DNA of 64,000 nucleotides from Lutjanus erythropterus (Eukaryota > Chordata > Actinopteri > Lutjaniformes > Lutjanidae), in contig CM034607.1 of NCBI GenBank assembly GCA_020091685.1, forward strand, positions 29,164,645-29,228,644. Reading direction: 5' to 3'. Positions 1 to 64,000 of this stretch are shown here, piece after piece (positions within the stretch are counted from its first letter, which is position 1; each line of letters begins with the position of its first letter). The translations under genes and the position numbers were made by a program. Below the pieces are notes generated by a model. It did not search any database, was not told where the DNA came from, and was given only the letters and a program-made list of their open reading frames with translations.

Positions 1-956
1 ATCCAAACAAAGAAAAGTCTTGTGTAATTCCATCACTCCATGCACATTACAATTTAATATACATGATGATCTGCAGTCAGTAACATGTTGTTTTATATGC
101 AGTTAGTATTATTTAATGAAAATAATGTTGTAGATTTCAGAATGTGACTGGTTTATAAAGGAGAGCGGGTACAGTATGTAAGATGCAAAGTCATTATTCT
201 GTACATTATAACATAAACAAAACATACTGACATTTAGGAAAGACGATGGAGACTGAGGAACTTTAGGCAAATGTTTACAGCTGGATGCATGAGAGTTATA
301 GTACAGGGCTTCAAACTACCTTTTTCACCACCTTCCTAAAACTCTCAAGGGGAAACGCTAACGTCGTTCAACAGCTGCTACAAACGCAAGACAGCCTGCA
401 GATTTGTGTGCAGACATTTTTTTGTTTATCGCCTGTGTTGGGAAAGCCCATCACTCAACTGACCAATGGTGGAACTTCATCACTCACCGAGTCACGGACA
501 GATTTTTGCGTTCATAGATCGAATCATTGTGACATTGCAATAACAGCAACAGCCACTTTCAGATAGACACCTAGCAGTTGATCTGGACTGCAGAGTGGTT
601 AGCATCTTTGATAAACTAAATCTAACAACAGCAACATCTCATCTCCAATCGAACTAACTGCTACTTTTGAGTAAACTCACCCTGCTTTTTTCTTTGGTCT
701 GAGGCCCAAAAGATAAATTAGGTTTCTGACCTAATGTTAGTGAAAGCATAAAAGAAGAATTTTAGAAGAATGAGATCCAGAAAGTTTGAGATAACATCAT
801 GAAAATAGAAAACATTCAGCGCATAGCTGCCATTAAATTGTATGTAGATGACATAACCTGTGATTCATTCTGATTGGCTGGCCCTGGTTTGCTGACATCC
901 AACCAGAAATTGCCAACTAGTCAACATGGATGTAAATGATACAAGTTTTGAGATTT

Positions 957-1162
957 TCTTTTTTTTTTTTTTTATGTAAGTATTTTTGTGAGGCTTTTAT
1001 GCCTTTCATTGATGGGATATTTGAAGAAAAGAGCGACAGAGAGTGGAGGAATGACATGCAACAAAGGGCTATAGTTGAGAGTTGAGCCCACGGTTACTGC
1101 AGAGGACTCACAGTCTCAGTACAAAGGGTGAACTCTCCACCAACTGAGCTACCAGGCCATGA
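957..1162 (-). mobile_element. tRNA-derived SINE
   Basis: Read on the - strand, the element begins GGCCTGGTAGCTCAGTTGG, a tRNA 5' half with a clear polymerase III A box. A degraded B-box-like GGGCTCAACTCT follows about 50 nt later. The body contains the TTTGTTGCATGTCATTCCTC segment that I recognise from many fish tRNA SINEs, and it ends in an A-run (T-run on the + strand at about 957-973). It lies in a receptor-gene intron, antisense to that gene. It is a SINE rather than a tRNA gene because the anticodon arm and T arm do not fold and a tRNA-unrelated body follows. Confidence 0.75.
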
Positions 1163-4100
1163 GGTTTCAAAATTTTCAAAAGATCAACTTACAAATGTTT
1201 TATTAGGGAGAAAATGCACTCACAGAGTACAGATGTCTCTATCCACTAAGAGTCAGTATGGTATTCTGTAAAAAGTGTTAAGTGTGTTAATAACTATGGT
1301 GATTTTCTGTATAAGTTACATGACTGACGGATCGACTGTTTGTATGAAAGCCAAAAACAACCACAGACGCCACCTTTAAAAGTTTGGTGAGCTGAATAAA
1401 ACATGGTTTAAGCCTACAGGAGAAGAACTGTGCAACGTGGTTTCATTTTGATAGATTTACATCACAGGCCAGTTTGAAAATCTACATTGAAAAGGCAACA
1501 ACACTCCCTTCCCTCAACATCCAAACTACTGACGATTCACAACAAGCGAAACCTTCCTAGAATAAAGGCAAAAAAAAATAAAAAATACGAAGGAGTGTCA
1601 CTGAGGACTGCGGGGCGGGATGAAAGGGACGGGGAGAAGGTGTGGAACTGAGCGAGGAGAGGGATTACAGGATGAAATAGAAAGATGAGAAATGCGAGGA
1701 GGAGGAACAGAGACGGATGGGTATGGGAAGGGGAGCGAAAAGAGAACACAGACAGGGGGAGAATTCGAAAAGGATGAGACAGGACAGCACAAAAGAGAGA
1801 GAGAGAGGACTGATGATGAGGAAGGAAAGGTGGGAGACAACCAAATCACACTATAATAGGCTGAAAGAGGGAGGAAGCTGTGCTGCAAATGAATTTTAAT
1901 ATCTGTTTGTACCTGTTTAGAGCACAAACTATGGGATGACCAAAAAAAAGCCCTGAAAGGATGAAATCTACTAAAAAGGTTTATGCAAGATTTTGCAAGT
2001 TCTTAAAGCTTGTATACAAACATTATTTTGTTTTGTTTTTTCTTCTTTCTTCTTCACATTTGTCACTTTTCTCCCAGTGTTATTTTGTGAATCAGAGTTT
2101 TATTTCAGCAGCATCATTATTATACTGCACATAAAAGTAGTAAATAAGGTACTTTTTGATGTAAACTGCTACATTTAGCCATCCCTGCTCAGCAAGGTAG
2201 TGCCAAAAGCAAATAATAAATAAAATAAGGCAGAATTAGGCAGAAATAAATAGAGCTACTGGGAGTGTTGAGTTTTGACCCGGTGAGGTTTCCATCACTC
2301 TTCAGTGTGGAGTGTTGAAAGCATGTGTGAAATCAGCAGCTGTTAGTTCATTTCCACACATCAGAGGAAATACATGCCTTTAAGTGTGAGAACACGTTAT
2401 TTTACGTTAAGCGCGTGAAGTAAAGTAGTATTGCTGCTAAATGGGAATTCCCAGTATGTGTTAGCATCGAGCTAAGAGACTAAATTTAATTAAAATATAT
2501 TTTATAAAATCAATTCAAGAATCCAAATTTAGAATCAGGAATTGTTTTTTTAAAAAAAGAATCATAATACTTAGGAGAATCATTTTTTCTTCCACCTGTA
2601 GTTTGAAGGGTCTGAGGTTGGGATATTGCTACAAATTGCAAGCTTGCCGGTCATATTGTTTCTGGCAGCGTTGTCTCGCAGCGCTGGCCTGAAACTCTGA
2701 AACAGATGGTAGGATATCTTGTATCTCTGCAGACTGGAGAGTTTTTAATTTGCCCATTAAGAGGCTTACAATGTGAGTTTCAACCTTTCAAAGCTCGCTT
2801 TAGACAGATGATGTTCACCTCATCAGGGAAATAAATAATCCATATGTTCTACATTTATGATCAAAGCTGAAAGGACAAGTTGATTGACAGAAAAATAACT
2901 GAAAACTTCTTTGATTATCAATTATTTATTTCAGACATCTTTTATAGTAAAAATGCCTAATTCTTTTCCAGTGTGAGTATCTGATGCTCTTTTCTGTTTT
3001 ATATAATGAGAATGCAGTGGAATATTGTAGGGTTTTAGACCGTTGTTCCGACAAAAACGCAATTTGAATGTCATCTTTGGCTCCATGAAATTAAAATGGC
3101 ATTTCTTGTAATTGTATAGACAAAACTAATTAGCTGTTTAAATTGAGAAAATAATCTCCAGATTAATTGAATAAAAAAAAAATGCAGCCCTATTTTTTGC
3201 ACAGTAAAACAGGGCAGCAGAGCCACCAATGAGAGACGCAAAAGAAGCAAATAGTGCATTGATATTTAAAAAAAAAAAAAAAGCATTATACATAAGCAAA
3301 TACAAAAAAAACAGGTAAACAACAAAAGTGAGCCAACAAGCAACATGATCAAAGAGCAAACATTAAGTGAGCAACATAAATCAAGCAAAAACATTTTTAT
3401 TTCTGATGTTACGCTCTGATCCCTCATCAAATACACTAAAAACATTTAGATAAGCGCTTCTGCTTTTTTTGACTCATGTCTGAGTGGGAGGGAACCCAGA
3501 GGGGAGCCGCGACAGCATTGTCAAAGCATATCTTTAACCTCGATACAGGATACATTACGCAGCATTTCTCTACTGAAAAAAAAAACAAAAAAACGCCAAG
3601 CCTCACACACACGGCCAATTAACCTATTGATGTAATTAAGGCTAGTGAATTGATTAGGGGGAGAGAGCTTACACACTGCCTTCCAGGAAAATACTCTGTC
3701 ACTCTGCTTGATGGAGGAGTCACAGGGACCAAGTGGCTGGGCGTTTAGGGTTAGAGGAGCATGCTTTTAGAAAGAATAAGTGTCATTGCTACGGGGAAAA
3801 AAGCAGCATAAAAGAAGCATTTTTAATTTTCTTAATATCCTTAAAGGGCGTTCATATTTTATCTCTCGGCCGAGGGGTTTAATTGAATGCTTCTGAATGG
3901 GAACAGTTATGCCAGCAAAGCACTCCTTAAATTTAGCCCGAGAAGAGAAGTGAGACAGATAGTGTGGAGGTGGACAAATGAAGATGGAGATGAGTTTCAG
4001 TGTGTGGTGTGTGTGTGTGTGTGTGTGTGTGTTCACTTGCACGCAGGACGTCTTAAAAAATGTCTGTTTGCTTGGGCGGGGGTGCTTTTACAAAATGTCA

Positions 4101-5107
4101 CAAAGTAATTCAGTCTGCGAGCATTAGCCGGCCATTTACATAAATCGAACCTGGTCTCGTCTTGAGTTTGACCATTTATCAAAATACCAAACACATTAAT
4201 GTAGTCTGCCAAAAGAAAGTACTGCTACTCAGAGGACAGGAAAAAAAACACAGTGTTTATTGCTTAAAGCAAAGGGTTGGTAACGCTGGAAAAACCAGCA
4301 AGAGATTAATTTAAACTCTTTAAGAAAACAATGTATAGACTTACATAATCCCTTTAAATCATCACTTACTAGAATTGTGTGGTGGTGTCTGTATCCGCAG
4401 AGACTCTGTCCTCTGCCTGTATTTCCTTATTTTCTCATTCTTCTTCTCATTGCTGATTCTACCTTTAAGTTTTGAAATAATCTGCCACCTTTTGTTGGAA
4501 TAATTTACTCTTCTCCCTTATATAAACTTGAATCTTTGAATTTTAATAACCAAACAAAATCTGTATTTCAGAAATTGTTCACACTGAGCTGTGAAGCGAT
4601 TTTATCATTATTTGGGTACTTGAACATTAAATGGAGTTGAACATATTAAATTATTAATCATTACTGTGTTCAGCACCCTGTTGTGTACTCCTCAAGCACA
4701 CTGCACTGCAACCGTTTTAATACAGTGGTGTTTATATAGGCTGCATGTCACTGTTGATTGGATAACACCTCTGACACACCCACCAAACGAGAGATAATGT
4801 ACTCCACAGCCTGTTTTGAGGAAACATGTCATTTAACCTGCAAACAGTGCACGCTGTTTTCAGACAGAACGTGTCCCTGTGTTGGTCACAGTGCATTGGT
4901 CATTTTAATTATACTTGGCCATGGAAAATAAAGGCATTTTGATTTTGCACAAACCCTACAGTGTGCCTTGGATTGGTTGATTTTATTATCATTATTATTA
5001 TTATTATTGAGACTGTGTCACTGATGCAATGGGCTCTTTGTTTCTAAATCAAGAAGTGTTTCTAAGCAGAAAAATAAAAACGTTTTCTTGGTTTATTTCA
5101 GTCGTAA

Positions 5108-5365
<258 letters not shown>

Positions 5366-5377
5366 TGACACATAGAC

Positions 5378-5380
<3 letters not shown>

Positions 5381-5452
<72 letters not shown>
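5381..5452 (+). repeat. (GT)36 microsatellite just downstream of the M2 exon donor
   Basis: There are 72 bases of uninterrupted GT beginning 20 bases after the last base of the M2 exon. In the transcript this is a (UG)n tract, the kind of sequence bound by TDP-43 and CELF-type splicing regulators (family knowledge). Confidence 0.95.
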
Positions 5453-5455
<3 letters not shown>

Positions 5456-6082
5456 TACCAGTGGTCCACATAGTTTTTAATGAGCAGGTTACTTCACTGG
5501 TCAGCCAATTAAAACCCTTTTGCTATAACACCATTTAATGACTGTCAATACGAAGTCAAGATGTTTTACTCATTAGAGATGCTGCATGAAGTTTCCATCT
5601 GACCATGACGATCAATATTTGGTCTCCGCTGTTCACTTTTTGAGCTCTGGCGGTTTACAGTCCAGTCAGGATTATTTATATATCACCAAGTCCAATAGGC
5701 CACAGCCATGCTGTCAGTTCTGAGAGGCTGTACTCAGGGAAAGTGGTGCTTTCAGCTACAACTGTAAATACTCATGTCAGTGTGCTAACAAGCTAATGTT
5801 TAGTAGGTATAATGTTTAGCATGTTTATAAGCCTAGTTTAGTTACATTTTGCAGATATTTGGTCATAAATCAAAGCACTGGAAATGTTATATAATTCAAC
5901 CTGAATGTCTGAATGCATCTAACTTCATATGAATCCTTGTTGAGACTCAAAAAAATCCCACAAATGTCAACCTCATGGTGGCGCTACAGAAAATGTCAGG
6001 CGGTCACCAAAGTTATGAGGGATTATGGGTATAGTCATTGATAATTTCATGGCAATTCATCCAATAGCCTAGTTTTTGAGAT

Positions 6083-6357
6083 TAGGGATGTTAATGATTA
6101 ATCATTAATTGATTAAATGCTGGTAAGAATTTAACAAATTAAAAATGTATTAATTGATACTTAAGCGATTAAGTGGCTGTAACTGTGCCTGATTATTTTG
6201 TCTGGCAAAGCCATTTGTTGAATAAGGAAACTGAGACAAAAAAGAGAGAGAAAAATGCATTTTATAGCTTATCTTATTTTATCTTATCTAATTAATGAAT
6301 TGATTGTTTGTGTTTTCAATTATTGGTTGAGGAAAATGCTCAAAATTTGCAGCCCTA
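6083..6357 (+). mobile_element. short hAT-like MITE (275 bp)
   Basis: The element starts TAGGGATG and ends CAGCCCTA, short imperfect terminal inverted repeats of the kind seen in fish hAT non-autonomous elements. The flanking 8-mers TTTGAGAT and GTTGAGAC match at six of eight positions, consistent with a decayed 8-bp target duplication. The interior is AT-rich with TTAATGATTAATC-type words and no ORF. The family assignment is inference. Confidence 0.5.
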
Positions 6358-6390
6358 GTTGAGACGTGTCAGTTTGAAATGGGAGACCAG

Positions 6391-7612
6391 TGGTGGAAGA
6401 AGCACTCAGATCTTTTACTGAAAGGGAAACATCTGTATTTTTCAACCTGGAGCCTATTTCACCATGTTGTCGTGTCTGAGTGTCTAATGTGTACAGCAAT
6501 TTTTGAAATTGGTCCAGTATTGAGCAGCAGCAGTGAGCTGCAAAAACAGGCTGTAATGTAATCCTTATGGACAATTGTGCCCGTCAAAATATGTCCATTA
6601 AAAATGTTTGTTTTTGCCGCTGACAGGCTCAGATTGTTAGTCTGTGTCTGACAACAGAGATAGACCTTTTTGGTACAGAGTAATATTTGTTTGGTTTAAA
6701 TCAGACACAGCTATTATATCGCTTTCCTCAAAACCACCTAATTCTGTAGAAACAGAAACTGCAGTTTTACTTTGCAGATCATCATAAAATACACTTAATT
6801 TACACCTGACAAAAACTCACCAATAATATTACATAATATGTAACAGTTCTGCATTAAAATGTCTAAATATGCTTGATATATGTTATATATTTTGTTGAGT
6901 AGTGTACTTACAATATCCCAAATGTTTCCAACAATGTTAAAATGCAGAGAAAACCATCATTTATTCAAGGTAGCAACGCGTTTCCTGCTTCCTAGTTGCT
7001 GTAATTTTATGTTGGATACTTCAGAGAGTGAGGAAGGAAGTCAGCAAATGTCACTGAGTGAGTCAAAGTTACCTTTTCCATGAAAATGATTTCTCCCTGA
7101 GTAATGTCAGATAGATTTCCATCAGTTTTGGTGGTTGTTTTAACAGTTAAGAAAACAACTCCCATGATCCCATGCTACTCCATGATGTCATCAAACTATT
7201 GTGAGAGACACCTACCAGCAGAACTTAGACATTTTATCAAAAGTAGAAGTACTTATTACGCAAAATGCCTCCATTCAAAGTGTTACATATTGGAATTTAA
7301 TTCCTGATTCACTACATCTAAGCAGCATATGAAGGTCAAGTCTGAGCTAATTTTTATCAACTGTATTTAGTGTTATGTAGTTTCATTAATAGCAATGCAT
7401 ACTTTATAAACTGATCACATGTTTTAGGCATAAAATCCTGATCTAAAAAGTAACTAATGCTGGTAAATATGATAAATGTAGTGGCATAAAAATACAGTAT
7501 TTGCCTCTTTACCTATGCAGTGGATTAGAAGTACAAAGAAGCATAAAATGGAAATACTCAAGTAAAATACAGGTACCTCAGATTTGTACTTAAGTACAGT
7601 ACTTGGTGGAAA
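6391..7612 (+). mobile_element. interrupted fish repeat with a second repeat inserted
   Basis: The left end (about 6391-6423, GTGGTGGAAGAAGCACTCAG) and the right portion (about 7225-7612, ending ACTTAAGTACAGTACTTGG) look like the two parts of one very common fish interspersed repeat that I recall as beginning with GTGGTGGAAGAAGTA and containing repeated AAGTACTT words. The roughly 800 bp between them begins GGGAAACATCTG and contains TTTTTGCCGCTGACAGGCTC, which recurs near 10.14 kb and inverted near 10.6 kb, so it is a different repeat. The order suggests nesting. No transposase ORF was seen. Confidence 0.45.
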
Positions 7613-8362
7613 TATTTGACTCTTGCAGACTGACCAGCAGTCTGTCCACGATGTTACACTTTCTATTCCAAGACTGTATACACACAGGAAACAAAGGCAA
7701 ATAGACTCACAACATATTACTTGCCTGTGTTAGAGCTAAAAAAAGCTCTCCCAAAAACCAGAACAACAGAATTTATCTTAGCCATCTGGTCGCCTTAAAA
7801 CTTAATTGGCTAAATTGATTGCGGGCACACTGCCGGAAATTATGTTTAGCGGGCTAAGATTGCAGCCAGAGACAGATGCATGGACGTCCTCGCCTAAAGA
7901 CACAAATCCTGGTCATAAAAAACTTTGGGGGAACAAAAAAAAAAAAAAAAGAGTAGAGTCATAATCACCAGAACGCTGCCTTCAGCATAATTCTTTTAAT
8001 AAACAATTACACTGGTGCAGTCTTAATCTGTTTGTTGATTTTACAAACACAATGTCGTTACTAGCAGGCAGCAGCGTCTGTAGCAGGTCCAAGCTTGGCA
8101 TGCAGATACCAAACAAAGGATGTGTTCATTTTTGAATAAAGCAGCATAGACAATAATTCTTACAAATACTGTAATATAAATAGTTTTGGTCATGCATCTG
8201 CTAAGTAATCACTGTTTTCCTGCATGTTCAGAGGAGAATGGTGACTTGAACGTGTGCTGTAATAATAACTTTGTAGGAAATAATCTGTAGTAGTAGCAGA
8301 AAATTACAGTGCATGTAACATCAAATGAAATGTAACACTGCTCCGTACTCTACTCCGCCCAG

Positions 8363-8472
8363 GTCAGTACTTTGCCAGTATAATGATCATCGTTGGGATG
8401 TCAGTCATCGCCACAGTGGTGGTTCTGCAGTATCATCATCACGATCCAAATGGAGGGAACATGCCCAAATGG
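8363..8472 (+). CDS. chrna7-like: alpha7-type nicotinic receptor subunit, exon encoding helix M3
   Basis: This 110-bp exon follows the M2 exon after a 3.0 kb intron. It completes the split codon (GGT) and reads [20 protein letters not shown], then the loop opening [16 protein letters not shown]. The hydrophobic stretch is membrane helix M3, and the HHHDP/MPKW segment marks the start of the cytoplasmic M3-M4 loop in alpha7-like subunits. The acceptor is CCCAG at 8358-8362 and the donor is GTGAGT at 8473. Its length matches my memory of the equivalent mammalian exon. The + strand ORF that covers this region continues into the intron in another frame and is not real protein. Confidence 0.95.
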
Positions 8473-11400
8473 GTGAGTCTGAGCTCAAACTCTTCATCAT
8501 AACCTCAACTGCACAATCAGTCATATGCCTCGTGCTTTCCAGCTTGTTATATCCTGTAAATGGTTTGTCTCCTCATTTCAGATATGGTATCTTGATTCTA
8601 TTAATCTCTACTTCAGCGTTAGTATCGTTCCTCCGCTCTGCCATTTTCAGTCACATTTCATCCATCTGTCAGAGCTACCTGTGCTCCTCTGCCAGTTTCC
8701 TTTCTCTTCTTTTTTATTCTCCGACTTCCTCGGCTGTGACTCATCCGGCAGTGTCAGTCTGCCTGAGCGTGTTCATCAAATGCTTCGCCACAGACTTCAA
8801 CAGGAGTGCTTTTCAAAGCGCCCTGGATATGTGGGCGGATTCGATTTGACTCACTCCCTCTTCATATTTTTCTTGCCTTCTTTTCAATACTAAAAAAACC
8901 CTTTTTACAAAAGTTTTGTTCTTTTGTGAATATATAGAAAATGAGCAACTGGTTAACTGAATGATTTTAATATTACTTCTGTTATGTTAATCACCAGATT
9001 TAATACATGGGATGACTTTGTTTGGCATTTTAAAGATGTATCTTCTTAACGATTTATGCTTTGACTGCAGAGAAAAACTGACAGGTCTCTATTTAATGAT
9101 TTAAGTACAAATAGCTCAGTTGACCGGGAGTGCAGATGCTGTATATATCGATATATTGCAAGGACGTTCCGTTGATGAATGGCCTGTTCAGACAGTGCGA
9201 TGGCCAATTAACAAGCTAATTGATGTGGTTCAGATGAGTGCATCGAACCAGCACAGTTCATAATTGCAGCCTGGACAAAAACAACATCAACGGCGGCAGC
9301 AACAGGGACTGCTACCTGGCCAGTAAACACACTCGGTGGAGACTAATTGAGCAGTCATCTGGACATTAGCTTCTCATTAGATGCCAGACACCCATCTGGA
9401 TGCTGTTGGGCCAATATGCCCTTTCAGGGGACATGTAGTCTTTTTTCCAAAGGAGGTTTGTTTTTGTGTTGTGGAAGCAGAGCAGAAAGGAAACAAGAAG
9501 GAACAAGGTTTACATATCAACTTGCAAGCAGCCAATCTTCCCTTTACCTCGGGGGTAAGTTTGTTATTTTTGAACTGGGTCCTATTTTTCCATGTTTCGG
9601 CATCTAAGTGACTAATGAGGACAGGACTGCCCCCTGCAAGACGAAGATTCAAATCATCAGTTGGAGACAGTAACAGGATAAAACAGATAGAAGCTTATGT
9701 AAATGCACAGGAATAACATTTCAATTAAGAATTATAAGTATGGGGAATTATAAATATATGTTGATATTTGCTGTCGTATTTATCAAAAAAGAAAATCCTC
9801 ATGACACCATGCGCTGGTGGTTAACTGATGAGAGAAGTTTTTTAGCTGCGCCATTGTGCACAGAACAATGCAACAGCACGACAGGCTGTAAATTTGTCTC
9901 TCTAAATCACCACAAACCACAAAACTACCTGTGATGGAAGCAGAGAAGAGTGATAGACTTTGTCTGTCTGATGTTTTCACATCAGAGATGGCAACTCTTA
10001 CAGGTAAAACTTACTCATGTTGGGTAAATTCAGTGTGGCGGACTGAAAAAAAGAAAGAATTGGAGAATATTCTGATAATCTGATTCGACTAAAAGAAAAT
10101 GAAAATCAAAACTGTGGACAGCGAGTGCGTCCACTAAATGTGCTTGTTTTTGCCACTGACAGGCTCAGACTGTTATTCTTGACAAAACCCATTACTGCCT
10201 CAGCAGCTCTGATTATTTGGTCAAAATAAACCCTTAATTCACCGAGGTAGATATAAAAATGTCTGTACATGCCGTTTCTTCCCCGCTGCTAATCTGATGT
10301 CCAACCTCCCTCTCACTCCTCTCCTGATATTTTCACATTGAACTCAATGAATAAACTGTTTATTTTGACCAAACCAGAGTTGCTGATTTTTTGAACAGTA
10401 GAAAGACAAGCTGAGACGTTTTTGGTGAATTTAATTTTGTTGGTGTTGAGTTTAAATGAAGATGACAGTGACAATGTTAAAATTATGCTTTTGCAAAGGG
10501 AGTCTGGTTTGTTTGGTGAGAGCAATGAAACAGCTGTTTCTGGTTAAACAAAACATCTGACTCTTAAAAAAAAAAGGTCTTACTCTATAGTGATCCTTTT
10601 CATAATGTCAGACACTTACAATAACAATCTGAGCCTGTCAGTGATAAAACACCCACTTTAAACAGACTTAATTTGACAGTACAAAGTTCACCCAGAGGGC
10701 AAGATAAGTTGTAGCTTAGTTTTGTCTCTCCTGGCTGCAGGGCTCTGAAGCACCTCAGGCTTGAAGGTCATTTATTATTATTATACAACAAAGGATTGTA
10801 CAACAAAACAGTTTTAGTTCCTTCATAATACACACAAAATACAACATATACTGTATATAGATAATTCATTTGATTCAGAATTAGATTGGATAAAAATATA
10901 AAACAAAATAAAAAACATATATACATACATGTTTACACCCAGGAAATATTTCTGTTCAGTTTCTGGGAAATATTGTCCATCAACTTTGACTGAGTTTGAG
11001 CATGAAGCATCATCAGTGTAAACAGAACCTCCTCCTCCTCTCGTCCTGCTGGAGTTTTGCGTCCTGTCAGAGTACAATCAGCCCCTCAGGTCCAACAGTC
11101 CGATCCAGGATGCAGTCGAGCAGGTCTCTCTGTGTGGACACAGCAGTCTCTGGTTTCCTGTTGTTTCTTCAGCCTGAGTCCCGTTTTGTCCGTTTCATTT
11201 TCTTGACTGGACCTCGTCCAGGGGCAGGCTGAAGTCCCAGCTGTAGCATAACTCTTAGCCCACACACCTCCGCTCCTACTGTGGTCGTCCGTGGCGGTGC
11301 CTCCAGCTTGTTTGAAAGATGCCGACTGTGTTGTTGATCGTCTCAGGGTCTGCTGCTCTTTAATCCAAACCCCACGCTTCCTCTTCTAATGCTAGAAGTG

Positions 11401-13352
11401 TATTTCTGTCATAGGAGATGCTTGTTTCAGCAGTAAAACCGAAAACATAGCTGATTACAGGAAAACGGTGGTGAAATTTTAAGAAGCTACCAGCCGTAGC
11501 ATCTACACGCACAGCTGCTCTCCCTCAATACTGGACCCATTAAAAAAAATATCATCCCCATTAGTCACTTAGATACAAAAAACATCGGAAAACATGTTTT
11601 TTTAAATGCTGCAGTGTACTGAAACATTATCGCACCTCATGAAACAGTAATCTGAATCAATCTCAATGATTCAATAGTCTAAATTTAATGTTGCCGTTTT
11701 AAGTTTCCTCTCTGCCAAAAATACAGTTCAAGCTAAAAAATCTTCTTTGCCTCAGGCGCTTTAACTGGGTGTCCCTGGTGAGGATCTCATACTTCTACTT
11801 ATACAAGCACAGCTGCATTTTGAAACAAGATGCAAGGTTAGAAGCAGCACCAACGTCAATCCATGACAAATGAAGCTATTTGCTAAGCTTTTAAATAATG
11901 TTATGTGAAGGTCATGATGTGTGGGTGGTTTTCAATGCCTCACAGATTTCTTATATTTCCTTTTCGTTCCCCCTATGCTGTGTTGCTCTTGCACTCTGTC
12001 CTCCTCTCTCATTTTTATCCAGTCTCTTCAGGTTCCAATAAGTTAAACTGAAGACTTTTAAAACATTTCTAAGGCCATTATAAAATGCAATTTAAGACCT
12101 ATTTCACATCCATTTTGGCAAAAAAGTATGACGTATTTGGTTTTATATGACTGATGTTTAGTTACCACGTGTAAATTTTTACTGTTGGCGTAGATCCAAA
12201 GCTCTCAGGAGGTTGCATACTGAGTTAACACTGTTAGTGCAGAGTGGGTCGTGCTGGGGCTGGACTTCAGTGATGGACTCATTAGCTGTAGATTCACAGT
12301 TGCGTGGCTGAAAATTGTCTTTCCGCTCCCCCTGATCAGCTGTTCACCTGTCCTAAATCAATAGGATAGGAGTATAGTGGTCTTATCTGCTCAGAGCAGG
12401 GTGTTTTAACATTATTCATGTTTAAATACCATCTGCTCCCAGCATTCATTTGTCGTGGGCAGACTATTAAACCCAGTCCATTCTAAAAGAAGGTGTTTTG
12501 TGTTAGGGGCAAAATAAGTTCAGTTACCTTAAAATGGCTTACATACAGCTCTACACCTTGCCTTCATTTAGTATTCGAGGATTCATTGATATGCAAATAG
12601 ACCGAGCCTCCCTGCACAGACCACACCCCCAACCCCCACCCTTATTCCTAAGAAGCTCCACCCAGATTCTCCTCTGTTTTTCTAACTAATCATGGTCACA
12701 TCCGGCTTCTCCTGTGAGCCGAGCATCACCGCTAATGATATGCATAGCACCACCCCCTCAGATAACCGGATTGGTTCCTTAGGTTTATGACATGATATAC
12801 CCAGCCTGACTCAATCAGCTTTTTTGAGACTGCCCTTTTGCGCTGCAGTTTCAAAGCAAGAAATGCTCAAACATGGCGTTTGCTGCTTACTTTGCCCCTG
12901 ATGTGTCCTGTAACACTTGAAAAAGCACCACATGGACATGTTAAACAGGTTATAAACATGATTTTAACTGGATCTTTAAGTAACCTGTGATGAAGTCTTT
13001 GCCACAGATGCACACTACATTTACTGACTTGCCCATCTCTACTGCACTTGTTGTCATCAGATAAAACTGATGTAAGTGGTAAGGGTATAGGGGAAGTGGG
13101 AGCATAAACAAAACTTTAAAACAATGTTGTGTTTATACACATATATTTGTTTCTAAACAATTTATTGTGGGGGACAACTCAATGTTTTTTAGAAGCTGGG
13201 ATGGACAGGCCCCCTCCATCCCGCCTGAGGTCGAAATTGTATTGAAGACATTTTAAGGCCTAAAATACAGATTATTGGATTCTAGACTTTGTAAGCTTTC
13301 CTAAGACCTCGTGGACGCCCTGTTATCAGTTCCTCTCTTTTTCTCTCTGCAG
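8473..13352 (+). other. intron between M3 and last exon
   Basis: No coding sequence was recognised. Fragments of the repeat containing TTGCCACTGACAGGCTCAG occur at about 9545-9620 and 10135-10190, and inverted at about 10570-10650. A segment at about 9170-9360 has CCAATTAACAAGCTAATTG-type homeodomain words, and one at about 12580-12990 contains ATGCAAAT and ATATGCAT octamer-like words. The ORFs across 8.3-11.2 kb have no domain I recognise. Confidence 0.55.
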
Positions 13353-14087
13353 GTGCAGCTCGTCTTACTGCAGTGGGTTGCTTGGTTCTTGCGTATGAAG
13401 CGGCCAGGAGAGAATGATGACCCAGAGCGGCCCCCGTGTGCCCCCAACTTGCGGCGCTGCTCCTCAGGTTCCCAGAGCGGGAGCATCCCAAACCCTCCGG
13501 ACCCCACCCTCCATCCGCTGCACCCACAGAACCTGGCACCTCTCCAAACGGGGCCCCTCCACGCGGGGCACCCTCACCTCCATGCCCAGTCCAGCACCAA
13601 CAACAACGGGAACCTTCTTTACATGGGCTTCCAGAGCATGGAGGACCCTTCGATGCTGTCGGAACCTGTCCAGAGGAATAACATCACCACAGGGCCTCCG
13701 CGAGTGGCAGGAAGCCCGCCTCCACACCTGCCATCTCAGTTCTGCGGCTCGCCACCACCTCCCACCCCCAATATGGATACAGGCTGCCCCAGCACTGTCT
13801 CCAGTGGCGGGGGCTTTGGCGTTGGACCCGGGGGGCTTGGAGGGTGCTCGACTGCAGGGATAGGAGACCCCCAGCTGCAGGCGATCCTGGAGGAGGTGCG
13901 TTACATGGCGGACCGTTTCCGGGAGCAGGACGAGGCCGACAGCATGGCCGACCAGTGGAAATTTGCAGGCGCTGTGATCGACCGCCTGTGTCTGGTGGCG
14001 TTCAGCGTTTTCAACATCATATGCACCATCTCCATCCTCATGTCTGCTCCCAACTTTGTGGAGGCTATTTCAAAGGACTTCGTTTGA
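13353..14087 (+). CDS. chrna7-like: alpha7-type nicotinic receptor subunit, last coding exon (M3-M4 loop, MA helix, M4, C-terminus)
   Basis: This terminal coding exon begins after a TTTCTCTCTGCAG acceptor and ends at TGA 14085-14087, giving 244 residues. It opens with [20 protein letters not shown], typical of the alpha7 loop. It then has about 130 residues rich in Pro, Gly, Ser, His and Asn that are poorly conserved, apart from a NGNLLYMGF motif shared with alpha7. The amphipathic MA helix follows ([15 protein letters not shown]), then M4 ([20 protein letters not shown]) and the tail [16 protein letters not shown]. Known role of the family: fast Ca2+-permeable cholinergic signalling at the plasma membrane, usually as homopentamers. 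The exon is far more GC-rich than its flanks. The loop seems about 70 residues longer than in mammalian alpha7 (from memory). The - strand ORFs here are shadows. Confidence is high for the alpha7 class and lower for which fish paralogue this is. Confidence 0.95.
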
Positions 14088-15240
14088 AATCAGAGAGGAA
14101 ATAAGAGGAGGAGAAGCGTGAAGGAAAGGATGAAGCGAATTAAATACAGGATGAAAGATGGAGCGGGCCTGGATCCAAGGAAACACAATTTCCAGCGAAC
14201 TGTAGGCTCTGTGATTTGTGATTGCAAGGAACTAGGAAACAGAAAAAAAACACAGTGGTTTTCTTTGCAATACATTCTGTTTTGTAACTGAAATATAAGA
14301 AGAAAACAGATGAGGAAGGGGGCACCAGAGTGAACGGAAAATGAGATTAGGGTGAGCAGGGTGCTTTATCAGCCTCTTGACAAGGTGAAATGGATTCTTG
14401 TGGTTAATTCAAAGACTTTCACCCCAAAATTAGGAGAAGGATGATTTGGGGGTGGGGGGGGGTGGGGGTGGGGGAGTGATTATCAGCCCGATGCAACGTC
14501 GAGTAAGAAAGCTCTTAAAGCAGGGGGGAGATTGAGAGAGTAAGAGGGGAAAAGAGACAGGCATTAGATAGGGTCAGATAAATAAGACAGACATTCGCCT
14601 GTTTTATTTTCTCAAGGAAGGAAGAGGAGGAAGTCCTTCACTCCCACATGTTGAGAAAAGACTGCATCATTTAACGTGATGTGAGGAGGAGATGGCGGGG
14701 AGAGGAGAAAGAGACTTTCACAAGGACAGACAACAAAGAGCGATCGTGAAGACTTCATCCCTCGTGACATTGGTGGAGTTAGCAGCCCGATGCTCGGATA
14801 CACAAAACCAGACCACAGATCGGGAACGCCGCAGCGGAGAGGAACAGAAGAGGATCTCATCTATTATTCAATCACACCCATCTAATGACCGTCAAATTGA
14901 AAGACCTCGGATAATCTTTAAGACTAATAAGCTTTTAAAAGATGAAGTCCCCTCTCTGCTCGCAAACCACTTTAGATTTCCAAGGCCTTATCTCTTTGAG
15001 GCGATTGCCAATCTGCAACAATCAGCAGAGATCAAAAGCTCCTCAGCAGCGGGCGCAGCGTGCAGTGCTTATCATGACCGGGAAACTGAATTAAGCGGTC
15101 ATCAGCAACGCAATGGCCACTGGCTGCACCCCAGTGGAACCAATAATGACTCATGAAGCAGTTACCTAACTGCATCTGGCAGGTCCTAATGGGCCAATGG
15201 GTCTCATTGGATTTCATAATAAAGGTTTAAAAACTAAGAT
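14088..15240 (+). other. putative 3' UTR of the nicotinic receptor gene
   Basis: The sequence after the stop codon has no further splice acceptor leading to coding sequence. An AATAAA hexamer at 15218-15223 is a plausible polyadenylation signal, which would give a 3' UTR of roughly 1.1 kb. It holds a long G-rich run at 14448-14475 and a 154-codon ATG-initiated ORF at 14692-15156 that I do not recognise. Transcript extent is inferred from sequence only. Confidence 0.45.
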
Positions 15241-16881
15241 GGAAGGTCAGGTCTTTAAAAGAACACGAGAGGCACAAAAACGGGATAAGATCATTCAGAT
15301 TCACTGAATTTATATGGAGAGGCAACATCCCATCAAATTTCTGTCAGGTCCCTTCAGGGGTTTACAGCTTCATGACTTCACATCTATCTGAAATGAACGA
15401 TGGGATTTTAATAGGGATGTATATTCATGAAATTGACTCCAGTTGCTAAGGTGGTAATTTAAAAGGTTTAAATTTAAAATATGACCTTCAGCCAGAGAGC
15501 ATTGGCAGAAAATGCAAACCAATAAACAGAACATGTCTTAAATTATTCTGGGGTTTGAGGGAATGGAACTTTTTCTTCTACTTTAGAGTCAGACAACAAT
15601 AAATGACATTTTTGTGTCTCTCCTAGCATTTTGAATGTATGCTTAATGAACCATTAGCCTAGCTTAGCTCAATTCATGGCTGTCTATGGATTCTGACTTT
15701 TCCAAGGATGACTGTCTGGCCTGACCAAAGTTGTATTATGCCAGCCTGTTCTCACTCCCAAACTCATCAATTACGGCAGCTTGGTCAATGCTTCATGCTA
15801 AGACGCTGTAGGTACCCCTCTTGCATCATTTCTGGAGGCACTAGTGTTATATTTTGATGTGCCCTCAAAGTCAAGTGACGTAGTGCAAAGGGCAAAAAAG
15901 TCAAGCAGACACAGGTCTTTCACCCAGGAGATCAGGACTCCTGTCCCATGTGAAAACAATAGGTAACACTGATTTCTTTTTAAAGTGACAGACAACAATA
16001 CTTGAACTTCATTTTTTATTCCAACAACAACAAATTATGGAAAATACAACAGGTTGCAGATTACATTCTTAAATGTTCTGCTCATCTACCCCTCAGTCTT
16101 CTTGGCTGAAGGGTTGATGATCAAGGCGTTCAAGATATTAAATCAGTCCACATTAAAATTGTTTGGTCTTACATCACTGACTCTTTCTAATGATAGTTCC
16201 AGGTAAAAAAAAAAGTCCAAAAAGCTCCAAATCCAGTGAACACTTTAAATATTGTGAGGAGGCTTTTAAAGTTGGACTGCAATCTTCTTTGCTGCAGTTA
16301 GGCATGCCAGCCAGATTTTGCGTGCCTCCTCCATAAGGGGAAGGTGGGAGCCATCATTTAGAAGATGTACAGCAGGGTCCATTGGTAATTGTACACCTAT
16401 TAATCCTGCAAAGGTGCTAATAACCTTTGCCCAAAAATCCATAACCCCTGGACACTCCCATACAACATGGAGAAAAGAGCCAACAGTCCTGTGGGAATAA
16501 ACAATATGGGTCAGGATGCTGAATTCTCAGTGTTAAATGACCCCCAGGAAACTCCAGTTCTAGGTTTTACAAGCTGGCGTATGTTAACTTGCGTATCTAA
16601 AATACTAATTTTGACGCAAACCATGATCTTTTCCTAAACCTGACCAAACCTGACGTTGCATATTTATTATTGCTAAATTGATTGTGTAAAACTGACACCA
16701 GTAGAGTGTCACAGTTCGAAGAGCAGGACCGCTGACGAGCTGCCATATTTAATGATTTGGGAGTGATAACATGTAAATCATGTATAAGCAACAAAAAAAT
16801 GAGACTGTATCAAACTTTCAATCTACCGATGCTTCTTTTGTACTTAATGTGGCTGTGTCCAAAACTGTTCCTCTGTTAGTA
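15241..16881. other. intergenic, contains a LINE fragment
   Basis: The only recognisable item is the L1-like fragment at about 16140-16545 on the - strand. The remainder (15.24-16.1 and 16.55-16.88 kb) is AT-rich with no gene visible. Confidence 0.6.
16140..16545 (-). pseudogene. LINE ORF2 C-terminal fragment (L1/Tx1-like)
   Basis: Read on the - strand, the sequence encodes a run resembling GSFLHVVWECPGVMDFWAKV, followed by LPMDPAVHLLNDGS and EEARKIWLACLTAAKK. This pattern (His...W-x-C-x8-FW, then a hydrophobic helix, then LAxLTAAKK) is typical of the region after the reverse transcriptase in L1-type non-LTR retrotransposons. There is no start codon and no long ORF, and the RT domain itself is missing, so it is a truncated dead copy. 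Clade assignment is from memory of the motif. Confidence 0.6.
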
Positions 16882-17696
16882 TACACTCTTAGAAATAAGG
16901 GTTCCACAGGGTTCTTCCTAAAGGGCTGAGCCATAATCAGTTGCTTCTGAAGAACCCTTTCTTGAATAAGGTTCATCAAGAGTTCTTTGGAAAACTAAGA
17001 ACCCTTTTCATCCAAAGAACCAGTTCGTCATAATAAAAAAAAGAGTTCTTGATAGAACCTCCTAGTTAGGTTCTAGATAAAAACCCTTGGACTTTAAAAG
17101 GATCCTTTTAGAAACCCCAGAATCCTCTTTTTGGGAACCATTACACCATAGAAGGGTTCTCTGTAGAACCTCTTATAGGGCATTCTAGGTGAAACCTTTC
17201 AGAGATTATTAGGGGTATAACCCTTTTATGTTGGATTCCAGTAAAACTTTTTGGAAGGGTCCAAGTGGAACCTTTATAAAAAATTTCTACCACGAATCAA
17301 AAAGGGTTCCTGTGGGGCCAGGCCAAAGAACCGTTACTGGTTCTTTGTATCATAATATAAAAGTGTTCTCTGTAGATCACTCTTGGTGGATTCTAGATAA
17401 AATCCTTGTAACATAAAAAGGAAGAACAACCTGACCGAGTTCTTGTTAGCACCTGAGAAAGGTGTAAAGGTTCTGGATAGAACCTGCAGAGAGGATTCTG
17501 GGTGGAGCCATTAAACCATAGAAGGTTTTTCTTGATAAAACCTTTGTGTTGGGTTCTGGGTAGAGCTCGGTAGAAAGGGTTCCAAGTGGAACTTTTTATA
17601 AAAGGATCTACCAGGAAACAAAAAATAGACAAACTATAGAGACAAACCAAAGAACGCTTCATGGTTCTTGTTAGTACCTTTATCTCAAAGAGTGTA
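16882..17696. mobile_element. MITE-like element with TACACTCTT ends and internal GGTTCT repeats
   Basis: The left end TACACTCTTAGAAATAAGG and the reverse complement of the right end TACACTCTTTGAGATAAAGG form imperfect terminal inverted repeats of about 23 bp. Both begin with TA, as expected for a TA target site. The interior is a degenerate tandem array of short units built around AGAACCCTT, GGTTCT and TAGAACC in both orientations, so almost every 40-50 bp can pair with a neighbour. No transposase ORF is present. Superfamily is unresolved; a Tc1/mariner-type TA insertion fits. Confidence 0.65.
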
Positions 17697-20054
17697 CAGA
17701 GCACATGGTATTATAGCGCTGTATGATGTACTGTATTGTGTAAAATTTATGTACTATATGGAGCCCTGAAAAAATCCCAGGGAGGAAAGTCACATTTTAG
17801 ACATTTGAAAACAATCTTTTTTACGATCATGTACATGTCAGTGATGATGATTCATCCGAAATCTCAACTCACTGCTCACTGTAAAGTAAATGAACGAGTG
17901 TCTATTATAAAGGAAGGGGTGAAAGGGTTAATGAGGGAGTGATTTTGGACACAGCCCAAGTTTATAAGAGAAGGATGAGTCATTCAAAATAGCTGGAAGC
18001 AGCGGAGCAGCAACACGCTGCAAGTGTACCTTAAACAACTCAGCTGAGTGCAGGTAATTGCTGAGTGTCCCTGCAGTTCACTGATTCCAAGACAGTGTCA
18101 CGTCTCCTCAATATTGGCTTCCGTGTGGATGCAGCTTTGATGCACAGCCACTGATAATAAATACAGAAATAGGATTTTTCTGTTTGAGAAAAGTAGTAGT
18201 ATAAATATTGTTTATTGTGTCAGTTGGAAAAAAACATAACTGGGGGAAACAAATGTTTTTTATTAAAATCCTGGATAAAGTGTGTTTCCCTGCCTTTGAG
18301 AGGCTGATACCCATGAATTGAGAAAAGGAAGTTAAGCTCAGGATTCAACCACACAAACTACTACAAACTTTGATCTCTTATTTCAAACTGTAAGCCAGGA
18401 GGAGATAAAGAAGTCATCCCTCAGTGTGTCTGACTGTAGTAGGAGAAAAAACAAAGGATAAGGTGGAGTTACTCTATATTGTTACATTGTCAGCAAATCC
18501 AATTAAAAAACCAAACACATCTCTGAATTAGGGCTGTCACAAATAACATTTTGGAGGCTTTGAAGCTTCAGTGAGACACAACTATCATACTTAATTCAAA
18601 CTAGTGACCATTATTTATTTACTCTTGCTATTATTGTAATAATGAGTCTACTGAGAGACGAGGACAGGAGGGGAGACATCCGTCACTGTCTATTCCAGTC
18701 TCAAAAGTCAAAGTGACGAGTGAGTGTGTTAAGCAGCACATAGAGAGGGACAATCTTGCGCCACAGACCCGTTCTTGCCGGGCTGCTTTTATGCACATGA
18801 AGAAAAATGCTCCGTTGTGAAGATACTTGTTTGCTCATGGACACTGTTCTGTGCAGTTGCAGAGCAGATATGCTGCCTCACAAGGGTGATTTTCCACTTG
18901 AGAATACAGTTCTTTGTGCGCCGTGCAACTGGCACAGGTTTTGAGACTAAAGATCCTTTTTACGCCGGACAAAAACCTCACTAACATCTGGCTTTTGTCT
19001 TTAATGGTAAAGGGTACAACCAGAATTCATTCCAGGGTCAAATACCTGTTATTTCGTTATCTAAAAGCTTTTATTATGAAGCAGCAAAATCATCAGCGTT
19101 TTCATCAGCAATGACTTAACGTGTCCTATTGGCTGAAAGTAAACATGAAACGGTAAAATAAAGCAAATATCTGAAAGTACAAACAACGACACAGGAGAGA
19201 AACTACACTTCAAAAAAACGAGATTCATTGAGAAGCTACAAAATTACTGACAGTTGAACACAGACACTTTTGAAATGTCTTCCTCATCTGTCTGGCACAC
19301 ATCAGAAAAAAAAAATAGGTGAACTCGTCAACTGGCAATGGGAAAAGGGTCTAGAAAAGGGCTATTTTTAGCAGGTTTAGCTGTATTTAAAAAGACATAT
19401 GTGCATAAATTTTAGTATAAAAACGGTTTATTAGTCTTTTGCCTCTTTTTTCAGAGCAGTCTTCAATGTCCCCTTCCTGTCTTCAAAAACCTAACAAAAC
19501 AAAAAAAAGTCATCAAACTCAAATTTCATTTCATTCAAATGATTTGGACATTGATTACCATGACAACAGTAGAAGCTTCAAAGCATTCGGGTCAGCCCCA
19601 CTTTTAATACTTTACTACATTCCTATTTGAGAGACACAGCCACATGCCCAAACAGGTCAGCAGGGTACTGCAGCTTTTAGCTGAAATTAGTCAGACAGCA
19701 GCAAATTGTGCGTTTGTTAGGGACTCCTTTCAGCTTCAGATGAATACACAAGTGATGGTACACGACCGTGTTTTAAGGTAGTAATCTTCAATGATCATTT
19801 TTTATGTAAAGAAAAAGCATTTCATCCAGTTTAACAATATGGTTGCTGATGTATTTTTAATAGTTATTGAATACAATGGAGGTCTATGGTACAGAGTAAT
19901 AAGCCATATCAGGCTTTGGCTATGCAGGCAAAACATGTTGGTCAGATAAATGTGTTGTTTTTGGTATTTTCCTGGTATTTGATGACATTAAGAAACATGT
20001 AGAATATCAGCAGCCTTATCCTTTACAAAATACATCCAGGAGATGTTAGTTGCT
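17697..20054. other. intergenic, no gene seen
   Basis: This is AT-rich sequence. At about 18,531 GAATTAGGGCTGTCACAA resembles the end of a hAT-like MITE, but the partner end was not found. Nothing else is recognised. Confidence 0.5.
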
Positions 20055-21514
20055 TTAAAGGGATAGTTTGGATTATTTGATGTGGTGTTGTATGAGGTAC
20101 TTATCGATAGTCAGTGTATTACTTACAGTAGATGTCATCAGGACACCCCGTTTTGAGGTACAGACAGGAGTGCCAGCGCTGAAAGCTAAGCACTGTACTG
20201 CTGTGGACGGGGTCAGCAACAAAAGGTATTTTAGCCACTTAAGAAAAGATCCATCGAAAAATCAATATCAACTTAAGCGTGCACATATATTTAGAATATT
20301 TCCTGCACCTTACCTACAGCCTTTTTGCTGTTATATATAGTAAGTTAAATATCGCTCTCTCCAAACCAACCACAGTCCACTGGCAAAATCAGTCTTTTTC
20401 CTTGATAAAACACAGGACCTGCTGGTCTACTGCTGCCTCGATCCAAACTGTTCTTTTAAAACAGTGGTTCTCTACCAGCACCTTCTTTCTCAGTTGATGG
20501 TGCTGCTGTCAGACTTTCAGGTGACGCACTTTGAGACGCAGTCTCCATTTCCTTTCCTGTGTCCTGTTCACCCAATTCTCGAGCTGAAACACTTTTTCTG
20601 AGACGCTGTTGCGCCATAGTAGATATTCCAGCTAACAAAGCTGGCTATAGGAACTTGGTTAAGCACAATGTGGTGGCACAAAAATGAGAGTTTTTTTGTG
20701 TGTGGGTCCAATCAGAACTGGTGTGGATGTCCCCTTTGATTCTCACAGACACACTAAATATATCCCTGGTACAGGCGATGTAATGTAAAAACTATTCCCC
20801 AGTCTAAAATACGGCCCTCATTTCCCATCATGTCTGCTAGAGTAGTTTAAGTTTGTTGTTTTATATTACAAAATACAAATGTTACCTGTTATTGTTTGTT
20901 TCAGAACATGGTTGTTTATGTAAGTAATTGTAATTTTTGTGCTGGTAGTTTTAACCATTAGTAAGGTGGCTAGTACATTTCTTAAGGGCAGCTTTATTTG
21001 ACTTATTTTTTAGTGCTTTTTCCTTTATTTTGAATGTCCTGACGGAGCTGAGTTGCTGTTCCTGATTCTGTGCTGCTTTTATTTGATTCTCCACAACCAT
21101 CTGGCAACCCACAGAAATGATTGCAGCTTTATTTGCTGTTTTAAAACACTGCAGTCACACAATAACACAAACTAACAGATCGAGGCAGCAGTAGACCAGC
21201 AACTCCTATGTCCTGTGATGTAAAATTCATCTGCCGGTTGAGTTTGGTTGGTTTGTAGAGAGCAATATTTTTCTTATATAACAGCATTTTCCCATCAGAA
21301 TAAGGTATGGTGGAAGAAATATTCTAAATGTAGTGGCTAAGTGGCTAAAATATGATTTGTTGCTGACCCTGTCCACAGCAGTACATCGCTTAGTTTTAAT
21401 GTCAATACACCTCTCTGCTTCTCCAAACCTGCATTTACTGTAGGTAATAATACACTGACTTTGGATAAGTACCTCATACAAGCCCACATCAAATAATCTG
21501 AACTATCCCTTTAC
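20055..21514. mobile_element. 1.46 kb foldback element with ~0.35 kb inverted arms
   Basis: The left arm (about 20055-20441) and right arm (about 21178-21514) are inverted copies of each other. Matching landmarks include AAAGGGATAGTT at the outer ends, AGTCAGTGTATTA, CAGCAGTAC/GTACTGCTG, and GGCAGCAGTAGACCAGC at the inner ends. The arms enclose a loop of about 740 bp. The loop contains a 60-codon - strand ORF (20456-20638) with no recognised domain. A further single-arm copy of the same repeat lies at about 58845-58936. TIR-type outer ends and the lack of transposase make this a non-autonomous DNA element. Confidence 0.75.
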
Positions 21515-22497
21515 TGCAAAGATCCAGACAAATATGTTTACTACATTCCTGACCTGCTCTGTCTCTAGTGACTGTACACAGGCTTTTTCTCACTGTGAGC
21601 TGCTCCACAGAGTGTAGAGACAGTTGTACAAGTACTTTGTCTGTACACCTCTCTTCATCTTTTGTCTCCTCTCTCTTCCTCTCTAAAGTAAACTTCCTGC
21701 CGGGGGTGGGTGGCGGGAGGGGGGGCGGTTTTGCAGGATGTCCTCCTTCCAGCACATACTGACGACGAAACACTCACAACTGTACAGAGCATTTCTCATC
21801 CTGAAAATAAAGAATTCTCTCTTTTTTTTTCTACCACCTTTGGTCTGCTCCCTATCTCTCTCTCTCTGTGTTGGCTGGCCCGACACCCAAAAAAGAAGAG
21901 AAAAATGACAGCGCGAGGGGATAAGAGGAGGGGAGAAAGTGCTGACGCGCAGCGAGGAGCTGGACAGGGCCTTAATTGATCACTCGTTCAGGAAGGGGAG
22001 AAGAGGGAGGAGGTGGGGGGATGGGATGTGGGGAAAAGGAGGGGAGGGTTAATGGAGGAAAGAGGGGGTATACTGGGTAATTCATCGGATTTATGAGGGA
22101 CAGAGGCAGGGGAGATGGGCGCTCAGACAAGCATAACTCAGTCACAGGCATCAAATGAAAGGCCACTGCAGTATATCACACCACAGGGGAAAACATAAAC
22201 CAGAAATAAACAAATTAGAGACATATTTTCATGCAGGTTTATGCATGTACATCAACCGTGGGCACTCTGAGTGTGTGTGGCTGGCACTGTGTCACTCAGT
22301 CAGTGTGTCAGACAGGGTAAAGAGTCACGGGTGTATTTATAGTAATGTGCAGGTCCTTATTCAGCCCAGGCGAGGCTCCATGCTCGACTCTCTCTTCTCT
22401 CCGAGGTTGAAAAATGTGCAGCGCTAGCAATCTAGCAGCACTTAGATTTACTGTGTTCACTCAGATGGAATAAAAGAAGAGTGTGTGTGTGTGTGTG

Positions 22498-22552
<55 letters not shown>

Positions 22553-22726
22553 CCGTGGGGGAAGATGAGCCTCAGGATGTGTGTATGCATAGAATCAATC
22601 AGTTGTTTTTGTTTTGTTTTTTTTCCTCCGTCTCATTTAATAAGAGCGCGCTGACCTAAAGCTTTCTCTCAAGCCTCTCAGATATTTTACCAGATGGGTA
22701 ATTCAGCTGAACCTCACTGGAGGCAA
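21515..22726. other. intergenic, no gene seen
   Basis: It holds a G-rich run at about 21706-21727, a purine-rich tract at about 21890-22080, and a 71-bp GT repeat at 22481-22551. The overlapping ORFs in 21.5-22.2 kb occur in several frames and reflect the biased composition. Confidence 0.55.
22481..22551 (+). repeat. (GT)n microsatellite
   Basis: A near-perfect GT run with one GC interruption at about 22503. Confidence 0.95.
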
Positions 22727-23517
22727 TTAAAGGAGCAATATGCAGCAATTGTGCACGAGCACAGCGGTCTAAACGGTGAGTTAGAGCCATAGACTGTATA
22801 TTAAATAGGTTGAAATAAGGGCTGCAGGATATGTTAGAAAAAAAAAAATCATATTGATGATTTTAACTCAAACTGTGACACAACATAGAACAAGATTAAG
22901 GCCAGAGCATCTCTGCAGCCACACATTACACTTGGCCATATTGCGATATTGATAATATTGTGATTAATTGTGCAGCCCTCGTTGAAATCCTATTTAATAT
23001 ACAATCCAGGGTTGAAGCAAGTTGAAATTTCAAAGGACGCCGCCGCGACCGCAGCGTTGTCTTCAGAGAGGTCAGTATTTCAACGTACCATGTTTCCTTG
23101 ACAGCAGTAAATATCTCACAAATTTCTCTTTTAAACATGATTTTGACAGGACTAATGACGTTTACTTTTATAATGCAGTTGTCAGTTTTCTGTAGGTGTA
23201 AAGCTAAGTTCAGCGACTGCCTGCTCACTGCCTGCCAGACTCCATTAACATATTGTTAAATTTAACTGTTATAAACTTCTACACCTTTAAAAAGATTATT
23301 GATGATTTCTTACAACTCATGAACAGACACTTACTCATTCAGCGAACATTCAGCATTAATTTAAGCTCTAATTAACATTAAATGAGAAAACAAAAACAGT
23401 TATTCCAGCCGGAATACAGATTTCACAGGACATTGCAGCGTTCCCTTGATCTCTGATGACATATCGTGGTCATTTTGTGATTTATTACAGTAAATATATT
23501 ACAGATTTCTCCTTTAA
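22727..23517. mobile_element. TTAAAGGAG-ended repeat, copy 1 (with a nested MITE)
   Basis: It starts TTAAAGGAGCAATATGCAGC and ends ATATATTACAGATTTCTCCTTTAA. The ends are imperfect inverted repeats (TTAAAGGAG against its complement). A second copy occurs at 52082-52733 with the same ends and shared interior landmarks (CTGCCTGCCAGACTCCATTA, ATTCAGCGAACA, CGGCATTAATTT-like). This copy is interrupted by a hAT-type MITE at 22817-22980. There is no ORF and the superfamily is unknown. Confidence 0.75.
22817..22980. mobile_element. 164-bp hAT-type MITE nested in the preceding element
   Basis: It is bounded by AGGGCTGCA and TGCAGCCCT and flanked by a perfect 8-bp direct repeat GTTGAAAT at 22809-22816 and 22981-22988. 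An 8-bp target duplication is the signature of hAT transposition. The interior has ATTGCGATATTGATAATATT, which I recognise from fish hAT MITEs. The equivalent site in copy 2 (near 52,162) has GGTTGAAAGTCC with no insert, which supports a real insertion. Confidence 0.85.
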
Positions 23518-26500
23518 GACCTCACACAGCTCTGTCTGTGTAATTGGAGTGGTGATATGTAAGCTAAAAAGATGCAATCACTGCAAAGCATACAAATGAA
23601 CCAGGAAGAAGCTCCAGTTTAACCTTAAAAAAAGGGCTGTTACACAATCCAATATCACATGACATCACATTAACATCTGCTCAACATACTAATTGCATAC
23701 ATGTTGAAACACAGATCCAGATGCATGCACACCTGTTCTCTCTAAGGGCTCCCAGTGCGCTCTGCTGCATGATCGCATCCCAGCATCTTGCGGCTGAGGC
23801 AGATCGATGCCTTTTAATTACCAGGGGCCCAAAGCGCTGGTCGATACAGCTGACGAGAGGCAGAGAGGGAGAGGGGAGGAGAGGCGGAGAGATGCTCCAG
23901 ACGGTGATTGATGCTGCCTCCTCCCAGCGAGCCTACCTACAGATGTGTCGTTAGGCTTGATTAATCCTGCCCAGCCACATTCATTCACTTTACAGACCGC
24001 TGTTTAACCAGCCCGGGCCGCCGCGGTCACAAGGTTAAGTGGACACGAGGTGTCCGCCCTGAGGAACAAAGGCCTCTTAACCAATAAGTCAAGGGTGGCC
24101 GGTCGCTCTCTACAGTACTGACTGTCATACTCTGGTTCTACGTTGGCTGAGTTCTGATTTCTTACATGACTTGTAGAAGATACTCGGATAAAATCATGGT
24201 GTGAAACACGAGACCCCCCTAAAAGCCTTAGCAGCAAACTTTGATCCATATCCAGCATTCAGTTATGCAAATTGCAAAACGTTTATTCACAAATATGAAT
24301 ACAGAAAAATATTGTGGTGTTTTCTCTTACATGTCATTGAAAACCTTACACAATCTTAATGTCGTGTAGTACTGAAAACTCAATGTTATCCTGTATGACC
24401 TAAAAATCAGAGGCTTTTTTTCTGCTTTGACATCATGGCTACACTTGTTGACTATGTATAAAACTTCAACACTGGAGCAGCAGGTAGAAGCTCGACAGTT
24501 GTCACAGGTATTTCACACACTGGATAAAATGCATCCAGTATGTCAAGACAAGCTACAAAAACAAAACTATAACAAATTTCTACTCAGGGACTTGTACGAG
24601 CATCGGCAAAGGTGTGAATTCTGATTCTAAACTACTCAGAATTTCACCCATTTTCAAAGCCACTGAGGTCTTTATTTGGTCTTTAGTTTGTCAGTTGCAC
24701 TGTGAATAATGAAGTTAGACTCACCTGTTCATTGATTTTTGTCAAAGGAGTTATCCAGCCAGCTCATATTTCACTTCCATAATACAGAGGGACTCAGAAC
24801 AGACAGATTAAAAACAGAATAATGAAAACTTTCAGCAGCAGAGGCTCGAGATATCCTGACTTTTAGGGCCCTGTCTTACGTATGGCGCAAAGCTGCACGC
24901 TGCCTGTTTCTGACCAATGCAGATGTCATTTTCTCGCCAACCGCCCACGTTGTGTTGGTAGCAATTGCACTCGCGCCCACGGACGTTTTACACCAGACTT
25001 GTTTTGTTTTTTTTTCCTGCGTTAATAATATTTGTCACATCAATGGTGGAATTTTACTGAGCGATATTGCAGCTTTTATTTTTTTGCTTCCAACATGTGT
25101 AAAAGTAACCTCTGTGAGCAAAAACCTCCAGGTTCAGACTGCTCTGAATGCTCAGTGTATTAGTTTCTCGTGATAGATTTCTTTATTGCTCATCTACTAC
25201 AGTTACACCACAAAGTACACAAGTGTTGCTCACAAGCATGGGTGCTTCTGGAAGTTGGTCAGTCAGAAGTTGGTCAATCAGCCCTTAGGGAGGGCAGCCT
25301 TAAAGAGACGAGGCTAAAACGGCTTGTTTCAGACAGGGTGAGTTGGAGGACTGCATAAAGCATCAGTATAAAATAAATGAGGATGTTTTTGACTTGTGAA
25401 TGATGTAAAGCTACTCTAGAGGAGTCCCAGAATAAAAACATAAAGCTTGAAATGAGTGTATGAAGTTGCTTTTAAGTGAGCATCAGGGTGGTGATGGTGT
25501 GTACATGAGCTTCAACAGAAAACGTCTTTGTTTAAACTTTCACCCAGGCGACCCACCTTCTGTCAGAGTACCAGTGAACCAGATGTGCACAGCTGGAACT
25601 GTTTGTAAGTCATATGTTTTATCTTGCCTACAGCTATCTGCTGCTCCAGGTTAATCAGCTCTCTGAAATCAGTCCTCTGTTTCCTCAAACTTCCATCAAA
25701 CCATCCAGAAATACGAGTCAGCACCAGGCCCTAATGCAAGATTATCAAACCGGTCCGTGTCCATCAGAATCAGACATAATATGAGGTAACATCAGTGAGT
25801 GAAAGAAGTGAAGGCATGCAGCTTTAAAGTGACCATCAACAGCGAAATGCACCGATGTAACACAGAGGAGGAGTCATGAGAGTAAAACCAAGAGCAGCAG
25901 AACAGGTTAAAGCATCATCACTGGTGACAGGTGACAGCGCACCTTCACACTGATAACAATCTCAGCAAATAAACAAAAATATGTGTCGGTTGATCATTTG
26001 TCAAATAAAATAATAAATAAGTTCTTCTTACGTCAAAGGTGCTCTCTTCAATACATCAATGGGAACAACTCGTGCTCCTCGTTTCTGTGAAACTTTTTTG
26101 AAAGCAGTTTTTTCTTTCTCTGCTGCTCCTTTCAGTTCTGTCATCTTCTCAAACTTACTTTTGTGTTTGTAAATTGCTCATTTCTCACTTATTTGCTGTC
26201 TTGACATTTCACTCGCTGACTTTCTCTTGATTTTCCCTCGCGGTAGTACCGTGCATGTCCATAACTGCAATAACCCAGAATGCCATGCGGGCACGCTTTG
26301 TACATTCTTGAACATGAAATTGCCAAAGTAATTCTTATTTAAACTTAATTTAGAAACATGACATAGATGTATGAATCAATAAACTATAAGCTTGTAAATG
26401 TAAAACTTAGTTTGTGTTATTTTAATGTTATTTATTTGGTGAATGACAACAAATATGTTGCAGCAGGAACTAAATGTTTTGACTGAATAAGCACTATAAA

Positions 26501-27450
26501 TGCTATCCATGAAAAAACACAACAGCATATGTTAATAAGTGGCAGCTGCAGCATAATAATTATATTGCCTTCTGAAGATTAGGGTGTATATTTCATAGTG
26601 AATGATTGGAGGCTCGTGCACTGGAGCCCTAGTCGTTTGCAGACCCTAATGCAACTGCATGACCTGCATATATGTTGGTTCCATATACCATGTGATACAG
26701 TTTCAGCTCCCGGACCAAGCAGTAAAACTCAGCAACTTCTCCGCTCTGTCTCTACTTCTCTTTATTTTCTTGTTTGCGTTACGTAAACGGAGCACCAGGT
26801 CATGCTCACTTGTTGCTGATTACATCGTTTGTGCTGCGATGCGATTTACCTTTAGAAGTAATTTATTTGCAAAACTGTGTCGCGCTTGATGTGAATAGTC
26901 AGGTAGAAATTTCACCTCTGAAACAGTCACAATTTCATGCCATTTACTTGTGTCGCGCCTGGTGTGCGAAGGCCTTGAAAATGAGGAATGATTAGATTCA
27001 TTGTTGGGGGTTTGCTGTCTCGATGATCGCACCATTGACCGACGAAAATCTGAGCTAAAGTCAATGGTGCAGTATTTTCTTGCTAATTTAAAGACCGCAG
27101 TATTCAGAAAGCAAGATGTATCTACAAAAGTGGGTTCACAAAGCACTTTCACTGTGCTTGTTACACACACAGACAGAGGGTCTCCGTCTCCTTACATCAT
27201 TATACTGCTTTCACCATTGTGCGGCCGTTCTGCTGATGCCAGAGACACTTTTCCTCAGCAGAAAAATGCTCGCTCCTCCAACTTGCTGAAACTGTCATTT
27301 AAATAACAATGTGCCAGACTCAGGTGCATCTGGCTCTAAAAGGGAATGAGAGACGAAATTGATTTAATTCAAGTCATGCATCAAACGCACTTTGTATCGA
27401 GAGACTAAATGCAAACCTGTTGTGCCTTACTTTGTGTGCAGATTACACAC
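23518..27450. other. intergenic, repeat remnants
   Basis: There is no gene. A GC-richer stretch at about 23,710-24,080 contains GATTAATCC and TTTTAATTACC and may be a conserved element. Fragments resembling a common fish repeat (GGGCCCTGTCTTACG with GCACTCGCGCCCA near 24,866-24,985, and GTGCATCTGGCTCTAAAAGG near 27,324) are present but scattered. The many short ORFs have no recognised homology. Confidence 0.45.
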
Positions 27451-27685
27451 TTTAAAGATCCAGTGTGGAATATTTACAGGGATTTATAGACAGAAATGTA
27501 ATATAAGAATGAGACGTTTATATCCACACGGGATGCAGGTCATCCTCCACAGAGTCTGCCGTGTTGTCAGATTTCTAACAAACCACTGCAGGTTCTCCCA
27601 CACGCTTGGAAGGGGAGGGTGAGATGAGGCGTTTACAATCTGCAGGCTCACATGCACAACAAATCCCGCTCACTGGTCCTTTAAA
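27451..27685. mobile_element. 235-bp inverted-repeat MITE
   Basis: TTTAAAGATCCAGTG at 27451-27465 is matched by CACTGGTCCTTTAAA at 27671-27685, a 15-bp terminal inverted repeat with one mismatch. Interior landmarks TCCACAGAGTCTGCCGTGTT and CTTGGAAGGGGAGGGTGAG match a repeat I recall as common in fish. Non-coding. Confidence 0.75.
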
Positions 27686-30600
27686 TCCCACACCTCCCAC
27701 TTGTAATACAGGCCTTTTGTTAAAAATGTCTGCAAGCCCAAAGCGAGATATCATCAGTTATTTCTTCAGATTTTGGGAAACTCCCCGCAGAGCCACACAA
27801 GACATCAAACATCCGTTCTCTCAGGCTGAGCAGAGCTCCTCGTAACAAGTAAACTATAAATAATGTGCAAAATTGATGGAGTGTCCCTTTAAACAGTGCC
27901 TAATTTTAATAACGGCAGCAGAACGCCTACAAAAATTAATGTCATGGCTGAGTTGTTATTTGTGCTTTTAATCTCATGTGATCAATCTGCCTGATAAAAT
28001 GCAGTTAGGTTGGCATTATCACGCAGCCTCCTCCTGAAACTGATCATTTCAGCTGTTATTTTCCTCACCTTATAGAGTAACAGTAAATCATATCAAAACA
28101 TCTAAAAAAAACAAAACAAGAATATTAAAGAAAAGTCCCTGTAGAACTGTGTTTGGTGCTCTGCGCTGTAATTTGATGCTACTAAAGACATTAAAGTCTC
28201 TTTTTTTTTAAGTAAGAATATGCATAAAATTGGCTTTAATTCTCATGACACATGACTTCTGTTTGTGGGACACATTTATATGTTACACAGCAAATCCTTC
28301 TTTAGTTGCCCCTCTCTGGAGAATGTTGCAATTCAGTGCAACTCAAATGGGGTTACAGAAATGATGAAAAACAAACAGGGATAATCCAGGACTTCTATGC
28401 ATGAAGGGTGTTAGGAGTCTTGAATTGAAACTGTTATGCCTTTTAATTATACATTACATAATTATACTTTTTTTCCTGTTATATAACACTATTTGAGATT
28501 CCAGATCTATCCCTCTATTCTGAGAAGCAGACAAGAAACAGACACAGAAATGCAATTTTCTCTCCACGCTGGATGATTGCAACAAGAAAGGAATAAATCC
28601 AACAGCTAAAGACCACCACAGCTGCTTCGGTGTAAAACTGAGAATGGCACGTTGGAGAGACTCCCACGCCGTTCTCACAGAAGTGTCGACACAAGTGGAC
28701 GTTAAGTGGACTTAACAGGTTTTCCCTCAGGTGTGACCACTGAGTAAGCAGCAGCCACTCTGTGGGTCTGAGGACATTATTTCAAGCCGACAGTTAAAAC
28801 CGGTCAACTGTTGAGGAGGAGTGTTCTTATTTAGAGGGTTCACTTACTCTTCCTCTCGCCGCCGCGTGTCAGAGTATTCAACCGGTGGCTGTTCATCCAT
28901 CTCAAGTCTTAATCTTCTGCTCTTACTTTATTTAGAAAGCTCATTGACTTGGTGATTTGCGGGTCAAAAGAGTCTAAACATTTCGACCAAAAACAAGCTT
29001 TAAAGGGCTAAATTTTAATGTGAAGCCAAATTTCATGTTGAAAAATGATCATTAAAATTCTGTTGAAGCGAAGTTTACATGAAGCTTTTAGCTTACCCAT
29101 TGTTCCCGCATCCCAGAATCCCCAAACCTCAATAGTCCTGAAAGATTGGACCAAAAACATTGTCTTGTTATCCCCAAAACAAGCAGCCATTGTTCTGAAA
29201 ATACTCCCTTTCTGCAGTTAAAGTAGATGAGATAAGGGTTAACCCTCACGACTCAGTTCAACTAATGAAGTAGTGGTGGTGTGGACCAACGGAGACAAAA
29301 CTCTCATGATTTTATTCTCCTGAAAATTTGTCTACGACAGTAAAATAGCTTAAAATGTCCTTTGGTGTACGGCCAGAAAGAGTCTATTAAGAAGAATAAG
29401 GCATACTTTATTAATCCCCTAAAGGATATAACCTTTTTCACTCTGTTGTGATTTTTCTAAAAATATCTATACATACATAGGCCTGGTGCTCAAAGGCACC
29501 TCGGCACCCCCCGGTTCCCAAGCCAAGTCTTTATGGACTGACCCCCTGTTAAATGCAAAACTTCAGCTGAATCAGCACCAAGGACAGGTCAGCAACCAGA
29601 CCAGCAGTTACTGACCAAACAACCGCAGGGAGAAGGTGTATTTTAGGGGTGATGGGCCTGTAGGTTTCAGGCTGTCACACAAACTGGGCTTTTGGTCCAC
29701 TGAGCTATTGAAACAATGGCATAGAAACAGTTAGATTTAGCCTTGTTTTAACATAGACATCAATTTAAATACAAACTGTTTCAAGCTAAAGTAAAGTGAA
29801 CACAACTTAAACAATAATCAATAAACAACTTTCAAACTTTCCTTCCTAGCATTTTCAGGGGGCATCACAGTTTGTGCCACTTCTGCGAAGGCAACCGGAT
29901 CACTTTACATTTTCCAAACTCCACGAGGAAATAAACCAACACCACTTTGGAAGTAATAGAGATGAAAGAAATTTGTTCACTGCAGAGGTAAACTGAACTT
30001 TATATTGAGAACAGACAAAAACTACTGTGATGATGTGCATCGCATAGTAATATAGGGAACCAATCAATGCAGGTGGTGTCATTATATTACGGTCATTACA
30101 CTGTGCAATCAATATTTAAAAGTTATCTATTTCCACTTCAAGCCCAGATTAAACCTAGAGTCTTACTCTAATATAAGCTAATTATTAGTTAAATTTTACA
30201 GTTTAAGACAGTGTTTATTCTTGGTGTTAGAGGTAGAAATGCTGGGATCATGGTTGTTAAATAAATACACAGCTGCTAATGTTGGTTCCAGAAAGTCATT
30301 TCATAATAATGAAGAAAATACATGATGCTTAGTTTTTATAGTGATAGTAAGGATTAACAGTATTGCAATATTTTGCAGGAAAATACTGTATTAATTAATG
30401 GATGCAAAGTATTGATCATTTAATTACTGATAAGGCAAATGTGAATTAAACTTTTGGGTACTAGAATAATCAAACCAGTTGCTTTCTCAGTCCACCCTGT
30501 GGTTCTTTTGTTCCCGAGGTCAGCACATAATCAACTGGATTGATTTGTCAGTCTGTCTGCTTGACAATCCCATTGTGCTCCAAGAACAATGAAGTGAGAT

Positions 30601-31616
30601 GAACAGACTGATACTTTTAGATAAAACATAATTTGCAGTTGAATAAAGGTACTAAAGTGCAATACATGTTAACGCCATACTCTGCGTATTGCAAAATGTG
30701 TAAAGCTACAATAATATCGACTCAGAGTTACTGCAAGGAACATTCATTCGTGGACAAAAGTGTTTGTATTTCCCCCTGCTATAACCACAAAATACACTGT
30801 CAAAAAAAAAAGTATCTCAAGAAAAATTCTGCCTTCCTTCTTCCTTCTGCCTCCTTTTAACTGGCTAACATATGACTCACTGTAATTTTGCCTGTGAAAA
30901 TGTAAACAGACTCGTTTCATCTGTTTTCACAGAGTCCGACTCAGTGGCAGGCATTAAGAACAACTGTACAGAAATAACCAACTTCATGCTGATGGTCTTG
31001 TTAACTTATGTAGGTCATATAGAGGCATCAGTATTAAACTGAGATGATTTCATAACCAGTTAAAACTCCTTGTAGTAGCTGTAAATACTGCAGTATTGCA
31101 TTGTGGGGCCTCAGGTATTCCACCCCCACTGACAGATTTAACAAAGTAAAGTCTACTTTCTCTCTGAGTCGGACGTAAGAAAAATGTGAAGTGAGGGCAG
31201 GTGGTGAAGTCCTGGTGGCAGCCTGCAGTCAGCACACAGCGCCCACGTGAGACAGCTCTAATGAGATGAGTATTTTCACCTCGGCAGTGCCAATGCACAC
31301 AACATTTTATGGGCTTGGTTCCACGGGGTGCATTAAGAAAGAGGCGCTGTACTTTTGGTTTGAATAATGCCTCCTCGCCTCAGTTCCACGCTGCCTCGTC
31401 TCCACGCGGCCCCGCAACAGCTCCTGTTGAGCACAGCGAACAACGTAAAGATCTGTGCAGCATGTGCCCATCAAAATGTCACGGTGGCCAGAATAATGTG
31501 CCTGTGGACATTTTATTAGCGGCCGTGCTCCCTGCCATGGGACCTGTTATGTACTGTGCAGCACTTCTCCCTTTCCTGCAGACCTGAGGCTGTTTTCAGG
31601 CAGGAAATGTGCATTT
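27686..31616. other. intergenic, no gene seen
   Basis: This is AT-rich sequence. About 29,386-29,530 (ACTTTATTAATCCCCTAAAG and GCTCAAAGGCACCTCGG) looks like a truncated LINE or SINE tail. GC rises mildly at about 31,130-31,560. No coding exon or RNA gene was recognised. Confidence 0.5.
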
Positions 31617-32014
31617 TTAACCCTCTATGGTACCATGTTGCCCTCAGGCAACAAACCCATTTTTGCCCTGTCACATCTCCACAATGCATCCCTTTAAATC
31701 ATGCGATACTTTAAAAAAGAGGTAAAACCATAGGGAACCATTAACAATGCTTTAAGTTGTCACATGACCTCCAGGAAGCGATTTTGAAACCCTTCTTGGC
31801 GGGCTTTTTCTAAGGAGACAGCTCTGCTATCTTGCTGCAAAAAAAAGACTCTCAAAAAGTTATTTTTTGTCCCTTTTCCACCTGGAAAAAAATGTCTTCA
31901 CACTAATAGGTGAGTAAACTTTAAGTTTTGATAGTTTCATGCAACTTATTTACTAATTTAATAGTGGATACTTGTTAAAATGTAGCTGTTGCCCTGAGGC
32001 AACAACGTGCCATC

Positions 32015-32227
32015 ATGGAAAGTTGCAATGTTGCCTGTAACAGTGAACCATTATGGAATCACTATAGCAAACACAACACTGACCACTGGCCTATTTGGGT
32101 GGAGAAAAAGGGCAGATGCAGATACCCTGGATGTAAGGGTATAGTGAAATCACAGTGCACAAAATGTGTCACCTGCCTGTGCTTCACTCCTGAAAAAAAC
32201 TGCTTCATGGAGTTCCATAAGCACTGA
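32015..32227 (+). CDS. piggyBac transposase C-terminal Cys-rich domain ORF (catalytic core missing)
   Basis: This 70-codon ORF has an ATG start and a TGA stop. It encodes a zinc-binding Cys/His domain: C35 and C40 (GRCRYPGCKG), C48 and C51 (QCTKC), C54 and C56, C63 and H68 (NCFMEFH). Spacing and context (HWPIWVEKKGRC, then NCFMEFHKH) match the C-terminal Cys-rich domain of piggyBac transposases, which in characterised members binds the transposon ends. The catalytic DDD domain that normally precedes it is absent, and an in-frame stop lies just upstream (TAG in AATGTAGC near 31983). It may be the leftover last exon of a deleted transposase or a free-standing short protein. The coding frame has no stop or frameshift. 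A GTTGCCCTGAGGCAAC palindrome sits just upstream at 31988-32003. Confidence 0.7.
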   Translation: MESCNVACNSEPLWNHYSKHNTDHWPIWVEKKGRCRYPGCKGIVKSQCTKCVTCLCFTPEKNCFMEFHKH

Positions 32228-32510
32228 GCCGCAACACCACAAGTGATGGCAACACATGTCAGGAAAGACACGGGGGACTGACACAAAACATGCACTGAAA
32301 TGAAGCAGTGATGATCAAACACTGGAATTTGTTGTTTTTGTTTTTCAAATGGTTATGGTAATGGTTATCTTTGTTGATTTAAGTAGTTTAAAGTTTTATA
32401 CTTTACACATTTATTTCAATGGGTTGTTCCTAAATAGTACAATGTTGCCTACAGGCAACATTTCAAGAAACTTTTTAATTCTTAAATTCCTTTTAATCAA
32501 ACTTGAAAAT

Positions 32511-32963
32511 GAATTGTGACTTCTTTGATGTTATTAATATTTTCGTGCATATGTTTATGCAAATAACAATGTTCAAATTAAAAGAATGTTTTTCACTTAC
32601 GCACTATTATAGGCAAATGTTAGTCATGTGGCAACGAACCCCAAAAACTAAATCAAAATAAAATTTCTTCAGATTATGTTTATTTATCTATTTATGATGA
32701 TAAAAACACATTTCCTCACTGGCATCATAACAAAATTTATATATGACCATATATACATACATATACATACATACATACTGTTATGACTCATGCCATATAC
32801 ATGCACATATAAGGACTATGCATACATAGCATACATACATACATGTTATTATGAATTACATACAGATATGGATACATGCATACATACATACATACATACA
32901 TACATGTATACATACGCACATACATATGACTAAGTGCATACATTACATACATGTGATCATACA

Positions 32964-32994
<31 letters not shown>

Positions 32995-34188
32995 GAGCAT
33001 ACATACATATGAGTATATATTACATATACACTCATGTTATACATGTATACATAAGAGAATACATATATACATATGACTACATATATAGATATGAGCACAC
33101 ATACATACATATGACTACACAGATACATATGACTATACATACACACATGACTACATATACACATACATACATATATACATACATATATATGACTATTACA
33201 TACATACATACATATAATATATATATATAATTTTTTATAACTTTTTAAATTTAAAAATTTAAATGAATCAGAATTTTTGATGTTATTAGATTTAAGATAT
33301 GTTATATAATAATAATGCTCCAAATTAAAAGGAACGTTCTTTTCACTTATGTAATCTATTATATACAACAGTGTCATATAACCAACCCCAAAAAAACTCC
33401 AAAAATAAAATAAAATAAAAATAAAATTTTTCCAGATTATGTTTATTTAGTCTATTAGATATGTTACATTTCTCTCACCAACATTATAATGTGTACTATA
33501 GAGGGATATGACACACACATACACACATACATATAATATAAAGATACATACATCAGACTACACAAATACATAGATATACATACATGTGACTATGCATATA
33601 TACATACATATGAGCATAAATACATACATATATATACATATATGAGTATACATATATATATATACATATATACATATATATATATGATATACACATATAC
33701 ATACATATATACATACATATATATATAACACATGATACATATGGAGCATAGCATATATACATAAGTATATGTGTAATATGTAATATGATACATGTTACTT
33801 AAGGACTATACATGTACATATATGACTATACATTCATACATACATATATATAAGATATACATGTTAGTTACATATGACTACATACATGACTGTACATTCA
33901 TATGGACCTCATACATACACACATACATACATATGGTCATACATATGACCATGCATACATACATACATACATATATACAACATACATATGATACATACAT
34001 ATATGTTGCACATACATACATATGACCATATATACATACATATACACATACACATGAGAATACAGTACATATGATTACATCCATATACATGATGACAAGA
34101 TACATACATATGACTATACATATATATATTACATACATATGACTATACATACATACATATACATAGCACATATATATGACTACATACA

Positions 34189-34224
<36 letters not shown>

Positions 34225-34513
34225 TAAATTATTTTTATTCTTTTAATTTAAAATTAAAATAATTGTGATTTCTGATGTTATTGAATATTTTGCATATGTT
34301 TATGAAATAAACAATGTTCAAATTAAGGAACTGCCTTCTTTTTCACTTATGCACCATTATGGTACAATGTTGCCTACAGGCAACGAACCCTAAAAATTTC
34401 TAAAATAAAATAAAAATAAAATTTTCAGATTATGTTTATTTAGTCTATTTTGAGACATAAAACACATTTCCTCACTGGCATCATAATGTGTAACATAGAG
34501 GGATATGACTACA

Positions 34514-34544
<31 letters not shown>

Positions 34545-37500
34545 GACATACATACATACACATACATACATATGCACATACATGAGTATATATATACATA
34601 TTACATATGAGCATACATACATATATACATATGCATATGAGCATACATACATATATACATACATAAGGACATACATACATATGGCTGCTATTATTACATA
34701 TATACATATGGAGTATATATACATGTGAGCACATATACATACATACGCATATTACATAAGGAGCACACATACATATGACATACATTCATACATATGAGCA
34801 TACATATGAGCATATTTATATATACATACATACATATGACTATGTACATACATACTACATACATACATATGACTCATACATACATATGATAATGCATACA
34901 TACATACATACATATGACATACATATATACACATACATACATACATACATACATATATACTTAATGACTATACATATATACATACATACATACATATACA
35001 TATGACTATACATACATAGCACCACATGCATACATTCATAACTATGTATACATATACACATACATAAAGCATACATATGTCATATATGACTAATGCATGT
35101 AATACATACATACATATGATATGAGCATACATACATACATACATACATACATATGAGCATACATACATATGAGCATACATACATACATACATATGACTAT
35201 ACATAATATACATACATATGATACATACATATATACATATGACTATACATACATTAGCATACATACATATAAGTTATTAAGCACATATACATGCATACAT
35301 ACATACATACATACATACATGACTATACATACATACATACATATGAGAATACATACATATGACTATGTATACATACATATATACATACATACATATGACT
35401 ATACATACATATGACTATACATACATACATATGACATACATACATATACATACATACATACATATATATGATACATACATACATATATATATATAAATTT
35501 TTTATAATTCTTTTTAATTTAAAATTTAAAATGAATTGTGACTTCTTGATGTTATTGAATATTTGCATATGTTTATGAAATAAACAATGTTCAAATTGAA
35601 AAGGAACGTTCTTTTCACTTATGCACCATTATGGTACAATGTTGCCTACAGGCAAATAACCCCAAAACTTCCAAAAATAAAATAAAATAAAATAAATTTC
35701 TTCAGATTATGTTTATTTAGTCTATTTGAGACATAAAACACATTTCCCTCACTGGCATCATAATGTGTACCATAGAGGGATATGACATCATACATATATA
35801 CATATACATACATACATACATACATACATCAGACTACATATGCATGCATACATACATACATACATACATGGACTATGTATATATATACATATAGCATACA
35901 TACATACATACATATATATATGACTATGCATACATACATATGAGTACATATACATATATATACATACATATATACATACATACATACATATATGACTAAT
36001 ATACATACATACATATGACTACATACATACATATGCACTACATACAAATACATACATACATACATACATATTACATACATAATGCATACATATAATATAT
36101 GTATACATACATACATACATACACATATACATACATATATGACATACATGTATACATACATACATACATATGAGCATATATACATACATACATATGACCA
36201 TACATATGCTGCTATACACATACATACATACATACATATATAATATATACATATGACATACTATGCATGCATATATGAGATATACATACATACATACATA
36301 GTACATACATATATTGACTGTATACATATATTGTTATATATACATATATATATGACCATACATATATACATACATACATAATACATACATATACATACAG
36401 CACATATATGACATACATATACATACAATATACACATATGACTATATACAACATATATACATACATGGTATACATACATACATATATATACTATATACAT
36501 ACATACATACATGTTACATACATACATACATATATATATATAAATTATTTTATAATTTTTTTAATTTAAAATTCAAAATGAATTGTGACTTCTGATGTTA
36601 TTGAATATTTTTGCATATGTTTATGAAATAAACAATGTCTAAATTGGAAAAGGAACGTTTTATTCACTTATGCACCATTATAGGTACAATGTTGCCTACA
36701 GGCAACGAACCCCAAAATTTCCAAAAAAATAAAAATAAAATAAATTTTTCAGATTATGTTTATTTAGTCTATTTTGAGACATAAAAACACATTTCTCATG
36801 GCATCATAATGTGTACTAGAGGGATATGACTATACATAAGCATACATACATACATACATACATACATATGACATACATACATACATACATATATACATAC
36901 ATATATATGAGCATAATATATATATATACATACATACATACATACATACATACATACACATACATATAAGCATAAATACATACATACATACATATGAGCA
37001 TACATACATATGATACATATACATACATACAGAGCATATATACATACATACATGAGCATACATACATATGAGTACATTCATATATATACATATATATGAT
37101 CATGTATACATACATACATACATATGACTATGCATACATACATACATAACACACATACATACATATGACATATACACATATGATACATGCATACATACAT
37201 ACATATGATACATACATACATACATACATACATACATACTACATATGACTATACATACATACATACATACATATGATATATATACATACATATATATGAA
37301 CATACATACATCATATGACCATACATATATAAGTACATACATTATCATACATTACATACATACATTCATACATATGACCACATACATACATATATACATA
37401 CATATGAGTATACATGATACATACATACATATACATATGACTACATACTATATACATACATGCATACATACATACATACATACATACATATACATACATA

Positions 37501-37719
37501 CATAAGGACATACATACATACATGCATATATACATATATGATAATACATACATACATATGACTATGCACATACATACATATGATATACATACATACATAT
37601 GGAGCATGTATATATATGATATACATACATACATATGACTATACATATATACATACATACATATATGACTATACATATACATACATACATATATACATAT
37701 ATATGACATACACATACAT

Positions 37720-37751
<32 letters not shown>

Positions 37752-38733
37752 TTAAATTCTTTTCTATAATTATTTTTATTTTAAAATTTAAAATGAATTG
37801 TGACTTCTTGATGTTATTGAATATTTGCATATGTTTATGAAATAAACAATGTCTAAATTGGAAAAGGAACATTCTTTTTCACTTATGCACCATTATAGTA
37901 CAATGTTGCCTAGCAAATCTAACCCTAAAACTTCCAAAAATAAAAATAAAAATAAAATAAAAATTCTTCAGATTATGTTTATTTAGTCTATTTGAGACAT
38001 AAAATACATTTCCCTCACTGGCATCATAATGTACCATAGAGGGATATGACCATACATACATACATACATACATACATACATACATACAGACTATACATAC
38101 ATACATACATACATACATGTGACATACATATACATACATATGAGCATAAATACATACATACATACATATGAGCATACATACATATATACATACATACATA
38201 CATACATGCATATACATACATACATATGAGCATATACATACATACATACATACATACATACACATATGACTATGCATACATATAGGACATACATGTTATA
38301 CACATACATACATACATACTTATGACTATACATACATATATATATGACTATATACATACAAATATGTTATACATACATACATACATATGACCATACATAC
38401 ATAATGACTCATGCATACATTCATATGACCATACATACATACACACATAAGATACATGCATATATTTCATACATGACATGCATATACACATACATACATA
38501 CATGCAGCATACATACATACATATGAGTATATGCTACATATACATACATAATGAGCATATATACATACATACATATGACCATACATACATACATACATAC
38601 ATACATACATACACATGAGAATACATATACATGCTGACCATGCATCCACATATGAGCATACATACATACATATGACCATACATACATACATACATAACAT
38701 ATGACTATACATACATATACATACATATATACA

Positions 38734-38770
<37 letters not shown>

Positions 38771-39396
38771 ATTATTTTTTATAATTCTTTTTAATTTAAA
38801 TTCAAATGAATTGTGACTTCTTGATGTTATTGAATATTTTTGCATATGTTTATGAAATAAACAATGTTCAAATTGAAAAGGAACGTTCTTTCACTTATGC
38901 ACCATTATGGTACAATGTTGCCTACAGGCAACCAACCCCAAATTTCCAGAAATAAAAAAAAAAAAAATTTCTTCAGATTATGTTTATTTAGTCTATTTTG
39001 AGACATAAAACACATTTCTCACTGGCATCATAATGTACCATAGAGGGATATACCATACATACATACACATATACATACATATGACTATACATACATATAC
39101 ATACATACATACATACATAATGAGATACATACATGCATATGAGCATAAGAATGCTACATACATACATACATAAGATATGAGCATAAATACATACATACAT
39201 ACATATGAGCATACATACATACATACATATGCCAAACATATGACTATGTACATAAACATATACATATGACCATGACATACATACATACATATACATATGA
39301 CTCATACATACATATGCATGCATACATACATACATACATGACCATACATACATACATACATACATACATACATACATACATACTTATGACTATACA

Positions 39397-39427
<31 letters not shown>

Positions 39428-40197
39428 TACATACATACATATGGTCATACATATGACTATGCATACATACATGTGACCATACATATATTACATACATACA
39501 TATGACTACATATATTACATACATACATACATACATACATATGAGAATACATAGACATATGACTACATACATACATATGAGCATACATATACATACTACA
39601 TACATACATATGAATACATACATACATATGACTATACATACATACATACATACATATGACTATACATACATAAGGCATACATACATACATATATATTTAA
39701 ATTTTTCATAATTATTTTAATTTAAAATTTAAAATGAATTGTGACTTCTTGATGTTATTGAACATTTTTGCATATGTTTATGAATAAATAATGTTAAATT
39801 GGAAAAGGAACGTCTCTTTTCACTTATGCATACATTATGGTACAATGTTGCCTACAGGCAATTTAACCTCTAAAAATCAAAAATAAAATAAAAATAAAAT
39901 TTCTTCAGATTATGTTTATTTAGTCTATTTTGAGACATAAAACACATTTCCCTAACTGGCATCATAATGTGTACCATAGAGGGATATGAATGACTACATA
40001 CACATACATACATACATATACATATATATATACATATATACACTAGAATGTATACATTACATATATACATATATGACTGCATATATATATTGGTATATAT
40101 ATTAAAATACATACATATACATATGAGTATACATATACATATATATATACATATATACATACATACATAAGATATGATTTATATATACAAGTGAGCA

Positions 40198-40228
<31 letters not shown>

Positions 40229-42008
40229 GACTGATACATCATACATATGACTATATATATACATACACATATTACAGATAAGGACATACATATGACTACA
40301 CAGATTCAGAATTATACATACATACACACATACAGTTAATACATATATGGTCACATATGACTGTGCAGACATACATATTATATGATATATGAGATACATG
40401 GTTACACAGATATAGCTACATAATATGATATTCACATAAGGAGTATATATACATACATACATACATACAAGCATACATACATACATGAGTAGTCTACTAT
40501 ACATACATATGACCATGCATCCATATATATGAGCATACATACATACATATGACCACATACATACATACATACATATATGAATTATACATACATGGTACAC
40601 ATATATATATAATCACTTATAATTTGTTTAATTTAAAATTCAAAATGAATGTAGACTTCTTTAATGTTATTAATATTTTGTATATGTTGGTGAAGTAAAC
40701 AATGTCAAATTGAAAAATGAACTGCCTTATTCACTATATGCATCACATGGTAATGTTGTTTACAGGCAACTAATCCTAAAAATTTCAAAAAAAAAAAAAA
40801 TTCTTCAAGATTATGTTTATTTAGTCTATTTGAGACATAAAACACATTTCCCTCTACTGGCATCATAGAATGTGTAATTATAGAGGATATGACTATACAT
40901 ACATACATACATACATACATATACATACATACATAAGGACTACACATACATACACATATACATAATACATATGAGCATATATACATACATACATATGAGT
41001 ATACATACATACATACACACATAAGGAGTGGTAAACATACATACATACATATGCTGAGTACATATATGATACATACATATATAAGATATGTAATACAAGG
41101 AGCATACATACATAACATGATACATGCAGGACATACATACATATATGATGATCAGCATATGGCCAACATATATACCATGCATATAAACATACATGTACAT
41201 CATGCATACATACATACATGTATATTATGGTATGACTACACATACATATGATTTATACATGATATATATGACCATACATACATACATGTTGCTATTAAGA
41301 AATACTAATTATATACATACATACATATACATACATACATACATACATATGTACATACATAATTGTTACATACATATGACTCATGCATACATTCATATAA
41401 CCATACATACATAATAATAATATATATATGATACATATAATACAAACATATGACCATGCATACACATACATACATACATACAGAGCATGTACACATACAT
41501 ATATATACATGACATTCATGCATATTACATACATACATGTGACTATACATATACATATACACACATACATATACATACATACATACATACATATAATACA
41601 TATATATATGACTAGTGTACATACATAAGGACTATACATACATACATATAACTCATGCATACATATATAATTATACATATATATATATGACATGCATATA
41701 CATACATACATATGAACATATATGCATATATACATACATACATATGACTATGCATACATACATACATGTGACTATGCACATGTTACATACATACATATGA
41801 ATGTATACATACATACATATATAGATACATAAAGTTGAGAATACATACATACATACACTATGCATACATACACATATATGATACATACATATGGCATGAC
41901 TATACATATAATATGACTATACATACATACATATGACTCAATCATACATACATATACACATCATACATACATACATACATACATATATACATATATGTGT
42001 ATATGACT

Positions 42009-42040
<32 letters not shown>

Positions 42041-42968
42041 TTAAATTTTCATAATTATTTTTAATTTGAAAATTCTAAATGAATTGTGACTTTTGATGTT
42101 ATTGAATATTTTGGTTATGTTTACAAAATAAACAATGTCAAACGGAAAAGGAACGCTTTTTTCACTTATGCACCATTATAGTGTATACAAGTTGCCTACA
42201 GGCAACTAACCTCAAAAATTTCCCTAAAAAAAAAAAAAAAAAAATTTCTGATTATGTTTATTTAGTCTATTTTGAGACATAAAACACATTTCCTCACTGG
42301 CATCATAATGTAAACATAGAGGATATGACATCACATACATACACATACATACATACATACATATGACTCATACATACATACACATACATACATACATATA
42401 TATGAGCATACATATATACATACATATACATACATACATACATACATACATATGTAAGGAGTATAATACATACATATACATATATGACATACATACATAC
42501 ATACATACATATGAGTATATACATATGAGCATACATACATACATACGTACATACATAAGGAGTATATACATATATGAGCATACATTCATACATATGCTGT
42601 AAACATATGATTATGCATATAAAACATACATATACATATGACTACATGCATACATACATATTACATACATACATACATATGTGACTATCCATATGGGACT
42701 TTATGCATACATACATACATATGACTATACATATATACATACATACTTAGTGACTATACATACATACATACATACATACATATGTTACATATGACTATAC
42801 ATATATATAGACCATGCATACATTCATATAACCATACATACACACATACATACATACATATGGTCATACATGACCATGCATACATACACATACATACATA
42901 TGAGCATACATGCATACATATATATACATACATACATATGACCATGCATACATACATACATGTGACCA

Positions 42969-42999
<31 letters not shown>

Positions 43000-43214
43000 G
43001 ACCATACATATTAAGCATACATACATACATACATACATATGAGAATATATACATACATATGACCATGCATACATACATATGAGCATACATACATACATAT
43101 GACCATGCATAACAGAACATATGACTATACATACATACATATGACCATACATACATACATACATACATATGACCATACATACATACATACATACATATAT
43201 ACATATATATGACT

Positions 43215-43246
<32 letters not shown>

Positions 43247-43551
43247 TTAAATTCTTTTCATAATTATTTTTAATTTAAAATTTAAAATGAATTGTGACTT
43301 CTTGATGTTATTGAATATTTTTGCATATGTTTATGAAATAAACAATGTTCAAATTGGAAAAGGAACGTTCTTTTTCACTTATGCACCATTATGGTACAAT
43401 GTTGCCTACAGGCAACGAACCCCAAAAACTTCCAAAAATAAAAATAAAAATAAAATTTCTTCAGATTATGTTTATTTAGTCTATTTTGAGACATAAAAAC
43501 ACTCCAAACATTTTTATCCCTCACTGGCATCATAATGTGTACCATAGAGGG
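32511..43551 (+). repeat. about eleven tandem copies of the transposon's 3' end
   Basis: A segment of about 250-280 bp recurs. It starts near AATGAATTGTGACTTC, passes TTTATGAAATAAACAATG, the palindrome GTTGCCTACAGGCAAC and GATTATGTTTATTTAGTC, and ends CATCATAATGTGTACCATAGAGGG. The anchor AATTGTGAC or its equivalent is near 32511, 33262, 34258, 35531, 36578, 37793, 38806, 39734, 40645, 42078 and 43287, so spacing varies from 0.75 to 1.43 kb. In internal copies the terminal GAGGG is followed by ATATGAC and ACAT repeats; only the last copy is followed by TTAA. Intact palindromes remain at 34369, 36691, 38917, 42191 and 43401, with damaged ones at 35641, 37905, 39847 and 40755. The first two copies and the one near 40645 are the most diverged. 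Confidence 0.9.
32733..43246 (+). repeat. ten (ACAT)n microsatellite blocks separating the 3'-end copies
   Basis: The approximate blocks are 32733-33230, 33513-34222, 34510-35492, 35785-36540, 36831-37750, 38050-38770, 39050-39697, 39990-40612, 40890-42043 and 42330-43246. Each is mainly ACAT/ATAC tetranucleotide, interrupted every 20-60 bases by TATGACTA, TATGAGCA or TATGACCA, which gives a loose higher-order rhythm. Each block opens with ATATGAC directly after GAGGG and closes with TATATATA then an AT-rich AATTTAAAATTTAAAATG stretch. The long ORFs rich in Met, Tyr, Val and Cys, or in Thr, Tyr, Ile and His, are translations of the microsatellite and are not genes. Confidence 0.95.
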
Positions 43552-43555
43552 TTAA

Positions 43556-46500
43556 ATAGAGAGTGGACTGCAAACTACGAAGACACAGCAGCAAAGCACG
43601 GCTGTTAATAAAACAGATATTTTCTATGGAAGCAGAACAGTGACACCAGGTCATTTTGAGTTTTGAGTGTAGCCCCGAAGAGGGTGACCAGATGAGAGTG
43701 GGTGATATGCGGGACAGGGGAGTCGTGTCAGAAGATTCAGACATCAGACTCTGAAGTCCCAAACACACTGAAGGTGTCTGACACATGCATTTTGGAGTAC
43801 ACCTGCTGTCTTTGATGCATGAACCAAAAGCGTTATGAGGCGCATCAAACTGCCTTGACGCGCCTCCTCCGACCTTGTTTTGATTTTGTGAACATCAAAT
43901 GAGGACCAAAGCCCTTTGTCTGCAGCCGCAGCCGGGTGTTTCTGCAACTACGGGCATTGTTGACTCTCCAAAATAAAAGTAAAAAAGTCAAGCGCTATGA
44001 ATTGTAATCAAATGAATTGTGTGTGTGTGTTTTTCTTTTTTTTCTTATGTTTTTTACCACTTGCTCTTATACAAAATGTCCTTACTGCAACATTACAGTA
44101 ACTTTCATGGTCAGAGTCCAGGTTGAAAAATACAGATGTTTACCTTTATTTAGCTAATTTTGCAGATAAATGGCAACTAGCAAGGTCTGCTATGTTAGCT
44201 TTGACTCCTGCCATCTAATACACATGTAGTTCAAAATAAACATGTGCTAAGCTGTTTGGTGAGGACACATGATAAATACTTCAAGAGAAAAGTTCATCTT
44301 GTTTTCCTAGATCTTGAGGGTCACCCAGTGTAGAGTGACCCAACCTGTCAGCCATGTGCTCACTTGCTAACTTCTGTTTCCATGGAAATTAGAGTCATTT
44401 TAAACATACTTTCAGCAGATAAAATTGTCATTTTTTTGATTTTTTTTAATCACAAATTCCTCCTGCACTCTCAGTCGTCTTGTTGAAAACAGACTGAATG
44501 ACATCAACATTTATGACAGCCTTATTAGTGTAAAATACAAGTGAAAACACACCAGTACTTAAATATTTTTTTATTATCATTATTGAATTCATGTAGACGT
44601 CTTTATTCTGGTGACAACAGCAGCTTGTTGCACATTTCTCTGTTATTAATTATTCATGACACTTGCGCTGGCAGCGCTCCAAAATACACAATAAGTTGTG
44701 TACATGTGCTGCATTTTGCAGTATTACTCTGTCCCCTCAGTATTTTTGCCTTCAAGTCGAGCCTCCTCACAGCGGACAGCTCTCCTTTTAGCTTCTTTAT
44801 ATCATCATTTCATATTAATGTAACAGGTCGTCTCTGGGACAAACAGGACAGGATTTGGGTAAACTGCTTGTTATTCAGGTCTGACACAAATTTTTCAAGA
44901 CATCAGGCTACCCTGGCCCCAAATATAATTTTATAAGTGGGTCTTTGTGAAGCTATTTGTGTGTGCGTGTGTGTTCAGTGTTCAGGTGGATTTTCCCAGG
45001 TGAAGGGGAATGATAAGAATTTAGTCTTTTCAGTAAGTGTTGCAACTGCCTGTTGATTATTAATATGAAGTATGTTTATTTTCATCGTGATGCTGTTGCC
45101 ACACACCCACTCCTGTGATCACACAGCACAGTTTATTTTCCTGTAGCAGGATTCTTTCCTCATCATCTCAACAAATACATTTTCCATAAAAAAAAAATTC
45201 TGATGATTTTACAAACCTCTCATTGCATAACGTTACTTTATGTTACAGTGTTGCTCCGAAACAAAAACAGCAAATGATTCATGTGTTTTAATATCAGCAA
45301 AAACACAGGAAACACTGTTTATTGATAGCAGCTGTTATGTATTCTGTTTCAATACTAACGCTAGATAATAATAACCTCTAAGAGATTTTTTCACACTTCT
45401 TAATTAATCTGCAAAATAAATAGTTTTTGAGGTACATGTTTCAATTTGTCAATGATTAAGACGTGTACTCTGGCTTATGTGGGGCTGCAGAGCATTTTCA
45501 TCCCTTGTCCCACGTCCCACATTTTGACTGGCACTTGTTTTCAAAAGTCAAACCACTGCAGGACAGAAGCTTTTCTAAAATCTGTCTTTTGTCCAACAGC
45601 TGTGAAGAAAGCAGGGAGGGCTGTCATCACAGGGCTGTTTGATGTCAATCAAACTGTGCACACGTGGGTCAAGTGCAGGTTGTCACTGTCTTTGCTGCCT
45701 GTACCCTACGCTCAACATTAAAGTAACCGCAAAGTCAGAATATGATGGAACTCCACAAAAAAGGAATGTGGCTACAACAAAGACTGGGAAACTGCTTATA
45801 ACTGGTTGAAGCCAGTGGGAGGTGATTCTGAGAGCTTTTTTTGGGGGGACAGTTGTTCAGTTTTACAGGGTACATAAGAAACATGTGCCTCAAAAAGAGA
45901 CGTGCAGATCTATGGATGCATTCCTACTGAAACCCGAAGATGATTACCAAACAGATAAGGTAACAGCTGATGAAATATCGAGTTGATATGACACTGTGCA
46001 GCACTGCCAACCAGGGCAGAAATTTCATGGAGGCCCTGAAGGTATGGCTGCCGTGCCCCCCTAAAAATTACATGCTCTGAGGCCACAGTGGCCATAACAC
46101 CCTGTCAGCACTGTCCCAGCTGATTTTACCGTCTTCTCCCCTGCCTCTCTTCTCTCAGTCCGATTTTTGACAGTGTCCTTTTGCTGAGATTCTGCATCAA
46201 TGTTGGGCAACATCAAGCGAAACACTGTGAAAATAACACAGATGGTTCAATTTCTAGCTTGTTTTGAATCACTGGAAAATTGGAACTATTTATGACTACA
46301 GTTTGATAAATTAGAGAACGAATATGACAAGAAAAACAATATATATTTTATTATGCATAGCCCATATAACACTATGTTAACTTAGCTGACCCTGTGGCCT
46401 AAGAACTAAATGAGTATAACAGCCTAATGTTTGTAATATTAATGTTAATAAACTTAACGTTAGTCCGTCTGACACCGTTTTCAACCCAGTTGTCCAGTGT

Positions 46501-46588
46501 CCAGTGACTCTGATTAGTCCAGGGTTAAACATGTAAGAACTTCTGACTCAGGAGTTTGTACAAGTATTGATAATTGGTTCACATCTGA
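43556..46588. other. intergenic, no gene seen
   Basis: Flank of the piggyBac element. At about 44,085-44,330 there is a repeat-like stretch (GTCCAGGTTGAAAAATACAG) sharing wording with the repeat near 6.43 kb in inverted orientation. ORFs such as 44541-44936 and 45446-45721 have no recognised domain. Confidence 0.5.
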
Positions 46589-47325
46589 GTGTGAAGTGGC
46601 TGGGATGAGCATCAGCATCTTTTCGTCTGAGGCCATGGTTCTCGGCAGGAAACAGGTGGACTGTCTGAGTCCTTACCCCAAGTGAGGGAGTTCAAATATC
46701 TCGAGGTCTTGTTCTTGAGTGAGGGGACAATGGAGCGTGAGATGGGCCAGAGAATCGGCGCAGTGGGAACGGTATTGTGTTTGTTTTACTGCACCGTTGT
46801 GACCAAAAGAGAGCTTAGCCAGAAGGCGACGCTCTCAATCAACAAGTCAATCTTCGTTCCTCGTCTCACCTATGGTCATGAAGGGTGGGTCATGACCAAA
46901 GAACAAAATCATGGATACAAGCGGTCAAAATGGGTTTTCTCAAGAGGGTGGGAGGCACCTCCCTTAGGGATAGGGTGAGAAGCTCAGTCGTCTGTGAGGA
47001 ACTTGGAGTAGAGCTTCTGCTCCTTTGCGTAGAAAGGAGCCGGTTGAGGTGGTTCGGGTATCTCGTAAGGATGCCACCTGGTCGCCTTCCGAGGGAGGTG
47101 TTCCAGGCACGTCCAGCTGTGAGGAGGCCACGGGGGAAAGACCGAGGACTAGGTGGAGGGATTATATCTTCATCCTGGCATGGAAACGCCTCAGGATCCC
47201 CGAGTCAGAGCTGGTTAATGCAGCCGCAGAAAGGGATGCCCGGGGTCTCCTGCTGGAACCTGTTACCTCTGCAACCTGACTTCAGACAAGCAGTTGAAGA
47301 TGGATGGATGGATAGATGGAAATAA
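46589..47325 (+). pseudogene. LINE reverse transcriptase 3' end, frameshifted
   Basis: The reading frame starts around GMSISIFSSEAMVLGRKQVD and continues through EFKYLEVLFLSEGTMERE, RIGAVGTV, KRELSQKATLSINKSI and RLTYGHEGWVM. These are thumb and C-terminal motifs of a non-LTR retrotransposon common in fish. It then shifts frame near 46,910 (MGFLKRVGGTSLRDRVRSS, RLRWFGYLVRMPPGRLPREV) and again near 47,145 (RPRTRWRDYIFILAWKRL). An in-frame stop near 46,683 (CCCCAAGTGAGG) also breaks it. A short (GATG)n tail at about 47296-47320 marks the 3' end. It is 5'-truncated, as is usual for LINEs. The clade (RTE/Rex, L2 or I type) was not resolved. Confidence 0.8.
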
Positions 47326-49371
47326 ACAGGTTTTTTAATTTCATTTGAGCCCATTTCAAATAAAATCAATAAATCCTTTATTTCTGTGGGCTTAAAATTA
47401 CTATTTTATTTTATGGCCTTGCTACATTTGGCCTTTGTGTCCTTAAAATATTGACAAGTGGCCTTAACCCTGAAACTGTGGTAACCTGCATAGTCTGTTG
47501 TGTGTATTGAATCAACCAGAGGGCAGAGCATATAGATATTATGAGCAGAAAATAAATGTTTAGTGTGTTTAGTGATATTGTGCTTTTTCTATCTTAAATC
47601 TCTCTAAGCAACTGTAATGGGGATATAAGGTGTACTGAAATGATTCCTGCCAGCAAACTGTCACATCTGTTCCTTGTCATCATCAGCCCTCCTTCACTTC
47701 TCGTCCAGTGGGCTGTAACACTGCAGTTAGGAAGTGCTGAGGAAAAACAAAACCAACAAAAAAAAAAAAAATGCTGTCAAATCAACTTCAGACCCTTAAC
47801 TCCACCATTTCGTGCCACACAATTTTGCTCTGAACTCATAATTTACCTCCAGTGATTGAATATGAACAACATTTGCATAAATGCCTCCCACACATGCACA
47901 CAAATTACAGGACTCTTCTCTGGGAGCGCGAGGCGGTTAAAGTAAAACCTTGAGAGTGAATGAAGAGCCTGAATGAGGCTGCCGTCACCTGCTTGGCAGC
48001 TCACAAAAGAAACATTCGTGAAAGCAATTTATTCAGCACGGCTGTAACACATTTTGAACAATTTATTTTTAAAAGCTTGTTAGGTGCTCTTGTCTTCTTT
48101 TTTTCCTTCAGGAAGTTAATTGGTCCCAGATGAGCACTGCGGCTGTTTTATCTCTTTATGTCTTTATAGGAGGACAGTCTTGACATTGGCCGGGTCCCTC
48201 TGGAAAGGACAGAATCCATACATTGATAAACACAAGCGGAGTGCTTTATCATTTAACAGCTGCTAAAAAGCCCCCCGGACGCTAATTCACATTACTGCCA
48301 ACATAAAGAAAATGAATCCACGGTTCATTTTATGTCCTGGAGAGAGTAAATAAATTCACACAGACAGATTTTTTTTCCCAATATATAACTTTATTTAAAA
48401 TATTGTTACAATTTATTACTCTACACAACATTTTCAAACCTTTTTTTTCCTTTTTCTTATATTGGTTAGTAAACCTTCATGTGTTTTTACTTTAGATATA
48501 AAACTCTCCATTTTGTAGCCTAGTTTTGCATCAGGTGTTAATTGATGTCTTTTTAACTGCTTGTTTCATTGTGTAGTTAGATAATCCTCCATACAGCCCC
48601 CGCACGAAATTAATGATCAACGGTGGCTCTAGCCTTGCACGCTATTGTTTCCCCCAATCTTTATAATTTCTGTTTAAATAAATAAAAGTTTTGAGTTGGA
48701 GAAAAAAAAGAGTGCATTTTTGTCCAAGAGATATTCTCTTTTAATTTTTAAAACAACTATTTACAGGTTAATGCTGAAGACAGACAAACAAGGCTTAGGT
48801 TTTTAATTAATGTCACTGACTACTTTGCCGTGGAGAAGCCCCGTGTTTCAAAGCGACAGACAGAAAATTAATTACACAAAGGCTAATAACACTTTTTAAA
48901 ACAAACACATACATCCACCTTTCGTGTTAGTCACAGGTAGGACATGTCGGCTGAAATGGGGAAAGCCAGCAGCTAATGCCCTCCGAGCCGGAAGCTTGTT
49001 CCAGAGGTGGACGAATGTCGAGTCTGCACAAAAGCTCTGACTTGACCCAGCTGTGTCAAAGGAAAGAGGCCGACCGAGAGCCTCATAAATGCCACTTTGA
49101 ACACTGAACTCTGAGCCTGAAATGCTGTCGAATTCAAACTAACAGAGAAGATCTCACACGATATCTGCCACCGACTGCCGATTTGGCTCGACACTCAGAA
49201 AGCTGATGCGTTGCTATAGCAACAGCATCACGTATACATGCATTTCAGTGGCAGCCGTAATGAACACAAACTTTCTGAACCTCGTGTGCCGTCCACACGC
49301 AGACACATTCCTGTTTTAAAATTCTACTGCCACCATGTTTGCTGTACCATTTGACATTCTTGTTTATCAAC
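47326..49371. other. intergenic, possible conserved non-coding stretches
   Basis: No coding sequence. About 47,900-48,360 and 48,780-48,900 have mixed composition with TTAATTAATG, GAAGTTAATTGG and GATAAACAC words and few simple repeats, a look often seen in conserved vertebrate elements. This is only an impression. Confidence 0.4.
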
Positions 49372-50608
49372 TAAAGGGACAGTTCACCCCTAAATCCCCA
49401 AATACACACAATTCTTCTTACCTGTGGTGCTATTTATTCATCTAGACTGTTCTGGCGTGAGTTGCTGTGTTCTGGAAATATCAGCCACAGAGATGTCTGC
49501 CTTCTCTGGAATATACTGGGACATAATGACACTCAGTTTGTCATGCTCAAATGTCTCGTTGCAGAAATCATGACCATATTAGGCCCAAATCAGACACAGC
49601 ACTGATTTGGCAATGACGGGCATCTTTTTCCAGATATTTTCTGAAGGCGAGAAGCATTTTGGATGCTTGGAGCGCCTCATGTTTTTTACAGGAGCGCCCT
49701 GAATAGCTCACAATGAGAAAACTCAGAGTGAAAGAGCGCCTCGTGTCATTCACATTTTTTTTCCTCAGTGAGAGACAAGCATCTGTGGTGATGACGACAA
49801 AGTTTGCAGGTGCTTGGAAATAATAACACGGAGGACAAATTGCTTGTGGATGCTGCTGCTAGATACCCGGAGCTTTGTAACTGATACAAATTAGAGCGGT
49901 GCTTGAGATTTCATTCATGTAACCTGCTGGTATAACTGGTTGCATGCACCTCATGGTTTGCATTAAGCTAATTTTAGCTCACTTTCTCCTCTTTTTGGAG
50001 GTTTCAGACAGATCTCCGGTTCCCTGTGTCGTGCGTAATATTTGGAAACTCACCCTCAACCAGAGTCAGTGCCCTCTGTCTGTCCAGTTTTTATGCAGAT
50101 ATTTAAGCAGCTAATTAACTGGGAAGTTAACTATATCAAGCTAATCAAATTATAAAGGTGCAGATCTGGGTTAAATTCACATTAAAATCACAGTCAGGAT
50201 AAGGACTGCTGATTTCAATTTAAAAAAAAGCTTCAACTAAAAAAGGCAGTCTCACATTTTGCAGCCTGCCAGAAGCACTCTGTGTGATCGAGGGCTTACT
50301 CAAAATAATCCACATACGACTGCAGATACAAAGTAGTTCCTACATGAAACTGCTGACAACTGGATTATCTTGAGTAACCAGATCATGATTTCTGGAAAGA
50401 GACATTGCTGTTGAGTTTTTCAAATGTATTTTTGGTGCTTTAAGCACCACGAGCCAAGTGTCATCTAGTTCCATCATACTGGAGAGAAGGAGGATATCTT
50501 TACGGCTGAATCTCCAAAACTCGCACCAAAACTATTTAGATGGATAAACAGCACCACAGGTAAGAGGAAAAATACGTAGTTTTGATTTTGGGGTGAACTG
50601 TCCCTTTA
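49372..50608. mobile_element. 1.24 kb inverted-repeat element (AAAGGGACAGTTCACCCC ends)
   Basis: The outer ends TAAAGGGACAGTTCACCCCT (49372) and, in reverse complement, TTAAAGGGACAGTTCACCCC (from 50609) are terminal inverted repeats. Similarity continues inward for 100 bp or more: TTACCTGTGGTGCT near 49,420 against AGCACCACAGGTAA near 50,550, and TTATTCATCTAGA against TTTAGATGGATAA. No transposase is apparent; the 61-codon - strand ORF at 49568-49753 has no recognised motif. It is a non-autonomous DNA element. Confidence 0.75.
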
Positions 50609-52081
50609 AGTCTTGTGCGAAATTCAATCATCTTTTTGTAAATATTCATTCACATACAAACCAAGGCTATCCAGCATATCTAACACAAACACAGGTGGCC
50701 CACAGCACAGCGTACACTGACGAACAAACAAAGACGTGCTTCTTAACATTCCTGTCATCTCTCTGCATTTACCTAAACACTGTTACTATGACATTTATCT
50801 CACCGAAGACAACGGCCGAAAAGGACAGGATTCACACACCTGCATGTGACTGAGACTGAGCGCGAGATGGCACCTGGCGCGGACAAACGGAAAAACAGAA
50901 AAATATATATATATTTAAAAAAAAAAAAAAAAACAGAAAAAAAACAGCAGCTTTCTAAAAGCCTATTCACAGCAGAGTGAGCCACAGGGACAGAGAACAA
51001 ACATCAAACAGTAAAAAACACTGCTTTGAATATATTATTGGGAGGAGTGAGTCAGTTGGCTGACAGGAATAAAAGGAACAGAGGCTGCACTGAGCATGTT
51101 GAGCCAACGTGGTGCTGCCACGGCAACCACATCCCCCTGTGATGATGGGGAGACCAACCTGGAGAGAGTAAGAGCAGAGGACAGAAAAGCTAAACACACA
51201 CACAATCACACCACCTTTATTTGCCTCTCCCTCTACATCTTATAGAGAAAAAAACAAAAAAACAACACGGTTGAACAGCTCCAATTCTTATGTCATCCAT
51301 CTCTGAATTGGCTATTACTTTGGCTGTCAAAATGACCATCCAGCAATCTGCACATTGCAGTTTCTCTCTCAATTGAGCTACGTGTGGTGCGTGTGTAAAA
51401 AAACACACAACGTGCTACTTCAGTATGGAAAGTATTGCTATAGAGGCCCTCAGAAGCAACAACTGGATGACAAACAACTGAATTTCTTGTGATGTTGCAC
51501 TTAATTTTCTATAAAGACAAAGTAGCAGAGAGACAGGGATGTGTGTGTGTGTGTTATGCAGAAAAGGGCATGCGAGGGGCTGCGAGTGTAAGCTAGACAA
51601 TAGGAGACGCCTCCCATTTGTCTCCATCTGTCTGGCATCTCTGCTGTCGTACGGATACAAAACCCCATCTTCATTTGCTGGCTCTCACACCGACAGCTCA
51701 TCAGACACGTCCAATCACAGCCTAAAAGCTTATCAGCAATGTCAATGATAAACATAGAGGACACACACGCACACAAAACAGCACATACACACCAGCATGC
51801 TCCAAGGTAACGGACTGAAAGCAAATTATGACCGAACCTAGGCATGAATTAAACATTTTATTGAACTCAAAGCTAAGCTCAACTGTAAAAGAGATCAAAA
51901 AATCAAACTGGAACTTGAACTTGTGCTCTAAAAGTCAGTGTGATTAAAAAAAAAAAATGAACCATCGCTCTCAGTTTCAGGTTTTTGGTCGCTGCCAGGC
52001 GGCGAGTTAAGCACAAGAGCCAGTAGAGGAGTCAGTAACAGTGTTGCCAGATGGGAAATACAGCAATATCATACTGCGACT
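50609..52081. other. intergenic, no gene seen
   Basis: AT-rich with an A-run at about 50918-50950. About 51,040-51,180 and 51,560-51,720 are of mixed composition. No exon or RNA gene was recognised. Confidence 0.5.
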
Positions 52082-52733
52082 TTAAAGGAGCAATATGTAA
52101 CAGCTGTGCATGCAAAAATGAATCCTGCAGTCCAAATAGCGAGTTGAAGCCACAGACTAGGTTGAAAGTCCTGTTCAATGATACGATCCATGTTTGAAGT
52201 GAGTTGTTTCCCCTCAACCCTCCTCTGCAGACTTGAGGAAGCTCAGGCAGGCTGCAAGAGTGCTGCAGGAGCGCAAAATGCACTCAACATTGTGAACTGA
52301 CAATGACAAGTGGCATCAAGTCCACTGTAAGTTGATCAGCTGTTAACTATCAATTATCTGTCAATGTAAGCTAAGCCTGTTCACCTGAAAACAAAACTAA
52401 ACTTCAGAGTGTGTATTTTCGAAGCAGTGGGCTGAAGTGGCTGCCTTCTCACTGCCTGCCAGACTCCATTAACATATTGCTTAATATAACCGTTAAACAT
52501 CTGCGCCTTTTACAAGATTATTAATTATGTCTAACGACTCATAAACAGACACTAACTCATTCAGCGAACACTCGGCATTAATTTGTACTAACAATTAACC
52601 TGAAAAGGGGAAACAAAGGCATTTATTCCGGACCGAAATAGAAAGGAGTTGATGTCTAAGATGCGAGCATTTCAACTCAAATCTGTCATTTTATGATTAA
52701 TTACAGCAAATATATTACATATTTCTCCTTTAA
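52082..52733. mobile_element. TTAAAGGAG-ended repeat, copy 2 (uninterrupted)
   Basis: Same family and orientation as 22727-23517: it starts TTAAAGGAGCAATATGTAAC and ends ATTACATATTTCTCCTTTAA. It lacks the nested MITE, with GGTTGAAAGTCCTGTTCAAT continuous across the site, and so represents the empty-site form. Non-coding. Confidence 0.75.
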
Positions 52734-53530
52734 AATGACCATACTTTAACGTAAACTGTCATATATACTGAAATAACTCAGGTCACAACAATGAAGGGCA
52801 AAATTATGCCTTGTGCACCATGTTAAACCGAGGCTCTGTCGTCTGAACAGGATGGCAACTGTGTGTGACTTCACGCACCGTCAATCACAGCCCAGCACAC
52901 AATCATTCCACGCATTCTTACCCTTCAAAACAAAAGCCCTGGAACTACATACTATGTCACTGCTTTAGCACGTGTTCGATCAGTAGAGCTGATGTAATTA
53001 GTCGCTCTAAAATACGGTTTTATTGAGGGTTCACTGAAATGGTACATTGCACCTTTTTTGGAATTACTGATCAGATATCATACAGTTGATAAATCGTGAT
53101 GATTATCGTACATCTGGCAACACTTTTCAGTACTGAATCGGCTGAGATAAACCTGCTAGCCCTTAGTGGGATAAACAAACTCATCAACGCATAATGTCTC
53201 AAATCGGAAGACTTTTTTTTAGTTTTTTTCAGAATGTAAACCTGCTTTCTACACACTTAAAGTGAGAAAAAAATGTCTAACTGAACATACAGAAAGAAAA
53301 AGGAAAAAATATTTATCTTTGTTGGAAAAAAAGATGAAATTCTGCTCAAACTGTGTAAAATGTAAAACTGTCATGTATGTCATGTGCACACACACACACA
53401 CAACTAATACTGTCCTCATTTAGGTGCAGTACGAGGCTGCCTGCATTGCTATGTATGCTGATGCTTGTGGTTGCAGTCACACAACTTTATGCACCATCTA
53501 TTCTGTACGACACACACGTACAGGTACACA

Positions 53531-53579
<49 letters not shown>

Positions 53580-56500
53580 CCTGTCCTCGTGGGTAATGGA
53601 CAAACTGCAGAGGAGTGATACTTTTGGGTGAGTTACAGAGCCGGAGGGATCACTCCATAAGAAGGTCTAAGAAGATTTCTATTTCTGCTCGGATACCTAC
53701 ATCTAAATCTGACCTACGCTCTGCTGCCCTCTGCTGCCCGTTCACAAAACTGCAGCTAAAACAGATGCACAGGGAAAAAAAATCTCCTCCTGTCTTTATA
53801 ATCGCAATCTGTCGGACAGATTCCCAATGGAGAAATGTGGTCAACGCTTTGGTCCATCAACCTTTTGTTCATAGGTCATCCCTGCACAGAAAGCCTCTTC
53901 CTCTCAACCTCCAAGCTCTGCAGAATCACCACAATAAAACACTTGCCAGGGGGATAAATACACACACACACACACACACGCACACGCATGCACACATACA
54001 TTAATGGCAGACTGCCAACAGACGTCGTTCTGAAGTAGCGTGGGTTGGACCAGAAGACAAAGTGAAAAATGGAGATTGGTTAGAGCAGCCTGATTGCGGT
54101 TCAGTTAGTGTTTCAGTGTGTTAGATCAAGAAACCAATTATTATAGCTCTTATATTAATCTATATTTGTCAGAAGTAAGATTGTTAAACATACACATAAT
54201 TATGAACACACATCCATCAATTACATTTCTGTCGCTTTGTTTTCTGACCTTGCAGGTAGAAAACATAATTCTTGTGTTAACGTCCATCATCGGCACGATT
54301 TTGCTTTCTTCCTTCATCGCTAACTGTTAAAGGAGTGAAAAACCCCGCATTTCTGTGTCTCCTCCCTTTTTACTTTCACCTCCTTCATTTCAGTTCAGCA
54401 GTCAAGGGCCACGCTTGGAGGCTTCGGACGGAGCCGTTCGTGTTGGAGAACCTGTCGTCGCAATCCCATCCCACATGTCGGCTCCGGTTCGTCGAGGTGC
54501 TCCCTTCGCGCGCTGGTGACCCTGACCACTCGCACGCCGTATGTGTGTGCTCCATCTCAACCAGCTCGTGTCCTGCCCCTCATCACAGGGCGAGTGCATG
54601 GAGGAAAAACAACAGAAACGCTATGGAGACCTAGTGAATGACATGGAAGTTGGCTTTCGTTTATTCTCCTTCGTCGCTCTTCTCGCTGTGTGTATCCCTG
54701 GGGTCGGTTAAGTGTGACTAATTTCCCAAACAGGTCACTTCCAGTTTGTTTTTCAGGGCATGGGTCGCCTCAGTCTGTCGCTCAGTTCTGTGTTTGTCGA
54801 TGGGCGCTCTCTGGGGTGGTTGTGATGATGCGAGTGGACCAGTTCTAGTTTGGGTGATGAGAAATGGTTTTAGGAAGTCGCGATCTCCCCCCCTAGGTGG
54901 CGCCATCCCTTCTGCTGTGTCTCCAGAGGTGGAAGATACTCTGGAACACAGAGAGACGGTTCAGGGAACAAGTCTGAATGATGGGCTTTTTTTTTTCTCA
55001 CGTGTCATGTGACTTACAAAAATGCTGCCACAACAAAAACACAGATCAGTCACTGTCTAAGCAACAGTGTCTCTAAGAAACCAGATTTCTAACGTGTGAT
55101 TATGAGTCTACAGCAGGGCTCAAGATTAACTGCAACTGTCCTGAATTCTACTTCCAGCTGTCCCAGACTTTACAACCAGTGTCTCAAATTGAAGTTATAT
55201 TTCATTTTGAAATGGCTGCTTATTAAACCTTTCCTGAAGACAAGTACATGATTACATAAATTTTAACAGTGCAATTCTTATTGCATACACGTGTATTTAC
55301 AATGACCAACATGCTGCAGCTCAATTAGCACAGATAATACAGGGCACCCCCAGGATTCTCAAAGTTAAATGTAAAACTTTTTAAAACATTTACAATGAAA
55401 TTTAATGCCAACAAGCCAACTTGAATTTAATAAAACATTTTATTGCCTGGAACAGGCTTCACTCATTTGTATTTTGGATTCTGCTGCCACTTCTGGCAAA
55501 TGGCACATGCCCATTCTGAGGTTAGTGCCAAGCTGCGAGTTGTTTTGTTTCCCACCGACTAATTAATTTGCTAACCGTGTTACACACTTACACAGTTTTT
55601 ATACATTTGACAGTTATCTATGATGCATTTATTTAGTCATATAGAAAGACAGAAAACAAAACTAAGAACTTTGTAAATGCAATTCAATATTTTTAAAGGC
55701 CTTATTATGAGAATATTTATTTCGTTGCTTTTTAAATATTTAAAAGACCCCGCTGGCACCCTGCAATATGACGAAGCAACCTTGAATATCCCTGCATATT
55801 AACATTTTTACAGTGTTCAGTTTTCGTGACCATTTTATATAATGCCAAATGTTCCACATGGGGATGCATCTGAATGCTAAATTGCTGTCAGACGATAGCA
55901 GATGCTTCTCCTGAGCTGTTCATTATTTGCCTCTGTTCCAGCAACTCCAACAGTCCCTCATTCATCCTTATGTCTTGCAGTTACTCATCCACATACTTGT
56001 TCTGCTGGTGTCGTGCTGTCTCACATGGGACAAATAGTTTCAGCTTCTCCCCGACGTGTGGGCCTCTTGGAGATGGCTCTGATAACGAGTCATGTGCCTG
56101 TGCACGCATCTACCATGCATACTTAATTCACTGTATGCACAAATACATCAGTATTTGTCTTCTCATAGTAATCGCGCTGGAGGAGAATTTATCTTTCCTT
56201 ACGTAAGTGCACTGTGCAGCTCTGGTAAATTGTCTATAAAGTGCAGCTTTTTGTCTGCTGTATAGTTGCCCTTTGATTTTTTTTAAATTATAATGCCATA
56301 AAGGCTGCACAGAAGAGATAATAAAACAACAAAAGCGTATCTGAATGCACTTTGTTTAGGGCTGAGTGTAATTTAATATCACTGAACTGAAGTTACTCAT
56401 GAACTTCTGTTGTAAAACGTTCACATATATTTTTGTCTTTAATGCACAGAAATAAAAGAAGGTAGCAGACTTAAAGTCCTCTCGCTGCCCTTGCCCTTTT

Positions 56501-56683
56501 CATTTTTTGGCAGACATTTTTGCATAATTCATGCTGCTTGATGGCTGCTGTCATTCAAAGCACCACTCTGTACCACATCTGAATACATATTTCTTCCTGA
56601 TCTGCCCCAGATAAAATCTAGCCTCTTACCCTTTGGTGAGGTTGCTTTGTTGTGTTTTGCTTTGTGTGTGTTTTCAAGCAATA
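52734..56683. other. intergenic or snx27 3' UTR region
   Basis: No exon is certain. It holds a CA repeat at 53533-53577 and a shorter one near 53961-53979. A GC-rich stretch at about 54,400-54,640 has open frames on both strands and an acceptor-like TTTCATTTCAG at about 54,384-54,394. A separate + strand frame ending near 54,330 (VENIILVLTSIIGTILLSSF) looks like a hydrophobic helix after TTGCAG. The snx27 transcript probably ends somewhere here on the - strand, but no polyadenylation site could be assigned. Confidence 0.4.
53533..53577 (+). repeat. (CA)n microsatellite
   Basis: An uninterrupted CA dinucleotide run. Confidence 0.95.
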
Positions 56684-56736
56684 TTATCGCTTTGTATTTA
56701 GGACAAAAGATGTGTCAAAACGTGCTTGTTGCTTAC

Positions 56737-56785
56737 CATTGTTGCTGCAGTTCTTGTTGTCTTTGTCAGATGCCTCTTCCTCAAC
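56737..56785 (-). CDS. snx27: sorting nexin 27, candidate C-terminal exon
   Basis: On the - strand, CTTTGCTGTCAG precedes an in-phase exon reading VEEEASDKDNKNCSNN, followed by a GTAAGC donor. It keeps frame with the preceding exon, which ends KWRKQ. If the donor is used, one more exon is needed that I could not find. If it is not used, translation continues for 17 more codons and stops at TAA (56684-56686). The tail is acidic and hydrophilic. From memory, mammalian SNX27 also has alternative C-termini just after this WRK motif, so variable ends here are plausible. The exon is short and rests on splice signals and frame only. Confidence 0.55.
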
Positions 56786-56973
56786 CTGACAGCAAAGAAA
56801 TCAATACACACGGAAACATAAAATTAATAATTTTAAACAAAAGCTTGAAGAAAACATGTTAGTGGCTTATTGTATTTGCAGAAAAAATGTATTAATAAGC
56901 TAAATTTAGAATTTCAAACTTGGCATGGACTCATGTGCTTCCCAGAATGGAACAGGAAAGGAGTGGTCCTTAC

Positions 56974-57033
56974 CTGTTTCCTCCACTTCAGCTCACAAAA
57001 GACCCGCTCGAAGCACTCGTGCATGTAGTTGAA
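56974..57033 (-). CDS. snx27: sorting nexin 27, exon encoding the end of the FERM-like domain
   Basis: A 60-bp exon between TTTCTTCCCAG and GTAAGG on the - strand encodes [20 protein letters not shown]. The sequence is near-identical to what I recall of the last helix of the SNX27 F3 subdomain. Phase 0 on both sides. Confidence 0.93.
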
Positions 57034-57305
57034 CTGGGAAGAAAAAGCAAACTCAATCGTTACTCAGCATTGAAACACAGCACAGTCAGCCTGCAAGCAT
57101 CTTCTTATTGCTGCTTTGATTTTTGTGGGCTGAGAACAAATATCAGTAAACTCCATGAATGTCTGTCCTGGTTTGAAGTGAAAGATTGACTGCTGTAGTC
57201 TTTAATGGTATCCATTAGGAATGTCAAAACAACAAAGAAGCCACTTACTATTTACAAAAAAAATCTTTTTAAAATCACATCTGTCACTCTAAAACTGCAA
57301 ATTCA

Positions 57306-57506
<201 letters not shown>

Positions 57507-57559
57507 TTACAGGAGGTAAGACCCGTGCATACATGGGCATTTAAATTTAACTGCAGACT

Positions 57560-58372
57560 TCTCTGAGCCCGAGCTCATCTGAGATGGACTGATGCAGAAG
57601 TTAAAAAGTGTGCTGTGGTCTGACGAGTCCACATTTCAAATTGTTTTCAGGAATCATGAAAGTTGTGACCGCCGGGCTAAAGATGAGAGGGACCATACAG
57701 ACTGTTACATGCGCTAACTTCAAAAGCTAGCATCTGTGATGGTATGGCGGTGTGTTAGTGCCCATGGCATCATGGGAAACGGTCACATCTGTGAAGGCCC
57801 CATTGATGCTGAAAAATACATACAGGTTTTGGAGCAACATATTGCTGCCATTGAGACAGAGCCTTTTTCAGAGATGTCCCTGATTATTTCAGCGAGATGA
57901 TGCCAGGACACATTCTGCGCGTGTTCCAACAACGTGGCTTCATAGTAAAAGATTTCAGGTACTAGACTGACCTGCCTGCAGTCCAGACCTGAAAATGTGT
58001 GACACATTATGAAGCACAAAACACGACAACAGAGACCCTGGATTGTTTAGGACCTGAGGTCATATATCAAGCAAGAATGAGAACAAATTTTACTTTCAGA
58101 ACTTCAACAATTAGTGTCCTCAGTTCACAAACACTCAGTAAATGTTTTTAAAAGAAAATGTGTTGTACCACAATGGTAAACATGCCCCTGTCCCAACTTC
58201 TTTGGAGCATGTTGCTGGCATCAAATTCAGAATAAGTATATATTTACAAAAAACAATAAAGTTTATCAGTTTGGCTATTAAATAGCTCATCTTTCTACTG
58301 TATTCAGTTGAATATAGGACAAAAAGTTTTTCACAACATCCCAGATTTCCCTTTTTTGGAACTGCGGTTGCA
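57560..58372 (+). pseudogene. Tc1-like transposase remnant in an snx27 intron
   Basis: The + strand carries decayed transposase: LWSDESTF (first catalytic Asp, near 57,613), FQRDDARTHSAR (second Asp, near 57,887), and near 57,990 PENVxHIMKHKTRQQRPW with the third acidic position, then SYIKQE and LQQLVSSV. Frames change several times and stops interrupt. The 3' end has CATGCCCCTGTCCCAACTTC and a terminal-repeat-like GGAACTGCGGTTG. The left terminal repeat was not found. It is opposite in orientation to snx27 and lies wholly within the intron. Confidence 0.85.
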
Positions 58373-58478
58373 TATCAAGCAGTAATTAATGAAAGACTAT
58401 CCATAGATGGCAAAAAATGTTACTGTAAAAAGTGATAAGTTGGATCCTCTACTTTTAATCAAGCTAGTACAGACTCAC

Positions 58479-58628
58479 CTCCAGTGTGCCGTCCTCGGTA
58501 CAAGCGTGCAGCTTGAAATGATGGATGCTGATAGCTGTGATGACGTGTCCCTTCCTCCTGGAGTCACAGGAGCAGTGGGGGAACGACACCTCGTTGTAGC
58601 CTTCACATGTCCGCAGCAGACTCAGGTA
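58479..58628 (-). CDS. snx27: sorting nexin 27, FERM-like domain exon
   Basis: A 150-bp exon (50 residues, phase 0) between TCTGTTAG and GTGAGT. It includes [40 protein letters not shown] and [10 protein letters not shown]. The TCEGYNE and [15 protein letters not shown] segments are characteristic of SNX27 and span the F2-F3 junction. Confidence 0.95.
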
Positions 58629-58844
58629 CTAACAGACGAAGAATCACAGAGCACATACATAAGTCACTAATTCTGTAAGTAACCAGGTCAAGTCAATCTA
58701 AATAAGGTTTATGTCTCTTTGCGTCATTCAGTTACTCTGAAACCCCCAGCTGACAAGCTGTGACCAGAAGCCTCACCATCCCAACCAACTAGATTACTGA
58801 ACCAGTGGGGTATATTGGTAACAGAATTTCAGTTTTCACCAAAT

Positions 58845-58936
58845 TGGAGGTGAGCCAACCGGCATCTGCTGTAGGTGATACACTGACTATCCAGCTCATA
58901 CAACCCCTCTTCAAATAATCTGACCCATCCCTTTAA
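58845..58936 (-). mobile_element. solo arm of the 20-kb foldback repeat family
   Basis: Read on the - strand it starts TTAAAGGGATGGGTCAGATT, then has AGTCAGTGTATCACCTACAG, matching the outer arm of the element at 20055-21514. It lies in an snx27 intron, with only one end present. Confidence 0.6.
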
Positions 58937-59360
58937 GATGTGACTTAATTTACAAGTATAACTTTTCAGTTTATAACAGAAGAATTATGCAGTAATGTTC
59001 AGTTTGAATCTCTGCTTTTATTCCACTACATTGTGATACTGCGTCATTCACACTTCTTTTTCAAGCAAATTCAGAGTTGAAGAAACTTATACATGAAAAC
59101 AAGTGAGGGTGTAACCAAACCAGTAACCAAATATTTTGGTTTCTACACCTGGCTCTATTTTATCCCTGATGCCAATGAAACAAAGCAGGTTTCCTGTTTG
59201 CACTAACATTTCTGATACCAGACACTGCTTCACATTTGGAACAATCAGATCACTGAATGTTTCTTTTACATTCATTTATTTAAGGTTGCCCTTTAAAAGC
59301 TTGGAATTGTTGAGCTGGGTGGCTACATAGTTGTAAATGGAGTTTGCAAACAGAAACCCT

Positions 59361-59361
<1 letters not shown>

Positions 59362-59427
<66 letters not shown>
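59362..59427 (+). repeat. (CA)33 microsatellite in an snx27 intron
   Basis: 66 bases of uninterrupted AC/CA. In the snx27 pre-mRNA (- strand) it is a (UG)n tract. Confidence 0.95.
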
Positions 59428-59429
<2 letters not shown>

Positions 59430-59646
59430 CACTTTCAGTTAATGTTCTACAAACATCAATATAAACTCGATGGCTTTATCTCTGTTTACACCACAGAGGG
59501 ATGTATTCTGAAGTGTGAAAGCGGGTTTTGGCTTTTCTGTCCATTTTTGTTTGGTAACGTTTTGGTGATGGCTCTGGTCAGCAGGGAAAAAAAAGTGCAG
59601 TCATCCCAATCCCCTCCCCGAACAAAGAGTGGTCTGTGGGACTGAC

Positions 59647-59736
59647 CGTGGCCATCTTGCGCTGCTCTGCCAGCTTCTGCAGCTGGTAGGATTTGTCCTC
59701 TGTTTTTATGAATCCCTTCTTCACATCTTCCAATGC
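59647..59736 (-). CDS. snx27: sorting nexin 27, linker/F2 exon
   Basis: A 90-bp exon, 30 residues, phase 0. It reads [20 protein letters not shown] and then [10 protein letters not shown]. The acceptor is CTGTCCAG and the donor is GTCAGT, a weaker but acceptable donor. The segment corresponds to the SNX27 F2 helix with the SYQLQKL motif. Confidence 0.93.
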
Positions 59737-62116
59737 CTGGACAGAAAGGAGGCGGGGTGGATGGGGGGGGTGAAAAGAAGAGATACAACACCATTTATCA
59801 TTTAAGGGCACTGCAAAAAAAAATTATGATGCATGAAAGCAGTACACATTCACATTTTACCTCAAGAGTTCACTTAATGACAGCAGTAACTTCTGGCGTC
59901 CATTTTAATTCTATAATTGATATTTTTGTAATAACAGCATATGAAATTACTATGTGAAAGTGATATTCGTAGTGAAGAATTTACAGAGAATTATCACCTG
60001 AATCTGCAGCTAAGCTCGGCTTTTCAGAGCTTTATAGTGAGTTTCAGCTCATTCTTCAGCTTTCCAGATGCAACTTTTGTTTTGTTTTGGTTCACTCTCG
60101 CTGCTCATAGCTTGCTTAGTACAAAAAACACCAAAACAGACACATTTGTACCGTTTTTACACCAAAATTAGCATGTATATACAGTTTTTTAAACGCAGGC
60201 AAACCAGCAAAACATAAGTGATTGAACTTTTTCCAATTGCCAGGTTGCCTTTTGTTTTTTTTTTCCTCTGATGTGCACCAAAATGTGTCACTTTCAGCTG
60301 ATAGGAGTGGTGTTTAGTTACTGCTGATGGAAACGCAACATTTCCTGATTTTGCTGCTTCATAATTAAAGCTTTAAAATAACAAAATAACAGGAGGCTTT
60401 TATTGTGAAGAATTTAGGCCTGTAGGTTACATAACATCTATCCAGTGTTCAGATGCTTGTCAGAGACACGTGTGCCATAAATAAAACAACTTCAAGCAGG
60501 TGCAAATTCCGCTGCGCTATGCTGACACAGCCAGTTGAACACAGTCAAGCCAAGCAGCACATGTGAATGAAAAAGGAGCAAATATTTTTGCAGGAGCTAC
60601 CGACGCAGGTGTCATGTTTTAATCACTGCTGACTGCACCTGAAGCAGATAAAAACCCGTGACTCCTGCAGAGTCATCTGACCTGGGAGTGAATACTGACT
60701 GTACCCCTCCTCACTGAAAACAAAAGCCAGATGTCAGTGGAGTTTGTTGTCCAGTGTACAGGGTCTTTAGGGACTAGCTGGTGAACACAGTGAAACATTT
60801 AGCAGCTACAGGACTAGATATATTGTTCTGAACTTGGTAGAGACCAAAATCAGAGCTAAAAGTCAGTGAATATTGGAGTTACAGTTGCCAGATGGACAGA
60901 AACACGACTCCAAATGAATGATAAGGTTTCTCAATAATTGCTGGATGTGTAAATGCAAATCTTCATTAACAACTTAGACATATCAACTTTAAAGGTGATG
61001 ATAGGTCAATACTGTGTTTGCAACTTGCTTCAGCTTCATCTTGCTTACTATAAAATATAATATCCTGCAGACTTAAGTGTCAGTTCTACTGAAGCTGATG
61101 GGAGATAGAAAGTCAATCGTGCTATTTGGATATGCAATCTGAAGTGTCTTCTTTCATTTTTAGAGGCATGGTCATTGCAATGTAGACATGTTGGGTTTTA
61201 GTGTGCTTCTCCTTCAGGCTTAAACAGAGCTAGGACCAAAGTCTGGCACCCAGCAGAGCACAGAATGTTCTAAAGTAATGTAATGTCCAATCCTTGTTCT
61301 TTAGTTTCCTTGTTTTTTAGCAGTGCGAGCACCTCGATGTGCTGATGTGCTACTTAAACCAGTAGAAACCATTTTAATGATTCACTGCTGAAACTCACAT
61401 GCTTGAAATGCTTCAGGTGGTGACCTTTGTTGGTCATCAGACAGCCCGTAGGCTGCTGCTGTTGCTGCTGCTATGGCTATTTTTAGAGCATCTGTATTAG
61501 AGGGTTATTTTTTTCTAGTTCACTTTATACTTCAAAAACTGTGGAAAAGTTTTAGTGGCTTGTAGAATATCATGGTTCTCTGGTTTCCTGGTTAGGTACA
61601 TACATTTCAAAGCACTACACTATCCGTAGGTATTTGCCAACACAGTCCCAGTTGGTGAGAATTCCACTAAGCATGTTGGAAGAGTAGCCTTAAGGAACGC
61701 CCACAACATGAACTATAACTATAAAAATATTGATTTAAAAAAATTCAAATGTATGATGACGTTCCCACCACAACTATAAAGCTGAAGTCTGGATGGCCTG
61801 TTCTTGGTGTGGACGGCCCTTTACAGCAGACAAGACAACTTTAAAATTGTTATAACTTTTGTCTGATGAGTTTGGCAGTCATAAGCAGTTTTTTTATCTC
61901 TAAGAACAGATAAAGAACTGGTGGAAGATTATGAGACCAGTGTAAGTACTTAAAAGTAAAACAATAGAGTACTACTGTACATTTCCCTGATTATGGCAGA
62001 AATTATCCAAGGCCAAAATTGCTGACACCTCCAATGTGTTTGAATAGTTTCAACTCAGAAAGTACATTAACTCTTCAAAAAAAAACCAAAAATTGGGATT
62101 CAATTATTGTTATTAC
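59737..62116 (-). other. snx27 intron (2.4 kb)
   Basis: No coding sequence recognised. A short CTG/TTG run lies near 61,451-61,475. The remainder is AT-rich and unremarkable. Confidence 0.6.
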
Positions 62117-62280
62117 CTGGTGAAAGCAGTAGTGCAGTGCCAGCGGGTTGTCTCTTAGCAACTCCTCCTCCTGGAAGCTGAACAACCATTTGCGGAGCGC
62201 CAAGCAAGTTCCCGGCACTGCCGACGTGTAATTCTGCACATAAAGCTTGTGGGGAAACTCATTAGGCGCCAACTTCCGCA
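62117..62280 (-). CDS. snx27: sorting nexin 27, F1-F2 exon
   Basis: A 164-bp exon that completes a split Val codon and ends in phase 0. It encodes [20 protein letters not shown], then [20 protein letters not shown] and [15 protein letters not shown]. The [13 protein letters not shown]...[11 protein letters not shown] block is diagnostic for SNX27. The acceptor is TTGTTGCAG and the donor is GTAATA. Confidence 0.95.
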
Positions 62281-62598
62281 CTGCAACAAATAATAGAAAG
62301 AAGGAGAGGGATGAAGAGGGGGATGAAGGGCAAGGGGTGAACGGGGGGGGGGCTGTCTGTTTAATCATTAAAAAAAAAATTCTAACCTAGACCTGCCCTT
62401 GCTGTCCAAGCCTGCACACACACCCTTTGGCCCAATGAATTAAACTCACCAGAGGGATGATACAGGTCTTTATTTAGAAAATTAGTGGTCATGTGATGAA
62501 GTCATCCAAGAGAGGGCTTTTAAATTTAACACATGAGAGTCTGTGAAAGCACTCTGAATTTCTCTTTGGAACACTCAAAACACACATGCAGTTCTTAC

Positions 62599-62677
62599 CA
62601 AAGGAGTGGTTGATGACTTCAAAGAGGGCAAAGTAACTCGCCATAATACTGTCCATTCCAACCTTTATCACCAATGC
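62599..62677 (-). CDS. snx27: sorting nexin 27, F1 exon
   Basis: A 79-bp exon (26 codons plus one base). It reads ALVIKVGMDSIMASYFALFE then VINHSF. The acceptor is CTCTCTGCAG and the donor is GTAAGA. The VGMDS...YFALFEV motif is the ubiquitin-like F1 lobe of the FERM-like domain. Confidence 0.94.
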
Positions 62678-63715
62678 CTGCAGAGAGAACAATACAGAGT
62701 CAGCTATGTTAGAAAAACATTGTCTTAAAATTTTTATTGCACTGTTAAAGTAAAAAAAAAAAGTGTCTGCATTAAATCATTGACATGATTTAATTTTAAA
62801 GTCCTCGGGGTGATATTCAAGCATCTGATTTAGTTTTAGTCATCAGAATTGTTTTAGTTCACTAAATATCGTAAGATTCTAGTGAACTAAATTGGTTTAG
62901 TTAAAGTGTAATGTATCATTTTAACCAGAGCAGCCCATTCTGGGGCCCACTGGCATGTTTGGCCTGCACCCCCTTTGTTTTCACCCACCACAGTGTTTGA
63001 CTAGTTACTGAAACCCACTGCAATTTATTATCGCCAAGCTCTACATTTGACAAGCTCATGTTTTTATTCTCCTCATTTTTAAAATGCTGTAAAATCCTTA
63101 CAGTAATGACTACTCATTTTTTTGCAGCTAAAAAGTACATCATTTGAGTTTTACTGCTGTTTACAGAACAGTGATGTAATGTCTCCCTAATAAATTCTAT
63201 TTAAACATCTGATCTAACTTGTCTCCCACTATACTGCAAGTGATAAATAGCTGCATAAGACATTTATTTTGTGTTGATGTGTAACTTAAACGGTGCTCAA
63301 TGAAAATTAATATCAAATATTGATTTGTTTTTGAGTGTTGTCACGTTGATGCATATTGGCTCATTCGTTTCTCTCAGAGTCCAGGACAGTCGTTGTTTCT
63401 TTCAGCTTGTGCTGCATTTTAGGTTTTGGTGAAAACACTCGAGTTAGCTGATAAAATAATAGTTTGTTTACTTTTGAACTTCAGCATTATTCAAGAGCAA
63501 ATGTGGCTTCAGGTTTGTTTTTCTCCCAAACATTGACATCTCTCTACCGTTTCCTAAACTTGCAGGAGGTCTGTGCTAGTTGACTTCCCAACTTGTCCCT
63601 CCCTAACATTTTCGTCTTGTTTTTATTTGTTGACGAAAACGTTAGTTACAATAGGGCAACAAACTGTACAAAACATCCATATGACAGCATCATCCCAGAT
63701 GTCACGTGTTCTTAC
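62678..63715 (-). other. snx27 intron (1.0 kb)
   Basis: AT-rich, no coding sequence or recognisable repeat. The short + strand ORFs at its right edge are shadows of the flanking exon. Confidence 0.6.
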
Positions 63716-63820
63716 CTGGTACACCTGGTCTGTGGTGCTGTTTTTGCGGACTCTGACGGAGATGGTGGTCTTGTCTGGCAGGGCTATCCGCAGTTCTACA
63801 TCTGTCACTCCATTGTAGTT
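63716..63820 (-). CDS. snx27: sorting nexin 27, start of the FERM-like domain
   Basis: A 105-bp exon, 35 residues, phase 0 on both sides. It includes [20 protein letters not shown] and [10 protein letters not shown], the first strands of the F1 (Ras-association-like) subdomain of SNX27. SNX27 is a PDZ-PX-FERM endosomal adaptor that works with retromer and SNX-BAR proteins to return cargo to the plasma membrane (established for the family). The exons here cover only the C-terminal third or so of the protein; PDZ and PX exons lie beyond 64,000. Fish have two snx27 copies and I cannot say which this is. Transcription is towards the nicotinic receptor gene. Confidence 0.95.
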
Positions 63821-64000
63821 CTGCACAGCAAAACGACACATAATAATGAGAACAGCTGTAGAGCTGCATTAACTCGTGTGGATTAACAAAGGTGTGTGCC
63901 AGCGTGTATGAGTGTGAAGCATGTGTTTGTTCTGCATTACTGGGAAGTACTTCTGGTTTTCAAAAGACAAACAAACAAGCCACAGTTAACCGGAACTCCT

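Follow-up and report, generated by a model that had tools for sequence, protein, structure and literature searches.

Positions 31617 to 43555 of the window, the 64,000-nucleotide stretch of apparently fish DNA analysed here, hold a single TTAA-bounded piggyBac-type element that encloses an array of right ends (REs). An exact search of the whole window revealed the outer boundary pair, TTAACCCTC at 31617 and GAGGGTTAA at 43547; the other window occurrences of the boundary sequences, at 29239 and 22044, stand in the wrong order for pairing. The 13-bp terminal inverted repeat (TIR) CCCTCTATGGTAC matches exactly at 31621 (+ strand) and 43539 (- strand), a perfect inverted pair with TTAA on both sides that encloses the array as the first-pass annotation had described, and it is also exact on the - strand at four inner units (35767, 38031, 39035 and 39971). 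With the outer right end (43231-43555) as probe, ten further copies were found in the window, with starts from 32473 to 42025. The element contains eleven REs, 63-97% identical in pairs, and between them ten ACAT-rich spacers of 504 to 1158 bp, in agreement with the spacers of 0.5-1.1 kb first proposed; the proposed number of about eleven copies is matched as well, but much of the difference between units probably reflects assembly noise, so that this count is provisional. The features are as follows.

31617..31633, + strand: left TTAA and 13-bp TIR CCCTCTATGGTAC, exact match
31617..32459, + strand: left end plus body (843 bp), with 28 further places at 96.6-99.5% identity, at one over 466 bp only
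31979..32227, + strand: 82-codon open frame, last 52 residues a cysteine-rich piggyBac transposase tail, 81% to P0001
32460..32725, + strand: R0, body-adjacent RE, inner type, 13-bp end degraded in the present assembly
32726..33229, + strand: ACAT spacer 0, 504 bp
33230..33507, + strand: R1, RE, untyped, GAGGG at 33501-33505
33508..34225, + strand: ACAT spacer 1, 718 bp
34226..34502, + strand: R2, RE, inner type
34503..35494, + strand: ACAT spacer 2, 992 bp
35495..35779, + strand: R3, RE, inner type
35780..36539, + strand: ACAT spacer 3, 760 bp
36540..36823, + strand: R4, RE, inner type
36824..37754, + strand: ACAT spacer 4, 931 bp
37755..38043, + strand: R5, RE, untyped by script, lacking the ~10-bp terminal-type segment in alignment
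38044..38769, + strand: ACAT spacer 5, 726 bp
38770..39047, + strand: R6, RE, inner type
39048..39699, + strand: ACAT spacer 6, 652 bp
39700..39983, + strand: R7, RE, inner type
39984..40614, + strand: ACAT spacer 7, 631 bp
40615..40886, + strand: R8, RE, inner type
40887..42044, + strand: ACAT spacer 8, 1158 bp
42045..42323, + strand: R9, RE, inner type
42324..43249, + strand: ACAT spacer 9, 926 bp, in-order alignment with spacers of loci L025, L028, L037 and L043, scoring higher than each of 60 block shuffles
43250..43551, + strand: R10, outermost RE, terminal type, 13-bp end intact
43539..43555, - strand: right 13-bp TIR and TTAA

The inner copies had been said to end in GAGGG followed by ATATGAC. 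This holds for five of the ten inner units, where GAGGGATATGAC is exact, but the remaining five are variants, and the body-adjacent R0 has lost its 13-bp end; GAGGG-TTAA is indeed confined to the outermost unit. For 12 chosen pairs of window spacers, the true order outscored every one of 60 block shuffles in 10, although for one of these, spacers 2 and 4, a rotated spacer outscored it. A chance inverted repeat is ruled out by the perfect 13-bp ends, the TTAA and the many genome copies; a Helitron or rolling-circle element, defined by the lack of TIRs and of a target duplication, does not fit the perfect inverted ends and the TTAA on both sides. The inner units have no left end, which rules out a tandem run of many separate elements in the window, L034 being exceptional.

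piggyBac elements are described as having a short TIR that begins CC[C/T]T (PMC2872659), and the inverted CCCTCTATGGTAC pair has this form. First left ends begin with TTAA at 28 of 29 places (at L021 the match begins 9 bases in) and the outer right end is followed by TTAA at 20 places, while the element at L040 ends in TTAT. In the left part of the window element, the last 52 residues of the open frame form a transposase tail with 81% identity to P0001; that protein contains PF13843 and has matches to piggyBac-type PDB chains (piggyBat and a second transposase entry), and the piggyBac identity first assigned is thereby upheld; Pfam and PDB scans of the 82-residue tail itself found nothing. This Cys-rich tail is all that the window element keeps of the transposase. 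With 131 of 162 candidates scored, the tail alone was found at at least 54 places at 74-84% identity to P0001, and among the same assembly candidates none had a catalytic domain above 48% identity to P0001, longer matches being at 48% or less. Viral contigs searched with two DNA patterns and P0001 gave nothing, nor did a protein probe crossing the junction. Judged from these matches, the family is non-autonomous: it is multi-copy, has no complete transposase of its own and has a compact form of homogeneous size, from which the array form departs.

With 40 of 142 candidates scored, the left end has at least 40 matches at 98-100% in the window's assembly, the window copy among them, and exact terminal-type right ends with TTAA number 39, against 0 for a reversed-pattern control. 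Inspection of 30 places revealed 13 compact forms with one RE, 13 array forms and 4 places cut by N runs. The compact form consists of left end, body and one right end, and measures ~1.17 kb where measured (1135-1177 bp at 15 of the 32 paired places). An intact outer right end pairs with 32 of 48 left-end or body places, the spans being up to 1.35 kb in 16 cases and 2.1-31.3 kb in 16, some with N inside. The same-genome copies that the first-pass annotation had suggested seeking therefore exist: a tandem array within element boundaries, its copy number differing among insertions as in a transposon-borne satellite, recurs across the family beside the compact form. Insertions were judged by TTAA ends and unrelated flanks in one assembly, at L034 by the left flank. 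At L038 full and truncated REs alternate, and at L034 left end and body recur within the array, which a simple model does not predict. The left-end tree has a median tip branch of 0.36%, a value at which the family is young; it contains no well-supported fork and leaves array and single copies unseparated.

The REs fall into classes. Those preceding TTAA carry a ~10-bp segment that is absent from those followed by a spacer, with one exception, L043 unit 2 (untyped by script, terminal-like by eye), which is followed by ATATGACC. None of the 33 inner-type REs stands before TTAA, whereas all 20 terminal-type REs do; the other 9 of the 62 REs are untyped. An exact match to the inner type followed by ATATGA occurs at 11 places, spread over 10 loci (control, 0), and the array forms at different sites have the junction GAGGG-ATATGACC in common. 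The outer terminal-type RE of L040, followed by TTAT, was omitted from the class table owing to Ns, and the first RE of L037 is truncated with a terminal-class 5' edge. The body-adjacent RE is of terminal type in single copies and of inner type in arrays. The inner units, initially read as copies of the element's own 3' end, are thus similar to the right end but form a sub-class without the ~10-bp segment and are not simple copies. The variant CATAATTA was considered as a window-private mark of local spread and ruled out, since L010 has it too.

A ~570-bp MITE-like foreign insert, 94.5-98.6% identical among its copies, occupies the same satellite position at L025, L028 and L034, where its satellite flanks also match; no homology was found between the element flanks at these three loci (at L034, the left flank). 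Because one insert lies at the same spacer spot at three sites with unrelated flanks, the array form appears itself to have moved. The REs to the left of the insert number 2, 1 and 5, respectively, and by this comparison unit number is altered since the move. Five loci carry an exact copy of a 45-bp satellite landmark; by local alignment its match in the window is weak, with a score of 64 against a control maximum of 62 of 90 when the window array was shuffled 20 times. The two spacers of L043 share 97.5% identity, compared with 93.8-95.1% to those of L036, L037 and the window. Growth had been envisaged either after or before insertion, and the array as possibly part of a mobile unit; the data argue for both kinds of growth and for the mobile unit, as arrays stand at many sites, three with a common internal insert, and units and spacers differ by site.

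We consider it likely that this is a two-form non-autonomous family whose array form has a single origin, has moved in trans as one cargo and recombines in unit number. The array forms share the satellite junction, the inner-RE deletion class and satellite landmarks, and one foreign insert at three sites. An array form of the structure left end - body - (right end + ACAT satellite)n - right end would have arisen once and would move in trans as one cargo, with the left end paired by the transposase to the outermost right end, since no TTAA adjoins the inner right ends. Unit number would change as the ~300-bp right ends and the satellite recombine unequally, which would also explain hybrid units.

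It is rather improbable that the array instead reached its sites through ectopic recombination or gene conversion among inserted single-RE copies. On the left-end tree, array copies are scattered among single ones (8 changes versus a shuffled mean of 8.9, and as low in 177 of 500 shuffles), the near-identical bodies would make conversion easy, and the change of the body-adjacent RE from terminal to inner type is as expected of a replaced segment. However, conversion would have to copy several kb to ~20 kb from chromosome to chromosome at many sites, guided by just ~840 bp plus ~300 bp of flanking homology, and the tree contains the all-array pairs window/L025 (93/79) and L028/L037 (94/79), both below its support threshold.

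The 24 inner-type units have medians of 6.1% substitutions and 3.9% indels, and 152 of their 217 deleted bases adjoin an identical base. Terminal-type units are a median of 0.39% off consensus and single inner units up to 20%, a disparity that, with the position of the deletions, rules out unit divergence as a measure of age. Most of the divergence within large arrays is probably assembly noise, and there may be genuine hypermutation. Such noise, the N runs that begin inside the element at L027, L029, L030, L033, L036 and L044 (L040 has a 77-base run) and the second left end of L034, in which bases are swapped for ACAT-like words, would suit a long-read mis-assembly that made the tandem units. 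This is very improbable, as the architecture recurs by sequence at 13 places with the same junction and with a shared insert whose satellite flanks match, and some inner-type units are clean (0.4-1.6% substitutions and 0-2.4% indels at L036, L040, L027, L028, L025 unit 2 and L034 unit 6); the noise puts unit counts in doubt, not the existence of arrays. Independent growth of each array in place after a single-RE insertion would fit such locus-specific traits as the alternation at L038, the near-identical L043 spacers and the body-containing repeats of L034, but is barely credible, since the junction, ~10-bp deletion class, landmark and MITE-like insert shared by different sites need a common array ancestor.

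For that single origin, a tentative possibility is that one copy inserted into a TTAA inside another's right end and that satellite later filled the GAGGG^TTAA cleavage point. The satellite sits exactly between the GAGGG of an RE and the TTAA opening a second right-end fragment; however, the founding junction has five TTAA within about 40 bp, and the TTAA there could be chance. A nested-insertion founder would carry the junction GAGGG-TTAAATTC, and a two-RE ancestor without satellite would show GAGGG-TTAAATTCTTTT. More speculatively, filling in the cleavage point of a nested insertion may have produced a transposase-made mobile macrosatellite, a self-expanding, size-variable transposon. The fill-in would have removed the inner cut site, later jumps would have to rely on the outermost end and take along all that lies within, and the tandem right ends would offer homology for unequal exchange and additional putative transposase binding sites. 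If this is true, the element could grow or shrink between jumps while remaining mobile.

Satellites are often thought to derive from transposons, but to our knowledge the intermediate stage, a tandem array that is still mobile within a transposon, has seldom been observed together with both forms and an internal marker. In the present case compact and array forms of one young family co-occur in a single assembly, and an insert marks one lineage of arrays at three sites. It can therefore be tested if transposition or conversion carries the arrays, at what rate unit number changes and whether repeated ends affect mobility. Such elements may also cause gaps and noisy stretches in assemblies.

The form was at first thought unfamiliar, but it lies close to known transposon-borne satellites, the nearest kinds being Xenopus Xstir and miDNA4, Drosophila Tetris and coral CMITE arrays, from which it is set apart on their descriptions. 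Xstir (Hikosaka & Kawahara 2004) is cited as a piggyBac-type MITE bearing tandem arrays, in which simple and array forms co-exist as they do here, together with composite forms; its repeat is described as internal MITE sequence, whereas here an entire right end, terminal repeat included, alternates with ACAT satellite (PMC2872659, PMC12628747). Tetris/TIR-220 of Drosophila virilis is likewise a non-autonomous DNA transposon whose terminal-region tandem repeats seed satellite-like arrays, but it is presented as a foldback element with ~220-bp repeats within its TIRs, not as piggyBac, and without microsatellite-joined complete ends (PMC4079207). The CMITE elements of Acropora corals are also piggyBac-related, with TTAA sites and tandem arrays attributed to replication slippage; as described, full-size ~100-bp MITEs stand in tandem, whereas here, except at L034, the repeated part is the right end, and the array lies between a single left end and a single outer right end (PMC2872659). 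miDNA4 of Xenopus tropicalis (Scalvenzi & Pollet) similarly bears a satellite array of variable copy number on a MITE, but is of Tc1/mariner type, and its satellite is presented as a tandem repeat that was captured, rather than its own transposon end (PMC12628747, PMC9659126). For piggyBac-1 and the piwil1 copies of Malawi cichlids, a long segment is proposed to have moved by pairing of the element's own end with a further end-like sequence, which resembles the long cargo here, but that cargo is a host gene and its description does not mention a tandem array of ends (PMC11753138). What is distinct here is that the repeated unit combines a complete right end with satellite and is dispersed across a young family.

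The window element occupies 31617-43555 (11,939 bp), starting TTAA-CCCTCTATGGTAC and finishing GTACCATAGAGGG-TTAA. Its left end and body span 843 bp and are followed by eleven right ends of ~280 bp (R0-R10, R10 outermost), all in the same orientation and with ten ACAT-type spacers (504-1158 bp) between them, which bears out the first-pass annotation of a TTAA-flanked end pair enclosing about eleven such units with ACAT spacers. Its description of inner units as ending in GAGGG followed by ATATGAC holds in part: five of the ten carry the exact GAGGGATATGAC terminus, the rest have variant forms, and in R0 the 13-bp end is gone. The words ATATGAC and ATATGAG recur in the spacers, and thus the right end adjoins the satellite directly, with no TTAA between. 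A palindrome, GTTGCC-N4-GGCAAC, occurs three times in the left part of the element (31637, 31988 and 32444) and in 5/11 right ends (34369, 36691, 38917, 42191 and 43401); it is a possible transposase binding site. Elsewhere in the window are an open frame at 13305-14087 that by eye resembles a portion of a nicotinic acetylcholine receptor alpha-7-type subunit, frames at 46631-47325 that likewise resemble a LINE reverse transcriptase fragment, and a direct repeat pair (23217-23517 and 52441-52733; 76% over 306 bp).

The body contains one short coding remnant:

31979-32227, body of the window element: 82-codon open frame

As its own query this frame matched nothing in Pfam or PDB. Over its last 52 residues it shares 81% identity with the C-terminus of P0001, a protein that carries DDE_Tnp_1_7 (PF13843) and has PDB matches to the piggyBat transposase and one other transposase entry. 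With 131 of 162 candidates in the assembly scored, at least 54 of 107 protein matches cover the tail alone at 74-84% identity to P0001, while all longer matches among those listed are at or below 48%, so the piggyBac-type family looks non-autonomous and is probably mobilised in trans. Two piggyBac-like open frames, each of 544 codons and equal in score, lie ~93 kb apart (C14:1056356-1057231 and C14:1149297-1150172), both with 35% identity to P0001.

Copies with differing unit counts, envisaged when the element was first annotated, are present at other places in the assembly (937.6 Mb, 444 contigs). The left end gave at least 40 matches at 98-100% identity, window included (40 scored of 142 candidates), the right end at least 41 (40 of 293) and the body at least 40 (40 of 99). 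We inspected 30 distinct places (the window itself, 20 stretches of 10 kb and nine loci taken from the searches). Thirteen have a single right end (L012, L013, L015, L016, L021, L023, L026, L031, L032, L035, L039, L041 and L042) and thirteen an array (the window, L010/L024, L011/L038, L014, L020, L025, L027, L028, L034, L036, L037, L040 and L043); at the other four (L029, L030, L033 and L044) Ns interrupt before the form can be read. The exact pattern of an inner-type right end plus ATATGA occurs at five loci beyond those fetched:

C10:23.54M, inner-type right end + ATATGA
C11:0.77M, inner-type right end + ATATGA
C18:11.07M, inner-type right end + ATATGA
C20:7.19M, inner-type right end + ATATGA
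C23:23.52M, inner-type right end + ATATGA

An intact outer right end could be paired with 32 of 48 left-end or body places (16 unpaired), giving spans of 1135-1177 bp (n=15), 1349 bp (n=1) and 2.1-31.3 kb (n=16, some containing Ns). Nine of the 16 long spans lie outside the 13 array loci, two of them the gap-cut L030 and L033. N runs begin within the element and extend as far as the 10-kb stretch goes at L027, L029, L030, L033, L036 and L044; if these Ns mark assembly gaps and not withheld sequence, arrays may often be what causes gaps in the assembly.

The right ends fall into two classes, terminal type (AAAAACACTCCAAACATTTTTTCCC) and inner type (AAAAACACATTTCCC), the latter without a ~10-bp segment. 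Among 62 units, with those containing Ns or shorter than 255 bp left out, 20 are terminal type, 33 inner type and nine untyped. TTAA comes next in 20/20 terminal-type and 0/33 inner-type units; the latter run into ATATGAC-type satellite in 31 cases and other sequence in two. The right end adjacent to the body is terminal type in 13/13 single copies versus inner type in 10/10 typed arrays (that of L037 is truncated). By eye, the untyped L043 unit 2 is terminal-like yet followed by ATATGACC, and L043 unit 3 has a degraded terminal-like end with TTAA next; the outer right end of L040, outside the class table owing to Ns, is terminal type followed by TTAT. The 5' edge reads CATAATT in 8/8 right ends with satellite upstream and TTAA downstream; between satellite and ATATGAC it is TATAATT in 20/26, CATAATT in 3/26 and unreadable in 3/26. 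Body-adjacent right ends have a different edge (class AAAATTC) in 21/24.

Three array loci, L025 (C8:29.05M), L028 (C8:40.45M) and L034 (C17:31.81M), have in common one foreign, MITE-like sequence of ~570 bp within a spacer, with termini TTCAATCAGGA...TCCTGATTGAA:

L028, oriented 1691-3930: MITE-like insert in satellite, TTCAATCAGGA/TCCTGATTGAA ends
L025, oriented 2341-2940: MITE-like insert in satellite, TTCAATCAGGA/TCCTGATTGAA ends
L034, 5382-5942: MITE-like insert in satellite, TTCAATCAGGA/TCCTGATTGAA ends

Nested in the L028 copy is another insert, of ~1.6 kb, which has GGGTACCC close to each edge. Right of the shared insert the satellite is the same variant at all three loci; on its left L025 equals L028, and L034 is different or noisy. 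We found no flank homology among these three loci (left ~150 bp, 21 loci; right 1.5 kb, 12 loci, L034 right excluded); the sole match in the whole comparison joined two other loci over 39 bp at 79%. L025 (two copies), L028, L034, L037 and L043 carry an exact 45-bp satellite landmark, which scores 85/90 at L036; the window reaches only 64, against a maximum of 62 in 20 block shuffles of its array. Among 15 selected spacer pairs, the 13 between-locus pairs and the within-L043 pair each beat all 60 block shuffles (z 2.2-14.7), and the within-L025 pair did not (z 1.7). Growth of each array independently at its own site does not explain the shared insert, the landmark or the spacer similarity between loci. 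A common array ancestor that moved explains the insert, landmark and spacer similarity, and the earlier proposal that the array is part of a mobile unit fits the shared insert at three sites with unrelated flanks.

How the array form arose is a more tentative matter. The satellite starts immediately after a right end, and in 7/8 outermost array right ends it stops at a TTAA shared with the body at the matching position. The piggyBac transposase cuts at GAGGG^TTAA, and a founding nested insertion, followed by satellite fill-in at that cut, would perhaps leave the observed arrangement of right end, satellite and TTAA; against it, five TTAA lie within ~40 bp of the founding junction. Insertion into ACAT satellite at a non-TTAA site is another tentative origin, in line with a degraded left end of L034 that has ATAT in front of it. 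Backward template switching is likewise a tentative possibility.

Units are still changing across the array loci. Left of the shared insert there are two right ends at L025, one at L028 and five at L034, and the two spacers of L043 are 97.5% identical. Left end and body are repeated within the array at L034 (C17:31809265-31819264, 9181-9958) and L045 (1668-2273); the inner left-end copy of L034 has satellite upstream (...CATATGATAT, then CTCTCTATGG), with ACAT-like words in place of bases, and weak tail matches (52-69%) extend along C17 to 31826.8 kb, beyond L034. Truncated and full right ends alternate along part of the L038 array (C17:22898725-22908724, reverse complement, 3767-9307); the pattern resembles a higher-order repeat, and none of the other inspected loci shows it. 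Hybrid units, namely L043 unit 2 and those inner units of the window whose 5' edge is of the terminal class, agree with unequal recombination among right ends. The reciprocal product would be an element with one right end, and some compact copies may therefore be collapsed arrays.

The left-end body tree is shallow (median tip branch 0.36%), with array and single copies intermixed and no fork at or above the support threshold. Terminal-type right ends (n=20) differ from their consensus by a median of 0.39%, with median indels of 0%, L021 and L032 being worse. Satellite-preceded inner-type units (n=24, including one truly body-adjacent unit, L038 unit 1) show medians of 6.1% substitutions and 3.9% indels, and 152 of their 217 deleted bases adjoin an identical base. 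Clean inner-type units exist (substitutions of 0.4% in L034 unit 6 and 1.2% in L025 unit 2), and the body-adjacent ones of L036, L040, L027 and L028 are at 0.4-1.6%. Because it is restricted to large arrays, this noise resembles unpolished long-read consensus; divergence between window units should thus not be taken as a measure of age, and the number of right ends, eleven, is provisional.

A literature search, weak since it covered titles and abstract openings with subscription papers mostly beyond reach, found no piggyBac right end amplified with a microsatellite. Related systems include coral CMITE tandem arrays (PMC2872659), Xstir and the large piggyBac arrays of Aedes (as cited within PMC2872659), transposon-derived satellites (reviewed in PMC9659126, PMC12628747 and PMC6947457), cichlid piggyBac-1 (PMC11753138) and Tetris (PMC4079207). 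From these, satellites borne on transposons are already known, as are transposon ends that seed satellites; what differs here is a unit made of a complete right end plus satellite, inside one TTAA end pair and dispersed across a young family.
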